A DNA stretch of 64,000 nucleotides from positions 124,001-188,000 of the forward strand of contig NZ_FWER01000003.1 of NCBI RefSeq assembly GCF_900169785.1, written 5' to 3'. The position numbers and the translations under genes are program-made. Under the pieces are notes generated by a model. That model was not told where the DNA came from and made no database searches. It saw nothing but the letters and a program-made list of their open reading frames with translations. The stretch comes from Rhizobium sullae (GTDB taxonomy: Bacteria > Pseudomonadota > Alphaproteobacteria > Rhizobiales > Rhizobiaceae). Below are positions 1 to 64,000 of the stretch, in pieces (the stretch's first letter is position 1; each line of letters starts with the position of its first letter).

Positions 1-1172
1 GCCGATTCGACCCAGGTTTCGTTTTCCAGGTTCGGCGTACCGCGCGACAGGATCTGGTAGGTCGAGCGGACGGTCGACTCGTACGGGCCGCGCCAGGAAA
101 CGAATTCCTGTGCTAACGGATCGCTCATCTTCACCGGGTTGGAGTTCAGGCTGAAGAAGCCCGGCAGCGAGTTCGCGTAGATGTCTGCGAATTCGGAGGA
201 GGCAACCCAGCTCAGGAACTTCTTGGCTTCTTCGGCATGCGCGCTCTTCGTATTGAGACCGACGCCGATGTCCGGATGGTCGGAGATGTAGCCGGTGTCG
301 CCAGCCTTCGGAACCGGCGGCGGGAATGCGCCCATCTTGAACTGCGCCTGGCTGTTGAACAGCGAAATTTCCCAGGAACCAGCCGGGTAGATCGCCGCAC
401 GGCCGAGCGTGAAGAGGTTCTGGCTGTCGGAATAGGTCTGCGCTTCGAAGCCATCGCCGAGATAAGGCTTCCACTTGGCAAGTTCCTTAAGGGGCTCGAC
501 CCACTCGGCATCCGTCAGCTTCTTCTTGCCTTCGATCAAGGCCATGCGGCCCTCTTCGCCCTTCCAATAGTTCGGGCCGATGTTCTGGTAGCCCATGGTC
601 GCGGCCTCCCAGAGGTCCTTCGTACCCATTGCCATCGGAATGTAGGTGCCGTCCGCCTTGATCTTTTCGAGAGCGGCGTAGAACTCGTCCTGCGTCTTCG
701 GAACGGCGATGCCGAGCTTTTCGAAGGCATCCTTGTTGTAGATGAAGCCGTGGATGACCGAAGCCATCGGTACGCAGAAGGTGGACTTGCCGTCGTCGGT
801 CGACCAGGCAGCCTTCGCAACCGGCGTGAAGTTTTCCATGCCTGGCAGGCTGGTGAGATCGGCAAGCTGCTTCTTGTTGAAGAGTTCGAGCGACGCGTCG
901 AACGGACGGCAGGTGATGATGTCGCCTGCAGAGCCGGCATCGAGCTTTGCGTTCAGTGAAGCGTTGTATTCCGTCGGAGCAGTCGGCGAGAAGACGAGCT
1001 TGATGCCCGGGTTCTTGGCTTCGAAGGCCGGAATGATCTTTTCCTGCCAGATCTGCAGGTCGTCGTTACGCCAGCTTTCGATCGTCAGCGTGACGTCCGC
1101 AGCATAGGCAAAGCCAGCAGACGTGAGCAGACTGGAGGCAAGCAGCAGGCTTTTCAGAGCAGTGTTTTTCAT
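1..1172 (-). CDS. ABC transporter sugar-binding protein (3' end beyond window)
   Basis: Periplasmic solute-binding protein of a carbohydrate ABC importer (family 1 type). The start at 1172 gives MKNTALKSLLLASSLLTSAGFAYAA, a clean signal peptide, with a gagaggg ribosome site just upstream; the mature part begins DVTLTIESWRNDDLQIWQ. About 390 codons are visible and the C-terminus runs off the left edge. It is divergent from a BadF-type sugar kinase and a GntR regulator, an arrangement known from rhizobial N-acetylglucosamine uptake loci, so an amino sugar is the likely ligand. The substrate is inferred from context only; the solute-binding family assignment is firm. Confidence 0.88.
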   Translation of the reverse strand, partial: MKNTALKSLLLASSLLTSAGFAYAADVTLTIESWRNDDLQIWQEKIIPAFEAKNPGIKLVFSPTAPTEYNASLNAKLDAGSAGDIITCRPFDASLELFNKKQLADLTSLPGMENFTPVAKAAWSTDDGKSTFCVPMASVIHGFIYNKDAFEKLGIAVPKTQDEFYAALEKIKADGTYIPMAMGTKDLWEAATMGYQNIGPNYWKGEEGRMALIEGKKKLTDAEWVEPLKELAKWKPYLGDGFEAQTYSDSQNLFTLGRAAIYPAGSWEISLFNSQAQFKMGAFPPPVPKAGDTGYISDHPDIGVGLNTKSAHAEEAKKFLSWVASSEFADIYANSLPGFFSLNSNPVKMSDPLAQEFVSWRGPYESTVRSTYQILSRGTPNLENETWVES

Positions 1173-1704
1173 TTCCCTCTCCTGTTTTAAGCGCCGCAAG
1201 GCGCTATCTTGGTTCTGGTACAAGCAGTTGGCGTGCCTGAGGTTTACACCCAACGCCACCTTGGTGGGGCCGCCAGCAACTGCCGGCCCCGGAAGCTCGA
1301 CGGACCCGGAAAGCAAAGACGCCCCCGGCCAGTATGCGCCCTCCCAATACGCTGAACTGGGCGCGATATTCTCGAAAGGAAAAAGCTGCGGCGGTCTGAT
1401 CTCCCATGAAGCGCGCGCCCTGAAGCGGCAATCGTGATGCGATCTTTCTTAAGACACCAGCAGATCATTTTAGCGCCGGTTTCTATCTGCCTCTAGGTGC
1501 TGTTCCCTTTTCCGGAATTAAGTCCAAAAAAATACCAATTGTCCAGCCAAATTTAACTTTTGGCGCATACAAATTTCGTTTAAAAATTTTATCATTTAAA
1601 ATCAAATAGATAAAACGGCAAAATTTTCGAGCCAATTCCACTTGGTAAATGGTATTTTTTTGGTATTGTAGTAAAACCAAGGGAATGCGGCATTCGGAGG
1701 TTCG
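1173..1704. promoter_or_regulatory. Divergent promoter region of the sugar locus with GntR-like half sites
   Basis: This 532-base gap separates the binding-protein gene from the kinase gene. Its right half is AT-rich. A dyad TTGGT-n11-ACCAA lies at 1660-1680, just before the kinase ribosome site (ggagg, 1696-1700), and a matching ATACCAA half site is at 1532-1538. TGGT/ACCA dyads are typical of GntR/HutC-family operators such as NagR/DasR sites, so these are plausible targets of the GntR protein encoded at 2586-3350. No gene is evident in the gap. Confidence 0.4.
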
Positions 1705-2589
1705 ATGACGGAACTTGCAATCGGCATAGACGGAGGCGGATCTGGCTGCCGTGCTGCAGTTGCGGACGGGAGGGGCAACGTTCTGGGCCGCGGCAAGGCG
1801 GGGCCTGCCAATATCCTTTCCGATCTCGACAACTCTCTCCTCAATATCGTGGAGTCAGCGCGCGAGGCTCTGCGGGATGCGGGCCTGCCTGCAGAAACCG
1901 TTTCCAAGGTCTCCGCTGTCGTCGGCGTCGCGGGAGCCAACGTCGGCGACTACGGAACCCGCATCGACCGCGCCCTGCCTTTCGCGGACGGCCATGTCGT
2001 CACCGATGCTCTGATCGCGCTTCAGGGCGCGCTTGGCGATTCCGACGGCGTCATCGGCGCCTTTGGCACTGGCTCGGTCTATAATGCACGCCGGGACGGC
2101 AAATTGCGCGGCATTGGCGGCTGGGGATTCGTCGTCGGCGACCAGGCAAGCGGCGCGCGCCTCGGCCGCGACCTATTGGAAAAGTCCCTGCTCGCCTACG
2201 ACAAGGTGCGTCCGTCGTCGCCGCTGACCGCAAGGCTGATGTCTGAATACGGCGGCAACCCCGAACGCGTCGTGGAATTCGCCCATACCGCAAAGCCCAA
2301 GGATTTCGCACGCTATGCGCCGCTGGTCTTCGAGTATGCCGCCCAAGACGACGAGATCGCAATTGCCATCGTTAAGGACGCCGCAGCGGCGATCGGCGAG
2401 AACCTGGACACCCTCCTCTGGCCGCAATGCCCGGCGATCTGCCTGCTCGGCGGCCTCGCAAAGGCCTATGGACCCTGGCTTGCGGAGCGGCACAGGGCAC
2501 TGCTTGCAGAGCCGAAAGGCGACGTCCTCCAGGGCGCGATCGATCTCGCAGTAAAATTTCTCCAAGAGCGACAGAAGGGTGCGGCATGA
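1705..2589 (+). CDS. BadF/BadG-family sugar kinase, probably N-acetylglucosamine kinase
   Basis: A 294-residue ASKHA-fold ATPase. The N-terminal phosphate-1 motif IGIDGGGSGCRAAV (residues 6-19) and the internal GAFGTGS (about 118-124) and GGLAKA motifs are typical of the BadF/BadG/BcrA/BcrD family, which includes N-acetylglucosamine and N-acetylmuramate kinases. The protein should phosphorylate an imported amino sugar in the cytoplasm. The start at 1705 is supported by ggaggt 5 bases upstream. Its last codons overlap the GntR gene (ATGA at 2586-2589), so the two are translationally coupled. The exact sugar is inferred from the neighbouring ABC binding protein and regulator. Confidence 0.85.
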   Translation: MTELAIGIDGGGSGCRAAVADGRGNVLGRGKAGPANILSDLDNSLLNIVESAREALRDAGLPAETVSKVSAVVGVAGANVGDYGTRIDRALPFADGHVVTDALIALQGALGDSDGVIGAFGTGSVYNARRDGKLRGIGGWGFVVGDQASGARLGRDLLEKSLLAYDKVRPSSPLTARLMSEYGGNPERVVEFAHTAKPKDFARYAPLVFEYAAQDDEIAIAIVKDAAAAIGENLDTLLWPQCPAICLLGGLAKAYGPWLAERHRALLAEPKGDVLQGAIDLAVKFLQERQKGAA

Positions 2590-3350
2590 CGGATGATTTC
2601 GCCAGCATCCTTTCGCCCGAGCGCCTCCAGGCCGGCGGCAGCGGCCCGCTCTATGTCAAGCTGCGCCGCACCCTTGAAGAGGCCATCCGCGCCGGTACGC
2701 TCGGCCATGGCGATGCCTTGCCGCCGGAGCGCGACATCGCGGAGTTTGCGACCGTCAGCCGCGTTACAGTCCGCAAGGCGATAGACGAACTCGTTGCGGA
2801 CGGCCTGCTCGTGCGCCGCCACGGCTCCGGCACGTTCGTGGCCAAGCCGGTCTCGAAGGTCGAACAGCGGCTGTCCCAACTCACCTCCTTCACCGAGGAT
2901 ATGGCCCGCCGCGGCATGACCTCGCGCTCCGAATGGCTGCACAAAGGCATTCACACCCCCTCGCCCGACGAGATGATGATTCTCGGCCTCGCCGCTGATA
3001 TCAAGGTCTCGCGGCTGAGCCGCCTGCGCATTGCCGACGATCAGCCTCTGGCGATCGAGAATGCTAGTGTTTCCGGCGAATTCCTGCCGGACCCTTTCGT
3101 GGTGACGACATCGCTTTATGCCGAACTCGAGCGGCGTCAAGTTCGTCCCGTCCGCGCGGTGCAGCGCATCTCGGCCACCAACATGAAGGAAGCCGACGCC
3201 CATCTCCTTGGCGTCCCTGTTGGTGCCGCCGGCCTGTCGATCGAACGTATCTCCTATCTCGGCTCGGGGCGGGCCGTCGAATTCACCCGCTCGCTCTATC
3301 GTGGGGACGCGTATGATTTCGTGGCAGAACTGACGATCGGGGCAAGCTAA
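2586..3350 (+). CDS. GntR/HutC-family transcriptional regulator
   Basis: A 254-residue regulator with an N-terminal winged HTH (about residues 22-85; PLYVKLRRTLEEAIRAG, LPPERDIAEF, SRVTVRKAIDELVADGLL, RRHGSGTFV) and a C-terminal UTRA ligand domain (about 95-245). HutC-subfamily members bind phosphorylated sugars or related effectors. The ATG overlaps the stop codon of the kinase gene, showing an operon; an upstream in-frame extension would lie inside the kinase and is rejected. It probably represses the kinase and the divergent ABC operon through TTGGT/ACCAA dyads in the 1173-1704 region. Confidence 0.9.
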   Translation: MTDDFASILSPERLQAGGSGPLYVKLRRTLEEAIRAGTLGHGDALPPERDIAEFATVSRVTVRKAIDELVADGLLVRRHGSGTFVAKPVSKVEQRLSQLTSFTEDMARRGMTSRSEWLHKGIHTPSPDEMMILGLAADIKVSRLSRLRIADDQPLAIENASVSGEFLPDPFVVTTSLYAELERRQVRPVRAVQRISATNMKEADAHLLGVPVGAAGLSIERISYLGSGRAVEFTRSLYRGDAYDFVAELTIGAS

Positions 3351-3362
3351 GCTTAGGCGTAA

Positions 3363-3479
3363 AACATCCTTGCCGCGAAACGCACGCACCGCACCGCCGA
3401 CGCTTTTTCCATTGTCATCGACGCCGTCGAGCGCGCTGAAATGGATCCTGCTCATTCAGATCTCGATGAATTGCTGTAG
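3363..3479 (+). pseudogene. Remnant of a toxin-antitoxin antitoxin (C-terminal end only)
   Basis: The frame ending at the TAG 3477-3479 reads RTADAFSIVIDAVERAEMDP and then AHSDLDELL, which looks like the C-terminus of a small antitoxin. A TAA at 3360-3362 closes the frame just upstream and there is no start codon, so only the tail survives. It sits 6 bases before the decayed PemK-like toxin, the normal antitoxin position. Assignment rests on position and on the look of the tail. Confidence 0.45.
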
Positions 3480-3485
3480 ACCCGC

Positions 3486-3905
3486 ATGGCATCGATCCCC
3501 GAACCGGAACCGGGTCTTGTCATCCGTTACGATTATCTGTGGTCGCGTGAAGCCCTTTCTGGCAGACATCAAGGGAAGGACAGACGCCATGTCTCGTCGC
3601 TGCAAGCGACAGCGGCAGCCAGCCCCGTTATGTCGTTCTCTTGCCAATCACTCATGCACCGCCATCCGGAAGCACGGTCGGTGTCGAAATACCGTTGAAA
3701 GTAAAGCAGGCAATCGGTCTCAACGATGAGCCGAGTTGGGTCATCGTCTCAGAATACAATGTCGACGAATGGCCGACTGTCACCAGTACCTGGCAGCGAG
3801 GGAACATTCGCTTACGGTTTCATTCCTCCAAGCCTCTTTGGCTGGGTCAAAGTCAAATTCCTCGAACTTGCGCGGGGTAACAAGACAGCCTCGGTACGCC
3901 GGTGA
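3486..3905 (+). pseudogene. PemK/MazF-like toxin, frameshifted pseudogene
   Basis: Three frames have to be joined to recover a PemK-like growth inhibitor of about 140 residues. The first begins MASIPEPEPGLVIRYDYLWS, the second carries PRYVVLLPITHAPPSGSTVG and EPSWVIVSEYNVDEWP, and the third carries PGSEGTFAYGFIPPSLFGW and ends FLELARGNKTASVRR at the TGA 3903-3905. Single-base losses near 3590 and near 3775 explain the breaks. MazF/PemK proteins are ribosome-independent mRNA endonucleases; this copy cannot produce one. Together with the preceding antitoxin tail it is a dead toxin-antitoxin locus. Confidence 0.75.
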
Positions 3906-3938
3906 CCGAGACTTGTCTTTCGATTCAAATAGATAAAC

Positions 3939-3968
3939 CCGGAAAACGAGTCACTTTCCGGCTTTTTT
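3939..3968 (+). terminator. Intrinsic terminator after the PemK-like remnant
   Basis: The stem CCGGAAA (3939-3945) pairs with TTTCCGG (3955-3961) and is followed by six T residues (3963-3968). It reads on the + strand and lies between the decayed toxin gene and the 3' end of metH. Confidence 0.7.
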
Positions 3969-3998
3969 GAATCGACCTGAACATCGCGCGCTCCGCCC

Positions 3999-6900
3999 TT
4001 ACGCCGCGTCGTCGATCTGCTCAGCCGCCTTGCGCGGCACGTAGTTGAGCACCGGCCCGAGCCAGCGTTCCACTTCGGAAATCTCCATGCCCTTACGCGC
4101 GGCATAGTCCTCGACCTGGTCGCGTTCCACCTTGGCAACGCCGAAATAGTAGCTGTCGGGGTGGCCGATATAGAGGCCGGAGACCGAAGAACCGGGCCAC
4201 ATCGCGTAGCTTTCCGTCAGCTTCACGCCAGCTGCTTTCTCAGCGTCGAGCAGGCGGAAGAGCGTTGCCTTTTCCGTGTGGTCGGGCTGCGCCGGATAGC
4301 CAGGTGCGGGGCGGATGCCGGCATATTCCTCGGTAATGAGTTGCTCGTTGCTGAGCGTCTCGTCTTTGGCATAGCCCCAGTATTCACGGCGGACCCGTTC
4401 GTGCATGCGCTCGGCAAAGGCCTCCGCAAAGCGGTCGGCGATCGCCTTGACGAGGATCGAGGAGTAGTCGTCGTTCGCCCGCTCGAAGCGCTCGGCAATG
4501 GCGATTTCCTCGATACCCGCCGTCACCACGAAGCCGCCGACATAATCCTCGACACCGCTCGAAACCGGCGCGACGAAATCCGACAGCGCCACGTTCGGGC
4601 GGCCGTCGCGCTTCGAAAGCTGCTGGCGGAGCGTATAGAAGGTTGCAAGCTCTCTGTTGCGCGCCTCATCCGTGAAGAGACGGATATCGTCACCGACAGC
4701 GCCAGCCGGCCAGAAGCCGATCACGGCGCGCGGGCGGAACCACTTCTCGTCGATCACCTTCTTCAGCATCGCCTGCGCATCGACCCAGAGCGCTCGCGCC
4801 GCTTCGCCCTGCTTCTCGTCTTCAAGGATCGCGGGATAACGGCCACGCAATTCCCAGGTCTGGAAGAACGGCGTCCAGTCGATGTACTTGGCGATTTCCG
4901 CCAGATCGTAGTCCTCGAACACCTTGGTGCCGATGAACTGCGGCCTGGTCGGCTTGTGGGCGGCCCAATCCACCTGCTGCGCATTCTCGCGGGCGCGAGG
5001 GAGCGGCAGGCGAACCTTCTCCGCTTCGCTGCGCGCATGGGCGGCAGCAACCTTGGCATATTCGCCGCGAATGTCATCGATATAGGACTGGCGCGTATCC
5101 GGAGAAAGCAAGGACGAGACGACGCCGACGGCACGGCTCGCATCCGTCACATAAACCGTCTGGCCCTTGTTGTAGCCCGGATGGATCTTCACAGCCGTAT
5201 GAACGCGGCTCGTCGTCGCGCCGCCGATCAGCAGCGGGATATCGAAGCCCTCACGTTCCATTTCGGCTGCCACATGCACCATCTCGTCAAGCGAAGGCGT
5301 AATGAGACCTGAAAGGCCGATGACATCGACCTTCTCGGCCACCGCCGTCTCGAGGATTTTCGTCGCCGGCACCATCACGCCGAGGTCGATGATCTCGTAA
5401 TTGTTGCAGGCAAGTACGACGCCGACGATGTTCTTGCCGATATCGTGCACATCGCCCTTGACGGTCGCCATCAGGATCTTGCCGGCAGTCTTCCTCTCAT
5501 CGCCGCCGTTCAGGCGCTTTTCCTCTTCCATGTAAGGCAGCAGCACGGCGACCGCCTGCTTCATGACGCGCGCCGACTTGACGACCTGCGGCAGGAACAT
5601 CTTGCCCGAGCCGAAGAGATCGCCGACCACGTTCATGCCGGCCATCAGCGGGCCCTCGATGACATGCAGCGGACGCGCCGCCTTCTGGCGGGCCTCCTCG
5701 GTATCGGCCTCGATATATTCGGTGATGCCGTTGACCAGCGCGTGTTCAAGACGCTTCTCGACCGTCCATTCGCGCCAGGAAAGATCCTGAACCCTGGCTT
5801 CCTTGGTCCCTGAACCGCGGAAACGTTCGGCGACCTCGAGCAGGCGCTCGGTACCATCCGGACGGCGGTTCAAAACGACGTCCTCGCAGGCCTCGCGCAG
5901 TTCCGGATCTATCTGGTCGTAGACCGCGAGCTGGCCGGCATTGACGATGCCCATGTCCATACCCGCCTGGATGGCGTGGTAGAGGAATACGGCATGCATC
6001 GCCTCGCGCACCGGCTCGTTGCCACGGAACGAGAACGAGAGGTTGGAAACGCCGCCGGAAATGTGCACCAGCGGCATACGCTGACGGATCGTGCGCGTCG
6101 CCTCGATGAAATCGACGCCGTAGTTGTTGTGCTCCTCGATGCCGGTCGCGACCGCGAAGATGTTGGGATCGAAGATGATGTCTTCAGGCGGAAAGCCCGC
6201 CTTCTCGGTCAACAGCTTATAGGCGCGCGTGCAGATTTCCACCTTGCGCTTGTAAGAATCCGCCTGCCCCGTCTCGTCGAAGGCCATGACGACGACGGCG
6301 GCACCATAGCGGTGCAGCAGCTTCGCCTGGGCAAGGAAATTCTCCTCGCCTTCCTTCAGCGAGATCGAATTGACGATCGGCTTGCCCTGGACGCATTTCA
6401 GGCCCGACTCGATGATCGAGAACTTCGACGAATCGATCATCACCGGCACGCGGGCAATATCCGGCTCGGCGGCAATCAGATGCAGGAACTCGACCATCGC
6501 CTTTTCCGAATCGATCAGGCCCTCGTCCATGTTGATGTCGATAACCTGAGCGCCGTTTTCGACCTGATCGCGCGCCACATCGAGCGCCGCATTGTAGTCG
6601 GCATTGGTGATCAGCTTGCGGAAGCGGGCCGAACCGGTGACGTTGGTGCGCTCGCCGACATTGACGAATGGGATATCCTTGGTCAGCTCGAAGGGCTCGA
6701 GGCCGGAAAGCGACATGAACGGCCGGTGCTCCGGGATCGGCCGTGGCTTGTACTTGGCGACCGTTTCGGCGATCGCGTGGATATGCTCCGGCGTCGAGCC
6801 GCAGCAGCCGCCGACGATATTGACGAGGCCCTCGCGCGCGAAGCTGTCGATCTGTGCGGCCATCAGCTCCGGCGTTTCGTCGTACTGGCCGAATTCGTTC

Positions 6901-7772
6901 GGCAGGCCGGCATTCGGATAGGCGCAGACGAAGACGTCGGCAACGCCCGAAAGCTCCTGCAGGTGCGGACGCATCGCATTGGCGCCGAGCGCGCAGTTGA
7001 GACCGATCGTAAATGGATTGGCGTGACGCACCGAATTCCAGAAGGCCGATGGCGTCTGGCCGGACAGCGTGCGGCCGGAAAGGTCGGTGATCGTGCCGGA
7101 GATCATCACCGGCAGGCGGATGCCCTTCGCTTCGAACCGCTCCTCGCAGGCAAAGATCGCCGCCTTGGCGTTCAGCGTGTCGAAAATGGTCTCGATGAGG
7201 ATGATGTCGGCGCCGCCATCGATGAGGCCGTCGATCTGCTCGCCATAGGCGATGCGCAGTTCATCGAAGCTGATCGCACGGAAACCCGGATTGTTGACGT
7301 CAGGCGAAATCGAGGCGGTACGGTTCGTAGGGCCGATGGCGCCGGCGACGAAACGGCGGCGGCCATCCTCGCGCTCGGCTCGGATCGCCGCGCGGCGCAC
7401 GATCTCGGCGCCCTCCTTGTTCAGCGCGTAGACTTCGCCTTCCATCTGATAATCGGCTTGCGCGATGCGGGTCGAGGAGAAGGTATTGGTTTCGAGAATA
7501 TCCGCGCCGGCCTTGGCGTATTTGTAGTGGATTTCCTCAAGCGCCTGCGGCTGCGTCAGGATCAGAAGGTCGTTATTGCCCTTCTGGTGACAGGCGCAGC
7601 CGATGAAGCGCTCGCCCCGGAACTGGTCCTCATCGTAGCCAAGGCCCTGGATCTGCGTGCCCATGGCGCCGTCAAGAACGAGGATTCGCTCGCTTGCGGC
7701 TTTCCGCAGAGCTGCAAAGACTTCGCTGCCGTCGCGTTTTGCCCCTTCGGGACCGAAAAGATTGTCGAACAC
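3999..7772 (-). CDS. metH: Cobalamin-dependent methionine synthase
   Basis: A full-length MetH of 1257 residues, which transfers the methyl group of methyltetrahydrofolate to homocysteine via cobalamin in the cytoplasm. Domains in order are: the homocysteine/zinc domain (about 25-345) with zinc ligands Cys260 and Cys323-Cys324 in the same spacing as the E. coli enzyme; the pterin-binding domain (about 375-635); the cobalamin cap and B12 domain with the DxHxxG motif in GDVHDIGKN; and the C-terminal reactivation (AdoMet) domain with [12 protein letters not shown] and [21 protein letters not shown] place the start at the GTG 7772 with ggag 8 bases upstream; an upstream ATG at 7817 lies inside a palindromic operator and is unlikely. 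It is divergent from an AGE epimerase gene. Confidence 0.97.
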
Positions 7773-7815
7773 GGGCGGACTCCTTGACGTCGTTAAAGAC
7801 CAAAGTGACCAAATC

Positions 7816-7835
7816 ACATAAAGATATCTTTATGT
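7816..7835. promoter_or_regulatory. Perfect 20-bp palindrome upstream of metH, probable SahR operator
   Basis: ACATAAAGATATCTTTATGT is a perfect palindrome centred 53 bases upstream of the metH GTG start. ATAAAGATATCTTTAT-type sites are, as I recall, the operators of the ArsR-family regulator SahR, which controls methionine-cycle genes (metH, metF, ahcY) in Alphaproteobacteria. The regulator gene itself is not in this window, so the link is by motif and target gene. Confidence 0.7.
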
Positions 7836-7945
7836 CAATATATGCCTGGCGTTTAATGCTTTGCAAGGCTTGGCGGGTGACAGACTCGAGCGTGCCCTAT
7901 ATAGGCCTTTTCGCAAGGCGTTGTGCACGAAATGGGAGGAGTAAC

Positions 7946-9205
7946 ATGGCACCTGCAATCGGCGGCACCGGGCTCGGAAACTGGAGCGCCCGTGCCTATC
8001 ACCGGAACTGGCTTCTTGCCCAGGCGAACGGCCTTTTCGATTTCTTCCAGCACAATTCTATCAATCCCAAAGGCGGTTTCTACGATCTCGACGATCATGG
8101 CAAGCCGCTTGATGCGGAGGGACAGGTTCGCAGCATCCATATCGCATCGCGCGCAGTCCATTGCTTCTCGGTCGGCGTCCTTCTCGGCCGTCCGGGTGCC
8201 GCCGGCGTCGTCGATCATGGCATGGACTATCTCTGGAACCATCATCGCGACAAGAAGAACGGCGGTTATTTCTGGTCGCTGAATGACAGCGGCCCGGTTG
8301 ATTCCAACAAGCAGGGCTACGGCCACGCCTTCGTATTGCTCGCCGCCTCTTCCGCCAAGACGATCGGCCATCCGCTGGCCGACGGCATGCTGGCCGACAT
8401 CACGGAAATCCTAAACACGAAGTTTTGGGAGGCGCAACACGGCGCCATCGCCGAGGAATTCACCGCCGACTGGCGGCCGCTCGACGGCGGCGCCTATCGC
8501 GGTCAGAACTCCAACATGCATCTGACCGAAGCGCTGATGGCCGCCTTCGAGGCCACCGGCGACAAGGACTATCTCGCCAAGGCCGAAAGCATTGCCGATC
8601 TCGTCATCCTCCGCGCGGCCGGTTCCGTCGGCTGGCGCGTTGCGGAACATTTCAGCGCCGATTGGGCCCTCGACAAGAATTACTATCATCCGAACGAAAT
8701 GTTCCGTCCCGCCGGCACCACGCCCGGCCACTGGCTGGAATGGGCTCGCCTCATCCTGCAGCTCTGGTCGCTCGGCGGCAAGCGCCACGACTGGATGCCG
8801 GACGCGGCAAAGGGCCTCTTCTCGCAGTCCATGGCGCTCGGCTGGGACAGCAGGAAAGGCGGCTTCTTCTATACGCTCGATTGGGACGATAAGCCCGCCA
8901 AGCGCAACAAGCTCTGGTGGCCGGCCTGCGAGGGTGCCGCCGCCGCCCACTTCCTCAACGAGCACCTGCCGAGCGACTTCCACGAGCAAAGCTACCGCAA
9001 GATCTGGAATGTCATCGAACGCGCCTTCATAGACCACGAGAACGGCGGCTGGCACGAAGAGCTGACGGAAGACCTCGTTCCCTCCCACAGCCTCTTTCCC
9101 GGCAAGGGCGATATCTACCATGCCCTCCAGGCCTGCCTCATTCCGCTCTTCCCGGCGGCCGGCAGCCTGACCAAGGGGATTATCGAAGTCGGCGGGAGGA
9201 TTTAA
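7946..9205 (+). CDS. AGE-family epimerase/isomerase (N-acylglucosamine 2-epimerase or mannose isomerase type)
   Basis: A 419-residue cytoplasmic (alpha/alpha)6-barrel enzyme of the AGE superfamily, which interconverts aldoses and ketoses or 2-epimers (N-acetylglucosamine/N-acetylmannosamine, mannose/fructose, mannose/glucose). Recognisable stretches are GFYDLDDHGKP, RSIHIASRAVHCFSV, GGYFWSLNDSGP, YRGQNSNMHLTEALMAA, DKNYYHPNEMFRP, TTPGHWLEWARL and NGGWHEELTED. The ATG at 7946 follows a strong gggaggag site at 7934-7941. The length fits the mannose isomerase/YihS-like branch. The sugar cannot be fixed from sequence; neither neighbour helps. Confidence 0.88.
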   Translation: MAPAIGGTGLGNWSARAYHRNWLLAQANGLFDFFQHNSINPKGGFYDLDDHGKPLDAEGQVRSIHIASRAVHCFSVGVLLGRPGAAGVVDHGMDYLWNHHRDKKNGGYFWSLNDSGPVDSNKQGYGHAFVLLAASSAKTIGHPLADGMLADITEILNTKFWEAQHGAIAEEFTADWRPLDGGAYRGQNSNMHLTEALMAAFEATGDKDYLAKAESIADLVILRAAGSVGWRVAEHFSADWALDKNYYHPNEMFRPAGTTPGHWLEWARLILQLWSLGGKRHDWMPDAAKGLFSQSMALGWDSRKGGFFYTLDWDDKPAKRNKLWWPACEGAAAAHFLNEHLPSDFHEQSYRKIWNVIERAFIDHENGGWHEELTEDLVPSHSLFPGKGDIYHALQACLIPLFPAAGSLTKGIIEVGGRI

Positions 9206-9254
9206 AGCAAGTGGCGGGCGCAAGGCCGGTAGGTGCGCCCCACAGTTAAATCCC

Positions 9255-9743
9255 TCAGCTCAACCGCAAGGAATCCAAATCCTTCGCCAGCATCAGCGAT
9301 AGCGCCTCGACGACGAGATTGTGGTCGTCGCGTTGCGGCAGGCCGGAAACCGTGACGGCGCCGATGCAGCCGGTCCCTTTGACGTTGATCGGGAAACTGC
9401 CGCCGTGCGGCGCGTAGTCGGCACCAGAAAGCCCGTTGTCCTCGACCGTCTTGCCGTCTTTCTGCAGCTTCAGGCCGCACGCATAGCTGCTCTTGAAATA
9501 GCGGAGCACCATGTTGCGCTTGCGACGCACCCACTGGACGTTGTCGGGTGTTGCACCGGGAAGTGCCGCATAAAAGGCCGGCATTGAGTGGAGTGTTACG
9601 TCGATTGCCACGCCGAGGCCGCGTTCGGTCGAAAGTTCCTGCAGCAGCTTGCCGAGCTGCCAGGCGGTCGCAAGGTCGAAGGTATCGAAACTCAGCACCT
9701 TTTCTTGCTCCGCGATCCGGCCGAGATCCTCCTCGATGGTCAT
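9255..9743 (-). CDS. GlcG/HbpS-family (UPF0303) protein, heme-degrading-domain type
   Basis: A 162-residue protein (MTIEEDLGRIAEQEKVLSF...) of the UPF0303/GlcG-HbpS fold, recognisable from FYKSSYACGLK-like text (RYFKSSYACGLKLQKDGK), YAPHGGSFPINVKGTGCIGAV and SGLPQRDDHNLVVEAL. Family members are small cytosolic proteins annotated as heme-degrading-domain proteins, but the function of the UPF0303 branch is unproven. The ATG at 9743 has a gagtgggg ribosome site; the longer in-frame start at 9788 lacks one. It stands alone between the epimerase and a DUF4174 gene. Confidence 0.82.
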   Translation of the reverse strand: MTIEEDLGRIAEQEKVLSFDTFDLATAWQLGKLLQELSTERGLGVAIDVTLHSMPAFYAALPGATPDNVQWVRRKRNMVLRYFKSSYACGLKLQKDGKTVEDNGLSGADYAPHGGSFPINVKGTGCIGAVTVSGLPQRDDHNLVVEALSLMLAKDLDSLRLS

Positions 9744-9830
9744 AGCCCCACTCCTCTTCTGCAATCGGACGGCAGAAAACATCCGCATGCGGAGCCGAAA
9801 AGTAAAGCAAAATCGTGGTGATACCTGCGA

Positions 9831-10232
9831 TCAATGCGGCATCGACGACAGCGCCCCGATGATTTCCGCCGGCTGCATGGGTTCGCTGGAACGCAGCTTC
9901 ACCTTGCCGTCGCGATCGAGCAGCACGAGCCCGAACTCGCCAGGCCGCGGTCCTTCGAGGCCGTCGCGGATGTCGTCGGCATCGAGCTCGTAGGAGCCTT
10001 CGAAAAGCGGGAACACCCCGCCGCCGGCAATGCTGAACACCTCGATATCCTCCTCGATGAACCGCAGATGCGAGGTGCGCAGCAGCTCGTCCTGAACGGT
10101 CGCGCGATCGTCATCCGCATCCGCGAATATGATGAGCAGCCGTTTGTAACCGATGAACGGTTTGAGACAGTCCGGCGAAACGGGCGCACGCGGCGCCGGA
10201 CCCATGATTTCGCGTATGATTGATTTTAGCAT
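9831..10232 (-). CDS. DUF4174 domain protein
   Basis: A 133-residue protein starting MLKSIIREIMGPAPRAPVSPD. Most of its length matches the DUF4174 pattern: a thioredoxin-like start YKRLLIIFADADDDRATVQ, a middle with RFIEEDIEVFSI, and the closing FGLVLLDRDGKVKLRSSEPM followed by PAEIIGALS. The biochemical role of the family is unknown. The chosen ATG at 10232 is where the family-like sequence begins; an upstream in-frame extension would run through the 3' end of the next gene. It probably forms a transcription unit with the gene at 10328-10711. Confidence 0.8.
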   Translation of the reverse strand: MLKSIIREIMGPAPRAPVSPDCLKPFIGYKRLLIIFADADDDRATVQDELLRTSHLRFIEEDIEVFSIAGGGVFPLFEGSYELDADDIRDGLEGPRPGEFGLVLLDRDGKVKLRSSEPMQPAEIIGALSSMPH

Positions 10233-10327
10233 GGGGCTCACATCCTTCGTATCTGTCTTCAACGATTGGAAGTGAGACCGGTTCCCTGCCGGGTGGGGAC
10301 CGCGGTCCGGCCGCGATCCCTCAAGGC

Positions 10328-10711
10328 TCATTCGGGCGGTTTGCGTTCGGCCGTGCGGCTGGTGACGGCGACGATATCGGCGCCGCCATTGGCAAGAAGG
10401 CGCTTGCGCACCAGCACGCGCATGACGCGGGCGGCCGTCGAGAAGCTCATCTGATCGAGCGGACCCTCGCCTTCCCAGGGTTTGGTTAGTCTTTCGGTAA
10501 CGGCGCCGACAATGTTCATCGGCACGATATCGTCGCATTCGCGCATGGCTTCGAAGACGAGACTGATCGGGATGACCCGGCCTTCGAACGTGACGATCGG
10601 TTCGGTAAGTTCCGTATCCCATTCCTCGAAGGCATAGAGCGCTTCGCGGAAGAGTTCCTGAAGGGTGATCGGCGCGTGTCCGTTGTGAAGTGGCGGCAAG
10701 GCATTCGTCAT
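10328..10711 (-). CDS. Conserved hypothetical protein
   Basis: A 127-residue soluble protein (MTNALPPLHNGHAPITLQEL...) with no motif I recognise and no membrane segment. The ATG at 10711 has a strong gagaggag site upstream. It lies 95 bases upstream of the DUF4174 gene on the same strand, so co-transcription is likely. The composition is ordinary for the surrounding core genome, and codon use does not suggest transfer. Confidence 0.7.
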   Translation of the reverse strand: MTNALPPLHNGHAPITLQELFREALYAFEEWDTELTEPIVTFEGRVIPISLVFEAMRECDDIVPMNIVGAVTERLTKPWEGEGPLDQMSFSTAARVMRVLVRKRLLANGGADIVAVTSRTAERKPPE

Positions 10712-10776
10712 GTCTGTCTCCTCTCGTGGATTAAGCCAGTTCCTCCTCATCGGCCGGGATCGAAGCAGGACACACA

Positions 10777-10791
10777 GAACCCCAGGGGTTC
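10777..10791. promoter_or_regulatory. Inverted repeat GAACCCC-A-GGGGTTC
   Basis: A perfect 7-bp-arm dyad around a single A lies 66-80 bases upstream of the ATG at 10711. It could be an operator for that gene or the first hairpin of a + strand transcript ending at the terminator 10890-10930. Nothing in the sequence decides between the two. Confidence 0.35.
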
Positions 10792-10889
10792 TCTCCGGAC
10801 CGAATAACACGATCGATTTTATAGTGTAACACTCGCGTGATAAAGCGATTTATGCCCGCCGGGCTGCCAACGGGTGCCTTGAAACGGAT

Positions 10890-10930
10890 AAGCCATTGAT
10901 ATCGCTTAGGACATCAATGGCTTTTTTTTT
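10890..10930 (+). terminator. Strong intrinsic terminator with no upstream + strand gene
   Basis: An 11-bp perfect stem AAGCCATTGAT (10890-10900) / ATCAATGGCTT (10913-10923) runs into nine T residues (10922-10930). It reads on the + strand, but the nearest + strand coding gene ends at 9205. It may terminate an unannotated small RNA starting somewhere in 10712-10880. Confidence 0.75.
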
Positions 10931-10953
10931 CACTTTGAAGTGGAGATTTGAGC

Positions 10954-11700
10954 TTACTGTTCGAGCGCGAAGGTCACGTTGACCGTAACATTATAGGTGT
11001 TTTCACCGCCCTGGACCGGCACGGAAGCGTCGCTCGCCTCCTTCATCATCGCCGCGCGATAGGCCGGCTGCGGCAGGGGCCGAACGTTGTTTTCGCTGAT
11101 CTCGATGATGCGGCCGAGCTTCACGCCGGCAGCCTCCGTCAGCGTCTTTGCCTTCTTGATCGCCGCCGCAACGGCATCCTTGCGAGCCGCCTCGATCACT
11201 GCCTCCGGCTTGTCGTTGGTGAACTGGATGTCACCGCCCTGGTTGATGCCGAGCGTCACGGCCTGGTCGATGATGCCGCCCAGCTCGCCAAGATCGCGCA
11301 CGCGCACCGTCAGCCCGTTCGAAACCTGGTAGCCGATCAGCTCCGGCGGTTTCGGCTGGCCATCGGTGTTCTGCGGATAGTTATACTGCGGCTGCACCGA
11401 AAAGCCCGATGTCTGCAGATCCTTGTCGGCAATCCCGCCCTTCTTCAGCGCTGCCAGGACGCTCGCCATCGCCTTGTTGTTCTCGTCAAGCGCTTCGCGC
11501 GCCGTCTTCGCCTGTTTGACGACGGCAAGGTTGAGCACAGCCATATCCGGCGCCACCGCCGACTGGCCCTCGCCCGAGACCATGATCACCGGCTCGCGCG
11601 GCTTCGATTCGTCCGCCGCCGAAGCCGAAGCCCCCGCAAGCGCGGCCGGCATGCCGATCAGCACGCCGAAAGCCAAGTTCCTGATAGTCCGCAGCGCCAT
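10954..11700 (-). CDS. SIMPL-domain (DUF541) periplasmic protein
   Basis: A 248-residue secreted protein. Residues 1-29 (MALRTIRNLAFGVLIGMPAA plus LAGASASAA) are a signal peptide ending in an AxA cleavage site. The mature part is a SIMPL/DUF541 domain: IMVSGEGQSAVAPDMAVLNL, QTSGFSVQPQYNYP, IGYQVSNGLTVRVRDLGELG, AVAAAIKKAKTLTEAAGVKL and a C-terminal YNVTVNVTFALEQ. Family members (E. coli YggE) are periplasmic and linked to oxidative-stress tolerance; the mechanism is unknown. The ATG at 11700 has ggag 8 bases upstream and is preferred over the in-frame ATG at 11730. Confidence 0.88.
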   Translation of the reverse strand: MALRTIRNLAFGVLIGMPAALAGASASAADESKPREPVIMVSGEGQSAVAPDMAVLNLAVVKQAKTAREALDENNKAMASVLAALKKGGIADKDLQTSGFSVQPQYNYPQNTDGQPKPPELIGYQVSNGLTVRVRDLGELGGIIDQAVTLGINQGGDIQFTNDKPEAVIEAARKDAVAAAIKKAKTLTEAAGVKLGRIIEISENNVRPLPQPAYRAAMMKEASDASVPVQGGENTYNVTVNVTFALEQ

Positions 11701-11855
11701 TTTTTCACTCCTTGGTTGTCGCCATTTCACCTCACTCTTTGCCGATTGATTGTGAAGCTATTGCGGCAGCGTCTTGTCGCTGCATCCGAATTACGTTAGA
11801 GCGAAATCGCACCGGGGAACCATTGCCCCGCTGCCCGCGAGGCAAAGCCACGTGA

Positions 11856-11931
11856 GGGCCTGTAGCTCAATGGTTAGAGCCGGCGGCTCATAACCGCTTG
11901 GTTGGGGGTTCGAGTCCCTCCGGGCCCACCA
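11856..11931 (+). tRNA. tRNA with anticodon CAT (elongator Met or Ile2)
   Basis: A 76-nt cloverleaf with encoded CCA. The acceptor stem is GGGCCTG/CGGGCCC, the D arm contains AGCTCAATGGTTAGAG, the anticodon stem GGCGG/CCGCT encloses the loop CTCATAA (anticodon CAT), and the T arm contains GGTTCGAGTCCC. CAT can mean elongator methionine or the lysidine-modified Ile2 tRNA; the sequence alone does not settle it for me. Its 3' end is the integration site of the island that follows. Confidence 0.95.
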
Positions 11932-11932
11932 T
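11914..11932 (+). repeat. Left attachment site (attL core), 19-bp direct repeat
   Basis: GTCCCTCCGGGCCCACCAT spans the 3' part of the tRNA T arm, the acceptor strand and CCA. An identical copy is at 33921-33939. Integration therefore restores the tRNA gene, as is usual for tyrosine-integrase islands. Confidence 0.92.
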
Positions 11933-11937
11933 CGACC

Positions 11938-11964
11938 AAAAGCCTTGAAAATACAGGGCTTTTT
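11938..11964 (+). terminator. Terminator-like hairpin directly after the tRNA
   Basis: AAAAGCCTTG (11938-11947) pairs with CAGGGCTTTT (11954-11963), with one G-T pair. It lies on the island side of the att core, so the island itself supplies the transcription stop for the tRNA gene it occupies. Confidence 0.55.
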
Positions 11965-11983
11965 AGCGGTCTCTGCGTCCTCT

Positions 11984-12016
11984 GTACACATCAGCGTACA
12001 CATCGCCGTACCCATC
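11984..12016 (+). repeat. Three 12-bp-spaced GTACACATC repeats, candidate integrase arm sites (left)
   Basis: GTACACATC at 11984 and 11996 and GTACCCATC at 12008 recur with a 12-bp period between the att core and the integrase gene. Two copies of the same family with the same 12-bp spacing occur near the right end (33817-33837). Paired arm sites flanking a core are the classic layout for tyrosine integrases. Confidence 0.6.
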
Positions 12017-12041
12017 TGAGCTAGAAGGGAAAAGGCGTGAA

Positions 12042-13700
12042 ATGTACTTATGGAAGCGCAGTGGGGGATTCACCTTTCAACAAAGAATTCCTTCTAGTCT
12101 CAAGATCAGGTTCGGCACCTCGCCCCTCAGAGTGAATCTAGGGCCGATATCTGCCGCAACAGCGAAAAAAAGGGCTTTTCTGCTCGCGGCGGAAAGCCTG
12201 CGCCTGATGGAAAGTCCGACGATGACGAGAGAAATCCTTTTGAAAAGTCTGTCAACGCTGGCCCAAGAATTGAAATCCTTGGATCGAGAGCGCTTCGGTG
12301 CTGGTCTCGGCGAGCTGCGCGCCATGTCGCGAATAGCGGACGCGATAGAAGAAGGTGATGTTGATTTTCTCCCGGCCCTTCGTCGGGAAGAACAGGTCGC
12401 CATCGCTCGGAAGCGCGAGATCGAATTATTTCGCGATCGGTTAGGCAAAATCTCCGGCGCGCTTTCCAGCGATGCGGTTGCCTGGGAGGCCGAACGGGCA
12501 ACGTATGAAAGCGTCGTAAGCTTGCTTGGGAGAATTGAGCACCAAATCGCCGCTCCGGCTCCCCCGATAGCGGTTGAGGCTGACTCCGAACACGAGTGCG
12601 ACGAAAGGGCTTTCAAGCCAACAACGCTTTTGAGCGTAGCTGGGCGATCGATTCTCGATGCCAGAAAAGCCGCGCTGAACCCAGACGATAAGGACGGCAC
12701 GCGCTATGAGGAGCGCTTGGAAACAGCGTTTACGGCTTTTTTGGAGGTGATTGGCGACAAGCCACTCCGGTACTACCTGCCGATCCACATGCAGGATTTT
12801 GCGACCATTCTCGCTCGCGTGCCTGCGAATCGCTCGAAAATCAAATCTTTCAAAGGAATGACTTTGAAAGAAATGGGTGAGGCGAACTCGAAGTTGCCTG
12901 CGGATCAGCGTCGGCGATGCCTGTCCGAAACAACCGTCGGCAGCTATCTTTCTGAAGTGAAAAATATCTGGTCGCGAGTGGCGGCCGGGGTGCCAGGCCT
13001 TCGCGATATGGGGGCGTATAAGGTCACAATGCCAACAGAGGCTGAAGAGGCTATCGACCGTGACCCCTTGCTCTTGACGTCCGTCAATCTTTGGCTGCGT
13101 TCGGCAAGCGAAAGCGCATTGATCAGGAAGCCACACAAAGTCTGGCTACCTCTTGTTGGGCTACTGACGGGAATGCGGCTCGCCGAGCTCGTTTACCTGC
13201 AGAAGGCCGACATCGTGGATGTTGAAGGAAACGAGGTACTTGACCTTCGCCTTCCACTTTGGATCGACGGGCAAGAAGTGGATAGGCCGGTAAAAACCAA
13301 GGCTTCGAAGAGGATCGTGGCAATACATCCGTTGCTGCGAGAAACGGGCTTTGTCGAGTACATGAAGACATGCAAGACGAAAACTGGTTTTGTCTTTGAT
13401 CGTTTTCACAGTGCGGAAGACCCAGCGGACGCAGCTCAAAAGCAGATGTCTAATGACATGCATGGGCTCGGCATTCACATGAGGCAGAGACAGGTTTTTC
13501 ACAGCCTACGGCACAACGCCAAGGACTGGGTTCGTTCGAATGTCGGGGATCGTTTGGCCGATAAACAGTGCGGACATGCACTCAACGGGACAGCGGCCAA
13601 CTACGGTGCGAAGCTTTTGACGCCGCCGGAAGTAAGGCTAATAATGTCGATGCCTGCGCCGGAAGGAGTAGATTTCTCGCCGTTTATCTCTCGCCGTTAA
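12042..13700 (+). CDS. Tyrosine site-specific integrase of the island
   Basis: A 552-residue integrase. The N-terminus MYLWKRSGGFTFQQRIPSSL resembles the DUF6538-type domain found at the start of many proteobacterial integrases, followed by a SAM-like core-binding region (about 200-330) and the catalytic domain. Catalytic landmarks are the first Arg in LLTGMRLAELVYL (about residue 378), HSLRH (about 487-491), CGHALNG and the nucleophile Tyr in AANYGA (about 520). It starts 110 bases inside the left att core and reads away from the tRNA, the normal position for an island integrase, and it should catalyse integration at the 19-bp core. It appears intact. Confidence 0.93.
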   Translation: MYLWKRSGGFTFQQRIPSSLKIRFGTSPLRVNLGPISAATAKKRAFLLAAESLRLMESPTMTREILLKSLSTLAQELKSLDRERFGAGLGELRAMSRIADAIEEGDVDFLPALRREEQVAIARKREIELFRDRLGKISGALSSDAVAWEAERATYESVVSLLGRIEHQIAAPAPPIAVEADSEHECDERAFKPTTLLSVAGRSILDARKAALNPDDKDGTRYEERLETAFTAFLEVIGDKPLRYYLPIHMQDFATILARVPANRSKIKSFKGMTLKEMGEANSKLPADQRRRCLSETTVGSYLSEVKNIWSRVAAGVPGLRDMGAYKVTMPTEAEEAIDRDPLLLTSVNLWLRSASESALIRKPHKVWLPLVGLLTGMRLAELVYLQKADIVDVEGNEVLDLRLPLWIDGQEVDRPVKTKASKRIVAIHPLLRETGFVEYMKTCKTKTGFVFDRFHSAEDPADAAQKQMSNDMHGLGIHMRQRQVFHSLRHNAKDWVRSNVGDRLADKQCGHALNGTAANYGAKLLTPPEVRLIMSMPAPEGVDFSPFISRR

Positions 13701-13762
13701 AAACGGCCTTGCACCCGCTACCGCCGCCACGGTTTAATAGGCGAAACATCGGGTGTAGGCAC

Positions 13763-14461
13763 ATGAGAATCCGAGAATATTTCACTGGCAAATCGGACGT
13801 TACAAAGGCTCCTTCGGGGGCCTTTTTCAATGGACTTGTCAACAAATTTGACCTTCTCGCGGTCTCTCGACGCTTCGCCCACGCACCTCATGACCGCGCG
13901 ATAGTCTCTGATCTTCGCCAGCGCTCTCGGAACGCGGATGTGTCTGGCGCGGCGCTGCTAGAGGCCTATTTGGTATGGGAGCTGTCGCATTGGCGGCGGC
14001 TGGATATTCCGAAGCTAAGTCTGCTCTTGAGGTGGGTGCAGCGTTTTGATCCGAGCTTGTATGCCTATCTGTGTCACATCGACCAATTTCGGCAATGGAG
14101 AGACATCGCCGTCAGATCGGGCGCAGAGTTCAATAGGCTGGTCGCGTCTGGATACGAATGGCCGGACAGATGCGAGCCTTACTACCATCTTTCCGGCATA
14201 AAAGCCCTTGAGGGGATGCGTGCTGTCGGCGCTGGCCTATTGTCAGAACAAGCTAGAGTCTCCCTGGACCCAACGCCTGCTTCTCGCGCCGATACCGAAG
14301 TGGGAACGAGCGGCGGTGACGGATCGGGCGGCGGCGATAAGCGGCCCACTCCGAAGCCAAAAGGGGAAGATGAGGAGCCAATCAGCCCTCGCTCTTTTTT
14401 CGTCCCCGTCGATGTAGTGCCGGAAATGCTGCCGCCGTGGATTTCAAGGAGCGCCGATTGA
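13763..14461 (+). CDS. Hypothetical protein upstream of and coupled to dotA/traY
   Basis: A 232-residue protein I do not recognise. Residues 1-165 look globular and mostly helical with many aromatic residues (LEAYLVWELSHWRRLDIPKL, RWVQRFDPSLYAYLCHIDQF); about residues 185-215 are a Gly/Lys/Pro/Glu-rich linker (TSGGDGSGGGDKRPTPKPKG), and a short hydrophobic tail follows. The stop overlaps the start of the DotA/TraY gene (TGATG, 14459-14463), so the two are translated together and may act together. A longer in-frame reading from 13568 would overlap the integrase by over 130 bases, so I chose the ATG at 13763. Confidence 0.65.
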   Translation: MRIREYFTGKSDVTKAPSGAFFNGLVNKFDLLAVSRRFAHAPHDRAIVSDLRQRSRNADVSGAALLEAYLVWELSHWRRLDIPKLSLLLRWVQRFDPSLYAYLCHIDQFRQWRDIAVRSGAEFNRLVASGYEWPDRCEPYYHLSGIKALEGMRAVGAGLLSEQARVSLDPTPASRADTEVGTSGGDGSGGGDKRPTPKPKGEDEEPISPRSFFVPVDVVPEMLPPWISRSAD

Positions 14462-16512
14462 TGACTTTCGACCTCCTCGCGACACCACCGGCCACGGACA
14501 TTGCATGGTCTTGGCTAAATGCGATCTTACCAGATGATTCAAGTTCGCCGTGGGGGGCCGTGCTGTATACCTTCAGCGCCGCCCTGACGCTCTTCGCCTG
14601 TGGCCTGATCGGATACATGACGATTTCCGGAATCGTACAATCCGCTTACACTGGTAAGGTGCTTGGGGAACGCTGGCATAAGATTTTTACCCCCTTGCGA
14701 CTGATCGTCGGCATCGGCTTGCTCGTCCCGATCAACAGCGGTTTTTCCCCGGTCCATTTCCTCATTAAGGATATAGTGGGGCGGGTGTCGATCAACATCG
14801 CAAACGCGGTTTGGGTGGGGTTCGTGACGGATGTCGCTGGCCATGGCACGCCGATCTTGCCCACCAGCTCCGGAGGCTCCGGCCTTGTGCTGGACATAGC
14901 CGAACATGAAATTTGTGCTGCGGTTGGCAACGCAGTCGGACGCGGCCGGTACAATTCCACAAGCCCTATTCCCGATCCGCGCGGCGATGTCGGCGGCCTT
15001 GGAATCTTGGGATACCAGCAACAAGTTTCGTGGTCATACGGATCGGATTGCGGTCGGTTTTCGTTCACGATCCCCGACAATCGAGCGGCATTTTCAGAAG
15101 CTCGCCGAAACGCAGTCGCGACGATCGTCAGCGCGATCCGGCCAATCGCGACCGCATACGGCAAGGCGTATGCGGATGGCCGAAACCCAGGCGCGACGCC
15201 GGAAACGGCAATGCTTTCTGAATCGACTGGAAAGCTCCCTGCCGGGGTCGCTGAAGTGATCCGGGCAGCAGGGGCGGCATATGATGCGGTGATCTCCGAA
15301 GCTGCTCGTACGGAGGCCGTAAGTCTGGAAAGCGAGGCCCGTTCGAAACTCGTCGATACGGCAAAGGCACAAGGCTGGATCAGCGCGGGAAGCTACTGGC
15401 GATCTCTCGCCCAATTCTCGGAACTGACCGCCGCTCTTTCCGGGGAGAGGGTCGAGAACACGGCTCCCCGGTGGGGAAAGATGTCCGGCTTTGAGAACAC
15501 CATAAAGGCCGCTCTGGCGGGTCTGCGGCACCAGATAACCGGCGAGCAAATCGCCGTCGATCTCAGCGCCGCCGATCTCGCAGCGGCCGGGGATGAATCG
15601 GCGGACTTTTTGACCAAGGTACTCGGCCCGGTCACGCGCAATATTAGCGAATGGCTTGTTTCCACCGATCCGGACGCGGACCCGATGGGAGCAATGATCT
15701 CATCCGGACACGCGATGATTTCGGCCGCTGGAGTCGGTGTTGTCGCCGGAGCTGCGGCCAGCGCCGGGGCGTCAAATTGGCTCTCTGAGGCCGTAGGAGC
15801 TGGCGGGGCAATTGCGTGGTTGCTCGACTGGTCAAAGTTTGCCATCGGCGCTCTGTGGCTGATCGGCGCGGCATGGGCTTACGTCCTGCCGATGTTACCC
15901 TTTCTTCTCGTGATCGTCGCCGCCATCACATGGGCCTCTGCCATCATTGAGGCTATGATTGCGGCGCTTCTCTGGTCGCTGACCTGGCTGAGACAGGACA
16001 GCGATGATTTTGCCGGTCGGGCGCAGATGGCAGGGCTGATGCTCTTGGTCAATGTCGGCCTTCGACCAGTTCTCGCCGTCCTATCTCTGTGCGGCTCGTA
16101 CATGCTCCTGTCCATTTCCCTTGGAACCGTTCAGCGGCTTTTCGCGACCGCCTTTTTCGGAAGCACGGGCGGACACATCAGCGGACTTGCCGGTCTGATC
16201 GTCTCGCTACTCCTGCTGACGTTTATTCAGTGGTTTTTGTGCCTGCAGATTTTTGGCCTAATTGCCTCCCTTGCCGACAAGGTGGCGACCGGCTGGCTCG
16301 AAATGCCCTCAAGCGGCCAGATGGGCGAAGGCGGACACGTAGCGGCCGCTGTCGGCGGCGCTGCGGCCCTTGCGTCTCGGGGGACGCCGGGAGCCATTCC
16401 GCCGTCTCCTCGTCCGGAAAAAGAGGAACCTGACGATGACGACAACTCTAGTAGCAAGGCGACTGCCGTTTCGAGCGCGCCCCCGATCAAAAAACAGGAG
16501 AACAGCCGATGA
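14461..16512 (+). CDS. DotA/TraY-family integral membrane protein
   Basis: A 683-residue inner-membrane protein of the DotA/TraY family, a component of type IVB secretion and IncI-type conjugation machines. The family signature is strong at the N-terminus: SSPWGAVLYTFSAALTLFAC, VQSAYTGKVLGERWHKIFTP and LRLIVGIGLLVPINSGFSP. Two hydrophobic segments (about 30-60 and 85-110) are followed by a large soluble region (about 125-410), then a cluster of membrane segments (about 420-600) and a charged tail with DDDD. The start is fixed by the TGATG overlap with the upstream gene, and its end overlaps the next gene (ATGA, 16509-16512). No other type IVB genes are present in the window. Confidence 0.85.
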   Translation: MTFDLLATPPATDIAWSWLNAILPDDSSSPWGAVLYTFSAALTLFACGLIGYMTISGIVQSAYTGKVLGERWHKIFTPLRLIVGIGLLVPINSGFSPVHFLIKDIVGRVSINIANAVWVGFVTDVAGHGTPILPTSSGGSGLVLDIAEHEICAAVGNAVGRGRYNSTSPIPDPRGDVGGLGILGYQQQVSWSYGSDCGRFSFTIPDNRAAFSEARRNAVATIVSAIRPIATAYGKAYADGRNPGATPETAMLSESTGKLPAGVAEVIRAAGAAYDAVISEAARTEAVSLESEARSKLVDTAKAQGWISAGSYWRSLAQFSELTAALSGERVENTAPRWGKMSGFENTIKAALAGLRHQITGEQIAVDLSAADLAAAGDESADFLTKVLGPVTRNISEWLVSTDPDADPMGAMISSGHAMISAAGVGVVAGAAASAGASNWLSEAVGAGGAIAWLLDWSKFAIGALWLIGAAWAYVLPMLPFLLVIVAAITWASAIIEAMIAALLWSLTWLRQDSDDFAGRAQMAGLMLLVNVGLRPVLAVLSLCGSYMLLSISLGTVQRLFATAFFGSTGGHISGLAGLIVSLLLLTFIQWFLCLQIFGLIASLADKVATGWLEMPSSGQMGEGGHVAAAVGGAAALASRGTPGAIPPSPRPEKEEPDDDDNSSSKATAVSSAPPIKKQENSR

Positions 16513-16913
16513 AGATGAAGCTGATCATTTTGACCACCGCAATTTCGGCTCTCTCAGGCTCCGCATACGCGGAATGCTATCCTCTAACGGGCAGCCTAGT
16601 TGGAGGGTACGCGAAGCCTGCAGCAGTGGCTCATTGGCATTATGACCAATCGAAAAGCTCGCAAGACCTTTTCCCTTTTAGGAATGCCACTGGCGAGCCA
16701 ATGGAACTCGATCTACCGCCTTTTCTGTCAGCGCGGCGGCTCGATTCAGTAGGGTCTGCCTGGATGGTGACACTCAATCGAAAAATGACCGGGGTAGTAA
16801 CTTACGCTAATCGAGTGCGCTTCAAGGCTTTGAACGCCAACCCCGCCAGCGGCCCGGTTGGCGCGAAAATCGCGGTCACATGCACGTATACGGATCAGCT
16901 CACCCCCTACTGA
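16509..16913 (+). CDS. Small secreted protein in the dotA/traY operon
   Basis: A 134-residue protein with a signal peptide MKMKLIILTTAISALSGSAYA. The mature ~112 residues contain two Cys, one at the very start (AECYP) and one near the end (IAVTCTYTDQLTPY), which could form a disulfide linking the ends in the periplasm. No family is recognised. It overlaps the dotA/traY stop codon by 4 bases, so it is made with that protein. A periplasmic partner of the DotA/TraY protein is the obvious guess. Confidence 0.65.
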   Translation: MKMKLIILTTAISALSGSAYAECYPLTGSLVGGYAKPAAVAHWHYDQSKSSQDLFPFRNATGEPMELDLPPFLSARRLDSVGSAWMVTLNRKMTGVVTYANRVRFKALNANPASGPVGAKIAVTCTYTDQLTPY

Positions 16914-16926
16914 GGGGTGAGCTGAT
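16894..16926 (+). terminator. Strong hairpin overlapping the stop codon of the dotA/traY operon
   Basis: A 13-bp perfect stem, ATCAGCTCACCCC (16894-16906) / GGGGTGAGCTGAT (16914-16926), with a 7-nt loop that contains the TGA stop. Only a short T run follows, so it may be a terminator, a 3'-end stabiliser or a block against convergent transcription. Confidence 0.5.
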
Positions 16927-16932
16927 GTTTAG

Positions 16933-17193
16933 TCATGCACTCCAGTGCGTTAAGGCGGCGATAAGGAAAGAGCCGCCGTTAACGAGGGAAACCCCCGCAA
17001 GGCTTGCCCACCCAAACCAAGGCCACGGGCTTTTTGTTTCTCTCGCTTGCCTGGCAAAAATCCAGAAAAGAAACAGGAAGAATGCGGTCATGGCCCCGAG
17101 TTTTTCTGGATCGTTAAACTGGATAAATTCAGTATAAATTAGAAATTTCTCAACAATAAATGGCGTCAGTCCTGCCGAAAAGCTATTGTCCAC
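16933..17193 (-). CDS. Small inner-membrane protein (hypothetical)
   Basis: An 86-residue protein with two hydrophobic segments (AMTAFFLFLFWIFA, about residues 34-48, and FGWASLAGVSLVNGGSFLIA, about 60-80) flanking a charged KSPW loop. It starts with GTG at 17193, with ggag 8 bases upstream. It is last in a leftward series of small genes (17747, 17473, 17193) that converge on the dotA/traY operon. No family recognised; a small membrane factor for conjugation or exclusion is possible but unsupported. Confidence 0.45.
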   Translation of the reverse strand: MDNSFSAGLTPFIVEKFLIYTEFIQFNDPEKLGAMTAFFLFLFWIFARQARETKSPWPWFGWASLAGVSLVNGGSFLIAALTHWSA

Positions 17194-17269
17194 GCATAAT
17201 ACTCCATAAAATTTGCGCCATTTTCGCAGATAAAGAACTTTTTCCCCATTTCAAGCGATGATCCGCGCC

Positions 17270-17473
17270 TCAATGCTTTTTTCTTCTGCCTTTTCGAAAG
17301 GCGATCAAAAGCAAACAGAGACCTGCGATATAAGGCACTAGTGACGATACTGCTGACGCGACCGGGAGCTTTTCCGCCAGCGTCATTGCAGCGATGAAAT
17401 AGGTGGGCGGCACCAGCATGAGAGCGGTTATGCCGAGCCAGCGTTTGACAAAGAGGATAGCGTTATATTTCAT
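17270..17473 (-). CDS. Small two-TM membrane protein (hypothetical)
   Basis: A 67-residue protein (MKYNAILFVKRWLGITALML...) with two predicted membrane helices (about 12-31 and 40-60) and a highly basic C-terminus FRKGRRKKH, which would anchor the tail in the cytoplasm. A ggaag site precedes the ATG. It lies in the leftward small-gene series. No family recognised. Confidence 0.5.
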   Translation of the reverse strand: MKYNAILFVKRWLGITALMLVPPTYFIAAMTLAEKLPVASAVSSLVPYIAGLCLLLIAFRKGRRKKH

Positions 17474-17507
17474 CTTAAGCTTCCAACATTTACATCCAAC
17501 GGTTCAG

Positions 17508-17747
17508 TCAGCGTGACATAAGGCGGTCAAATGCCTGTAGCCCGTCTCGCTGAATCTCTTTGCACAGCTCTGCCGCTGTTCCGGGCAGCCGCGATTTGCG
17601 AAGGAGCCTTTTCTCTGACCTTCCGCGATGCTGGACGTATATGGCTGCGTGGTACCAGATCGTGACGCCGTTGCTGTCTTGCTGCTGGACTTCAAGCACC
17701 TCGACATTAACCGTCAAACCCCGGATTTTCGTGATCGTCTGCTTCAT
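17508..17747 (-). CDS. Small soluble hypothetical protein
   Basis: A 79-residue protein (MKQTITKIRGLTVNVEVLEV...) with alternating beta-like hydrophobicity at the start (VNVEVLEVQQQDSNGVTIWY) and a basic, helical C-terminal half. The ATG has gagga just upstream. The ~90 bases before it contain several GGATT(C/T) elements and a GGATTC-TTGA-GAATCC dyad at 17800-17815, a possible operator. No family recognised. Confidence 0.5.
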   Translation of the reverse strand: MKQTITKIRGLTVNVEVLEVQQQDSNGVTIWYHAAIYVQHRGRSEKRLLRKSRLPGTAAELCKEIQRDGLQAFDRLMSR

Positions 17748-17799
17748 GGGAAATCCTCGTTTCTATTTGATTTCATTGAGGATTTTGTAGCATAAATGT

Positions 17800-17815
17800 G
17801 GATTCTTGAGAATCC
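17800..17815. promoter_or_regulatory. GGATTC-TTGA-GAATCC dyad upstream of the 17747 gene
   Basis: A 6-bp-arm inverted repeat lies 53-68 bases upstream of the leftward start at 17747. Further GGATT words occur nearby (for example in gaggatttt, gggattctag and ggttggatttt between 17775 and 17880), suggesting a repeated regulator-binding element. Confidence 0.35.
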
Positions 17816-17926
17816 TTACGGCGGGAAAGATGTCGCTTATGGGATTCTAGCCGTTAACGGATTTGGTTGGATTTTAAGGGTTTTAGGAGGAGATCGTTTG
17901 CCTCGCTCTCGGCGGTAGGTAGGGGT

Positions 17927-18121
17927 TGACAGGCATCGGGCGGCATAGGCTCTTTACCCGCCTTGGCCAGAATGGGCATGGCGGTGACCGAAGGTCATAA
18001 GAGCCGCCCGATGCGCTGTCACCGAGCGAAAGGGTTCCGTGTCTATGCGGGAGTGCCGGTACGCGAAGCGTATCGACCAGAGACACGCGGCTCTGGTCGA
18101 AGGCATGGAGCATCGACACGG
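17927..18121. other. Highly structured 195-nt intergenic element (two folding domains)
   Basis: Domain I is an inverted repeat: TGACAGGCATCGGGCGGC (17927-17944) matches GCCGCCCGATGC-G-CTGTCA (18003-18021) with one bulged base. Domain II is a three-way junction. A closing stem CCGTGTCTATGC (18037-18048) / GCATCGACACGG (18110-18121), with one mismatch, continues as GTGCC (18053-18057) / GGCAT (18102-18106). It encloses two directly abutting hairpins, GTACGC-GAA-GCGTAT (18059-18073) and CGACCAGAG (18074-18082) / CTCTGGTCG (18091-18099). No coding frame explains it. It could be a structured RNA on either strand, an oriT or a single-strand replication origin. Confidence 0.6.
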
Positions 18122-18133
18122 AAAAGAGCGAGG

Positions 18134-18403
18134 CTACCCCTGCCGGACTGCGCTCAGCTTTATCTTGCCTTCCTTCTGCAAACCGCTGGGGATCATCAGA
18201 ACGGCGAGCGACGCAATTCCGTAAGAAAGTGAGAAGTGAGCCATATCCCAAATCGAAAACTGGCTGCTGTTGGCCGAGCCCATCAACGCCGCCATCTGCC
18301 GGGATGCGTTGTACATCTCATACACCGCGGCAAGTAGCTTACACAGGACGTAGATTGCCGCTGCGACTGCGAAGACAAAGCCAACGATTTCGAGAAGCCG
18401 CAT
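18134..18403 (-). CDS. Small membrane protein (hypothetical)
   Basis: An 89-residue protein (MRLLEIVGFVFAVAAAIYVL...) with an N-terminal membrane helix (about 5-30) and a second hydrophobic stretch (about 57-73, SLSYGIASLAVLMIPSG). The ribosome site is weak, which lowers confidence. It lies 41 bases downstream of the serine recombinase gene on the same strand. No family recognised. Confidence 0.45.
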   Translation of the reverse strand: MRLLEIVGFVFAVAAAIYVLCKLLAAVYEMYNASRQMAALMGSANSSQFSIWDMAHFSLSYGIASLAVLMIPSGLQKEGKIKLSAVRQG

Positions 18404-18444
18404 CTACGGTCGGAGCGGAGCTGCGAACAAGCTTCCTCCGTCCT

Positions 18445-19077
18445 TCAAAGCCCCCATTTTTGGAGGGACTTTTCTGCGTTGACGGGGTCCATTTTAATTC
18501 GCAGGACCGTTTGCCGGGACACGCCAGCGAGCTTCGCAATGGTCGATGCCCCAGTGCCAGAAGTCAAGTGATCGCAAATGAGATCAAAAGTCGCGCGATC
18601 ATAGCTCGGCTTCTTACCGAGATATTTTCCATCACCGCGTTTTGCCGCCTCAATTCCAGCCTTCTGGGCTTCCTTCATGGCTTCTGCCTGAGCCTGGGCC
18701 ATGGCAGCCATAAATGAAATAAGGCTATCGCGAACTGCCTGTTGCATCGGGTCTGAAGTCGATCCGTCGAACGTCATCCCGTTGATGACAGTGCGGATCA
18801 CGACACCTTGCCGGATGAAGTGGCGGATTGCGTCGGTCACGTCACTGTAATTGCGGCCAAGACGGTCCACCCAGCGGACAACGAGGGTATCGCCCGCCCG
18901 AAGCTTATCGAAAAGCCGCCTTCCCTGGGGACGTTCAGCAAGACTCGTGCTGATACCCGATACGCCGTGGTCGGCAATTACTTCGTCGATGACGAAACCG
19001 GCGGCCCGAGCTTGGGTGACCTGATGGTCTAGATTCTGGTCTGCGGTGGAAACGCGTGCATAGAGAATGATGGGCAT
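18445..19077 (-). CDS. Serine recombinase (resolvase/invertase family)
   Basis: A 210-residue small serine recombinase. The catalytic domain (1-140) shows YARVSTADQNLDHQ with the nucleophile Ser10, then GVSGISTSLAERPQGRRLFD and RAGDTLVVRWVDRLGRNYSD; a C-terminal HTH (about 160-200) has GASTIAKLAGVSRQTVLRI. Such enzymes resolve cointegrates or invert DNA. The ATG at 19077 has ggagg upstream, and the longer in-frame start is not needed. In this island, which already has a tyrosine integrase and a Rep protein, a multimer-resolution role for an excised circular form is plausible; no obvious res site was found. Confidence 0.9.
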   Translation of the reverse strand: MPIILYARVSTADQNLDHQVTQARAAGFVIDEVIADHGVSGISTSLAERPQGRRLFDKLRAGDTLVVRWVDRLGRNYSDVTDAIRHFIRQGVVIRTVINGMTFDGSTSDPMQQAVRDSLISFMAAMAQAQAEAMKEAQKAGIEAAKRGDGKYLGKKPSYDRATFDLICDHLTSGTGASTIAKLAGVSRQTVLRIKMDPVNAEKSLQKWGL

Positions 19078-19363
19078 GGGGCCTCCGAACTGTCCGATTG
19101 GGTAGTGTTCGGAGGCTCGGGCGTCCGGATGCAAGCAACAACCCTTACGGACGTCATCTGCGCTGCCGTGGCAAACGTCCGTGAGGGCATACCCTGTCGG
19201 CCCAGGCGTCTACTTGACAGTGCCGTCTCGCGCCATGCGAACCTTTCATCACATTCGTCACAGCTACGCAGGGATGAGAACCTGTGACGATTGCAAAGTG
19301 CAAAATATTGTGCTCATTATCCGCTTAATGCGAAATGCAGAGTCGGAGCAACAAGGAAATTCC

Positions 19364-20077
19364 ATGATCACCGATGAGCGTAGGTTCGAATTTGAGGCGG
19401 CGATACGGCGCGATGTGCCCCGCAACGTATTCGTGGAAGTGAAAGAGCAGTTTCCACGTGCCGCTGAGCAGGCAGACGCTGCTGTAAGAAGTTCGCATGG
19501 TTCCGTCACCAATGGTGTGACGCTGTCGCGACCAAGACAGAGCAAAGCGATTGGTCTCGTTCGTCATCAGATTACTGATGAAGTATTCGAGCAGGTCATG
19601 CTGCGAAACGGAGGTGAGTTTATCAAATCCGTACCAGTCGAGTACAAGCCTGACGAGGTTAAAGATGCGCCGGTGCACCTGACCACAGGACTGTTTGGTC
19701 ATACAATGGTCGGCTTTGCGTCGCATCGAGAGCTTGAGGATGCACCCGTTAAAAATGCGTCTAGGCGTGCACTGTGTTACCAGAACAGGGGCTTGTCGCC
19801 GGATTTTTTCCACCCGCCGGAAATGTTCAGTGATCGGAAACGATTGGTCCTCATCATGGTAAGGCGTGACCCTGCGATCTTGGGAAAAATAGCTTCCATG
19901 ACTGTCAGCGTATTGGACAGCAAGCTGGAAACTTTCCTCTACCAGTCTGACATTGAGGATTTTTTAGCGGGCTACGGAACTGCTCCGGTAACTGGAAAGG
20001 CTCCTCCGGTTCTCAAGTCGGTCGCTCGTAGTTACAAGGCATCGCGCGGCGAGAACGCGGCAATGAAGAAAGACTAG
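19364..20077 (+). CDS. Uncharacterised protein, partner of the HTH-metalloprotease
   Basis: A 237-residue soluble protein (MITDERRFEFEAAIRRDVPR...) that I do not recognise. It has no membrane segment; stretches such as KAIGLVRHQITDEVFEQVML, HLTTGLFGHTMVGFASHREL and KRLVLIMVRRDPAILGKIAS suggest a mixed alpha/beta fold. aaggaa precedes the ATG; a longer reading from 19181 is not needed. Its stop codon overlaps the GTG start of the next gene by one base (20077), so the two form a coupled pair. Genes paired with XRE-ImmA/IrrE proteins are often toxins or regulated effectors, which is the inference here. Confidence 0.65.
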   Translation: MITDERRFEFEAAIRRDVPRNVFVEVKEQFPRAAEQADAAVRSSHGSVTNGVTLSRPRQSKAIGLVRHQITDEVFEQVMLRNGGEFIKSVPVEYKPDEVKDAPVHLTTGLFGHTMVGFASHRELEDAPVKNASRRALCYQNRGLSPDFFHPPEMFSDRKRLVLIMVRRDPAILGKIASMTVSVLDSKLETFLYQSDIEDFLAGYGTAPVTGKAPPVLKSVARSYKASRGENAAMKKD

Positions 20078-21291
20078 TGAGTTTGGGATGGAAAGTGCGT
20101 AGCGGAGTACAGAATTTCGTGGGTGCCAAGTTGGCGGAGGCAAGACAAGCGAGAGGCATCACCTCGCGAAAAGCCTTAGCTGACTTGATGCAACGTGCGC
20201 CGAGCACAGTCATCAGGTGGGAAGATGGTGAGACCTTTCCCGAACCGCAGGCGCTCTCCGAGTTGGCGGCCACGCTCAATGTTCCGGAAGATTTTTTCCT
20301 CACCTTACGGTCCGGCTCAGCTGGGCCCTCATTTTTTAGGTCATTCGCGGGGGCCTTGAAGGGCGAGAGGCTTGTGCAGCAAGTCCGGCTGGCGTGGTTG
20401 CAAGATGTTACCGCAGTTGCGGAGCACTACGCTTATCTGCCAGCGGTCGATATTCCGGATTTATTGACGGGGCGTAATTTCAAGACGTTGCGAGAGGATG
20501 ATTTTGAGGGGCTAGCCCAAATTGCCAGAGAGCATTGGGGCATCGGCCTGCGGCCCATCGTCGACATGGTCGCGCTGATGGAGCGTATTGGAGTGGTGAT
20601 CGCCAGCGAGGCAATGGAGACTGATCAATTAGATGGATTGAGCAGGTGGGGTTCCGATGGTCGGCCCTATGTGCTGCTGGCCAATGACAAGCAATCTTAC
20701 GCAAGGAGGCAGTTTGACGCCGCCCATGAACTAGCCCATTTGCTGCTCCACAGAGCGGTAACTGAGGATGAGTTTGAAGACAATTTTAAACTCATCGAAG
20801 ATCAGGCACACCGGTTTGCGTCCGCCTTTCTCCTCCCTGCCAGTCAGTTCTGTGCCGAGATCGATACCGCAGCAATCTGGGAGCTAGAGCGGCTGAAATC
20901 TCGATGGCGGGTTTCTATCAAAGCGCAGATAATGCGACTACAACGCCTTAACGTGCTAGATCGTGGCGCGGCCACGAGGCTATACAAGATTTACAGTGCC
21001 AAGGGATACTCTTCAAAAGGGGAGCCCTTCGATGACACTTGGCCTTTGCAACAGCCGACACTCCTTGCCGACATTTTCAAGGCTATCGTGGATGCCGGGC
21101 AGGTCAGTAAGGAGGCGCTTTGCCAGGACCTTCCCTTGTTCCCACATGATGTGGAAAGCTTGACCGGTCTGTCCGCTGGATGGTTGACGATGGAGACCGC
21201 TCGTGTGGTCGCGTTAAAGCCAACTGCCGTTTCGCGACCCGGGAAGGCTGATGCAACGGGTAGCAATGTTGTGCCCATAAAGCGGCGATAG
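20077..21291 (+). CDS. XRE-family HTH protein fused to an ImmA/IrrE metallopeptidase
   Basis: A 404-residue protein. Residues 14-72 are an XRE helix-turn-helix (GAKLAEARQARGITSRKALA, APSTVIRWEDGETFPEPQAL). The central domain carries the zinc protease signature HELAH at residues 217-221, with a downstream EDQAHRFASAFLLP segment supplying the third ligand, as in ImmA/IrrE (COG2856) peptidases. ImmA of ICEBs1 cleaves its repressor to trigger excision; IrrE controls stress responses. It starts with GTG overlapping the previous stop. It could control island excision or serve as the antitoxin/sensor half of a two-gene system with its partner. Confidence 0.85.
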   Translation: MSLGWKVRSGVQNFVGAKLAEARQARGITSRKALADLMQRAPSTVIRWEDGETFPEPQALSELAATLNVPEDFFLTLRSGSAGPSFFRSFAGALKGERLVQQVRLAWLQDVTAVAEHYAYLPAVDIPDLLTGRNFKTLREDDFEGLAQIAREHWGIGLRPIVDMVALMERIGVVIASEAMETDQLDGLSRWGSDGRPYVLLANDKQSYARRQFDAAHELAHLLLHRAVTEDEFEDNFKLIEDQAHRFASAFLLPASQFCAEIDTAAIWELERLKSRWRVSIKAQIMRLQRLNVLDRGAATRLYKIYSAKGYSSKGEPFDDTWPLQQPTLLADIFKAIVDAGQVSKEALCQDLPLFPHDVESLTGLSAGWLTMETARVVALKPTAVSRPGKADATGSNVVPIKRR

Positions 21292-21401
21292 GAGCTTGTG
21301 GCCCACAGTTTGATGCCTCGAACTTCGACGACATCGCATTCTAATACTTCCCGCTTAAACGGTTCGTGTTCAATAGATGCTTGTTGCCTGACCGCCCAGC
21401 G

Positions 21402-22070
21402 TCATCCTTTCACTCGCTCCTCGGGAGCCCAGAAGACAGAAATCGGCTTGTGTCGGACAAAGAACTGGCGTCCGTTATTCGAATGCGGCTCTCGCGACAA
21501 GAATTCGATCTTGTCCAGATCGTGCTTTAGCTTTTCGAGATTTTCTCGCTTACCCGCAATATGCCCAATCCAACTCTCCAGCACTTGATCAATTCGCTCA
21601 CAATTGCAGAAAATCAAAAGCCCACCTTTGTCCTGAGCAGGTAAGCAAGTCGCGTAGCGCGAGAATAGCTGCAGATATCCGTCTTCAATATGGGCGTTTT
21701 GCTTGCCAGTCACCAGCTTCGCCTCACCGAGCCAAAGTAGATCAACACCTTCCTTAATAACAATGTCGCAGTGGCCACCTACAGTAGAGTCATGAGAGGC
21801 ATTTAAACCAATGCCTTCTAGCCTTCCGATCATAAAGATGGAAAGCTGATCCTCGGACTGTTTTTGAAGCTCCTTGGGATACCTCGCCATTGTAGAGACG
21901 CATGAATCGATTGCGGCATCTACAATCGCGTAGAACTCATCGGCATCCTTCATACCTCCGGCACGCAAATTCATCAGCCGGTACTGCAGTTCCATACCGG
22001 TAGATAAGGAAACTATACGAAGCTCCTCCAAAGATGGCCTTTGCTGGCCTGCGGCATCAGTCATCTTCAA
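21402..22070 (-). CDS. PD-(D/E)xK nuclease-like protein, third gene of a compact cluster
   Basis: A 222-residue protein. Residues 73-118 fit the PD-(D/E)xK nuclease core: a helix with SEDQLSIFMIGRLE, then GGHCDIVIK with Asp102, and WLGEAKL with Glu116-x-Lys118. The following ~70 residues (YLQLFSRYATCL, KGGLLIFC) suit the rest of that fold. It should therefore cut nucleic acid, but the target is unknown. Its start overlaps the upstream gene by 4 bases (22067-22070), and that gene follows the 359-residue gene after 2 bases, so the three form a tight operon. This is the strongest hint that the cluster is a defence or anti-mobile-element system. Confidence 0.7.
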   Translation of the reverse strand: MKMTDAAGQQRPSLEELRIVSLSTGMELQYRLMNLRAGGMKDADEFYAIVDAAIDSCVSTMARYPKELQKQSEDQLSIFMIGRLEGIGLNASHDSTVGGHCDIVIKEGVDLLWLGEAKLVTGKQNAHIEDGYLQLFSRYATCLPAQDKGGLLIFCNCERIDQVLESWIGHIAGKRENLEKLKHDLDKIEFLSREPHSNNGRQFFVRHKPISVFWAPEERVKG

Positions 22071-22459
22071 TTACTACGCTCGAAGTATGGATAGAGGTGC
22101 TTTCTAAAATCCTTGACCGCCTCTCCAGAGTTTGGGTCTACTAGGAACCCGTGACGGTGTGCTTCCTGCAACTGTTCGGGCGATATCTTGTATTCGTCGC
22201 CGTTCACGTTTTCATATACATAGAACACGTTTAGCAGATGCACTCTTCCTGAGGTCAAGGTGGCGACGCATTGAAGCAGCCGACCGTCCGCTGGCTCTAC
22301 CTCTCCAAACTTTGCAAGCTGGCTGTATGAAATGTATTTGGCCTGACTGGGGCTCAGCGCTACGATATTTTTTGCAATGCTCTTGGCGACGTCGCAAGCG
22401 GGATCATCCGCTAGTATCCGGTCAATTTCCGCAATCGGCTCTGAAGCATCAACGCTCAT
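22067..22459 (-). CDS. Hypothetical protein, second gene of the nuclease cluster
   Basis: A 130-residue soluble protein (MSVDASEPIAEIDRILADDP...). The first ~60 residues look helical; the middle (LLQCVATLTSGRVHLLNVFY) looks beta-rich; the end DFRKHLYPYFERSN is basic and aromatic. No family recognised. It is locked between the 359-residue gene (2-base gap) and the nuclease-like gene (4-base overlap), so it probably acts in the same complex, perhaps as an adaptor or regulator. Confidence 0.6.
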   Translation of the reverse strand: MSVDASEPIAEIDRILADDPACDVAKSIAKNIVALSPSQAKYISYSQLAKFGEVEPADGRLLQCVATLTSGRVHLLNVFYVYENVNGDEYKISPEQLQEAHRHGFLVDPNSGEAVKDFRKHLYPYFERSN

Positions 22460-22461
22460 AG

Positions 22462-23541
22462 TCAGAGATAGCTCTCAAGTTTTTGCTTGATCTCGGAATA
22501 TTCCTGGGAGTCGCTACACTTACGAATTGTGGCCGAAAAGAGACCCGGCGAGGTGGATGCTGCCATTGTTGCACGACCGTCAAGGAAAAGCTCCGGGGAG
22601 CTGAATTCGCCGTGTTGGCCAGCAAGGACCCACCGAACTCCAATCCGATATGGTTCTATGTCTGCCGCCAAGGCAGCCTTGCCGTTAACATGATACACCT
22701 CTTTTCTGAGGCAAGCATCTCTATCGCGCATCTTCTCATGTTTCGTAGAACCGGTCGAAGTCGCAAATGCCAGTTCGATTATAATTCCTTCGTTCGAATT
22801 GTCATAGATTGGTTTAATGGCAGGGAAGAGATCAACTGGCGCAATTAGGGCCTTGGAACCCGATTTTCCATGGACATCAGCGTAAATTTTCTGGTGTGCA
22901 TTCGTCACGGCCTCTTGCGTCTCATTTCCTAAAAAGTCGGCCCGAACCTCAATGACCTTGCCCTTATGGGGAACCCAAACAACGTCATACGCCTGAACTT
23001 TCCGATTATGTATGCCAATGATTTCTTCGAAGTCACCAATAGCCTGCTGGGCGGCTTTGGGTAGCGATTGGACACTAAGTCGTTGACGCTCATCCTTCTT
23101 TCTCACCGAGGAATATATCGCGGCCATCCCGGTGGGGGTCTGATGCACATAGACTAAGGCCGGGTCGCTCAAGGACGCTTTCTGCAATTGCTGACCGGAC
23201 AGTGGCAGCGGGAGGAAAGGAGCATTTTTGAACTTCTGATATTGAAACCTTAGGTTGTCGACGTTCGCCTTCCCAAGATTGTAGAATCTTACAGATTTCT
23301 CTCCGGAGGAAATATGATCTAGATATGCTGTAACGAGGCCGTCAACGTCGGCCACGCCTTTGTGACTCTTGACGGCTTCGATAGTGTTCTCCCACCCATG
23401 CCCGATAGGAACCTGATGCTTATGGAAGATTTTCTTTGCGACGTACCACGGCGCTCGTTCCTGAAATACTTCGATCAGCTTCAGCAAACGAGCACTCGGA
23501 TTGGAATACGGCGTTCCTGCATTGTAAAAAAAGAAAAACAT
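22462..23541 (-). CDS. Hypothetical protein, first gene of the nuclease cluster
   Basis: A 359-residue protein I do not recognise. It begins MFFFFYNAGTPYSNPSARLL, is soluble, and contains QAYDVVWVPHKGKVIEVRAD and a C-terminal module with YRIGVRWVLAGQHGEFSSPELF. The ATG is preceded by aggggg, and an identical ggggga context precedes the divergent ParA-like gene. First place in the operon and largest size suggest a sensor or core component of the system. Function unassigned. Confidence 0.65.
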   Translation of the reverse strand: MFFFFYNAGTPYSNPSARLLKLIEVFQERAPWYVAKKIFHKHQVPIGHGWENTIEAVKSHKGVADVDGLVTAYLDHISSGEKSVRFYNLGKANVDNLRFQYQKFKNAPFLPLPLSGQQLQKASLSDPALVYVHQTPTGMAAIYSSVRKKDERQRLSVQSLPKAAQQAIGDFEEIIGIHNRKVQAYDVVWVPHKGKVIEVRADFLGNETQEAVTNAHQKIYADVHGKSGSKALIAPVDLFPAIKPIYDNSNEGIIIELAFATSTGSTKHEKMRDRDACLRKEVYHVNGKAALAADIEPYRIGVRWVLAGQHGEFSSPELFLDGRATMAASTSPGLFSATIRKCSDSQEYSEIKQKLESYL

Positions 23542-23709
23542 TGGTCCCCCTGAAATTCAATCTCAACAGCAAACGTGGTGCATTGTCCAGCCCCTCCTTA
23601 CCTCACCAACACGTTTCAGGGTTGCGTTTCAGCAGCTCCACATCGGAAGGTGTATTTCGAGTGTTCGCGAATCGGTTATCAACATAGAAACAGCTCTTTT
23701 GGGGGACCC
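23542..23709. promoter_or_regulatory. Divergent promoter between the nuclease cluster and the ParA-like pair
   Basis: A 168-base gap serves the two divergent operons. Both starts carry a similar ribosome-site context (aggggg-acca-ATG leftward, ggggga-ccc-ATG rightward). A shared gap of this size suggests joint control of the two gene sets. No clear operator was picked out. Confidence 0.4.
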
Positions 23710-24645
23710 ATGGCAAAGCGTGTAAGCGTGATCAATTTCAAAGGAGGCGTCGGTAAGACGACCTTAGCTTTCCAGCTGGCAGCTGGCCTAGTTCGATATC
23801 ATAAGCCCGCACGAGTTCTGGTTGTAGATATGGACCATCAGAGCAGCCTTTCAATCGTGTGCTTAGGTGCAACAAACTGGAACGCCCGCGTTGGTGCAAA
23901 CCTGACAGTAAACGAAATATTCAAGCCCTTTGTGGGTCAAAACCCTTCAATGCCAGGAACGGGCATTGTCAGCGGTACGCAACTGAACCCTGTACACTAC
24001 ACCAATCTCAAGGTCGTTCCGGCGAGTTTGCAGCTTGACGATATTGAGATTGAGCTGACTGCATCTCACCACGGTAATGCCATCCACTCTGAATGGGATA
24101 AACGCACTCTGGTGTGCCGCTGGCTGGAAGAATCTGGTGTCGATGCCATGTTCGATTACATTATCTTTGATTGCCCGCCAGCGACCAAGATTGTCTCGCA
24201 AAACGCTATCGCAGCGAGCCATGGCTTCATTATTCCCGTTATCCCTGAAGCCGTAATGGAGCGCGGAGCCCCCCATCTATACAGCATGGTTCAAAACGGC
24301 ATCGACAAGAGGCTGAAAGCGCTCGCATCGATGGGTACCCCACGTTCAATGCATGTCCCTGACACAAAGCTCGCCGGGGTTGCAATAACCCGTATCAAAA
24401 CCCACGGGCCCGCCGCTTCTGGCTACACCGATGATCATACACAGCACCTGACCTCGCTTCAGCGATATTGGACGGGGAATCTGGTGACGCCTTATATCGA
24501 AGATGGTACAGGTATATCTCAAACTTTGGCCGAAGGCGTTCCCGTATACGACCGGGGCTCAAACCAAAATATTGGCGGTCGAGGACTTCATACTATGTAC
24601 AGGGACCTCACTGCAGCGTTGAAGACGAGGATTGATGCACTGTGA
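23710..24645 (+). CDS. ParA/MinD-like partition ATPase
   Basis: A 311-residue deviant Walker A ATPase: VINFKGGVGKTTLAFQLAAG at residues 6-25 with the signature KGGVGKT, then VLVVDMDHQSSLSI (Walker A' aspartate) and YIIFDCPPATKIVSQNAI (Walker B). The family includes plasmid ParA/Soj, which position DNA through a ParB-type partner. The next gene overlaps the stop codon (24642-24645) and is the candidate partner. On an island that also encodes a Rep protein, a role in stabilising the excised circle is the simplest reading; a role in the divergent nuclease cluster cannot be excluded. The start follows ggggga. Confidence 0.85.
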   Translation: MAKRVSVINFKGGVGKTTLAFQLAAGLVRYHKPARVLVVDMDHQSSLSIVCLGATNWNARVGANLTVNEIFKPFVGQNPSMPGTGIVSGTQLNPVHYTNLKVVPASLQLDDIEIELTASHHGNAIHSEWDKRTLVCRWLEESGVDAMFDYIIFDCPPATKIVSQNAIAASHGFIIPVIPEAVMERGAPHLYSMVQNGIDKRLKALASMGTPRSMHVPDTKLAGVAITRIKTHGPAASGYTDDHTQHLTSLQRYWTGNLVTPYIEDGTGISQTLAEGVPVYDRGSNQNIGGRGLHTMYRDLTAALKTRIDAL

Positions 24646-25115
24646 ATAAAAAGCCTTTCCAACCTCGTGGCAGACTGAAAAAGCCCCTTACAGGGGCTGA
24701 AGTGGGGCGCTATCTAAAAAGCCTAGCGCTTCTTCAACGCGATCCTCGTATGGGGAACCTGGAACTAAGTGAAGCTCTTATGAGTCTGGGAAAGGCGCTT
24801 TTAGAGACCAAATCTGCTCCCCTCGAAAGGGTGATTGATGACATCACCAAGAATGACCAGGGGTTCCTTCCAGAGCTTGCGAGTTTTCGTGGCCTGACTT
24901 TGGAGGATGTTAGGCGTTATTTAGATCGCTCGACGACGCAGAAGGGTGAGCTTGTCACTATTGGTACCGAACGATTTGGCATCGCGAAGTCGAGGTTAGA
25001 ACGGTTGCCTCGCGAAGAGGTGGTTGCCGCATTGCGTGCAGCATTGGAGCACGAAGAATCTCTGAACATTATTTCTGAGGAAGCTAAACGAGGCGGACAA
25101 TTGCGGTCTTCTTAG
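24642..25115 (+). CDS. Small partner of the ParA-like ATPase (ParB-like role inferred)
   Basis: A 157-residue, mostly helical, charged protein starting at the GTG 24642, which overlaps the ParA-like stop codon. It has a basic N-terminus (MNKKPFQPRGRLKKPLTG) and two possible helix-turn-helix regions (TLEDVRRYLDRSTTQKGELV; FGIAKSRLERLPREEVVAAL). No canonical ParB motif is visible, so the partner role rests on coupling and size. It may bind DNA. Confidence 0.6.
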   Translation: MNKKPFQPRGRLKKPLTGAEVGRYLKSLALLQRDPRMGNLELSEALMSLGKALLETKSAPLERVIDDITKNDQGFLPELASFRGLTLEDVRRYLDRSTTQKGELVTIGTERFGIAKSRLERLPREEVVAALRAALEHEESLNIISEEAKRGGQLRSS

Positions 25116-25474
25116 TCGCGACTGAATTACTGACCCGGTTCCAGCGCTTGGGCTTATTTGGCCCCGTTTTGTATCCCGGACTGCGCCTCCCAAACGTGGT
25201 CCGGATCGAAATCGTAAATGTTGACATATTCAGCATTTGGCGTACACAGAAACCAGCTCGATATTGTGCACGTACGCGATATAAAACGTTGTTTTCGTTA
25301 CTGATCTAGGCTTACGCCGAGGTGCCCGCTTCTTCCCTCCAGGCCCACCCAGCAGCTATTCATTTTGCTGGTAGTCCTCGACGCTGCATTCATTGGTCTT
25401 GCTCGCGTCGCTGCAGTTGACGGCACAGGAAAATGCTCCCAACATTTTTCCATCGGCGTAATTTGGGACTTCAG
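25116..25474. other. Gap between the ParA-like pair and the next small gene
   Basis: I see no gene in these 359 bases. A TTGACA word occurs at about 25221, but no convincing -10 follows. The segment lies between partition-like and replication-like genes, where an origin might be expected, yet I found no clear iteron array. Confidence 0.3.
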
Positions 25475-25711
25475 ATGGACAATATCGAAGATTGCAGGAC
25501 CGCACTGGAGCAAGTCGAGCGGGACATCATCACTGCTCGCTGGAGATATCGGTCAGTAGCGGAGCACATCAGTGCGCTTTTCAAAAGCGGAAGCGGCGAT
25601 GCCGAAATCCGAGCCGGATTCTCCGACGCGAAAACGGTCAAGGCACAGCTCGACGATCTATATCAGGCAGCTGTTCCACTTCGAATGCAGGTTTACGCTG
25701 TGAGCGATTGA
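25475..25711 (+). CDS. Small hypothetical protein
   Basis: A 78-residue acidic, helical protein (MDNIEDCRTALEQVERDIIT..., ending LRMQVYAVSD). The ribosome site is weak. It lies just upstream of a strong terminator, which supports it as a transcribed unit. No family recognised. Confidence 0.45.
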   Translation: MDNIEDCRTALEQVERDIITARWRYRSVAEHISALFKSGSGDAEIRAGFSDAKTVKAQLDDLYQAAVPLRMQVYAVSD

Positions 25712-25737
25712 CGCCGACAGTTTTAGGGCCGAGCATT

Positions 25738-25781
25738 AAAAAAGACGCCGTCACAGGGCTGGAACCCTCGGGCGTCTTTTT
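25738..25781. terminator. Strong bidirectional terminator
   Basis: AAAAAGACGCC (25739-25749) pairs with GGCGTCTTTTT (25771-25781) around a loop that has its own small AGGG/CCCT hairpin. The A and T flanks make it usable from either strand; it separates the 78-residue gene from the Rep gene. Confidence 0.8.
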
Positions 25782-25930
25782 AATCACTGTTTCAAAATAA
25801 TGAACGACAGAATGTTTATTGTAAAGCCCCCATTGACGACGAAGTGAGCGTCGGGCTGGGAGATACCCCAGCCCAACAGACAGATTTCCTCGCCCCCGCC
25901 CGTCAACAAAATTGGCTTGATGGAACTGGG

Positions 25931-27475
25931 ATGGTCGGGTTCGAAAGTCGCTATGAAGAAGCTCGCCGCCGTAAGCGCGAAGCACGTGAAAAGCGGGGCA
26001 GTACTAAGGGTGAATTCAGCGAATTCGCGCTCGCCGCAAGTGAGCAGAACGGTTTAGTAAAGAAGCGCTTGGAAAACGGCTTCGAACTGCCCTTTGCACG
26101 TGAAATCGGCGGGCGAACAAGGCAGCCATTCCGGGAAATGGGCCTGCGATCCGAAAATAACGTCGTCCTAAAATATTTTGTGACACTCGTGCCGAAGGGT
26201 GGAGACGCCCGCGCGTCAGACGACAAAGCCACTCTAGCAGTTCAGTGCACATCCAAGCTGCTGACACTCGACTATGCATACATTGAACTGAATAGGGATT
26301 TTTTGGCGGCGCTCCGCGTCGATTGCGACGGCATTTTTCATACACCAGCGGCATGTCTTTTTCGTCTGACCGAGGCCGTTCGTGACGGCCGAATCCCATG
26401 TCTCCCTCACATAATCGTCGGCGACTTGCAGGACGATGGCCGGTATGCTCGGCCTCACTTTGTATGGCTGCTGCCGTACGGATCGGCAGTATGGCGTAGC
26501 GACGACGACCGGTGCCGTCAGAAGCCTATCCGGCTCTTCGACGCCGTTGCACGGGGTCTCGCTGCCGCACTGCTCGATCTTGGCGCGGACGCGGCTGCTC
26601 CGACCATGACCGGGCGCATGAAGAATCCGCTGAGTCCGTTCTGGCACACGGTCACGCCGAACGGTGACGTCTGGCCGACGCTGTCTGAGTACGCGGAATA
26701 TGTGGACACCAGCGCCAGCCGTGCCGTCCTCGCACGGGAGGCGGCGGCAGTGCAATCCGGTCTCGGTCTGACAGCATCGAACCGGCTGTTCGACGCGCTG
26801 CGCACGGAAGGCCAGCGGCTCCTGGCCGAATGGCATTTCGGAGCCGACGCCCGGATGCGCGGTAGCCGCGCGGCTATGGCCGACGATCTCCACGAAGCAC
26901 TGGCCGCCTTCGCGGAGAAGGCGGGGCTGGGCGAGGACGGCGTCAGCTACGTGACGGGTAAAGTCGCGGACTACCTCGCCTCGCACTTCGACGCCGCGAA
27001 GCTCGAAGCACCGCGCCGCGTCCGTGGCCGACTGCTCGATGTCGTCGATGGTCTGAAGACGGTCATTGAGCGACAGTCGGCGGGCGGACGGTATTCCGGC
27101 GCGGCGAAGGGCGCGGCAACGCTCCAACGGCTGCGTGAAGCCCACGAACAGCTTGTCGCGTCCGGCGAGGCCGTGACGCGGGCGTCGCTAGCTGCGGCGG
27201 CAGGCGTCTCTGTCCGGACGGCCACGGCGCGGTGGAGTGAGATTGTCCCCTATGGTGATACGCAACCGGAGAGCGGTGAAAATAGGTGTATAGATAAAAA
27301 GGGCGCTGCTCACTTTTCGGAGGCAACGTCGGCCAGGTTCGATCCCGCAAAACCAGATATGTCGACAGTATCTGCGGAGAACCTCCCGGGGCCGCACGCT
27401 ACGATCTGCTCCTACTCCAGGGAGGACGGGGTCAACGATGGAAAATGCAGCCCACTATCGCAAACGTTGCGCTGA
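25931..27475 (+). CDS. Plasmid-type replication initiator (replicase/RepA-like)
   Basis: A protein of about 514 residues (543 if the GTG at 25844 is used; I prefer the ATG at 25931, where the charged FESRYEEARRRKREAREKRG begins and the spacing to gaactggg is better). The central region has RPHFVWLLPYGSAVW and MTGRMKNPLSPFWHT, matching the KNPL-x-x-W signature of plasmid replicases of the ColE2-like/PriCT group. A helix-turn-helix lies near the end (ASLAAAAGVSVRTATARWSE). It would start DNA synthesis at an origin on the excised circular island. GC content here is clearly higher than in the preceding nuclease and ParA genes, suggesting a separate ancestry. Confidence 0.75.
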   Translation: MVGFESRYEEARRRKREAREKRGSTKGEFSEFALAASEQNGLVKKRLENGFELPFAREIGGRTRQPFREMGLRSENNVVLKYFVTLVPKGGDARASDDKATLAVQCTSKLLTLDYAYIELNRDFLAALRVDCDGIFHTPAACLFRLTEAVRDGRIPCLPHIIVGDLQDDGRYARPHFVWLLPYGSAVWRSDDDRCRQKPIRLFDAVARGLAAALLDLGADAAAPTMTGRMKNPLSPFWHTVTPNGDVWPTLSEYAEYVDTSASRAVLAREAAAVQSGLGLTASNRLFDALRTEGQRLLAEWHFGADARMRGSRAAMADDLHEALAAFAEKAGLGEDGVSYVTGKVADYLASHFDAAKLEAPRRVRGRLLDVVDGLKTVIERQSAGGRYSGAAKGAATLQRLREAHEQLVASGEAVTRASLAAAAGVSVRTATARWSEIVPYGDTQPESGENRCIDKKGAAHFSEATSARFDPAKPDMSTVSAENLPGPHATICSYSREDGVNDGKCSPLSQTLR

Positions 27476-27705
27476 TCGCAGGGGAACGGGTGCGCAAGCT
27501 TGACAAAGCATTCGGTCAGCGGAGTGCTATCAAGCCGATCCTTGATGAACTTGCTGCTACGTATGGGATTCGGTTGACGGAAGCGCAAGCATTGCAAGCG
27601 GCCCGGTCGGCGTCGGGCTGGATGCGCGACTTCGAGGAGATCATCCCCGGCAGATGGCTGTCGGATGAGGAGAGCGCGGCGCTTGGGCTTCCGATCGCGG
27701 CATAG
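27445..27705 (+). CDS. Small hypothetical protein overlapping the Rep gene end
   Basis: An 86-residue, mainly helical protein (MQPTIANVALIAGERVRKLD...RWLSDEESAALGLPIAA). The ATG at 27445 is 31 bases inside the Rep gene, which suggests translational coupling. It has no motif I recognise; a copy-control or origin-binding helper is a possibility given its place. Confidence 0.5.
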   Translation: MQPTIANVALIAGERVRKLDKAFGQRSAIKPILDELAATYGIRLTEAQALQAARSASGWMRDFEEIIPGRWLSDEESAALGLPIAA

Positions 27706-27944
27706 CGATCGGCGTATGGCCTCCCCGACCATAAAGGGGTTCGCCGGAAGGCTCTCGATGAAATCGTCCCTCGGAAGAGCATCCATGGAATGGCCGACAC
27801 TTACGAAGTAAGTGGTAGTCGGTCACTACAGCTTTGCCGACGGCTCCTTCTTCCTTTCCGCCGATGGCTTTTGCTCCCAACATTTGACACACTTACGCGA
27901 ATCACGAGAGATTACGACCCTCTGATTGGGTTAGGAGACTGTAG

Positions 27945-28094
27945 ATGGCTAAAAAACCTTCTAGTGACGGCAAGTCTGATCGAAGCGCCGTGACTGGTCG
28001 CTACGTCACTGAGGAGTATGCGAAGAAGCATCCAAGGACGACGGTGAGCGAGAGCCGTCCAAAGCCGCCACCGCCGGGGAAGAAGGGTAAATAG
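27945..28094 (+). CDS. Very small basic protein (49 aa), recurrent rhizobial type
   Basis: A 49-residue basic protein, MAKKPSSDGKSDRSAVTGRY... ending PKPPPPGKKGK, preceded by taggagac and an ATG at 27945. Short proteins with the pattern MAKKPSSDGKSDRSAVTGR(Y/F)VT-EYAKKHP-TTVSE are, from memory, common in rhizobial and other proteobacterial genomes (sometimes mislabelled as multidrug transporter). Function unknown. Its last 89 bases are antisense to the end of the leftward gene 28006-28605. Confidence 0.6.
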   Translation: MAKKPSSDGKSDRSAVTGRYVTEEYAKKHPRTTVSESRPKPPPPGKKGK

Positions 28095-28605
28095 CTACTG
28101 ATAGAACCCAGATTGCAACGGCTATTAGGGGTGATGACGCCGACAGCATTGCCCCTAGTGAAAGCAGCTTGCCGTTTTGCTCCAAGAAGGCTGCGTTCTT
28201 TTCAATATTCTCTTGGTAGTTCTGCGCCTCGCCCCATAAAACCTCACTCAAAGGCTGATGAAGCACGCTTTCCCAGCAGTGCGGGTGCGTTCCTGGGAAA
28301 TAGAAATCGACAGGCCTAGCTGCCCATAGACAAATGCAGGCGCCAACTGCCATGAGAACCGAACCCGATAAGCCCGCGAGCAGTATGGGGAATTCCGTAC
28401 TTTTGTCCCAATACGCTATCGCTCCAGCTGCGATCGCGGCGGCGACCGACGCGAAGAAGGCAGCCATAGTCATTGCCCTCTGGTCTGAAGCTAGCGCGGA
28501 TTCAAATTGAGCCTGCAAGTAAAGCTCGCCTTGGTGCAGAACCTTCTCTGCCATATCGAGCGGTACGCTTTTTTCAGGCATAATGTTCGAAGGGAAGTCG
28601 TTCAT
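28006..28605 (-). CDS. Membrane protein with cytosolic coiled region (hypothetical)
   Basis: A 199-residue protein. After an N-terminal helical region (about 1-45) there are two adjacent membrane helices (about 47-66, MAAFFASVAAAIAAGAIAYW, and 74-95), a soluble loop with CWESVLHQPLSEVLWGEAQN, and a third helix (about 147-172). The tail SPAVAALDGSRSPSSLDASS is low complexity and overlaps a small gene on the other strand. The topology resembles small SLATT-like or effector membrane proteins of defence islands, but I cannot name a family. Confidence 0.6.
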   Translation of the reverse strand: MNDFPSNIMPEKSVPLDMAEKVLHQGELYLQAQFESALASDQRAMTMAAFFASVAAAIAAGAIAYWDKSTEFPILLAGLSGSVLMAVGACICLWAARPVDFYFPGTHPHCWESVLHQPLSEVLWGEAQNYQENIEKNAAFLEQNGKLLSLGAMLSASSPLIAVAIWVLSVAIYPSSPAVAALDGSRSPSSLDASSHTPQ

Positions 28606-28771
28606 TTGTCACCTCATAAGAGGCCCGCTCATTTGAACTGACCCCATTAAGTTGGACGGTTTAAAGGCAAGGCAGATTTAAGGATTTGTCGATTTGCTTC
28701 TGTTCAATCTTAATCATCCGGAGAGATGAAGGAGCAGTGTCCATGGAATCATGCGATTGGCGAAGCGCCAG

Positions 28772-31700
28772 CTACCCCAGGAGTTCAAATACGAGTTCGT
28801 TGATCTCCTGACCCTCCCCGGTCGCTTCGAGATGCGCCCGGATATGCCGTCGTGTAGCCGCGAAATGCAGATCGGGATCGATGGGAAATGCCGCGACAAT
28901 CTCTTCCGCGCTCTTTCCGAGTTCGGAGAGGCGGCGATGCGAGGCAATCTCCGGATCGTATTTCGGAATCGGGACCTCCCATACGTGCTTATGGATATCC
29001 CGCTCGTCCTTCCCATAGGACATGAATGGCCGCACCATCTCTGTCGTGACGGGGGCGTTCATGACGGCGCACAGATAGTCAGCCTCCTCTTCAGTTTCCA
29101 TTGATGCCCAATAAAGGCCGCTCGCGATGATGGCCCTCGGCTCCTTCACTTTGGCAGCCATCAAGTGCATTCCGGCTCGGTTGTAGACGATTCGGAGCGG
29201 AGGGGTCGGCAGTTGCTTGGACAGTTTTGACTGAAAGTCCAGCTGCTGCATCAGAGTCAGGCGCTCGCTGGATCGATGTTCCATCCAAAGCGCTTCGGCG
29301 CGCTCCCACCACTGACTGAGGCCGGGGTGAAGATCGATCTGGGACGACGGTAAGATGCCGCTCTTCCGGCAAGGGAGTACGACCATCTGCGCCGCGCCTG
29401 TCCGGTATGGATAGGCGTTGTCTCCGGTAAAGAATGGGCGGATGAATTCCGTCTCCACCACGCCATTCAGGTCTGGAAGCAGTTTCCAGGGCTTGTTTTC
29501 CTGCACGCTTCTGGACGACTTAATGGCCTTGCGTCCGGCTGGAACGCCGAGCGACGTCGCAGGCTGCTCCTCGACTACGAAGGCTATCCTCGGAGCGAAG
29601 ATCGCGCCTTGAGTGAAGGCAGGATCGTATGGCGATTTCGCCAGCTGTCCAATATGCTTGACCTGCCCCGGCTTCCGGCTCAGGGTCTTGCTGGCCTGCG
29701 TCCAGGGCAAATTCGACCCTGACAATCGGCCGCTCCAGATTTCCGCCTCCAACGGCATCTTGCGTCCGGCCCATGTGCCTTCGCCTTCCTTTGTCTCCCT
29801 GGTGTGCTCCTCGCGCCTTCCAAACACCACGGACGCAGCTCGCGGAAAGAAGTGCGGCCGAATACGCCGCAAGTCCCACGAAGGGTCGAAGGCGATGGCG
29901 GCATTACCGGAACCGTCACCGTAGTAGCCGCTCCGGAAGCCTGAGTAGTGCTCCCGGTCGATGGCGGCATTCGGGAGCACCAGTCCGAACCTGCCCTCGA
30001 CCTTTAGATAAAGCTCGCAGGCCCTAACGGCGAACAATCCAGACAAGTCTTGATGGGTCGAAAGTTCACCGCCAGCCCACAGTCCCCGCGCCTCGCTCAT
30101 CGCGCGGAAAGTGGCCTGCATATCTGACGTCATTTTGCGGTAGGCGAGCCACGGAGGGTTCCCGACCAGAACGTCGACTCGGTTCTTTGGTCGCGACAAC
30201 CAGAGCGGTCGGGCAAGGTTTCTGACGTAATAGCCCCAGATGTGGTCACGACCCTCGTCGTGCAGTCGGCACATAGTTTTGAACGTCGCCTCGATCGTCG
30301 GCTTAAACTTATCTGGTATGGCGAGGCGCTGAAGAACTGCATTCAGTGAGGGCACCGCCGACCCCGGCTTGCGTGTCGAGGCCTTGTTGGCCATCTCAGT
30401 CACGAGGTCGTCGAACCGGGCGGCGTTATCCAAAAGCCCATCGGGGAAGGATAGTTCGTTGCCGAAGAAGTCCTTCTTATCGTCCGTCCGGATAGTTAGG
30501 TTCCCGGCAGCCCACAGATCGGTGTTTTGTTCCTGCCATTGAAGACTGTCGCCAAGATAGACTGGGATGCGAATGGTCCCTCGATTGGGATCGACCAACC
30601 TGTGCCTGCCTATGGCGAGCAAGTAGGTGACACGGGCAAGGGTGACGGCCACCGGATGAAGGTCCATGCCGATAACGTGCTCCGTTACTCCGTCAATCAA
30701 CTCTCCCACTGGCATGCCTTTTGCCTCGGCCGCCGCGATGTATGTTCGGATCGCATGGAAGAGAAAGGTTCCAGAGCCACACGCCGCGTCCAACACTCGG
30801 GAATGAAGGGGGTCGACGACAGTTTCCTGGACGACAATGTCGGCGAGCCAGTCTGGAGTGTAATACTCGCCGAGACGCTGTCTGGTTTCGGTTCCGATGA
30901 CGCTCTCATAGAGCACCTTCAGTACGTCCTGTTCAACTTTGCTCCAGTCAAACCGCGCGAGGCGTTTTGCTAGTGTTCTGACAAAAACATCTCCTCCCTC
31001 GATCTCGACGACCCAATCAAAGAAGTCCGACTCGACCACCCCGTGAATTCCGCTTTCATCAAACTTATCGCCTGCCAAAAGTGCAGCGGGATTCAGTGAT
31101 TGTATGGGAAGGCCCAGGACCGCATGAGCAATAGTCTCGGCCGTATTGACGAGGAGCGTATGTTCAACAAACAGCTTGTCCGTATCTTCGAATGCAGTAC
31201 CGAGAGCGGATGTTAGAAGCCGTGACCACAGTGTCCGTTTCAGTTGGACAGTCGGGTTATTCTTGTTCTGTTCGTAAAGCGACGACATCGTCGCCCAATC
31301 CAACTGGTAGGAGCTGCTCCCGGAGCCTAGCCTCATCTCTATATTGCGAGCGGTTGGGGCGATATTCTGCGCGGTAGCGAGTACGCCTTCCAACCAGACA
31401 GTGAACCTCTCCATGTCGGCTGCTGACGGCTCGACCGTGATCACCGATACCTCTCGCAACTTGCCTTCAACGAGGTCATAGCAAAGCCATTCTGTGCCGT
31501 CAGTCAACAAGCCTACATAGCGAAGGCCGGTTTGGTTCATCCGCAGTTCCACGTAGCCAGCTAGTTGTTCGATGGCGTCAGCTTTGACCTTTCCCTTTCG
31601 CAGATCGCGCTTGATCTCAATGACCGTCGAACCAACCTCGACATCGATGCGCCTGCGGTCTCCGGTCTGCGATTCAAGCGAGACAATCTTGACGTCGTCC

Positions 31701-31810
31701 TCATCCAGATTGAGCGGGGCGCTCAAAATGAACTGGCGAACGTCAGCCTGAATCTCGGACTCTGTCCGCTTATCGTTGCGCCTAGCTATTCTGTCGAAGA
31801 TTTTCAGCAA
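28772..31810 (-). CDS. Type IIG-like restriction-modification enzyme (nuclease + N6-adenine methylase)
   Basis: A 1012-residue single-chain enzyme. The N-terminal domain has a PD-(D/E)xK core, RRRIDVEVG and VIEIKRDL, with Asp56 and Glu65-x-Lys67. The methylase domain has the AdoMet motif I VLDAACGSGTFLF (residues 339-351) and the catalytic motif IV NPPW (551-554) of gamma-type N6-adenine methylases. The C-terminal ~300 residues would recognise target DNA. This order (nuclease, helical linker, methylase, target recognition) fits type IIG enzymes such as the Eco57I group, so cutting and protection reside in one protein. It lies alone near the island's right end and appears intact. It would protect the host and stabilise the island. 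Confidence 0.85.
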   Translation of the reverse strand: MLKIFDRIARRNDKRTESEIQADVRQFILSAPLNLDEDDVKIVSLESQTGDRRRIDVEVGSTVIEIKRDLRKGKVKADAIEQLAGYVELRMNQTGLRYVGLLTDGTEWLCYDLVEGKLREVSVITVEPSAADMERFTVWLEGVLATAQNIAPTARNIEMRLGSGSSSYQLDWATMSSLYEQNKNNPTVQLKRTLWSRLLTSALGTAFEDTDKLFVEHTLLVNTAETIAHAVLGLPIQSLNPAALLAGDKFDESGIHGVVESDFFDWVVEIEGGDVFVRTLAKRLARFDWSKVEQDVLKVLYESVIGTETRQRLGEYYTPDWLADIVVQETVVDPLHSRVLDAACGSGTFLFHAIRTYIAAAEAKGMPVGELIDGVTEHVIGMDLHPVAVTLARVTYLLAIGRHRLVDPNRGTIRIPVYLGDSLQWQEQNTDLWAAGNLTIRTDDKKDFFGNELSFPDGLLDNAARFDDLVTEMANKASTRKPGSAVPSLNAVLQRLAIPDKFKPTIEATFKTMCRLHDEGRDHIWGYYVRNLARPLWLSRPKNRVDVLVGNPPWLAYRKMTSDMQATFRAMSEARGLWAGGELSTHQDLSGLFAVRACELYLKVEGRFGLVLPNAAIDREHYSGFRSGYYGDGSGNAAIAFDPSWDLRRIRPHFFPRAASVVFGRREEHTRETKEGEGTWAGRKMPLEAEIWSGRLSGSNLPWTQASKTLSRKPGQVKHIGQLAKSPYDPAFTQGAIFAPRIAFVVEEQPATSLGVPAGRKAIKSSRSVQENKPWKLLPDLNGVVETEFIRPFFTGDNAYPYRTGAAQMVVLPCRKSGILPSSQIDLHPGLSQWWERAEALWMEHRSSERLTLMQQLDFQSKLSKQLPTPPLRIVYNRAGMHLMAAKVKEPRAIIASGLYWASMETEEEADYLCAVMNAPVTTEMVRPFMSYGKDERDIHKHVWEVPIPKYDPEIASHRRLSELGKSAEEIVAAFPIDPDLHFAATRRHIRAHLEATGEGQEINELVFELLG

Positions 31811-32037
31811 TGCCCGCCCCTATTAAATGCAACTCTTCCGATTCGCGGAGGACCGCCACTCCGGCACGAGTCTTATCCGTCGTTCAGCCCCGATAGCAAC
31901 TCATCTTATCCTGACAGGCCGTGGTGCGACCTATTCGCTGCACTGAGTAAGCAACCGCAGTTTGTACACTTTTTACAACTTTGTCGTTTGCAGCACTTTA
32001 AACAATCCTGCGGAAAGTGTTCAACAGCGAGCTTGTC
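31811..32037. other. Gap before the relaxase gene, possible oriT
   Basis: A 227-base gap precedes the relaxase gene; MobV-type origins of transfer usually lie just upstream of the relaxase. The AT-rich stretch near 31950-32015 contains TTGTA-cactttt-TACAA, a small inverted repeat. No match to a known nick site is evident, so oriT here is only a positional guess. Confidence 0.3.
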
Positions 32038-33285
32038 ATGGGCTATCAGTTCGCCCACCTCGAAACCTATTCCCGTAAGGCGGACCCAAAAGGACGAAAC
32101 GTCGATTTCGTCCTCTCCGAAGCCGCGCGTAATCCAGAAGCGTCTATCCATGTTGCCAATCCGATGCAGCCGACTATCGTTTACGGGGTGGAAATTGAAG
32201 CGCTCCGCGAGCTGCACGACAATGCCGCGGCGTGCGCTGCGATAGCGGTCAAGGGGGGAAAGGCTCGTAAGATAAGACAAGATCAGAAGACCTTGCATAC
32301 TGTTGTTTGCTCACATCCTTACACAATGGAGGAAGTTCGCGCTGATTCCGCGAAAATGGCGGAAGCGTTGGAATGGGAACGGCGCACCGTCGAATGGCTT
32401 CGCAGCCAATATGGCGACGATTTAAAAAGTGTCATCCGCCATGAAGACGAAGCGCATTTCCATCTCCATGCCTACGTGATTCCGTTAGACGATCCCGAGT
32501 TCAAGGCGGCTCGATTCCACCCCGGGGTTGCAGCGAAACGTGAGGTCACGTCTCTTGGCGCTACAGACGGCGAAGACGGAAAGACTCTCTCGAAACGAGC
32601 TGATGCTGCTTACAAGTCCGCGATGCGCGCTTGGCAAGATTCCTATTATGAGGCTGTCGCCGTGCCGTGTGGTCTAACCCGTCTGGGCCCCGCTCGCCGA
32701 CGCCTCAGCCGGGAAGGCTGGCAGCAGGAGAAGACGCAAGCAAAAGCACTGCAGAAGACGATAGCCAGGGCGAAAACGCTGAAAAAATCCGCCGATTCTC
32801 TTATCGATCGGACACAAGCTGAAGCCGCGAGAATTATTGCTGAAGCCAAAGGACAGGCAGCCGCAGCGAAGCAATCGGCTGCCGCCGCAGTTGCTGCTCA
32901 GGACCGCGCAATAAAAGAGCAAGAAGCAGCTCGGTTGGCAATGGCTGAAGTCCAGCGCTATTCCGGCTTTGCGGGGAAGTTGCGTGCGATTTGGGATGGC
33001 CTTCGGAAATCAAAGGTCGCCGAAAAAATCCGTCGCGAGCTTTCCTCAGAGCTAGAGCGCGTCCATAGAGCTCGCGAAGCTGCCGAACGGCAGCTAGGTG
33101 CTGAGCGACGGCGTCGGGCAAAGGCCGATAGCGCGACCTCCGCTATGCGCCGCTCGATCTCTGAAGTTGCGCAGGAGCGTGACCATGCACGCTCTCAGCT
33201 TCAGCTTGATGATGAGCCGGTACACCCGGCTCCGCCTTTTGCTCCGAAATTTCCTTCAAGGCACCATGGCAAGTCGCGTCGGTGA
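32038..33285 (+). CDS. MobV/Pre-type relaxase (plasmid mobilisation protein)
   Basis: A 415-residue relaxase. It starts MGYQFAHLETYSRKADPKGR at 32038 (the family's usual opening; an upstream GTG at 32017 is less likely). The catalytic HUH-type motif is visible in RHEDEAHFHLHAYVIPLDD (about residues 134-152), where the HxH pair binds the metal. After about residue 225 the protein is a long charged coiled coil (AKGQAAAAKQSAAAAVAAQD, ERVHRAREAAERQL). MobV relaxases nick oriT and pilot the strand through a helper's secretion channel. It is the gene nearest the right att site apart from a small ORF. Confidence 0.82.
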   Translation: MGYQFAHLETYSRKADPKGRNVDFVLSEAARNPEASIHVANPMQPTIVYGVEIEALRELHDNAAACAAIAVKGGKARKIRQDQKTLHTVVCSHPYTMEEVRADSAKMAEALEWERRTVEWLRSQYGDDLKSVIRHEDEAHFHLHAYVIPLDDPEFKAARFHPGVAAKREVTSLGATDGEDGKTLSKRADAAYKSAMRAWQDSYYEAVAVPCGLTRLGPARRRLSREGWQQEKTQAKALQKTIARAKTLKKSADSLIDRTQAEAARIIAEAKGQAAAAKQSAAAAVAAQDRAIKEQEAARLAMAEVQRYSGFAGKLRAIWDGLRKSKVAEKIRRELSSELERVHRAREAAERQLGAERRRRAKADSATSAMRRSISEVAQERDHARSQLQLDDEPVHPAPPFAPKFPSRHHGKSRR

Positions 33286-33573
33286 AACCCAACGCCTCAG
33301 CGCCTCCTCCGCTTCCTGTCGTGCAAGCGCTGGGGTCTGGGCATGTCCTTGGATGATGGTACCAGCGTCAGCCCCGTCCTTGTCATCTCTGAAGTCGAGT
33401 CTGTCTATGGTGTACGCGACACGCCCTGGCTGCCGCCACTGGACGGCCGTGGGTCTCATTTCCGCGCACTCGATGATGAATGCGGTGACGCGCTCGGTGA
33501 CGTGTTTGTAGTCCACTTCGCAATACAACTCGCCGGTCCAATCGAATTTCAACTTACCCTTGCACAAGCTCAT
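33256..33573 (-). CDS. Small hypothetical protein at the island's right end
   Basis: A 105-residue protein (MSLCKGKLKFDWTGELYCEV...) with a beta-rich first half and a helical basic end (ARQEAEEALRRWVSPTRLAM). The ATG at 33573 has ggag 8 bases upstream; a longer reading to 33720 would cross AT-rich non-coding sequence. Its 3' end overlaps the relaxase gene by 30 bases, tail to tail. No family recognised. Confidence 0.55.
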   Translation of the reverse strand: MSLCKGKLKFDWTGELYCEVDYKHVTERVTAFIIECAEMRPTAVQWRQPGRVAYTIDRLDFRDDKDGADAGTIIQGHAQTPALARQEAEEALRRWVSPTRLAMVP

Positions 33574-33758
33574 CAAAAACTCCAACAGCAACGTGAAACA
33601 CCGTTGTTCATTATTTTCAATAAAAAACGATGTCAATACCGTGAATTTAAATAATAATGTCAACATTACGGACGCAAAATTATGAATATCGAGAGAATTT
33701 CTATGAACATAAAGTTGCAATGGATTTTTATATTCTTATGTTGCTTTCAATAACAGGA

Positions 33759-33786
33759 CAAGGAATTCCCCCGCGCGAATTCCTTG
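33759..33786. repeat. Perfect hairpin CAAGGAATTC / GAATTCCTTG
   Basis: A 10-bp perfect inverted repeat with an 8-nt GC-rich loop. No T run follows, so it is a weak terminator at best; it may be a structural element of the island end or an operator for the leftward gene. Confidence 0.5.
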
Positions 33787-33816
33787 CCCGCTAAATCTCT
33801 AAAATGTTGACATCAT

Positions 33817-33837
33817 GTACACTGCGCCGTACACATC
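33817..33837 (+). repeat. Two 12-bp-spaced GTACAC repeats, candidate integrase arm sites (right)
   Basis: GTACACTGC at 33817 and GTACACATC at 33829 repeat the family and spacing found beside the left att core (11984-12016), in the same orientation. Confidence 0.6.
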
Positions 33838-33847
33838 CGGCAGCTCA

Positions 33848-34198
33848 TTAGTGAGTGTGTCCGCGATTTACAGGGCCGGATCGCTGCGTGGCAGGCGATT
33901 TCGGCGGCGCGCAGCGGGCGGTCCCTCCGGGCCCACCATTTCCGTCTTCGAACGTTGTTTTTGCGTCGTTTTTTCCTCGATATGTCTCACCGGCTCGATG
34001 AAAGTGGGACATTTTTGCGCGCCACATAGGTTTTGCGGCGCTCGAAACCGGCATCGATGATCCCCTTGGATTGAGCGGCTTCGTGTAGTGCTGCGCCATC
34101 TTGGAATCAGACCAGCCAAAGATCGCCATCAACTGATGTTCGGTCGCGCCGGCCCCGGCGAGGATGGTCGCGGACGCCTTTCTGAGACCGAGTGGTTT
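33848..34198 (-). pseudogene. C-terminal remnant of a second tyrosine integrase
   Basis: From about 34198 to 34080 the minus strand reads KPLGLRKASATILAGAGATE, HQLMAIFGWSDSKMAQHYTK, the catalytic end of a rhizobial integrase: GLRK box, ATEHQLMAIFGW and the nucleophile in QHYTK. The first catalytic His, usually HGLRK, reads Leu here. The reading frame runs on through the attR core to 33848. The N-terminal half of apparently the same gene is at 35929-36321, so the gene has been split. Its place right next to attR fits an older island that once occupied the same tRNA. Confidence 0.75.
33921..33939 (+). repeat. Right attachment site (attR core), 19-bp direct repeat
   Basis: A perfect copy of the tRNA 3'-end sequence at 11914-11932. 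It lies at the junction of the young island with older island debris, which begins directly with an integrase remnant. Confidence 0.92.
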
Positions 34199-34263
34199 TT
34201 CCCGATCGGGAAATTTACAGAAGCAAAAGAGATTGCCATCAATAATTTTCCCGATCGGCAAAA
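34198..34263. repeat. Two copies of a TTTCCCGATCGG palindrome, 48 bp apart
   Basis: TTTCCCGATCGGGAAA (34198-34213) is a perfect 16-bp palindrome, and TTTTCCCGATCGGCAAAA (34246-34263) is an imperfect copy. Paired palindromes like this are usually operators of a dimeric regulator, for example an antitoxin of the HipB/Xre class; no such gene is left nearby. Confidence 0.5.
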
Positions 34264-34284
34264 TATAGCCTCGAATTTGGCGGC

Positions 34285-34498
34285 TCACTGACCGATAAAA
34301 ACTCGCGTCTGCAAGAGCGACCTCGGAACTTGGCCGAGCTTCAAATGAGCGGTGAATGCAGCTTTATTCTCATTTACCAACCTCACACATTTCAGATGCT
34401 TGGCCAACAAATCCGGCCGTCCTTTCGCGTTCGTTTTTTGATAGCTGCTTTGCTATCTGGCTTGGCGTCTTCGCAAACTGAAGATCTTTGCATTCCAA
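34285..34498 (-). pseudogene. Fragment of an ECK-type (PD-(D/E)xK) nuclease-like protein
   Basis: The minus strand reads ECKDLQFAKTPSQIAKQLS and then, in another frame, GRPDLLAKHLKCVRLVNENK ending in VFIGQ at the TGA 34285-34287. The ECK box with the following helix resembles the C-terminal part of restriction-like nuclease proteins I have seen. A frameshift near 34410 joins the two segments. There is no start; only the 3' end remains. Confidence 0.45.
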
Positions 34499-34502
34499 AA
34501 GC

Positions 34503-34683
34503 ATGACACGGCCATCCGCGCTGAAAGATGCGCCTTCATTTATCGAGGCGGAATTTCCGGTTGGGCGACTTTCAGCAGAAGCTTACAAAGAGCGGAAAGC
34601 AATCATCGGTCAAACGTAAACGGGGCTGGGGTTCCTACTGGAAAGGCCGAAAGCCGCTTACGGCGTCGCTTTTGGCGCAGCCA
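34503..34683 (+). pseudogene. 5' fragment of a DUF1156 adenine-specific methylase
   Basis: From the ATG at 34503 the frame reads LKDAPSFIEAEFPVGRLSAE followed by AYKERKAIIGQT and a stop at 34617-34619; shifting frame gives GWGSYWKGRKPL up to about 34680. These are the characteristic first ~60 residues of DUF1156 methylases, which occur in phage-defence-type loci with DUF499/DUF3780 genes. The rest is missing. Confidence 0.7.
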
Positions 34684-34772
34684 CGAACGATTTTGGCCTG
34701 ACGATCCCCTTACTTTATTTTGGGTTCCAAATCTGCCACCGCTCTTGATTTCGTCGGTGTCAATGTCTAATT

Positions 34773-34788
34773 TGACTATATATGGTCA
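34773..34788. promoter_or_regulatory. TGACTATATATGGTCA near-palindrome, probable toxin-antitoxin operator
   Basis: A 16-bp near-perfect palindrome overlaps the AT-rich promoter 21-36 bases upstream of the antitoxin ATG. Autorepression by the Phd-type antitoxin would be expected to act here. Confidence 0.6.
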
Positions 34789-34808
34789 CATTCAGATAGG
34801 AAGCCGCA

Positions 34809-35063
34809 ATGTCAACAATCAGCGTAGCAGAGGCAAAGGCCGGTTTCGCCGCTCTGGTGGATGAAGCAGCGAACGGCGATTTCGTCACCATCACACGGCA
34901 CGGCAAGCCCGCTGCGGTGCTTGTCAGCGTCGAGGCGGCGGAAGCTGCCAAAAAGGCTTTGAAGAAGCCACGGCCGAATTTCGGGGATTTCCTGATGTCG
35001 TATCCCGGCCCCGCCGATCTGGAACGAAACCCCTCGAAAATGAGGGAAATCGACTTTGAATAA
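34809..35063 (+). CDS. Phd/YefM-family antitoxin
   Basis: An 84-residue antitoxin. The N-terminal DNA-binding part MSTISVAEAKAGFAALVDEA and GDFVTITRHGKPAAVLVSVE are the standard Phd/YefM signature; residues 50-84 (KKPRPNFGDFLMSYPGPADL...) form the flexible toxin-binding tail. It should bind and neutralise the PIN toxin of the next gene and repress the promoter through the palindrome at 34773-34788. Its end overlaps the toxin start by 8 bases. Confidence 0.93.
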   Translation: MSTISVAEAKAGFAALVDEAANGDFVTITRHGKPAAVLVSVEAAEAAKKALKKPRPNFGDFLMSYPGPADLERNPSKMREIDFE

Positions 35064-35508
35064 TGGCCTGCTGTTGGACACTAACATCATCAGCAAATTC
35101 TCGCCTGATAAAAAAGAAAAGCCATCCGACGCGGTGAAAGCGTGGTTCCATGAGCAAGGCGAAGCGGACGCGCTCTATCTGTCGGCAATAACCATTGCCG
35201 AAGTCGAGAAAGGCATGCGCAGCCTTCACAGGCGGGGAGTGATCGAAAGGGCCAAGCGTCTGAATGCATGGCTGGATTTCATCTTGGAATCGTTCGGAGA
35301 TCGTATCTTGAACGTGGACCCCATCGTTGCCCGGATAGCCGGAGCGATGGAGGATATGGCGACAGCTAAAGGCCGTCATCCCGGCCTCGGTGATGTCATC
35401 ATAGCCGCAACGGCTAAAGCTTACGGCCTAACCGTAATAACGGAGAACCTAAAACACTTCGTGCCACTCGGTGTGGCGGTCGATCTCCCGGCAGTCTTCA
35501 AACCCTGA
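35056..35508 (+). CDS. vapC: VapC-type PIN-domain toxin
   Basis: A 150-residue PIN ribonuclease. Acidic metal ligands are visible in LLLDTNIISKFSP (Asp8), SAITIAEVEKGM (Glu50), and the C-terminal HPGLGDVIIAATAKAYGLTV (Asp113) with TENLKHF. Such toxins cut tRNA or rRNA and stop translation. It starts with TTG inside the antitoxin gene; the only nearby ATG is out of frame. It is intact while its surroundings are debris, which fits addiction keeping the pair alive. Confidence 0.92.
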   Translation: MNNGLLLDTNIISKFSPDKKEKPSDAVKAWFHEQGEADALYLSAITIAEVEKGMRSLHRRGVIERAKRLNAWLDFILESFGDRILNVDPIVARIAGAMEDMATAKGRHPGLGDVIIAATAKAYGLTVITENLKHFVPLGVAVDLPAVFKP

Positions 35509-35645
35509 AAACGATAATGGACGAGCGCTGCCGACAAGTTTGTAAATGGCGCTCACAATGCCAAGGTCTCGAAATCGGCCGAAAAGGGACCCAGGCGGCA
35601 ATCGGCTAGCCAAGTCCCCGGAGGAAAGGTCCCGAATGCTTTGGT

Positions 35646-35894
35646 TTGCCCGTGACGAAGGCAAACGTTTGCTGTTCTTTGCAAGACTCCACGTCCATTC
35701 GTCAAGCTTTAGAACGGTTTTTTGACAGTGCTACGGACAGTAAGGCTAAAAAGCTTCTCGACGTACTGGAGTCGGTAAGCGCTCCCCGATCCGTATCTCA
35801 AAGGCATCTCGGAATCTCGCGAGTGATGTCAACGCTTCCGCAGGTACTCCAGAACGTCGATTGGCATTCAAATATTGGTGCCGCTTTTGCGTGA
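35646..35894 (+). CDS. Possible small hypothetical protein
   Basis: An 82-codon frame, TTG start, ending WHSNIGAAFA. The helical-looking middle (IRQALERFFDSATDSKAKKL) is protein-like, but the ribosome site is poor, and the segment sits in island debris, so it may be a fragment of a larger lost gene. Confidence 0.25.
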   Translation: MPVTKANVCCSLQDSTSIRQALERFFDSATDSKAKKLLDVLESVSAPRSVSQRHLGISRVMSTLPQVLQNVDWHSNIGAAFA

Positions 35895-35928
35895 GCGTCC
35901 GGTGAGTGGATTTTGCTGAACGAGCCGG

Positions 35929-36321
35929 TTAGGCGATGTGACACCCACGCGGCTTGCCGGGCCGAATCCCAATCCAGCCGTCGCTCAGGTGTTGCCGCCC
36001 TAACATGGCAGCATCAGATAGCCGCAGCCCGGTAAACATGAAAATTGCCAGCGCCAGGCGCGCAGTAGTCCCCGGCTGGTGACAAGCCTCGTATTGCTCT
36101 GTCTCCTCAAGCGTCTATGTGTGAAACCCGTCGCCGGACTTAAGCCGCTTGGTGCCGTTACAGGGATGCGCCTTTGCCTCGCCAACCTCAATTGCCCCAT
36201 CGAAAAGAGCGCTGATTGCCTTCACTATTTTGTTGGCCGCGCCGGGGGCATCTATGCGGGTGTCGCGGATCGCAGCCACATGCTTGCGCTCAAGATGCTC
36301 AAAGGGCTTGTCGCCGTGCTT
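35929..36321 (-). pseudogene. N-terminal/middle part of the decayed tyrosine integrase
   Basis: The minus strand reads KHGDKPFEHLERKHVAAIRD, APGAANKIVKAISALFDGAI and LKSGDGFHT, then an in-frame TAG (36115-36117) where related integrases have Trp, then TLEETEQYEACHQPGTTARL and IFMFTGLRLSDAAMLGRQHL, stopping at 35929-35931. It contains the core-binding domain and the first catalytic Arg box. The C-terminal boxes lie 1.7 kb away at 33848-34198, beyond a segment with the PIN toxin pair. At its 5' side it runs into IS5-family debris. It is plainly a dead gene. Confidence 0.8.
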
Positions 36322-36329
36322 GATGCAGA

Positions 36330-36530
36330 TTGCATCTGGCACTGGATGCATAGCGGCGAGATCATTGCCCATACTCTGACCGACCAAGACACAGGCGATG
36401 CTTTTCAGGCGGACCACTGCTCGGCCAGATCGGGGTCCCGACCGGACAGATCACTGCTGACGACGCCTATGGCGGAAAGCCAACCTACGATGCCGTCATC
36501 AACCACAGCGCTGCTGCCCATCCGGCGAGG
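36330..36530 (+). mobile_element. IS5-family transposase fragment
   Basis: Plus-strand frames give HLALDA, then SGEIIAHTLTDQDTGDA, then GQITADDAYGGKPTYDAVIN, matching the DDE region of IS5-group transposases (LHLAVDADSGEI-type, AHTLTDQD, ADGAYDGKPTYDAV) with at least two frameshifts. Only ~200 bases remain. It abuts the integrase remnant, so an IS insertion probably contributed to its break-up. Confidence 0.7.
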
Positions 36531-36594
36531 GGTCCCGCACCTGTGGGACACGGACCGCCGCGAACGTCGTCGGATTGGAGATGAAGAAGGTCCT

Positions 36595-37206
36595 TCAGAA
36601 ATTGAACCGCACGCCGACGACATTGGCACTGGAGCCGCCGTGCATGTCACCGAGCGTCCCCCAGGCTCCGGACCGGTGGTGTATCCGCCAGAAGAAATCG
36701 ACGTCGGGCATGGCGTTGAAGGAAAGGTTCAACTCGGGGCCGAGATAGAACAGCGTTCTGGCGTCCCCGTTACCCTCCAGCTCGTTCTTGCGCTCCCGTC
36801 CCTCCTGGGTATGCGTGACATGGCTGATGCCAAACGTAAAGGCTGGTGAAATACGGACGGTATCACCAATCTCGAAACCGTCGTAGCGACCGACGACGCC
36901 GCCCCAGAATTCCGCATTCGGATGCCCGCCGTATCTCCCAGCGAGCCCCGCTTCCAGTCCGAACCTGAAGGAGCCCATCCTAGCCGGGAAGTACTGGTAG
37001 CCGAGGCCGAAGATCGGGAGGTCTTCGTATGTGACGCCGAAAGGATTGGATGCCTGGAGGATGTCGGCGTCGACCATCGTGCCGCCGAAGGCGAATACCG
37101 ACTGATTGACGTCGCGGTTCTGCGCCTGCGCGTCGGTTGTTCCCAAGAACGGCATAGTGGCAGCGCCGAGCAGCAGAGCAAGCGGGATGGCGTTCGAAGG
37201 CTTCAT
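36595..37206 (-). CDS. PagL-like outer-membrane acyloxyacyl hydrolase/lipid A deacylase family protein
   Basis: A ~203-residue protein from the ATG at 37206 (aggaaa upstream); in-frame ATGs at 37230 and further upstream are alternatives. The signal peptide MKPSNAIPLALLLGAATMPF ends near DAQAQ. The mature part is a beta-barrel of the PagL/acyloxyacyl hydrolase type: FAFGGTMVDADILQ, PIFGLGYQYFPARMGSFRFG, and the C-terminal FFWRIHHRSGAWGTLG with His-x-Ser residues where PagL has its catalytic pair; it ends in Phe (VVGVRFNF), as outer-membrane proteins do. PagL removes the 3-O acyl chain of lipid A; activity of this homolog is not shown by sequence. It is surrounded by IS fragments. Confidence 0.7.
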   Translation of the reverse strand: MKPSNAIPLALLLGAATMPFLGTTDAQAQNRDVNQSVFAFGGTMVDADILQASNPFGVTYEDLPIFGLGYQYFPARMGSFRFGLEAGLAGRYGGHPNAEFWGGVVGRYDGFEIGDTVRISPAFTFGISHVTHTQEGRERKNELEGNGDARTLFYLGPELNLSFNAMPDVDFFWRIHHRSGAWGTLGDMHGGSSANVVGVRFNF

Positions 37207-37624
37207 ATCGGATCGTTTCCTGGACTTCATTTTTTCTCTAGGGCGCGCATTCACCGAGAGCTCTGGAACGGCGCCTGACTGGGCGGAAGACACCTTCCGC
37301 TAGCCCCTGCATGCGGCCCCGCAGTATCGTCAACAGAGTCCTTCGGGGATCGCGGAATTTTACCATCGACGTGCTCACGGCATTTTGCCATTCCCAATCT
37401 AGAAAATGTTCCATTTTGCAACGCGTTGCAAATCCCGTTTGAATGGCTGGAAGAACGACGTTTCAGAACTGCTTCTCATCGGGGTCTGTTGGCCAGGCAA
37501 CCGACGATGAAAGCCCGCCACGAAGTCGATTGACTGCCGGTGCGGCATGCTCTGCCGCCTGGCTTCAACAGACATGCCGGCGACCGTCGGCGGAGAGGAC
37601 CCGGTCGCTTTTGCCGCCCTTGAA

Positions 37625-37977
37625 GCGGGCCTGCTGCTGGAGGATATTTTTGCCCGGTGTCTGGTCGCCTCGTTCTTCAGCGTCAGGTGCATGCGCTCAT
37701 GCCGGCCGTTTTCTTGGGGACGGCCCGGCCTGATGCGCTCCAGCGTGATCCCGAGCCTCAGCCACCACACCGACAGCTTCGACAGACTGTAGAGCCCGTT
37801 TGGGCTGGCGAACGGCAAGCCGTTGTCGCTGCGGATCGCCGTCGGCAGGCCGCATTCGGTAAACAGCCGCCGGAACGCGTCGAAGACAGCCCGTTCTCGC
37901 GTCGACTCAAAGGCTTCGCAGGCGAGAAGACAACGCGACGCCTGGTCGGTGACCGCCAGCGGGTAAGCGGGTGTCAC
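37625..37977 (-). mobile_element. IS481-family transposase fragment
   Basis: The minus strand gives YPLAVTDQASRCLLACEAFE, GLPTAIRSDNGLPFASPNGL, LSKLSVWWLRLGITLERIRP and PQENGRHERMHLTLKNEATR, the rve-type integrase core of IS481-like elements, with the SDNG and glutamate motifs visible. After a frameshift near 37660, LQQQARF continues for a few residues and then homology stops. The N-terminal HTH part is missing. The following ~200 bases to 37400 look like further degraded insertion-sequence DNA. Confidence 0.75.
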
Positions 37978-37997
37978 GGATCGCCGGAGCCGGAGCC

Positions 37998-38258
37998 TTA
38001 AAAGTCGAAAATCTCTCCGAGAAAGCCGCCTTTTTTCTTCTTATAGGGCTGCGACGCGTGCGTGCCCCCGTGCGTCCCGTATCGCTCCTGTTCCCTCTGC
38101 GGCTCGCGGTACGGCGCGGGCTCACCACTAGAGCGTTCGATGATTTTGTCTAGCTCGCCGCGGTCCAACCAAACGCCTCGGCACTTCGGGCAGTAGTCGA
38201 TCTCGATTCCCTGGCGATCACTCATCACCAAGTCGGACTGATCAATCGGACATTTCAT
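37998..38258 (-). CDS. TFIIB-type zinc-ribbon protein
   Basis: An 86-residue protein with one zinc ribbon: MKCPIDQSDLV and YCPKCRGVWLDRGELDKIIE, giving the C-x2-D/C...C-x2-C pattern and the conserved GVWLDRGEL of zf-TFIIB (PF13453) proteins. The tail is Gln/Arg/Lys-rich and ends GGFLGEIFDF, a typical C-terminal motif of this family. Function unknown. It lies just outside the IS481 fragment. Confidence 0.85.
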   Translation of the reverse strand: MKCPIDQSDLVMSDRQGIEIDYCPKCRGVWLDRGELDKIIERSSGEPAPYREPQREQERYGTHGGTHASQPYKKKKGGFLGEIFDF

Positions 38259-38478
38259 CGCTAATTCCTTTAGATGTCAGGGGTTGAATATGGGGCTCCA
38301 ACCGCCACACACAAGAGCACTACCTAAGCTTGGCGATCTCAAGTTTGTGGATGAGCATTTTTTCTTAAGAGGCGCGCGTTTTGTCTTGCGACTCCCTAGC
38401 CAAGAATAGCACTTGGTTGCATTTATCAATACATTCTCGTAAAGAGTTTAGATGCGCAACAACCGATGAGCCGCTACG

Positions 38479-39414
38479 ATGGATGAGATTCCCACCGAAG
38501 GCTTTGATGCGGCAGTGACCCTGACAGACCATCTAGACCACCTGCCCGACAAGAAGCGCCGCGAGCTTGCCCGGGTTCTGCAGGTCCTGTTTTTCGAAGT
38601 CGAGCAGTTCCGCGCCACCAAGCTGTCCGGAAAGAAGGCGGCCGGAAAGGTGCTCATGGTCGTGCTTTACGGCTCGTACGCCCGCGGCGACTGGGTCGAG
38701 GACCGTGCGAGCGGCTACCGCTCCGACTATGACCTTCTGATCGTCGTCAACACCAAGAGCTTCGCCGAAGAGCATGAGCTGTGGGAGGCGCTGGAAGCAC
38801 GGCTGCTGCAGGAGCAGATCAGCCACCGGATCGAAACGCCGGTGATCCCGATCGTGCACTGCCTCTCAGACGTCAACGACCAGCTGGCACGCGGCCGTCC
38901 TTTCTTCACCGACATCGCCAGAGACGGCATCGTGCTCTACGAGGAGCCCGGCCATCCCCTCGCCCAGCCGAAGGCGCTGACACCGGAGGAGGCAAGGGCC
39001 GAGGCACAGCGGTATTTCGATAAATGGTTTCTCGATGCGTCTTACTGTGTCAGGCAGGCTGAAAATGCTGTTGCCGATCAGATGTCAAACCACGGCGCCT
39101 TCGATCTGCATCAGGCCACAGAGCGCTTTTACCACTGCGTCTTGCTGACCTTGACGCTCTACAGCCCGAAGTCTCACCGCATCAAGGTGCTGCGCTCGCA
39201 AGCCGAAAGCGCCGATGCGCGACTGGTTTCCGCCTGGCCGCGCGAGACGCGCTTTGCCCGCCGTTGCTTTGAGCTTTTGTCTCGCGCGTACGTCGAGGCG
39301 AGGTACTCGTCGAAATACACAATCAGTGATGAGGAGCTGCAATGGCTTGTCACTCATGTGAAGGACTTGCAGGCGCTCGTTGAGGAGATCTGCAAGGAGC
39401 GTCTGAACGGGTGA
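38479..39414 (+). CDS. Nucleotidyltransferase-HEPN fusion protein
   Basis: A 311-residue two-domain protein. Residues 55-140 are a minimal nucleotidyltransferase with GSYARGD (65-71) and the catalytic RSDYDLLIVV (Asp83 and Asp85). Residues 165-300 form a helical HEPN domain (KWFLDASYCVRQAENAVADQ, FDLHQATERFYHCVLLTLTL, KVLRSQAESADARLV). Separate MNT and HEPN genes form toxin-antitoxin pairs in which the MNT adenylylates the HEPN RNase; here both are on one chain, so it may regulate itself. The upstream ATG region lacks a good ribosome site. It sits at the right border of the debris zone. Confidence 0.82.
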   Translation: MDEIPTEGFDAAVTLTDHLDHLPDKKRRELARVLQVLFFEVEQFRATKLSGKKAAGKVLMVVLYGSYARGDWVEDRASGYRSDYDLLIVVNTKSFAEEHELWEALEARLLQEQISHRIETPVIPIVHCLSDVNDQLARGRPFFTDIARDGIVLYEEPGHPLAQPKALTPEEARAEAQRYFDKWFLDASYCVRQAENAVADQMSNHGAFDLHQATERFYHCVLLTLTLYSPKSHRIKVLRSQAESADARLVSAWPRETRFARRCFELLSRAYVEARYSSKYTISDEELQWLVTHVKDLQALVEEICKERLNG

Positions 39415-39460
39415 AACTGCCGTATAGTTCGATGCAACCGACTCCCGCGCGCAATCATAC

Positions 39461-41626
39461 TCACTCCGCTAGCTGCGCAGCACTCGCCGCTCCGATCTGC
39501 AAAAGCGGCACCCTTGGTGCAAGGTCACGCGGCCTCTGCCACCGTCGCGGCGCCCGCTGCGATCTAACGCTGACGGCGTGCTTCTCGATGCCCCTGGCGA
39601 GTTTCGACGGGCGGTCGAACATACGGCGCCAGAGGCCGCGGATGGCGGCGATCGGATAGGCGCGGGCGGGCATCGCCAGCGGCATCTCGCTGAACAGGCG
39701 CTGGATCATCTTGCGGCGGATCTCTTCGGCGGTCTGCCGGATCTCCCAGTCATATCGGCGGTCGCGGACGGCGACGATTGAGATGGATAGGCCGAGGCGC
39801 ACCCTGTCCGCGCCCGTCACCCTGCCTGCAACGTCGAAGTCAGCAAAAGGAGAAAAGATCAGGATGTCGCCCGGGCGAACCTGCCCTGCCGCCCGCCCGT
39901 CATGCAACGTGATCTCTGCCTTGCTGATTGAAATCGTGTCGACAGTGCAAGGGGTGGAATTGCCGTCGCGTGCAAGATTTGCCTGCCGGGCAAGCGGAAA
40001 CTGGATGCTGTCCAGCGGTTCGCGCGGAAGTTCGATGCAGACGAGCAGGGAAACGAAGGCATAGACCATGACGACCATGCCCCAGGCGACGCTGAAGCCG
40101 TCGAGGTCGTTGTAGGTGCCCATCAGGGGGCCATTCAGCATGCCCACGAAGGTCAGGATGATGACCAGGAGGAACGTGCCGGCGATCGGGTAGAGGATAT
40201 CGACGCGCGCCCGGTCCTCCCCTTTAGCCGTAACCTTGAACGGCCGCCCGAACGGATGGATGAGGGCGTGAAGCAGGGCGATGGTGATGGGGATCGCCGA
40301 CACCATCTGCGACACTTCGGTAAAGAGCGGCATGCTGCGCCGGCCGGAAACCCAGGCATGAAAGGCCCACATGCCGCCGACCATCGGCAGCGCATAGAGA
40401 AAGAAGGCTTCCGGCTCCATCTGGATCGCCGGCAGGCCAAGGAAATAATAGAGGATCGGCGCCGCCATCAAAAGCAGGATGAACGGGCGGCAGAACCAGA
40501 ACAGCAGTCCGTGGAAATAATGCAGCCGCTGCAAGAAGGTATAGCCACGGCCGAAGAACGGGCCGTCCCGGAGCAGCGCGACCTGAATGGTCCCGAGGCA
40601 CCAGCGGCAGCGCTGGGTAATATAGCCGGAAAGGCTTTCGGCCGAGAGGCCGACGCTGAGGCGTTCGTTCAGCCAGCGAGTCTTCAAGCCTTTCTGCAGC
40701 AGCCGATAGGTGAGATGGATATCTTCCGTCACCGTTTCCTGCGGCATGCCGCCGATCATGCCGAGCGCATCGCGGCGCACGATGCAGGAGGTGCCGACGC
40801 AAAAGGCAGCTCCCCATCCGTCCTTCGAGGGCTGCATGACATCGAAGAAAATGCGCTGATCATCGACCCATGCCTTCGATGCCAGGAGGTTATGTTGGAC
40901 GGGGTCGGCATTGTAGTAGAACTGCGGCGTCTGGATGAGCCCGATTTCCGGATCGGCGAACTGACCGACGGTGCGCTTCAGGATGGCGCGCTGCGGCGCG
41001 AAATCGGCGTCGAGAATGAGGATATAGGGCGCGTTCGTCTCCCTGGCCGATTGCCGGATGGCATTGTTGAGATTGCCGCCCTTGGCGCCGACATTGTCGC
41101 TACGCCGCAGATATCGCACGCCGACCTCGGCGCAATAATCCTCCAGCCAGTCGCGGCGTCCGTCGTCCAGCACCCACACGGTGAAATTCTGGTAATCGAT
41201 CGCCTTCGCGGCAAGGATCGTGCGCTCCAGAATGGAGAGCTCTTCGTTATAGGTACAGATGAAGACATCGACGGCTGGCGGCGATGCGGAGCCGGCGATG
41301 AAGAGCTCGCTCGCATCCGCAGCTGCACTGTGGTCGGTCCGCCGGAAGAAGAAGACGATCGAAAGCACCGTATAGAAGATGACGACGATCTCGAAGCAGA
41401 GATAGGCCCGCGGCCACAGCGCATAGGCGCTCCATTCGAAGTCCGGCAGCGTTTTGGTGACGCGGAAATAGAGATAATTCAACAACATGACGATGAGGAT
41501 CGCGCCGAATATGACGCGGTCTTTACCCCGGCGGCTATCGAGCAGCCAGGCGCAGCCCATGATGAGCGCAAGCGCCAGAAGCGAGAAGAGAATGGCGTCC
41601 GATAGAGTCACTACTTCGGGGGACAT
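39461..41626 (-). CDS. GT2 beta-glucan/cellulose-synthase-like membrane glycosyltransferase
   Basis: A 721-residue processive synthase. Three membrane helices in the first 95 residues precede the GT2 domain with DDG (154-156), DAD (206-208), TED (300-302) and QRCRW (338-342), the full D,D,D,QxxRW set of cellulose-synthase-type enzymes. About five further helices follow (370-540), then a C-terminal domain (about 550-660) in the position of the BcsA PilZ domain but without a clear RxxxR/DxSxxG motif. It resembles BgsA of rhizobial mixed-linkage glucan and CrdS-type synthases. It should polymerise UDP-glucose and extrude the chain. The start overlaps the upstream gene by 16 bases: one operon with the toroid and fusion-protein genes. 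Confidence 0.88.
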   Translation of the reverse strand: MSPEVVTLSDAILFSLLALALIMGCAWLLDSRRGKDRVIFGAILIVMLLNYLYFRVTKTLPDFEWSAYALWPRAYLCFEIVVIFYTVLSIVFFFRRTDHSAAADASELFIAGSASPPAVDVFICTYNEELSILERTILAAKAIDYQNFTVWVLDDGRRDWLEDYCAEVGVRYLRRSDNVGAKGGNLNNAIRQSARETNAPYILILDADFAPQRAILKRTVGQFADPEIGLIQTPQFYYNADPVQHNLLASKAWVDDQRIFFDVMQPSKDGWGAAFCVGTSCIVRRDALGMIGGMPQETVTEDIHLTYRLLQKGLKTRWLNERLSVGLSAESLSGYITQRCRWCLGTIQVALLRDGPFFGRGYTFLQRLHYFHGLLFWFCRPFILLLMAAPILYYFLGLPAIQMEPEAFFLYALPMVGGMWAFHAWVSGRRSMPLFTEVSQMVSAIPITIALLHALIHPFGRPFKVTAKGEDRARVDILYPIAGTFLLVIILTFVGMLNGPLMGTYNDLDGFSVAWGMVVMVYAFVSLLVCIELPREPLDSIQFPLARQANLARDGNSTPCTVDTISISKAEITLHDGRAAGQVRPGDILIFSPFADFDVAGRVTGADRVRLGLSISIVAVRDRRYDWEIRQTAEEIRRKMIQRLFSEMPLAMPARAYPIAAIRGLWRRMFDRPSKLARGIEKHAVSVRSQRAPRRWQRPRDLAPRVPLLQIGAASAAQLAE

Positions 41627-42915
41627 GGGCTATCCTTGCTGATCAACGCCTGGCCCGCGCGGCCGAAGAAAGGGTTGAGATCGAGCGCGGCAAGCACGGC
41701 CCAGGCGGTCGCCCCGACATGCGGAAGACGGTAATATTTGAAATCGCCGGGCGAGGAGTTGGGGCCAACCTGAAGGCCGGTGGAAAGCTGCTCGTTGACC
41801 GTTGCATAGATAAGGCTGCCGGGCGTGACCTGAGCGGCGATGGTCTTGAACAAAGGCTCGGCTTTTTCCGGATGTCCAGCAAGACGCAGGACGAGTGCCG
41901 CCTGCGCGGTACCTTCGAGCCAGATCCCGTCCCGGTCGCTGTTGAAGTCGAAGCCGCCGTCGACGCCATGGTTCAACTCAGTCCATTCCATGACTTGCCC
42001 GGCCTTTGTCTTGAAATCCGGCACGGCAATCAGCGGCCACAGTTCGGCATCGAGCCCCGACATTTCGACGTTCGGCGCGTTGCTGCCGGGCACGCTGCCG
42101 ATGTAGAAGCGCCCCTCGTCGTCGTTCCACATGGCATGAAGGAACTTGAGCGCAGTGTCGCCGCGATGGGTCCAGTCGCCACCGGCGTCCAGGCGCGCAA
42201 GCCAGCTATCCGCGGCGTAGACGTCCAGATTATGTTCCGTCGATTTCCAGGTCAGGCGCTCGGGCGCCGGCTCGTGGCCGAAGAAGCCGCCGAAATAGCC
42301 CGGGTTTTGCGGATCTGCCGTGCTGCGGTGGATCCAGTCCATGATCTTGCGCGCGGTATCGAGATAGGCAGGCTGCTCCGTCTCCTCGTAGGCCATCAGC
42401 AGCGCCAGCGCGCCCCATGCCGTGCTGCCCGTCGCACTGCCGACCTGATAGCCGTCCTCGATCCAGGAATTGCTGGCAGCGCTCCAATAGCCGGGCAGCA
42501 GCATTCCCTCCTTGCCCGGCATGACGGGGCCGGACCGGTAGGCATTCCTCAGTCGCCCGTCATGATAGTGGCGGTCCGTCTCCACGGCGAGCACGAGGGC
42601 ATCGGCAATGCGGCGGGCTTCGGCTTTCCGCTTGCAGCCGTAAAGCGCCATCAGTGCGAGCGCGTTGTCATAGGTGAAGCCGGTGTTTTCCAGAGCTGGA
42701 TGCAGCGCCGAACCACCGTTTGCCGGTTCGAAACTGCGCAGGACGAAGGGCTGTCCCGGATCGCCGCCCATCTGGGCAGCCAGACCGTCGCAAAGCGTGC
42801 AGGCAAGCTCCTGATGTTCGCTATCGGCGAGCACAGGGAATGCCGGCAGGACGATCACCGTCGCTGCGAGCAGCAGCAAGCGTCCCTTGTTCATGGTCGA
42901 TCTCAGATGCTTCAT
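41611..42915 (-). CDS. Secreted alpha/alpha-toroid protein of the polysaccharide operon
   Basis: A 434-residue exported protein: MKHLRSTMNKGRLLLLAATV... is a signal peptide (cleavage near VLADSE). The body is a run of paired helices typical of (alpha/alpha)6 glycosidases or lyases: NTGFTYDNALALMALYGCKR, GSATGSTAWGALALLMAYEE, EHNLDVYAADSWLARLDAGG, NHGVDGGFDFNSDRDGIWLE and HVGATAWAVLAALDLNPFFG. Acidic residues in these loops could be catalytic. The start has gaggg 6 bases upstream. Between a fusion-protein gene and a GT2 synthase, a role in trimming or guiding the nascent beta-glucan in the periplasm is likely, analogous to BcsZ in cellulose operons. Confidence 0.72.
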   Translation of the reverse strand: MKHLRSTMNKGRLLLLAATVIVLPAFPVLADSEHQELACTLCDGLAAQMGGDPGQPFVLRSFEPANGGSALHPALENTGFTYDNALALMALYGCKRKAEARRIADALVLAVETDRHYHDGRLRNAYRSGPVMPGKEGMLLPGYWSAASNSWIEDGYQVGSATGSTAWGALALLMAYEETEQPAYLDTARKIMDWIHRSTADPQNPGYFGGFFGHEPAPERLTWKSTEHNLDVYAADSWLARLDAGGDWTHRGDTALKFLHAMWNDDEGRFYIGSVPGSNAPNVEMSGLDAELWPLIAVPDFKTKAGQVMEWTELNHGVDGGFDFNSDRDGIWLEGTAQAALVLRLAGHPEKAEPLFKTIAAQVTPGSLIYATVNEQLSTGLQVGPNSSPGDFKYYRLPHVGATAWAVLAALDLNPFFGRAGQALISKDSPCPPK

Positions 42916-42950
42916 TGTTGACCCTCGTCAATGCAGCGGCGAAACCGGCG

Positions 42951-44345
42951 TTACGGATTGGCGGGTTCGGCGGCGGCGGAGCGCGGCGCCGTAGCCTTGT
43001 CGAAAAGCGTGGACGCGGAAAGCATGGCGCTCTGCGACGCCAGCCTGTTCATCGCCAGCGTCGAATAGCGGGTGATCCGTGAGACGATCGTCTCGCCCAA
43101 TGAGACGATCACATCCTCGCCGACGTGGCACCCGAAGAATTTGTCGTTGTTCTGCTGCGCCGGACCGCCGCCCACGCCGGCAGGCTCGTCGATTTTGACG
43201 AGCACGTAGACCTCGTGGCCTTCGGCTTCCGGAAATTTCGCATAGTAGCGATTTTCCGGGCCTGAGTTGAAGTAGCGCACGATCTTGTAGATATGGGCGT
43301 CGCGCTTGACGCCGAGGCTGCGGAAATTGACCATCGCCGGCATGCCGATTTCCAGCGATGTCACGTCGCGGCTGCGATAGACGGCGGCGGCAAAGGCCTC
43401 GTTGCAATCCAGCGATTTTGCCACCGGCTGACCCTGCATCACGAAATCGCCGAAGGATGCGTCGACGCTGACGATCTGGCCATGGCGTTCGGCGACGACC
43501 TCGGCCGCACCAGTCTTGCCGAGCCGCCCCTCCTCCCGCGCAATCAGGTTTTCGACCTGCTGCTTGCGTTCCGTCATCTGGTTGATCTCGATATTGTCTT
43601 CGGCGATCTCGCCGGCAAGCTTCGTGCGCTGCATTTCAAGCGTCAGCAGATTGGCGGCAACGGTACCGCCCGTGTAGATGTCGCGTTCGACGAGCGACAG
43701 GACAATCTCGTCGCGGCGCAGTTCGCCGCGTGCGGAGTCGAGTTCGTACTGCGCAGCGTTGCGCTTCTGGCGTTGTGGTTCGATGCTCGCCTCGGAGATC
43801 AGTTTCTTCTTGAGAAGCACCAGCTGCCTCTGCAGCAGAGCGTTCTGTTCATTGAGCCGCGCCTCGTAGGTCTGCACGTTGTAACGGGCATTTTCGATGA
43901 CCGCCGAAAGCTCGCTGATCACGCCGTTCTTGACATCCGCGATCTGGCTCTTGACCTTCTGGAGCTGGCCGGTGCGTTCCTGAACGACGCTTCTCGTATT
44001 GTTCAGCTTTTCGGTGAGATCGAGCTTCTCGAGCCGCAAGCCCGTCAGCGACGTCTGGTCCTGGTTGGGATTGGACACGGTCGCCATCACGTCGCCGAGC
44101 TTGACGACCTGTCCGACCTGCAGGGAAATCCTGTCCACCCTGCCGTAGATCGGCGAGGCGATCATTTGCACCGGCGCATTGATGACGGCGCGCGTGGAGA
44201 CAATGAAAAACTGATTGGGGATCATCGCCATGGCGATAACGAAAATCAGCATAAAGGCAAACACATAACCAAGCGCCCTTGATACTGAAAGTATCTTATG
44301 ATCACGCGGATCAAGCACTATAGTTTCGTCCTTCATTTTCGTCAT
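42951..44345 (-). CDS. HlyD/BgsB-like membrane fusion protein
   Basis: A 464-residue protein with one N-terminal membrane helix (about 25-47, YVFAFMLIFVIAMAMIPNQF), a biotinyl-lipoyl-like half (VINAPVQMIASPIYGRVDRI), a long coiled coil (about 100-270) and the second lipoyl half (VVAERHGQIVSVDASFGDFV), then a beta-barrel part. This is the HlyD/MFP plan. In Sinorhizobium the mixed-linkage glucan operon is bgsBA, where BgsB is such a fusion protein, so this is the probable periplasmic conduit for the polymer made by the GT2 protein. It is the first gene of the three-gene operon; an in-frame ATG at 44336 is an alternative start. Confidence 0.82.
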   Translation of the reverse strand: MTKMKDETIVLDPRDHKILSVSRALGYVFAFMLIFVIAMAMIPNQFFIVSTRAVINAPVQMIASPIYGRVDRISLQVGQVVKLGDVMATVSNPNQDQTSLTGLRLEKLDLTEKLNNTRSVVQERTGQLQKVKSQIADVKNGVISELSAVIENARYNVQTYEARLNEQNALLQRQLVLLKKKLISEASIEPQRQKRNAAQYELDSARGELRRDEIVLSLVERDIYTGGTVAANLLTLEMQRTKLAGEIAEDNIEINQMTERKQQVENLIAREEGRLGKTGAAEVVAERHGQIVSVDASFGDFVMQGQPVAKSLDCNEAFAAAVYRSRDVTSLEIGMPAMVNFRSLGVKRDAHIYKIVRYFNSGPENRYYAKFPEAEGHEVYVLVKIDEPAGVGGGPAQQNNDKFFGCHVGEDVIVSLGETIVSRITRYSTLAMNRLASQSAMLSASTLFDKATAPRSAAAEPANP

Positions 44346-44704
44346 TCCTGACTTTTTACACTGCAGGTCGAAGTGAAGGGCGTTTCCATGTATATTTTTT
44401 ATTTCTTATGTTTTATATCCATGAAATCCTAGTATGCAAATGAATTTTTTTCTGCAATGCCGTTGCTTAGTTTCAGTATCAGTACGATCAACATCGGTGA
44501 GACTACTATGGACACATATTGTCTTAAGTAATTCACACAATTATTGCGCGCAATTTTGGATGGAATCGAATTTCATCCATCCAACCATTGTTTTAATTTG
44601 TCTTTGATTTTGCGGTGATTTTTGTGACGCACCTGAAGAGACAGCCGACATGGCGCCTCATCCCTCATCTGTCGAAGCGGGGCCGTACACAATTAGAAAA
44701 AGAG
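44346..44704. promoter_or_regulatory. AT-rich upstream region of the polysaccharide operon
   Basis: A 359-base AT-rich gap of conspicuously low GC for this genome. It should hold the operon promoter and, because such operons are tightly controlled, regulator sites. I see no gene; inverted words such as GGATGGAA...TTTCATCC (around 44559-44578) are possible operators. Confidence 0.4.
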
Positions 44705-44735
44705 AAGCCCGCCATCTCAGAAAATTGGCGGGCTT
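44705..44735. terminator. Bidirectional terminator hairpin
   Basis: AAGCCCGCCA (44705-44714) pairs perfectly with TGGCGGGCTT (44726-44735), with TTTTTATTA on the right and a T-rich tract on the complementary left side. It ends the leftward gene 44745-45068 and would also stop rightward readthrough. Confidence 0.75.
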
Positions 44736-44744
44736 TTTATTACT

Positions 44745-45068
44745 TTACTGCTGCGCCGGAGGCGTTGCCGGCGGGGTTGCAGGTGCCGGTTCCGTAGCCG
44801 GCGGTGTTGCCGGTGCCGGAGTTGCCGGGGCCGGAGTTGCCGGGGCCGGCTCTGTGGCTGGCGGCGTTGCCGGCGCAGTCGACGTTGCCGGCGGTGGCGT
44901 TGTCGTTTCGCCGGCTGGGGGTGCGCCCGCGCGCGGCCAGTAAATTGCGGCCAAGGCTATGATTACAACAACAGCCGCGATGCCTATCCACATCGCCCAT
45001 GGTGAGCGGCGGTCGCTGCCCGGAGTGCCGCGGGCATCTTGGCCAGGCCTATTAAAATCATTGGTCAT
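44745..45068 (-). CDS. Small membrane-anchored Pro/Ala/Thr-repeat protein
   Basis: A 107-residue protein. A basic N-terminus (1-24) precedes one membrane helix (25-44, AMWIGIAAVVVIIALAAIYW). Residues 50-107 are low-complexity repeats of PATPPATEPAPATPAPATP. The tail is probably an extended periplasmic stalk spanning cell-wall space. The corresponding DNA is a GCCGG-rich minisatellite prone to length change. The ATG at 45068 has aggaggac upstream. Function unknown; many rhizobia have such proteins. Confidence 0.75.
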   Translation of the reverse strand: MTNDFNRPGQDARGTPGSDRRSPWAMWIGIAAVVVIIALAAIYWPRAGAPPAGETTTPPPATSTAPATPPATEPAPATPAPATPAPATPPATEPAPATPPATPPAQQ

Positions 45069-45394
45069 AGTAGTCCTCCTGTACACTCTAAAACTACCAA
45101 GTGCATAAAAGGTTCCATGCGGCGTTATGATGCGATGCTCGACTAGTGCAAGCCACCACAGTTCGGACGTTATACTTCTTCAGGCTTCCGGACAGTAGCG
45201 CCTGCTGCGCATCGCATCAGAAGCGATTATACCATCTTTTCGCCCTTTCCATCGCAAAAAGGAGGAACTCTATATTCGAAAGGTGATTTGCACCGGTACC
45301 GATGCCGTGGCAGCATTCACCTCCAGCGTTGCGGCCTGGCCGATAGCGCGACTGTCACCGAACAAGCATGAAACCGCGCCCGTGGGAGGGAACC
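45069..45394. other. Gap between two small membrane-protein genes
   Basis: A 326-base divergent intergenic region. It should hold the promoters of the leftward Pro/Ala/Thr-repeat gene and the rightward 26-residue gene. No other gene or strong structure was noticed. Confidence 0.35.
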
Positions 45395-45475
45395 ATGTCC
45401 GATCAACTGCCGATGTTCATCCTGCAATCGATCGTCATCTTCGGTCTCGTCGGCGCGCTCTTCATTCGCGCCTGA
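45395..45475 (+). CDS. 26-residue single-helix membrane peptide
   Basis: A very short gene: MSDQLPMFILQSIVIFGLVG followed by ALFIRA. A strong gggaggg site lies 5 bases before the ATG, and residues 8-24 form a single hydrophobic helix. Such microproteins usually bind and tune larger membrane proteins. It ends 6 bases before the 3' end of the convergent GMC gene. It is short, so chance cannot be excluded, but the ribosome site and clean hydrophobic content argue for a real gene. Confidence 0.5.
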   Translation: MSDQLPMFILQSIVIFGLVGALFIRA

Positions 45476-45481
45476 TCCCGT

Positions 45482-47137
45482 CTACCGGACCTCCGCCCTT
45501 GCTCTCGGCCGCGTATCGTTGCGTTCCCAGGAGAAGATGGCGCGTGGCAAAGGCGCCCGCCCGCGTATGATGTCGGCTCCCTTCTCGCCGACCATGATCG
45601 TCGGACCATTGGTGTTGCACGAGGGAACACGCGGCATGACGGAGCTGTCGCACACCCGCAGTCCCTCCAAACCCCTCACCTTCAGATCAAGCCCCACCAC
45701 GGCCATCCCATCCGTGCCCATCTTGCAGGTGCCGACCGGATGGTGGTCCGTCTTGGCATTGGCGCAGCCATAGTCGAAAAGCTGCTCGTCGGTGACGGCG
45801 CCGGCTCCGGGGAGCTTCTCCTCCAGCACATAGGGCTTCAACGCCGCCTGCTGCATGATCTCCCGGGCGATCTTCAAGCCCTCGATCGACATCTTCCGGT
45901 CATGCGGTTCGCTCCAGTAATTCGGGTCGATCAACGGCGCAGCCGCCGGGTCGGCGGATGAGAGGCGCACTGTACCGCGCGAGCGGGGATGCAGATAAGC
46001 GGAATTCAGCGTCACCCCGGCATTCTTCAGCCGGGCAACGCCCGCCTCGATGCCGGAGCCGAGGCCGAGATGGAACTGGACATCCGGCGAGCGCGCGTTC
46101 GGATCCGCATACCAGAAACCACCGGTCTCGAAGAGCGACGAGGCCACCGGACCCGAACGGAAGAGCAGATACTGCAGCCCCGCCCAAAGCGTGCGGTGCA
46201 GCTTGGCGACGCCGTCGTAGGTGTGGTCGCCGGTGCATTCGGCAATGACGAAGAGATCGAGATGATCCTGCAAATTGCCGCCGACGCCGGGCAGGTCATG
46301 CTTCACATCGACGCCAACAGCTTTCAGATGATCCGCAGGCCCGATGCCCGATTGCAGCAGCAGCTTCGGCGAGCCGATCGCACCAGACGAAACAAGGACT
46401 TCACGCTCGGCACGGATAATCTCGATGCCGTTCCGCCCGACAACTTCGACGCCGACCGCTCTCGTTCCTTCGATCACGATCCTGGCAACGCGGGCATTCA
46501 TCCGGATGGTGAGGTTCGTTCGGTCCCTGATCGGGGACAAATAGCCGAGCGAGGCCGAAGAACGGCGGCGGTTTCGCTGCGTCAGCTGGTAGAAGCCGAC
46601 GCCCGCCTGCTGCCGGCCGTTGAAATCCTGGTTGTAGGGAATGCCAAGTTCCTGCCCTGCACGGATATAGGCATCACAGATCGGTAGCGTTGAAACCGGC
46701 ATCGACACTCCGAGCGGCCCGCCATAGGAATGGTAGTCGTCGGCAAAACGCTCATTGTCCTCGCAGCGTTTGAAATAGGGCAGAACGGAGCGGTAGTCCC
46801 AGCCCTCGCAACCGTCCTCGCTCGCCCAGAGATCGTAGTCTGCGGCATTGCCACGGGTATAGAGCTGCGCGTTGATCGAGGAGCCGCCACCGATGACTTT
46901 GGCCTGGGTATAGCGCAGCACCCTGCCCTTCATGTGCTTTTGCGGCACCGTCTCCCAGCCCCAGCTGGCGACGCCCTTCGTCATCTTGGCAAAGCCTGCC
47001 GGCATATGGAACAGCGGGCTCCAGTCACTGCCGCCTGCTTCGAGCAGCAGCACTTTGACGTCGGGATCCTCCGTCAGCCGGTTGGCGAGCACGCAGCCCG
47101 CCGGGCCTCCGCCGGTGATGATGTAGTCGTATGCCAT
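45482..47137 (-). CDS. GMC-family oxidoreductase (choline-dehydrogenase/alcohol-dehydrogenase type)
   Basis: A 551-residue FAD enzyme. The N-terminal dinucleotide fold DYIITGGGPAGCVLANRL (4-21), the GMC signatures GGGSSINAQLYTRGNAADYD and SSGAIGSPKLLLQSGIGP, and the C-terminal catalytic region TDHHPVGTCKMGTDGM and NTNGPTIMVGEKGADII are all present. It oxidises a primary or secondary alcohol and passes electrons to a quinone or other acceptor. It is the last gene of the LacI-led operon, 14 bases after the SDR gene. Substrate unknown; the operon suggests an alcohol feeding the aldehyde dehydrogenase. Confidence 0.9.
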   Translation of the reverse strand: MAYDYIITGGGPAGCVLANRLTEDPDVKVLLLEAGGSDWSPLFHMPAGFAKMTKGVASWGWETVPQKHMKGRVLRYTQAKVIGGGSSINAQLYTRGNAADYDLWASEDGCEGWDYRSVLPYFKRCEDNERFADDYHSYGGPLGVSMPVSTLPICDAYIRAGQELGIPYNQDFNGRQQAGVGFYQLTQRNRRRSSASLGYLSPIRDRTNLTIRMNARVARIVIEGTRAVGVEVVGRNGIEIIRAEREVLVSSGAIGSPKLLLQSGIGPADHLKAVGVDVKHDLPGVGGNLQDHLDLFVIAECTGDHTYDGVAKLHRTLWAGLQYLLFRSGPVASSLFETGGFWYADPNARSPDVQFHLGLGSGIEAGVARLKNAGVTLNSAYLHPRSRGTVRLSSADPAAAPLIDPNYWSEPHDRKMSIEGLKIAREIMQQAALKPYVLEEKLPGAGAVTDEQLFDYGCANAKTDHHPVGTCKMGTDGMAVVGLDLKVRGLEGLRVCDSSVMPRVPSCNTNGPTIMVGEKGADIIRGRAPLPRAIFSWERNDTRPRARAEVR

Positions 47138-47151
47138 CGCAACTCCCCCGC

Positions 47152-47928
47152 TCAAAGGCGGCCGATCGAAAGCCCGCCGCCGGCATCGATCACCGAGCCC
47201 GTGGCAAAGCCGAAACTTCCCGAAGCCAGCGCTGCGACGATCGCGCCGATGTCCTCAGCCTCTCCCCAACGTTTCATTGGAACGACCCCGCCTGCAATCA
47301 GCGCATCATATTTTTCAGAAACCTTCTCGGTCATCGCCGTGCGGATGATGCCAGGCCGCACCTCGAAGACGCCGATGCCGCTTTCGGCAAGCCGCACCGC
47401 CAGCCCCTTGGTGAAGGCTGAAAGTCCGGCCTTGCTGATGCAGTAATCAAGACGCTCCGGCGATGTCAGCTCCGAGGATGCCGAGGTGATGTTGATGATC
47501 GAACGGGTCGCCTGCCTGGCGCCGCTCGTGAGCATCGCCTTGACGACCGCCTGCGTGAAGAACACCGTTCCCCGTAAATTGACGTCGAGCACGGTGTCAA
47601 AATTCTCCGGCTTCAGCTCGAGGAAGTCGCCGCGCACCACTGAGCCGATGCCGGCATTGTTCACCAGGCAGTCGATCGCCCCGAATGTCTGCAGGACTTC
47701 ATCGACCGTTGCAGCATGCCCGACAACATCCGCCAGATCGGCCTGCAGATAGACGGCCTTGGCGCCGAGCGAGCGCAATGCCCCGACCACCGGATCGTTC
47801 GGCTGGTCATCTTCTATTCCGGTGATCGCGACGTCATGCCCCGTCTTCGCCAGTGCCTCGGCGATCGCCAATCCGATGCCACATCTCCCGCCGGTGACAA
47901 GCGCAACCGGCCGCCTTCTCTGCGCCAT
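47152..47928 (-). CDS. Short-chain dehydrogenase/reductase (FabG-like)
   Basis: A 258-residue classical SDR: cofactor motif VTGGRCGIGLA (residues 11-21; TGxxxGIG with Cys where Ser/Arg is common), NNAGIGSVV, catalytic Ser in NITSASSELT, and YCISK (Tyr-x3-Lys). The end GSVIDAGGGLSIGRL fits the family. It reduces or oxidises a keto/hydroxy group with NAD(P). Its ATG (47928) overlaps the stop codon of the upstream GMC gene by one base (TGATG), so the two are coupled. Confidence 0.92.
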   Translation of the reverse strand: MAQRRRPVALVTGGRCGIGLAIAEALAKTGHDVAITGIEDDQPNDPVVGALRSLGAKAVYLQADLADVVGHAATVDEVLQTFGAIDCLVNNAGIGSVVRGDFLELKPENFDTVLDVNLRGTVFFTQAVVKAMLTSGARQATRSIINITSASSELTSPERLDYCISKAGLSAFTKGLAVRLAESGIGVFEVRPGIIRTAMTEKVSEKYDALIAGGVVPMKRWGEAEDIGAIVAALASGSFGFATGSVIDAGGGLSIGRL

Positions 47929-49433
47929 CACGCTAGATCCTTTTGCATGATATGTTCTCCGACGCGCAGCGCCTGTGCTGCCACCGTCAGTGCCGGATTG
48001 ACGGCGGCGGACGTCGGCAGGTGGCTCGCATCGACGACGAAGAGGTTCGGATGGTCGTAGGCACGGCACCAGATGTCGAGCGGCGCTGCCGCCGGATCGT
48101 TGCCGATCTTTATCGTGCCGCATTGATGCGACGGCGTCCGCTTGTCGAAGGGCCGGGAGAGAACCAGCGGAAAGCCTGCCGCCCGAAGCGCCTGCTTCAG
48201 CTTCTTCACCAGCATCAGATGCGCCGGCCAGTTCGTCCGCACCCACTGCAGGAGGATACGGTCGCCGTCGACCATAATGCGGCTTTCGGGATGCGGAATG
48301 TCCTCGCTCATCGCGTAGAAATCGATCGCGTGCGCCGACAGTTGGTTCAGCATCCATTCCGGCACCGACGGCATATTGGCCTTCAGGATGGTGCCAGACA
48401 CGCGGCCCAGCAGTTGTACGTTGCCGAGCGGCGGCCCGCCCTCGCCGTCCGAGAGGTAATAGTCGTTGAAGCCGAAGGTCTTCTGATAGATGGACGTATT
48501 TCGAAAGCCTGGTGAGACCGCGATCACCGCGCTCGAATTGTGGTTCATGAAATTGCGGCCGACCTGATCCGAGCTGTTGGCGAGCCCTTTCGGATGCCTG
48601 TCATCTGCCGAGCGCAACAGCAGGACGGCAGATTGCACCGCGCCTGCGGAAAGGATCACGAGCTTCGGAGAGACCGTCTCCTCGGCACCATCCTTCCGGT
48701 AATGAACCGTCTCGATGTGCTTGCCGTCCGCCGCCGTTTGAAGCCGCGTCACCTGCGATCCGGTCTGCAGCCGAACGTTCGGATGCTGCAGCGCCAGCGC
48801 GAGGCCGATCGTCTCGGCATCCATCTTTCCGTCGAAACTGTTCGGATGTGCGTCCCAGGGGGTCTTCGCCTTGGCAAGCCAGCGCTCGATATCGATGCCG
48901 AGCGGCAGCGAATAGGGATGCAAGCCGTTCCGCTTCATCCGCTCGCGCACAAGCGCGATCGGCGGCTCGTCAGGCACCGGCGGAAAGGCATAATTTTGCG
49001 AATGCACTGGTTCCGTAGGATCCTCGCCGACTTGCCCGCGCACTTGGTAGAGGTGCTCCGCCCGACTGTACCAAGGCTCCAGCTCTTCATAGGCAAACGG
49101 CCATGCAGGCGAGATGCCCTCGAGATGCCGCATCTCGGAAAAGTCCTCGCGCCGGTAGCGCACCATGACCGCCCCGAAGAATTTCGAATTGCCTCCGACA
49201 TTATAGTAGTTGCCGGGATTGAACGGCTTGCCGTCCATCTCGTACCAGGATTCCTTCGGCCGGAAGTGGCCGCGCTGGAAGATCGCGCGCTGGTCGCGGT
49301 TTTCCGGCCGGTCCTCGATATGCCCGCCTGCCTCAAGGATAAGAATGTCAGCGCCCGAAGGCGCAAGCGCGGCGGCGGCGGTCGCCCCACCGATTCCCGA
49401 GCCGATAATGACAATGTCCGGCTGCTTCACCAA
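47928..49433 (-). CDS. GMC-family oxidoreductase, glycoside/sugar-dehydrogenase-like branch
   Basis: A 501-residue FAD protein: IVIIGSGIGGATAAAALAPS (7-26), NVGGNSKFFGAVMVRYRRED and the C-terminal pair HQCGTIKIGND and AAVNPALTVAAQALRVGEHI with the catalytic His/Asn positions. This form is nearer to pyranose-oxidase-like and glucoside 3-dehydrogenase large subunits than to choline dehydrogenases, so it may oxidise a sugar or cyclitol hydroxyl. No twin-arginine signal is visible, so it is predicted to be cytoplasmic. It lies between the aldehyde dehydrogenase and SDR genes. Confidence 0.85.
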   Translation of the reverse strand: MVKQPDIVIIGSGIGGATAAAALAPSGADILILEAGGHIEDRPENRDQRAIFQRGHFRPKESWYEMDGKPFNPGNYYNVGGNSKFFGAVMVRYRREDFSEMRHLEGISPAWPFAYEELEPWYSRAEHLYQVRGQVGEDPTEPVHSQNYAFPPVPDEPPIALVRERMKRNGLHPYSLPLGIDIERWLAKAKTPWDAHPNSFDGKMDAETIGLALALQHPNVRLQTGSQVTRLQTAADGKHIETVHYRKDGAEETVSPKLVILSAGAVQSAVLLLRSADDRHPKGLANSSDQVGRNFMNHNSSAVIAVSPGFRNTSIYQKTFGFNDYYLSDGEGGPPLGNVQLLGRVSGTILKANMPSVPEWMLNQLSAHAIDFYAMSEDIPHPESRIMVDGDRILLQWVRTNWPAHLMLVKKLKQALRAAGFPLVLSRPFDKRTPSHQCGTIKIGNDPAAAPLDIWCRAYDHPNLFVVDASHLPTSAAVNPALTVAAQALRVGEHIMQKDLA

Positions 49434-49463
49434 GCGATCCTCCCAGAACGCAATGCCTGCGGC

Positions 49464-50978
49464 TCAGCGCGGCATCCACCAGCCCGTCCGGGCGCCGATA
49501 TGCATGTTGAGCGTCTTGGTCTCCGTATAGTCCTCTACCGCATGCCGCCCGAGTTCGCGGCCAAGGCCGGATTGGCGGTAGCCGCCAAACGGCAGTTCCG
49601 CCGCACCATCCATGAAGGTATTCATCCAGATCGTGCCCGCCTTCACCTTGCGGCCGATCGTCAGGCAGGTATCGAAGTCGCGGCTCCAGACGCCGGCCGA
49701 AAGGCCATAGTCGACGGCATTGGCGATGCGGATTGCATCCTCGACGCTTTCGAACGTCAACACCGAAAGCACCGGCCCGAACACTTCCTCACGGGCCACA
49801 GCCATATCCGCCTTGACGCCGGAAAGGATCGTCGGCGCCATGTACTGGCCGAAGCCGAAATCGATATGGCTGCCGCCAAGGGCGATACTTGCACCGCTGC
49901 CTGCCGCGGCAGAAACATAACCCTGAACCTTCTCCAGATGCTGCGGCGTGATGATCGCGCCCACCTGCGTCGACGGGTCCAGCGGATCACCGACCTTCAC
50001 CTTCTGAGACAGAGCCGCCACGCGCGAAGTCACTTCTTCCGCAATGTCGCGATGCAGGATCAGGCGCGAACCGGCATTGCAGCATTCGCCCGCGTTGAAA
50101 AAGGCGCCGAACACAGCGGCATCAATGAAGGCGTCGAGATCGGCATCCGGGAACACGATCTGCGGATTCTTGCCGCCAAGCTCCAGCGAAACCTTCTTCA
50201 GCGTCTTTGCGGCATTTTCCATCGTCAGCCGGCCGACGCCGGTGGAACCGGTGAAGGAGACCATATCGACATCCGCATGCCCGGTCATCGTTCCACCGAC
50301 GGCTGCCCCCGTGCCGACGATGATGTTGACGACACCTTCTGGAACGCCAGCCTCCATCAGGATTTCGCCGAGCACGAGCGTCGAGCCGGAGGTGAGCTCA
50401 GACGGCTTGACGACCGCTGTGCAGCCCGCCGCAAGCGCAAAGGGCAGTTTCTGGCTGACAATCAGGAACGGGAAGTTCCAGGGCGTGATGATCGAGACGA
50501 CACCGACGGCCTCCCGCAACACGACGCCGAGCGTACCGTCGCCGAGCGTATTGTAGCTCTCGCCGTGCAGACCGCGGGCAAGCGCTGCCGCATAGCGCCA
50601 GATGTCAGCGGCACCGGCGATCTCGCCTTTCACCTGCGTGATCGGCTTGCCGGCTTCGATCGCATCGAGATAGGCCAGCTCGTCGGCACGCGCGGCGATC
50701 ATATCCGCCGCCTTTAGCAGAATACCGGAGCGTTCGGAGGCCGTCATGCGCGGCCAGGCACCGTGATCGAAGGCCTTTCGGGCGGCGGCGATCGCCTTCA
50801 CCGCATCATCCCTGGTCGCCGCCTTGTAGCGGCTGACGGCGACGCCATGGCTCGGCGCCACGCGCTCGATCGTGCCTGCCTCAACGCCCTCCACCCACTT
50901 GCCGTCGATCAGCATGCTGAACTCGCGCACCTTCGCGTCCGCCAGCTTCTGCGGCTTCACCAGCACCGTCATCACCAT
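49464..50978 (-). CDS. NAD(P)-dependent aldehyde dehydrogenase
   Basis: A 504-residue ALDH. The catalytic base Glu266 is in VSLELGGKN and the nucleophile Cys300 in FFNAGECCNAGSR; PWNFP, SFTGSTGVGR and EEVFGPVLSV are further family landmarks. It converts an aldehyde to the acid, here probably the product of one of the operon's GMC or SDR enzymes. The start overlaps the end of the enoyl-CoA hydratase gene by 7 bases; an in-frame ATG two codons later (50972) is equally possible. Confidence 0.93.
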   Translation of the reverse strand: MVMTVLVKPQKLADAKVREFSMLIDGKWVEGVEAGTIERVAPSHGVAVSRYKAATRDDAVKAIAAARKAFDHGAWPRMTASERSGILLKAADMIAARADELAYLDAIEAGKPITQVKGEIAGAADIWRYAAALARGLHGESYNTLGDGTLGVVLREAVGVVSIITPWNFPFLIVSQKLPFALAAGCTAVVKPSELTSGSTLVLGEILMEAGVPEGVVNIIVGTGAAVGGTMTGHADVDMVSFTGSTGVGRLTMENAAKTLKKVSLELGGKNPQIVFPDADLDAFIDAAVFGAFFNAGECCNAGSRLILHRDIAEEVTSRVAALSQKVKVGDPLDPSTQVGAIITPQHLEKVQGYVSAAAGSGASIALGGSHIDFGFGQYMAPTILSGVKADMAVAREEVFGPVLSVLTFESVEDAIRIANAVDYGLSAGVWSRDFDTCLTIGRKVKAGTIWMNTFMDGAAELPFGGYRQSGLGRELGRHAVEDYTETKTLNMHIGARTGWWMPR

Positions 50979-51745
50979 TCTCCCTTGAATTGAGCTGGGC
51001 GCTTTTCGGCAAATGCCGCAACGCCCTCTTTGAGATCGCCGGTCTTGGCAGCCAGGATAGACCCTAGCGCCTCGACAGCCGCGCCATTGTCCTCACCATT
51101 CGCCGATGCGATGAGAAGCTTCGAGATCTCAAGTGCGGCCGGACCACGCTGAGCAATCCGCGCCGCGTGGTCCTTCGCCGCGGTAAGCGAAGTGCCGGTC
51201 TCGACGACGGCATCGACAATACCGTTCGCGCGCGCCTCCTCCGCCGAAAACATCTCGCCGCCGAGCACCATTCGGCGAACGATCTGCGCGCCGAAGCGCT
51301 TGACCAGCCGCTGCGTGCCGGACCAGCCGGGTATCATGCCGAGACCCGTTTCCGGCAGGCCGATCCTGATCTGCGTTTCGGCGATGCGGATATCGGCAGC
51401 GCCGGCCAATTCCAAACCACCGCCGAGCGCATGACCGTTCAGCGCCGCAATCACCGGCATGCGCAGCGTCGCTAGCCGCTCGAAAACGCGGTGCCCGAAG
51501 CGCACCCAGGCATGACCGAATTCATTGGCCTCCATGCCGCCCCAGGCCTTGATGTCGCCGCCCGCAGAAAAGGCTTTGCCCTCGCCCGTCAGGATAGCGA
51601 CGCGGACGGTGGCATTCGCCTCCACCTCGTCGCAGGCCGCGGCCAACGCCTTCAGCATGTCGATATCGAAGGCATTGAGCTTTTCCAGCCGCGAGATGGT
51701 CATGACCGCGATCTGACCTTCGATTGAAACCTTTACCTCACCCAT
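50972..51745 (-). CDS. Enoyl-CoA hydratase/isomerase family protein
   Basis: A 257-residue crotonase-fold protein. The oxyanion hole motifs are AFSAGGDIKAWGG (about 60-72) and ALNGHALGGGLELAGAADIR (about 100-119), with the catalytic acid in IGLPETGLGMIPGWSGTQRL. Family members hydrate enoyl-CoA, or isomerise or cleave CoA esters. The ATG at 51745 overlaps the CoA-transferase stop region by 8 bases; a longer upstream reading would sit inside that gene. Confidence 0.92.
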   Translation of the reverse strand: MGEVKVSIEGQIAVMTISRLEKLNAFDIDMLKALAAACDEVEANATVRVAILTGEGKAFSAGGDIKAWGGMEANEFGHAWVRFGHRVFERLATLRMPVIAALNGHALGGGLELAGAADIRIAETQIRIGLPETGLGMIPGWSGTQRLVKRFGAQIVRRMVLGGEMFSAEEARANGIVDAVVETGTSLTAAKDHAARIAQRGPAALEISKLLIASANGEDNGAAVEALGSILAAKTGDLKEGVAAFAEKRPAQFKGEW

Positions 51746-53351
51746 GGAACGTCCCTTCCAGAACCCGCTGCGGCTTCTGCGAGAGCTTGAGACCGATCGG
51801 CGCCTCGCCGAACAAAGCGGCATCCATCACCTTCAGATTGTCGGAAACGATCAGCGGAAACTCCGACTGATCGAGAATGTGCGCCTGCAGGTCGACGCCG
51901 GGCGCGATCTCCGTCAGCACAACGCCCTCAGGCCTCAGCTTCAGCACGCACCGCTCGGTGACATAGGTGACATCCTGCCCCTGGGTCACGCCGCGCGGAC
52001 CGGAGAAGGTCACATGCTCCACCGTTTTGACGAGCTTCTTCAACTTGCCTTCCTTCTCGATCACCAGCCTGCCGTTCTCGACGCCGAGCTTTGCACCAGC
52101 ATTGAACATGCCCGAGAAGACGATCTTCTTCGCCCGCGCTGTAATATCGACGAAGCCGCCGGCGCCCGCCGTCACATGCGGACGGAAGGAGAGCTTGGAG
52201 ACGTTGACCGATCCGTCGCGGCCGATCTCAAGGAAGGATAGCAGCGAGGCGTCGAAGCCGCCGCCCTGGAAATAGGTGAACTGATAGGGCGACGGCATGA
52301 AGGCATCGGCATTCGAGGCGCAGCCGAAGGCAAAGTCGAGCAGCGGAACGCCGCCGACGGCACCCTGCTCGATCACCCATGTCACCGCCCCGTGAAGTCC
52401 TTCTTCCAAGAGAATGCGCGGCACGTTGGCCGAAATCCCAAAGCCGAGATTGACGGCACTGCCGCCCTGCAGTTCTTGCGCGACTCGGCGTGCAATCGCC
52501 TTCTGGATATTGAATTCCGGCAGGCGGAACGTATCGAGCGGCCGGAAGATTTCGCCGGAAATCGCCGGATCGTAGAGCGTCTGCGTCGTCTGCTTCTGGT
52601 CGGGATCGACCACGATGTAATCGACAAGCACGCCGGGAACACGCACGTCGTGCGGCTTCAGAGAGCCTTCCTTGGTGATCCGTTTCACCTGCGCGATCAC
52701 GATGCCGCCGTTGTTGCGAGCGGCGAGCGCCTGGTCGAGGCCGCCGAGATAGGCGCCTTCGTGTTCATAGGTGAGATTACCACGCTCATCCGCCGTCGTC
52801 GCCCGGATGATCGCCACCTGCGGTGCGATCGCCTTGAAGAACAGCCAATCCTCGCTCTCGAAGCTGATCTTCTTGACGATTGGCTCAGCGGCGGCCTTCG
52901 CATTCATGGCGCAGCCTTCGCGCGCCGGATCGACGAAGGTTTCGAGTCCCACCTTGGTCATCACCCCCGGCCGCTTGGCGGCTGCCTCGCGGTGCATGTC
53001 GAAGAGGATGCCCGAAGGCACGTTATAGGCGGCGATTTCGTCGTTGCCGATCATCTGCCAAATCAGTGGCGGCTCCGCGCTGGACGGGCCGGAGGGATAG
53101 GAGCCGCCGATGATCTTCTTCAGCAGGCCCTTCTTCGCGATGTAATCCACGCCCTTGATGCCGCTCATGTCGCCCGCCGCAATCGGGTGCAGCGTCGTCA
53201 GATCACGCGGATGGCCGGTCGCTTCGAAACGCGCGCCGATCGCCTTCAGCATCAGGTCCGGGCAGCCGAGGCCGCTGGACGACGAGACCGAGACGATTGC
53301 GCCGTCGGGGATCAGCGCTGCGGCTTCGGCGGGTGTTACGTGCTTGTCCAT
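51738..53351 (-). CDS. Acyl-CoA:acetate/3-ketoacid CoA-transferase (fused YdiF type)
   Basis: A 537-residue class I CoA-transferase with both halves on one chain. The N-terminal half starts VTPAEAAALIPDGAIVSVSS; the C-terminal half has GGSAVNLGFGISANVPRIL and the catalytic glutamate Glu328 in TWVIEQGAVGGVP, which forms the glutamyl-CoA intermediate. It would activate the acid made by the aldehyde dehydrogenase at the expense of acetyl- or succinyl-CoA, feeding the enoyl-CoA hydratase. The start is placed at 53351, one base after the Gfo/Idh/MocA stop region. Confidence 0.92.
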   Translation of the reverse strand: MDKHVTPAEAAALIPDGAIVSVSSSSGLGCPDLMLKAIGARFEATGHPRDLTTLHPIAAGDMSGIKGVDYIAKKGLLKKIIGGSYPSGPSSAEPPLIWQMIGNDEIAAYNVPSGILFDMHREAAAKRPGVMTKVGLETFVDPAREGCAMNAKAAAEPIVKKISFESEDWLFFKAIAPQVAIIRATTADERGNLTYEHEGAYLGGLDQALAARNNGGIVIAQVKRITKEGSLKPHDVRVPGVLVDYIVVDPDQKQTTQTLYDPAISGEIFRPLDTFRLPEFNIQKAIARRVAQELQGGSAVNLGFGISANVPRILLEEGLHGAVTWVIEQGAVGGVPLLDFAFGCASNADAFMPSPYQFTYFQGGGFDASLLSFLEIGRDGSVNVSKLSFRPHVTAGAGGFVDITARAKKIVFSGMFNAGAKLGVENGRLVIEKEGKLKKLVKTVEHVTFSGPRGVTQGQDVTYVTERCVLKLRPEGVVLTEIAPGVDLQAHILDQSEFPLIVSDNLKVMDAALFGEAPIGLKLSQKPQRVLEGTFHG

Positions 53352-53352
53352 G

Positions 53353-55388
<2,036 letters not shown>

Positions 55389-55418
55389 GATTGCTCCTCC
55401 AAGAATACCCAGAGTTAA

Positions 55419-55432
55419 TTGGAACGTTCCAA
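55419..55432. promoter_or_regulatory. LacI-type operator 1, TTGGAACGTTCCAA
   Basis: A perfect 14-bp palindrome with the central CG expected for LacI-family operators, 31 bases upstream of the LacI start. It probably overlaps the promoter or early transcript. Confidence 0.85.
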
Positions 55433-55480
55433 ATTTGTCAAGAAATGAATTACTTTGCAGCCATATCTTTCTCAGATCGA

Positions 55481-55496
55481 TTTGGAACGTTCTAAA
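55481..55496. promoter_or_regulatory. LacI-type operator 2, TTTGGAACGTTCTAAA
   Basis: A 16-bp near-perfect palindrome of the same family. Its centre is 63 bp from operator 1, six helical turns, which would allow one tetramer to bridge both sites. Confidence 0.8.
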
Positions 55497-55584
55497 CCGA
55501 GGTGATAAGTCCGTGTGAAAAAATATATCCTCGAACACAAAAGCGTACCGGAATTGACAAAAGTGCACTTTGCAGCCGTACTCG

Positions 55585-55666
55585 ACGGTACTAGTGAAAT
55601 GAGCGTCGCTTCTTCTTTTCCCCGAAGCGGCCTAGAACTCAGCCTCGCCCGTCGCGAGGCTTTTTT
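55585..55666 (+). ncRNA. Candidate small RNA with a C/U-rich loop and intrinsic terminator
   Basis: On the + strand, hairpin CGCTTC (55607-55612) / GAAGCG (55624-55629) exposes the loop UUCUUUUCCCC; next comes a terminator hairpin AGCCTCGC (55641-55648) / GCGAGGCT (55654-55661) with TTTTTT. A TTGACA at 55555-55560 could be the -35 element, but the -10 is poor. No reading frame ends before the terminator. C/U-rich loops able to pair with ribosome-binding sites are typical of rhizobial trans-acting sRNAs. The 5' end is a guess. Confidence 0.5.
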
Positions 55667-55698
55667 CATTTTTTGCAGCCGGAATCCCGGCAATAAAA

Positions 55699-55741
55699 AA
55701 CCGCCCTTGCCATGATCCGAGGAGAATTGGCAAAGGCGGTT
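55699..55741 (-). terminator. Terminator of the leftward gene 55780-56094
   Basis: AACCGCCCTTGCCA (55699-55712) pairs with TGGCAAAGGCGGTT (55728-55741) with one mismatch; on the minus strand the stem is followed by TTTTTTATTG. Confidence 0.75.
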
Positions 55742-55779
55742 CTTGTGCCGCCGCGTCAGGAAAGACCGGCGGATGCTAC

Positions 55780-56094
55780 TTAGCGGCGGATCAGCGGGCA
55801 GCCGCGGACATTCGCAAAGGTCATGCGGTCCCAACCGCGGCGGTCACGGCCGGCAACGACGACGCGGCGCGGCGTGACATTGACTACGCGCACGTCGCGC
55901 AGGCCGGACCAGCGAGCCGCGCGGACAGCCATGACCGGCGAGCAGCCGCGGTAGACCGGCGGCGGACGATGGTACTGGGCGTCGACGATAAAGCCGCGCT
56001 CAGCCCCTGCCGCAGCAGCGGTGGAGACGGTGGCGGGGATCGAAGCAATGGCAAGCAATGCGGCAAACGACGCTTTGGCAATGAAATTGGTCAT
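55780..56094 (-). CDS. Small secreted basic protein
   Basis: A 104-residue protein with a signal peptide (MTNFIAKASFAALLAIASIP, cleavage near AAAAGA). The mature part is arginine-rich with two Cys (YRGCSPV and VRGCPLIRR) and beta-like repeats VRVVNVTPRRVVVAGRDRR. Similar small periplasmic antifreeze-like or YARHG-type proteins are widespread in rhizobia, with no known function. The ATG at 56094 has aggga upstream. Confidence 0.7.
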   Translation of the reverse strand: MTNFIAKASFAALLAIASIPATVSTAAAAGAERGFIVDAQYHRPPPVYRGCSPVMAVRAARWSGLRDVRVVNVTPRRVVVAGRDRRGWDRMTFANVRGCPLIRR

Positions 56095-56200
56095 TGGAGA
56101 ATTCCCTCGTGTCAATGGACGCTCGAACTCCCTTTCAGGGATGATTCGACCATAGAGGGCCAAAGCTGAACGATGTTCGAATTGCGTATTCAGGCTCTGT

Positions 56201-56623
56201 TCACGCGCTGAGATGCAGCACGATTTCGCGGTGATGGGGACGGTCTCGATGCTCGAAGAGAAAGAGACCCTGCCAGGTGCCGAGCACCATCCTGCCGTTC
56301 GTAACGGGAATGCCGAACGAAACCTGTGTCAACGCCGCCTTGATATGGGCGGGCATGTCGTCCGGGCCTTCGGTCGTATGGACGATCCAGCGCATCGACG
56401 GGTCCGATGACGCTGGCACGAGCCGGCGGAAGAAGGCATTGAGGTCCGTCTGCACATCGGGGTCCGCATTTTCCTGGATCAGCAGCGAACAAGAGGTGTG
56501 GCGCACGAAGACCGTGAGCAGGCCTTCGTCCACGCCGCTTGCGCCGACGAAAGCTGCCGCCTGGTCCGTGAACTCGTAAAGACCTTGGCCGCGGGTCGGG
56601 ATGCTGATCGTCGTCTGGGGCAC
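56201..56623 (-). CDS. YjbQ/UPF0047-family protein
   Basis: A 140-residue protein (MPQTTISIPTRGQGLYEFTD...) with the UPF0047 landmarks VFVRHTSCSLLIQENADPDV (HTSC), LNAFFRRLVP, PAHIKAALTQVSFGIPVTNG and the end GTWQGLFLFEHRDRPHHREI. YjbQ proteins are reported to have weak thiamine-phosphate synthase activity. It is a housekeeping-type gene, monocistronic or co-transcribed with the DUF1428 gene 12 bases upstream. Confidence 0.92.
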   Translation of the reverse strand: MPQTTISIPTRGQGLYEFTDQAAAFVGASGVDEGLLTVFVRHTSCSLLIQENADPDVQTDLNAFFRRLVPASSDPSMRWIVHTTEGPDDMPAHIKAALTQVSFGIPVTNGRMVLGTWQGLFLFEHRDRPHHREIVLHLSA

Positions 56624-56635
56624 CGAACTCCTCTT

Positions 56636-56989
56636 TCAAAGTTCGACGAAGGTTTCAAAACCGCCGTAGATCAACCGCTTGCCATCAAAGACCGTTTTCC
56701 AATCATCGCCCTGCAGGCGTGGATCGGACATGACCTTGGCGACTATATCGTCGCGTTCTTTTCTCGATCCATAGACGATCCAGGAAAACACGACCACTTC
56801 ATCCTCCTTGGCCATCACCGCACGCGGAAACGAGGTGAGTTCTCCATAGGGCACGTCATCGGCAAGGCACTCGACATATTTCTGTGCACCATGCTCCTTC
56901 CAGATCGAGCCGGCTAAATTCGACAGTTTCTTGTAAGCCTCGATATTGGCTTTCGGAACAGCCACCAGGAATCCGTCGATGTAAGGCAT
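56636..56989 (-). CDS. DUF1428 family protein
   Basis: A 117-residue protein matching the DUF1428 (YbaA-like, dimeric ferredoxin-like fold) pattern: MPYIDGFLVAVPKANIEAYK, IWKEHGAQKYVECLADDVPY and VFSWIVYGSRKERDDIVAKV, ending in KRLIYGGFETFVEL. Family function is unknown; members often occur as stress-related genes. It is 12 bases upstream of yjbQ on the same strand, so co-transcription is likely. Confidence 0.9.
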   Translation of the reverse strand: MPYIDGFLVAVPKANIEAYKKLSNLAGSIWKEHGAQKYVECLADDVPYGELTSFPRAVMAKEDEVVVFSWIVYGSRKERDDIVAKVMSDPRLQGDDWKTVFDGKRLIYGGFETFVEL

Positions 56990-57380
56990 TGTCGTTCTCC
57001 TATCTTCTGTTGACGATCATAGGACGAATAGCGGACGCAAAGGCCGACAGTCTCGATGAGAAAATATGCGTGATCCGACTATGTTCCAGTCCTGCAGCGT
57101 CCCGGTCTTGGCGAGATCAGGGAAAAGACCCGTCCCCCGTCTGAAGGATCCGCTTGCTGACCGTGGCGAATGCGCAGGCGCAATTTTGCGACTAATGGAA
57201 CGATTGTTCCGATCGCGACAACGCGCTCAAATGCTCATTGAAAGAAAGCGTCAATGCGCCATTTTCTGGCGTAAACGGAATGGTGCATGGCAACTGAAAA
57301 CATGCTCAATAGGCGTGCTGGCGGACGCGGTGCCGCGGCACCCGGGTTCACGTTACACCGCGACCAGAGGGAACAAGAAA
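56990..57380. promoter_or_regulatory. Upstream region of the betaine ABC operon
   Basis: A 391-base divergent gap that must hold the promoter of the substrate-binding protein gene and of the DUF1428 gene. An open frame runs through it into the binding protein, but it has no coding character and the signal peptide starts at 57381. No clear operator was picked out. Confidence 0.4.
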
Positions 57381-58379
57381 ATGAAAGCACTTTTGGCCTC
57401 AACCGTCCTTGCTGCCGGCCTGTTCGGCCTTGGGGGCGTGGCTTCGGCCGCCGAATGCGGAAATGTGACCATCGCAAGCATGAACTGGCAATCCGCCGAA
57501 GTTGCCGCAAACCTCGACAAGATCATCCTCGAGGAAGGCTATGGATGCACCGCCGAGATCGTCAGCGGCGATACGGTACCGACGCTCACCTCCATGGCTG
57601 AAAAGGGTGAGCCGGACATCGCGCCGGAAGCCTGGGTCAGCCTTCAGCCGGAACTCGTGAAACGCGGCCTCGAAGGCGGCAAGGTGGTCGCTGCCGCGAA
57701 GATCCTTTCGGACGGCGCGATCCAGGGCTGGTGGATCCCCAAGTACATCGCTGAAGCGCATCCCGACATCAAGACGATCCCTGATCTCTTCAAGCATCCC
57801 GAACTCTTCCCCGCCCCGGAAGACAAGAGCAAGGGCGCCGTCTTCAATGGCCCGCAAGGCTGGGGCGGAACGGTCGTGACCTCGCAGCTCTTCAAGGCCT
57901 ATGGCGGCGACAAGGCCGGGTTCACGCTGGTGGATACAGGCTCGGCAGCCGGCCTCGACGGCTCGATCGCCAAGGCCTACGAAGGCAAGCAGCCCTGGGT
58001 CGGCTACTACTGGGCCCCGACTTCCCTGCTCGGCAAATATGAAATGGTAAAGCTCGGCTACGGCGTTGAATATGATGCGGCGGAATGGAAGCGCTGTACC
58101 TCAGTTGCCGATTGCGCCGACCCGAAGCCGAACGCCTGGCCGGCTGACGACGTTCAGACGCTTGTGAGCAAGACATTCGCCGATCGCGCCGGTCCTGCCA
58201 TGGATTATCTCAACAAGCGCGCCTGGACGAACGATACCGTCAACAAGCTGATCGCCTGGATGACCGACAACCAGGCCACCGGCGAAGATGGCGCCAAGCA
58301 CTTCCTCAAGGAAAATGAAGCCCTGTGGAAGGAATGGGTCTCTCCGGAGGTCGCCGAGAAGATCAAGGCTTCCCTCTGA
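57381..58379 (+). CDS. Glycine betaine/proline-type ABC transporter substrate-binding protein
   Basis: A 332-residue OpuAC/ProX-type binding protein. The signal peptide MKALLASTVLAAGLFGLGGV ends at ASAAEC. The mature domain has IASMNWQSAEVAANLDKIIL, TVPTLTSMAEKGEPDIAPEA, and Trp/Tyr-rich stretches (GYYWAPTSL; GWWIPKYI) of the kind that cage quaternary amines by cation-pi contacts. In the periplasm it would deliver a betaine, proline or related compound to the permease encoded 120 bases downstream. Exact ligand unknown; choline-specific ChoX looks different. Confidence 0.9.
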   Translation: MKALLASTVLAAGLFGLGGVASAAECGNVTIASMNWQSAEVAANLDKIILEEGYGCTAEIVSGDTVPTLTSMAEKGEPDIAPEAWVSLQPELVKRGLEGGKVVAAAKILSDGAIQGWWIPKYIAEAHPDIKTIPDLFKHPELFPAPEDKSKGAVFNGPQGWGGTVVTSQLFKAYGGDKAGFTLVDTGSAAGLDGSIAKAYEGKQPWVGYYWAPTSLLGKYEMVKLGYGVEYDAAEWKRCTSVADCADPKPNAWPADDVQTLVSKTFADRAGPAMDYLNKRAWTNDTVNKLIAWMTDNQATGEDGAKHFLKENEALWKEWVSPEVAEKIKASL

Positions 58380-58399
58380 TCCCCGATGATCCGCAAGCA

Positions 58400-58427
58400 G
58401 GCGGTGCCTTGACAGCACGGCACCGCC
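58400..58427 (+). other. Intercistronic hairpin between binding-protein and permease genes
   Basis: GGCGGTGCC (58400-58408) pairs with GGCACCGCC (58419-58427). Stable hairpins in this position often let the binding protein be made in excess over the membrane subunits by partial termination or mRNA protection. Confidence 0.7.
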
Positions 58428-58498
58428 CGCCCGATCTTTTCAAGCGACGGCCATAAGAAGAACAGGCCCGCCGCCGCTTTAGCCATGGGGAACGAGAC

Positions 58499-59386
58499 AT
58501 GGACTGGCTCTGGAAATTTCCAACAATGGATGCCGATACGCTGCGTATCTTGAAAAAGAACGTGGACGAAGGCTTTCGCGCTTTTACCCGCGCTTACGGC
58601 GACAGCATCGAAGGGCTGTTCAGCCCGCTGCAAAGCTTTCTGATCTGGGCTGAAAGGCTGCTCACCGGCGCGCCATGGCCGCTGGTGATCCTAATCGTCG
58701 CCGGCATTGCCTGGCTTGGGAGCCGCAATTGGAAGATCGTCATCGGCTGCGCCGCGACGCTTCTCCTGATCGGCTGGTTCGACATGTGGGAAGACACGAT
58801 GAAGACCGTTTCGATGATCTTCGTCTGCACTGTGATTTCAATCGCGATCGGCATTCCGATCGGCATCGGCATGTCGCGTTCCAACCGGCTCCAGAACGCC
58901 GTCAATCCGGTGCTCGACGTCATGCAGACCATGCCGAGCTTCGTCTATCTGATCCCCGTCGTCATGCTGCTCGGCATCGGCCGCGTGCCTGGGGTGATCG
59001 CCGTCGTTATTTACGCCTTGCCGCCGATGATACGCCTCACCAATCTCGGCATCCGCATGGTCGACAAGGACGTTCTCGAAGCGGCCGACGCCTTCGGCTC
59101 ATCGAGCTGGCAGAAACTGCGCAACGTCCAGCTGCCGCTTGCCCTGCCGACCATCATGGCCGGCATCAACCAGACAATCATGATGGCGCTCGCCATGGTG
59201 GTCATCGCCTCGATGATCGGCGTCCAGGGCCTTGGACAGCCAGTCCTCAAGGCCATCGCCAACCAGTACTTCACCCTCGGCGTCTTCAACGGTCTCGCCA
59301 TCGTCGGCATCGCCATCATCTTCGACCGCATCAGCCAGGCCTATGGCCTCAGGCTGCAGAAGCACCGGGAAATCGTGCATGGCTAG
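58499..59386 (+). CDS. Quaternary-amine ABC transporter permease (ProW-like)
   Basis: A 295-residue inner-membrane permease with about seven hydrophobic segments from residue 62 on. The coupling motif EAADAFGSSSWQKLRNVQLP LALP (about 197-220) with EAA...G...P is the binding-protein-dependent permease signature; VMQTMPSFVYLIPVVMLLGI is a typical ProW stretch. The N-terminal 60 residues are cytosolic. Its stop overlaps the ATPase gene by 8 bases. Confidence 0.93.
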   Translation: MDWLWKFPTMDADTLRILKKNVDEGFRAFTRAYGDSIEGLFSPLQSFLIWAERLLTGAPWPLVILIVAGIAWLGSRNWKIVIGCAATLLLIGWFDMWEDTMKTVSMIFVCTVISIAIGIPIGIGMSRSNRLQNAVNPVLDVMQTMPSFVYLIPVVMLLGIGRVPGVIAVVIYALPPMIRLTNLGIRMVDKDVLEAADAFGSSSWQKLRNVQLPLALPTIMAGINQTIMMALAMVVIASMIGVQGLGQPVLKAIANQYFTLGVFNGLAIVGIAIIFDRISQAYGLRLQKHREIVHG

Positions 59387-60410
59387 CCAATCGATCGAAA
59401 TACGCAATCTCTACAAGATCTTCGGTCCGCGTGGCGACGATTTCATCCAGGCGGTCACCAAGGGCATGTCGAAAACCGAGCTCAACAAGAAGCACGGGCA
59501 CGTCCTCGGCCTCAAGGATATCAACATCTCGATCCCCGGCGGCAGCATCACCGTCATTATGGGGCTTTCCGGCTCCGGCAAGTCGACACTGATCCGCCAC
59601 ATCAACCGCCTGATCGACCCGACGGCCGGCGAAGTGCTCTATGGCGATACCGACATCTGCAAGATGGGCGAAGAGGAACTCCGCGAATTCCGCCGCCGCA
59701 GAACGGCGATGGTGTTCCAGAAGTTCGGCCTGCTGCCGCATCGCAACGTGCTGCAGAACACCGTCTACGGGCTAGAAATCCAGGGCGTCCCGAAGGCAGA
59801 ACGCGAAGAGCGCGCCAATGTCTGGATCAAGCGCGTCGGCCTCGATGGCTTTGCCGGACATTACCCGAACCAGCTTTCGGGCGGCATGCAGCAGCGTGTC
59901 GGCCTGGCCCGCGCGCTCACCAACGACGCGGAGATCCTGCTGATGGACGAGGCCTTTTCCGCCCTCGACCCGCTGATCCGCGTCGATATGCAGGGCGTTC
60001 TGCTCGACCTGCAGAAGGAGTTGAAGAAGACGGTGGTCTTCATCACCCATGATCTCGATGAAGCATTGCGGCTTGGCGACAAGGTCGCCATTCTGCGCGA
60101 TGGCGAGGTCATCCAGCAGGGAAGTGCGGCCGACATCGTGCTCAATCCCGCGGACGGCTACATCGAGGCCTTCGTCAAGGAAGTGAACCGCAGCCGCGTC
60201 ATCCGGATCGAGGCGCTGATGGAACCGCTCAGCAATCCTGCAAGCGACACGGTGATCCGCATCCCCGGCCAATCGACGGTAGAGGAAGGAATGCGGATGA
60301 TGACCGAAAGCAATGTCACCCACGCGACCGTCACCGGCGCCGACGGGCGGCCAGCCGGCCGCGTCTCGCTGGAAGGTCTCGTGCGCTGTCTTGTTGGGAC
60401 GGAACGCTAG
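59379..60410 (+). CDS. Quaternary-amine ABC transporter ATPase (ProV/OpuAA-like, with CBS end)
   Basis: A 343-residue ATPase: Walker A GLSGSGKST (about 63-71), Q-loop FQKFGLLPH, ABC signature LSGGMQQRVGLARAL, Walker B ILLMDEAFSALDP and H-loop FITHDLDEAL. The N-terminal insertion KIFGPRGDDFIQAVTKGMSK is specific to ProV-type ATPases, and the last ~70 residues form a partial CBS-like domain (VEEGMRMMTESNVTHATVTG), in ProV/OpuAA an osmotic sensor. It powers uptake by the neighbouring permease and binding protein. It ends by overlapping the convergent DUF427 gene by 4 bases. Confidence 0.94.
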   Translation: MASQSIEIRNLYKIFGPRGDDFIQAVTKGMSKTELNKKHGHVLGLKDINISIPGGSITVIMGLSGSGKSTLIRHINRLIDPTAGEVLYGDTDICKMGEEELREFRRRRTAMVFQKFGLLPHRNVLQNTVYGLEIQGVPKAEREERANVWIKRVGLDGFAGHYPNQLSGGMQQRVGLARALTNDAEILLMDEAFSALDPLIRVDMQGVLLDLQKELKKTVVFITHDLDEALRLGDKVAILRDGEVIQQGSAADIVLNPADGYIEAFVKEVNRSRVIRIEALMEPLSNPASDTVIRIPGQSTVEEGMRMMTESNVTHATVTGADGRPAGRVSLEGLVRCLVGTER

Positions 60411-60805
60411 AACTCGCCGGCCTCGGGCGCCTGCAGTTCCTCGATCGAATCCACGCGGTCCGGATAAAACGCCATGCGGTCCTTGATTTCACGCACCGCA
60501 TCGTGCGGTTTTTCATAGGTCCAGATGGCGTTCTTCGAGCGCTCGCCGCCGGGCGTGATGCTGTAATAGGAGGCGTCGCCCTTGTACGGGCAATGCGTCG
60601 AATGATCGGTGCGTGCAAGCAGCGACATGTCGACGTCCTTACGCGGAATATACTGCACCGGCGGATAGGAGGCTTCGCGCAATGTCAGCGCATCGCGCGT
60701 ATCGGCAATGACGCGTCCGCCGAGCCTGACGACGACGCGCGCGGGATTGTGGTCTATGGTGATCGGATGATCAGGCCCGGGAATCTTGATCGGCTTGTCT
60801 GACAT
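60407..60805 (-). CDS. DUF427 domain protein
   Basis: A 132-residue protein fitting DUF427: PGPDHPITIDHNPARVVVRL, ADTRDALTLREASYPPVQYI PRKDVDM, and the strongly conserved HCPYKGDASYYSI and WTYEKPHDAVREIKDRMAFYPDRVD. Family members are small beta proteins of unknown function. It is convergent with the ABC ATPase gene (4-base overlap). Confidence 0.93.
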   Translation of the reverse strand: MSDKPIKIPGPDHPITIDHNPARVVVRLGGRVIADTRDALTLREASYPPVQYIPRKDVDMSLLARTDHSTHCPYKGDASYYSITPGGERSKNAIWTYEKPHDAVREIKDRMAFYPDRVDSIEELQAPEAGEF

Positions 60806-60874
60806 GGGGTTCGCCTTCGAAAGATTGCACCGTCCTTAGATAGGGTCGTGTCTGGCGCTTCCCAAGGGGCGCCG

Positions 60875-61765
60875 TCACGCGCGCCGCACCCGGACAAGTG
60901 CGGAAAACCCGAGCCCCAGGATTGCGGCAAGCACGCAGGCGACGCCGAAAATCTGATGGAGGCCGACCGGTTCGCCGAGCAGCACGAAAGCGAGGATGAC
61001 GGCTGAGACCGGGGCGATCGCCGTAAACAGCGAAGCCTCGCTGCCGCTGACGCGCTCGGCGCCTGCGTACCATAAAATGAAGCCGCCGACAGTCGGCACC
61101 AGCGCATAGTAGAGAACGGCCGAAAGCGCCGCTGCGGAAAACCCGCTTGCGGCATGGTTTTCGAAGAGAGCCGGAATACCGGCAACGAGGAAACCGATGC
61201 CGGTCATCAGCGATGACTGCGTGAGCGGCGGGATTTCGGTCCGCATGCGCTTGTTGAGAAGGATGAACAACCCTTCGCAGACGACGGCGCCGAGGATCAG
61301 CGCATTGCCTGCCAGCGAGCCGCCTGCGGATGCACCCGGCGTCACCGCGATCGAGAATACGCCGAAAGCGGCGAGCGCGATGGCAACCAGCAGGAAGCGA
61401 TGCGGCCTTTCGCCGAGAATGAGGATCGAGATCACCGCCGAGACGACCGGCAGCGTGCCAATGATGACGCCGGCATTTGCCGCCGACGTCAACTGCAGAC
61501 CCGAGATCAGCAGCGTCGTATAGCCGACGCTGCCCGCCCCTGCCTGCGTCACGAGGATAAGCCAGTCGTGGCGCGACACCCTCGGCAGCCGCGATCGAGT
61601 GAGATGCATCAAAATCAGGAAAAAGGGGAAGGCTGCGGCGAAACGCAGCGCCGTCGCCGTGAACGGCGCAAGGCCGGACGCGATGATCTTGCTGGCGATC
61701 ACCGTGCTGCCGACGGTGATCATCGCCAGCGTCAGATAGATGTAGCCCTGAAATGCTCTTGTCAT
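60875..61765 (-). CDS. EamA/DMT-family exporter
   Basis: A 296-residue inner-membrane protein with ten hydrophobic segments in two EamA repeats: the first ends at VISILILGERPHRFLL and the second at VILAFVLLGEPVGLHQIFGV, where the conserved GE motif sits before each repeat's last helix. DMT exporters pump out amino acids, sugars or drugs. The ATG at 61765 follows ggagg. The AraC gene immediately upstream on the same strand (71 bases) is its probable regulator. Confidence 0.92.
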   Translation of the reverse strand: MTRAFQGYIYLTLAMITVGSTVIASKIIASGLAPFTATALRFAAAFPFFLILMHLTRSRLPRVSRHDWLILVTQAGAGSVGYTTLLISGLQLTSAANAGVIIGTLPVVSAVISILILGERPHRFLLVAIALAAFGVFSIAVTPGASAGGSLAGNALILGAVVCEGLFILLNKRMRTEIPPLTQSSLMTGIGFLVAGIPALFENHAASGFSAAALSAVLYYALVPTVGGFILWYAGAERVSGSEASLFTAIAPVSAVILAFVLLGEPVGLHQIFGVACVLAAILGLGFSALVRVRRA

Positions 61766-61836
61766 GGGATCCTCCGTTTCGATGAACGGAGAGAACCGCA
61801 AAGACGGCGAAGCTTCTTGAACGAAATTGCAGTTCG

Positions 61837-62643
61837 TCAGGCAAGCGCCCTGGCATAGACACGCGGCGACAGGCCGTATTTGGCGGTGAAGACACGTGTC
61901 ATGTGACTCTGGTCGGCAAAGCCGCTGGCAAAGGCTGCCTCGGCAAGCGGCATGCCGGAAGCGATCAGACGGCGCGCCATGTGAATGCGGGCCTGGACGA
62001 GATAGGCATGCGGCGTCATGCCGGTCGCCTTTGCGAAACCGCGCAGCACCTGAAACCGGCTGAGGCCGCTTTCTCGCGCAAGATCGGCGAGCGAGACGTT
62101 GGCGAGAGGATCATCGTCGATCAGGCTTTGCGCCTTGTGGATCGCGGCCGGCGCCATGCGCGCCACTTCCGGCATCGGCTGTTCGCGCATCACATCCGCA
62201 ACAACGCCAAGGAGCAGTTCTTCGCGTGCAAGGTCATCCTGCGTGGAGCCGCTGGTGATTGCGGCAAAGAGGCTTGCGAAACGCGCTGTAAGGGTGGCAT
62301 TTTGAATAACGGGGCGCGGAATTTCCGAGCGCATCGCCCTGCCCTCGCCAGCGTCCTGCATGAGATCGCTGATGATCGTCGGATCAAAATAAAGGATGCT
62401 CCACGACCGACCCTCCCCGATCGGCGCGCCGTCATGGACCTCGTTCGGATTGACGGTGATGAGGTCACCTGCTTCCGCCTCGACCATGCCGCGCCCGCTC
62501 AGCGACTTCTGCGCGCCGGAGATAATCAGGCCGATGCCGAATTGTTCATGCGTATGCCGCGCGAAACTGTGGCGCGTTTCCGCCTCCACCGCCTCCACCC
62601 CGGCAATCGCCGAACGGCGCATCGTGAACTGACTTTTGGCCAC
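61837..62643 (-). CDS. AraC-family transcriptional regulator
   Basis: A 268-residue regulator. The N-terminal AraC-type cupin (about 25-100; HSFARHTHEQFGIGLIISGA, AGDLITVNPNEVHDGAPI) binds an effector; the C-terminal double HTH (about 170-265) has VSLADLARESGLSRFQVLRG and ASGFADQSHMTRVFTAKYGL SPRVYA. It starts with GTG at 62643 after gaaggag. The linked EamA exporter gene suggests ligand-induced efflux, a common pair in rhizobia. Confidence 0.93.
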   Translation of the reverse strand: MAKSQFTMRRSAIAGVEAVEAETRHSFARHTHEQFGIGLIISGAQKSLSGRGMVEAEAGDLITVNPNEVHDGAPIGEGRSWSILYFDPTIISDLMQDAGEGRAMRSEIPRPVIQNATLTARFASLFAAITSGSTQDDLAREELLLGVVADVMREQPMPEVARMAPAAIHKAQSLIDDDPLANVSLADLARESGLSRFQVLRGFAKATGMTPHAYLVQARIHMARRLIASGMPLAEAAFASGFADQSHMTRVFTAKYGLSPRVYARALA

Positions 62644-62707
62644 GCAGCGTCTCCTTCCGGCCGGACTCTGCCAGCGGCAGGCGAAGCACGCAACATCTTT
62701 ACCGAGA

Positions 62708-62872
62708 TCAGTGAAGGGTTTCAGGCCGGATTTCGTTGGAGAGAATTTTCAGGGCGTCTTCGAGCGCAGCGACCAGAATATCGGTCAGCTCATCACCCTT
62801 GTTTTCGAGGAACGCCAAGCTCACGGCCTCGTCTTGTGTTTCAAAGAAGTGCTGGATTTCGTTCGACATCAT
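62708..62872 (-). CDS. Small acidic protein (54 aa)
   Basis: A 54-residue protein (MMSNEIQHFFETQDEAVSLA... ending LSNEIRPETLH) with a aaagga site before a double ATG (62870-62872 or 62867-62869). It looks entirely helical and acidic. No family recognised. It lies alone between the AraC gene and the DUF930 gene, in the same direction as both. Confidence 0.5.
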   Translation of the reverse strand: MMSNEIQHFFETQDEAVSLAFLENKGDELTDILVAALEDALKILSNEIRPETLH

Positions 62873-62955
62873 CGTCCTTTCATTCACCGGAACATTCAGC
62901 GATGTAAGCAGGATTACGAGAAGTCACTTGCGCAGGGCTGACGTAGCCGGCGCCA

Positions 62956-64000
62956 TCAGTATTCCGGGAAGCCGCGGCTCCGCCACTGGCTGCTTGGAAT
63001 CGGATCGCCGACATCGACGGCGAAGGACACGATCTTGGTCACTCCTTCATCGACCTCGCAGCGGAATTGAACGTCATACCAGCCCTCGCGCGTGCGGAAA
63101 GCGCCACGCCGAACGTCCAGCTTCGTGCCGCGCGGTAGCGCATAGGCTGGGACGATCACCGGATTGTAGGGGGGCGAGCCGTGAACCAGCTGCTCGCGAA
63201 GCTCGGTACTGCAAAGCTGGGCGGCCCGCCTGCTGCGCGGCAGGTTGCCCATGGCGGTTTTTGCCACGGGATCGTCGGTTGCATTCTGCGAAAAGAGCGT
63301 CTTTGCTTCCTTTAGCTTTGTGGGCTTTTCAACCTTCGCCACTTCCGTCTGATCGGTGTTCGGCTTGTCCGCGAGCTTTGTCTGTTCGAAGCCGGTCTTG
63401 GAGCCGTTTTCCGCGCCAGCCGCAGGTCCGTTCTTCTCCGGATTGACAGCGGAGATATCCACCTGCGGCAGTTGGACGTCGTCCGGCACCGGATTTGCCG
63501 GTGGTTTGCCGGCGACGGGCGGCTTTGCTGCAACCGTCTCGGCCGGTTCCGGCTCCTCGGGTCTCGGCTCGTCCGGCGGAGTCACCGGTGGCTTGCCTGC
63601 TTCCGCTGAAGCATTGCCCGTTTCGGATTTGCGCGGGCCGCTATCCTTGTCGCCGTATTCGAAGACGGGTCTGAGAACTGGCATGCTCTGTCCCTTCCCG
63701 TCCTTGTCGGCAGAATCGTTCTTGGCTTCAGACTTCGGCGGTTCGGACGGCTTTTCTTCCGGCTTGGCTTCCGGCGGCGCCGGAGGTGGTGGGGGCGGCG
63801 GAGGTGGTGGTGGCGCCGGCGGTTTCTGCTCGGCCTTCTCCTCGATCTTCGGCAGTTCGGGAGGCTTCTCAGCCGGCTTTTGTTCTTCCACCTTCTTTTC
63901 TTCGGCCTTCTTCTCCTCCGGCTGTTTTTCCTCGTCCGGCGGAGGCACGAGATCGACGTTCACCGTCTCCTCTTCTGGCGGCTGCGGAGCCTTCTCGGGC
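62956..64000 (-). CDS. DUF930 protein with proline/glutamate-rich TonB-like stalk (5' end beyond window)
   Basis: At least 348 codons, open to the right edge, so the start lies outside. The visible N-terminal ~200 residues are low complexity: Lys/Glu/Pro repeats (EEKKAEEKKVEEQKPAEKPP), a run of 11 prolines, then Pro/Glu linkers, like the periplasm-spanning stalk of TonB. The C-terminal ~115 residues are the DUF930 domain (RSRRAAQLCSTELREQLVHG, PPYNPVIVPAYALPRGTKLD, WYDVQFRCEVDEGVTKIVSF). DUF930 proteins usually have an N-terminal membrane helix, which should lie just past the edge. Role unknown. Confidence 0.88.
   Translation of the reverse strand, partial: PEKAPQPPEEETVNVDLVPPPDEEKQPEEKKAEEKKVEEQKPAEKPPELPKIEEKAEQKPPAPPPPPPPPPPPAPPEAKPEEKPSEPPKSEAKNDSADKDGKGQSMPVLRPVFEYGDKDSGPRKSETGNASAEAGKPPVTPPDEPRPEEPEPAETVAAKPPVAGKPPANPVPDDVQLPQVDISAVNPEKNGPAAGAENGSKTGFEQTKLADKPNTDQTEVAKVEKPTKLKEAKTLFSQNATDDPVAKTAMGNLPRSRRAAQLCSTELREQLVHGSPPYNPVIVPAYALPRGTKLDVRRGAFRTREGWYDVQFRCEVDEGVTKIVSFAVDVGDPIPSSQWRSRGFPEY

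Follow-up and report, generated by a model that had tools for sequence, protein, structure and literature searches.

The 64,000-nucleotide stretch of Rhizobium sullae DNA analysed here (the window, to which all positions refer) harbours a 22,007-bp integrated element (11933-33939) located at a tRNA-Met gene (11856-11931) and flanked by 19-bp repeats. The left repeat, attL (11914-11932, + strand), corresponds to the 3' end of the tRNA gene and an identical copy, attR, is present at 33921-33939 (+ strand). Both were defined by the repeat itself and by comparison with an exact empty site in another genome of the same species (G333), where 11200-11932 was matched at 100% followed by 33921-53048 (98.6%) with an overlap of 19 bp. 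Next to attL we predicted a tyrosine integrase gene (12042-13700, + strand) having DUF6538 and Phage_integrase domains, both with scores slightly below the Pfam cut-offs (25.7 bits vs 27.1 for Phage_integrase). The same integrase family is also present at two other loci (L020 and L022), and the L020 copy exceeds the Pfam cut-offs. The features that define integrative and mobilizable elements were found, i.e. an integrase (just under the Pfam cut-off), att repeats and an empty site, as well as an own relaxase gene (below curated cut-offs) and an oriT-like hairpin with no complete MPF system. As judged from its sequence, the island is likely a mobilizable element that would be moved by a helper.

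Downstream of the integrase gene the island carries an intact gene (14461-16512, + strand; the ATG is positioned within a listed GTG open reading frame from 14437) encoding a solitary DotA/TraY protein, a VirB6-class inner-membrane channel subunit. Membership of the DotA/TraY family is based on the NCBIfam profile TIGR04346 (219.5 bits, cut-off 100), which is covered from position 24 to 651 of 656 by residues 37-616 of the 691-aa form, while a Pfam search gave nothing at E 0.1. It is the sole match to the family in the host genome. We do not class it as a Dot/Icm DotA because the score against the T4SS DotA equivalog NF033886 was 149.3 bits vs the required 500. The best match of the predicted structure was the DotA of the Dot/Icm DotA-IcmX protochannel (9ngy), followed by VirB6/TrwI, and as judged from this single-chain model the island DotA has the fold of DotA/VirB6 channel subunits. 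The Legionella protochannel (9ngy; PMC12857230, as far as the available parts of that report go) differs in that its DotA chain has 1048 residues and belongs to an effector secretion system.

The DotA gene has two coupled partners, in agreement with what a sequence-only reading of this DNA had claimed. The upstream partner gene (13763-14461, + strand), which encodes 232 amino acids and by eye appears to be cytoplasmic, overlaps DotA such that its TGA and the DotA ATG share one base (TGATG, 14459-14463). It was assigned to a family, F1, by profile comparison (hhalign probability 75, E 2.5e-5; hmmsearch domain E 4.4e-7 for one sequence); a protein search with it returned self only. The model of an F1 relative from another locus (L005) suggests a helical domain and a disordered tail (pLDDT 71.6, with a mean of 82-97 per ten-residue block up to residue 120), and Foldseek of this model against the PDB gave no match with E up to 0.001. 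The downstream open reading frame (16509-16913, + strand) begins four bases ahead of the DotA end and encodes a small protein predicted by eye to be secreted, given its signal-like N-terminus, with no Pfam match. An IcmX-like role for this protein was considered and rejected, as the searches made, in which IcmX itself was not a query, revealed no homology and no IcmX homologue on the island. Further downstream, on the - strand, are genes for a small membrane protein as judged by eye (17270-17473), which has a 41% identical match (E 9.6e-8) beside an F3 gene in another genome, and for the small conserved F3 protein itself (17508-17747). The latter is present in 18 of the 33 stretches compared, window included, and in two of three relaxase loci that lack DotA. 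When the secreted and small membrane proteins of the window were compared with 19 neighbour families of the relatives, no hhalign match above 20% was obtained except for F1. The earlier idea that these proteins act as exclusion factors gained no direct support; a protein search with the secreted one returned self only. Moreover, the island carries a member of family F29 (25844-27475, + strand), which is present in four stretches including the window and has no Pfam match; a role in replication is a guess. A protein at one relative locus (L003, family F65) looked pilin-like by eye and, having no Pfam pilin match, was not used.

The relaxase gene (32017-33285, + strand; family F2) is called divergent and only MobV-like because both its scores are below curated cut-offs, i.e. 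48.3 bits for NCBIfam MobV NF041497 (cut-off 100) and 19.1 for Pfam Mob_Pre (cut-off 25.5). Used as query at the order level it matched 6 of 199 genomes, the other five at 33-40% identity. In the circular form the relaxase gene would read across att toward the integrase, F1 and DotA genes. Comparison of hairpins among relaxase loci points to a putative oriT at 27798-27829 (+ strand), where the hairpin CACTTAC-GAA-GTAAGTG is followed by the hairpin GTAGT-CGGTC-ACTAC. At 17 of 18 loci with a MobV-like relaxase, the CGGTC core precedes the relaxase gene by 77-975 bp, and it is upstream also in three of three further relaxase loci. The window copy has five of seven stem pairs, is 4.2 kb from the relaxase gene and failed the 6-of-7 scan; compared with the copies of the relatives, this hairpin is weaker and more distant from its relaxase. 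Three of the eight genomes in which MobV matched strongly (E < 1e-40) show no DotA within the surrounding 16 kb, so DotA is optional.

For other type IVB (MPF_I) genes, 14 MPF_I probes over the window gave nothing at E 1e-4, and neither DotI nor TraU/DotO (two TraU probes) was found in the whole host genome. A complete MPF_I system, i.e. TraU/DotO, DotG, DotH, DotI and a coupling protein, was accordingly not found, with none of these in the window, and we consider a hidden type IVB system ruled out by the DotI, the two TraU and the 14 local probes. These data bear out the claim of an island with relaxase and integrase, one intact DotA/TraY and no other mating-pore gene on the same element. The second TraU probe matched 0 of 17 genomes, with no positive genome among them, while the other matches the megaplasmid TraU at 37.5% identity. 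All of the 14 local probes come from alphaproteobacteria, and in the stretch of an MPF_I-typed Pseudomonas plasmid (L082) just one of them gave a match, a weak one; for gammaproteobacterial plasmids the broadly matching TraU probe therefore weighs most. The resident systems found in the host are of MPF_T type (five VirB4 matches). No exclusion gene was identified.

To survey the distribution of DotA, a scan with the single protein gave no loci and an alignment-based scan gave 30. Among 199 genomes of the family DotA is present in 19, and DotI in six, with TraU/DotO in the same six, representing type IVB gene blocks. DotA without DotI and TraU/DotO was detected in 13 genomes, 11 of which pair it with a MobV-like or MobQ relaxase; the other two (G010 and G035) have no relaxase of the tested families. 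Within the scan set the order MobV-F1-DotA is seen at 18 of the 30 loci and MobQ and MobC (family F9 is MobC-like) together with DotA at nine; at L029 a MobQ-like match is near DotA, and two loci (L002 and L003) carry F1-DotA with no relaxase found in their available stretches. Different tRNA genes are present within 7 of the 30 stretches, with insertion at a tRNA gene demonstrated for the window. In the tree, which omitted five copies of other loci (L065, L066, L068, L071 and L072) and a broken gene (L028), the lone DotAs form a clade of their own. The MobV group, the label of which (A_MobV) takes in L002 and L003, forms a single clade (98/97) that groups with one of the MobQ clades (99/97), and other MobQ elements are found elsewhere; by this topology the relaxase class has been switched while DotA stayed. 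The dN/dS ratios are 0.066-0.232 in 14 of 14 solitary pairs, the ratios being rough for the seven pairs with dS > 1, and 0.032 (dS 2.8) in the single MPF_I pair (L056-L059). By this measure the lone DotA genes are under purifying selection.

Candidate helpers exist in the same order as the host of the island. TraU and DotI relatives are present on named plasmids of Aminobacter (pSR4), Sinorhizobium (sp. CCBAU 05631) and Shinella (S. sumterensis), a plausible kind of helper; the presence of TraY was checked on pSR4 only, and it was found there. These plasmids differ from the island in carrying further IVB genes, and the TraY relatives in six genomes are 25-26% identical to the island DotA (global comparison, four of six rows). 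MPF_I systems, the type of helper required, are present in the six family genomes, but neither the host nor any other of the 13 lone-DotA genomes yielded one. Among other replicons, the 41-kb p9MO13m20 has a lone TraY and PilS-type pilins, and outside rhizobia the 22-kb p11K1 has a lone DotA and a MOBP relaxase. On the megaplasmids pRlX5, of M. extorquens AM1 and Bosea pANAM02 TraU and DotA are far apart, so a DotA that is solitary in its stretch can still share the replicon with another IVB gene; the one on pRlX5 falls within the lone-DotA clade.

We propose, with a probability of roughly 0.5, that the island lends its DotA to the type IVB machine of a helper in the donor and thereby dodges TraY-directed exclusion. 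When a helper plasmid arrives, the island would be excised and nicked at the hairpin, and its DotA would replace or mix with the TraY of the helper. The hybrid pore might then escape recognition by the ExcA-type exclusion protein of the helper in recipients, such that the island could enter cells already holding the helper, and it may also favour the relaxosome of the island; F1 as a relaxosome or channel adaptor would be the weakest step. The earlier proposal that the element is mobilizable and carries a single spare pore subunit is thereby supported, and it extends to other members of the family. We still infer the swap and the exclusion evasion, given that no helper was found, the identity to TraY is 25-26% and the host systems are MPF_T.

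Known systems provide precedents, as far as the available parts of the cited reports go. Exclusion by ExcA is directed at the TraY of the donor (PMC6112013, PMC8923210), and the TraY of IncI and IncL/M plasmids (PMC6112013) belongs to the same channel-subunit family, although it is encoded inside a complete transfer region whereas the island DotA is alone with Mob genes. SGI1, which is mobilized by IncC and encodes TraG, TraH and TraN, likewise brings its own VirB6-class pore subunit, in its case the donor-side exclusion target, and its VirB6-like TraG disables IncC exclusion (PMC5389848); it is 40% identical to that of the helper (PMC5704250), compared with the 25-26% between the island DotA and rhizobial MPF_I TraY, which speaks against our proposal. 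SGI1 differs in that it is MPF_F, supplies three subunits, lacks an own relaxase and has a demonstrated function, whereas here we infer the function of one MPF_I-type DotA beside an own relaxase gene and a likely oriT. Similarly, GIsul2 (TrbJ, TrbK and TrbL) is a mobilizable element with few MPF genes including a VirB6-like TrbL; it differs in being MPF_T, in being listed there without a relaxase and in having an IncP helper as a proposal only (PMC5704250).

A possible, if unlikely, alternative is that DotA works with an MPF_T (VirB/Trb) helper, the kind that the host carries, docking the relaxosome at the VirB6/TrbL hub or partly replacing it. Rather improbable, in our view, is a broader version in which the relaxase-partner-DotA operon would be a portable protochannel across Proteobacteria (MobV, MobQ, MOBP), i.e. 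an own VirB6-class hub tied to its own relaxosome and inserted into any machine present, including MPF_T, determining both the DNA to be sent and the exclusion systems to be ignored. DotA, F1 and the secreted protein might instead make up a membrane complex that serves some unrelated function (e.g. surface attachment or uptake) that accompanies Mob genes by chance; Ig-like (He_PIG) proteins do follow DotA in the three relatives tested, but the coupling is repeated with two relaxase classes and again on a MOBP plasmid outside rhizobia, which makes this quite doubtful. We regard as very unlikely an offensive or protective role, in which the spare DotA would poison or obstruct the pore that an incoming MPF_I plasmid encodes (as superinfection exclusion or fertility inhibition) and so guard the niche of the island: the MPF_I marker was seen in 0 of 13 lone-DotA genomes, but the overlap expected by chance is only ~0.4 genomes (13 x 6/199), making zero uninformative, and DotA adjoins relaxase or MobC genes, which fits transfer better than immunity. 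Finally, it is highly improbable that DotA is simply carried along or left over from an earlier type IVB conjugative element. In favour of this reading, DotA is broken at 2 of the 30 scan loci (L028, and L021 = G050 with the N-terminal part in another frame), but it is contradicted by the dN/dS ratios and by the retention of DotA alongside either relaxase class and next to various tRNA genes.

We recognised no description of DotA/TraY on mobilizable islands in the open-licence literature, and the available parts of a survey of Mesorhizobium ICEs and IMEs (PMC8627217) do not mention DotA or TraY. If the island DotA does enter a type IVB pore and evade exclusion, taking an exclusion-target channel subunit would be a general strategy of mobilizable DNA, and the island would be the MPF_I case beside MPF_F (SGI1 TraG, shown) and MPF_T (GIsul2 TrbL, listed). 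One could then test directly why a single pore gene is retained by such elements, and with which helpers islands travel from one rhizobium to another. DotA together with a relaxase gene and without IVB markers is present in 11 of 199 family genomes, and this arrangement is echoed on small gammaproteobacterial plasmids.

The DotA/TraY gene at 14461-16512 is intact, as the sequence-only reading had it, scoring 219.5 bits against the NCBIfam profile TIGR04346 DotA_TraY (cut-off 100), and it belongs to a more general pattern than could be seen from this stretch. It was the single DotA_TraY match in its genome. The stop codon of the upstream partner gene F1 (13763-14461), a diverged member of its family, shares one base with the DotA start codon, and the downstream ORF begins at 16509, four bases ahead of the DotA end. 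The 3' end of tRNA-Met recurs as a 19-bp repeat (11914-11932 and 33921-33939), and another genome of the species (G333; 100% identity to 11200-11932 and 98.6% to 33921-53048) runs without a break between the two copies, which gives an insertion of 22,007 bp (11933-33939). This island carries an integrase and a resolvase-like recombinase, a ParA-type ATPase, defence-like cargo and, at its far end, a MobV-like relaxase (F2), which in the circular form reads over att toward the integrase, F1 and DotA. That the island lacks other mating-pore genes was also borne out, in that 14 probes for the type IVB mating-pore class (MPF_I) found no match in the window.

A protein search with this DotA returned 103 proteins including itself, those listed with a source name being from rhizobia and their kin, and 30 DotA loci came from scanning species genomes. 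Once the ORFs of the loci were clustered, together with those of the window stretch and of two plasmid stretches, two arrangements around DotA emerged. Specifically, 18 of the 30 loci have the F2 relaxase followed by F1 and DotA, with overlaps between F2 and F1 in 18/18 and between F1 and DotA in 17/18; L002 and L003 have F1-DotA and no relaxase was found in the stretches examined, for L003 from ~30 kb before the DotA start to ~28 kb beyond it. In nine loci a relaxase (F7), classed as MobQ/MobL from one member tested, is divergent from a small MobC-like gene (F9) that is followed by DotA; one F9 protein matched 409 plasmid records, the 15 of these that were listed being named mobilization protein, MobC or hypothetical. 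The remaining locus (L029) has a MobQ-like match close to DotA.

In 199 genomes of the family, a sample less selective than the scan set, the DotA_TraY profile matched 19. DotI was detected in six genomes and the rhizobial TraU/DotO ATPase in the same six, which have additional conserved genes between TraU and DotA; neither marker was found in the other 13 DotA genomes, including that of the window. Five of these 13 are of the MobV type (the window's own, G009, G050, G054 and G107) and six of the MobQ type (G023, G051, G088, G148, G159 and G166), while no relaxase of either family was found in the DotA stretch of G010 and G035. The reverse search with the F2 relaxase matched 14 of the 199 genomes, eight of them at E below 1e-40; DotA is on the same element or adjoining in five of the eight and was not found in the 16 kb fetched from G017, G153 and G096, and DotA is therefore a frequent yet optional companion of this relaxase. 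Within the genus, the window DotA matched 5/148 genomes, one with the gene broken into two pieces.

The lone DotAs, with which no other MPF_I gene was found, gave dN/dS values of 0.066 to 0.232 across 14 pairs, seven of them rough because dS is above 1. In a tree of 52 DotAs, the deeper forks of which are limited by long branches, the window falls within a 20-row clade of the MobV type (support 98/97), which is joined to one MobQ clade (99/97), and the remaining MobQ elements form another clade; the relaxase class was therefore switched and DotA retained. The six rhizobial MPF_I rows form their own separate clade (100/100). L079, which is inside the lone-DotA clade, comes from a megaplasmid with TraU elsewhere on it. 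TraU lies about 150 to 200 kb from DotA on the megaplasmids L079/L139, L081/L140 and L033/L141, where the type IVB-like genes are dispersed. DotAs of other alphaproteobacterial plasmids (L032, L033, L080 and L083) have long branches and no MPF_I neighbours in the stretch.

Small complete plasmids beyond the rhizobia also have a lone DotA/TraY, and three were checked for other genes: p9MO13m20 of Enterobacter asburiae (L090 and L091; 40.9 kb), with three annotated pilins of which the two tested are PilS, p11K1 (22 kb), with a MOBP relaxase, and pPT14-32 (34.5 kb). The 14 MPF_I probes, among which TraU reaches gammaproteobacteria best, gave no match in any of them. The p9MO13m20 TraY matches 449 records, and 23 of the 60 listed are on records < 60 kb; among the matches listed, at least 19 plasmid records have 99% identity or more.

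A hairpin with the core TCGGTC is present upstream of the relaxase in 17 of 18 relaxase loci, 77 to 975 bp from its start, the 18th (L028) being a stretch cut inside the gene; it was also upstream in 3/3 relaxase loci fetched later. Nine loci have the form TAGTCGGTCACT, and eight, with the second relaxase subtype, have TATTCGGTC and its partner arm. At least five of seven stem pairs are formed in 16/17 hairpins, where letters differ and pairing is kept. In the window the core occurs once without mismatch (27816-27828), and a search allowing up to 2 mismatches found 2 against 0.79 expected, a number reached in 21 of 100 shuffles. Its hairpin was missed by our 6-of-7 scan because the stem has 5/7 pairs; it is preceded by a second hairpin (27798-27814), and two genes, one of them for restriction-modification, separate it from the relaxase 4.2 kb downstream. 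On the basis of its sequence, we propose this region as the putative oriT of the island.

In published work, R64 and pCTX-M3 have an exclusion system built from TraY and ExcA (PMC6112013, PMC8923210), and the VirB6-like TraG of SGI1 remodels the IncC pore and disables exclusion, SGI1 being mobilizable after a helper arrives from the recipient (PMC5389848). The rhizobial islands would use DotA as SGI1 uses TraG, such that the helper pore is remodelled and exclusion disabled, and an island awaiting its helper need not, on this analogy, co-reside with it. SGI1-type subunit replacement is already known; what is new, compared with SGI1 and its IncC helper, is a subunit of the MPF_I type on an island with a relaxase of its own. 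Plasmids with MPF_I markers occur in the order in Aminobacter (pSR4, with TraY), Sinorhizobium sp. CCBAU 05631 and Shinella sumterensis. Three results count against the swap into a helper channel suggested by the sequence-only reading: no MPF_I helper was found in any of the 13 lone-DotA genomes, the host has systems of the MPF_T type, and the island DotA is 25-26% identical to four rhizobial MPF_I TraY rows in global comparison. We consider this swap the best reading of a lone island DotA, at about even odds.

With respect to the cargo, two genes at 19181-21291 match PADLOC RmrT and RmrA (235 and 590 bits), and a protein resembling Type IIG restriction-methyltransferases (255 bits in PADLOC) is encoded at 28772-31810 (-). 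Three neighbouring genes at 21402-23541 (-) had neither Pfam nor PADLOC match and are possibly a defence cassette of a new type. Adjoining attR, 33848-34288 (-) has a fragment resembling, by eye, an integrase C-terminus, probably the scar of another element since the same DNA also sits beyond the empty site in G333. Outside the island, 38479-39414 encodes one protein with nucleotidyltransferase and HEPN domains.
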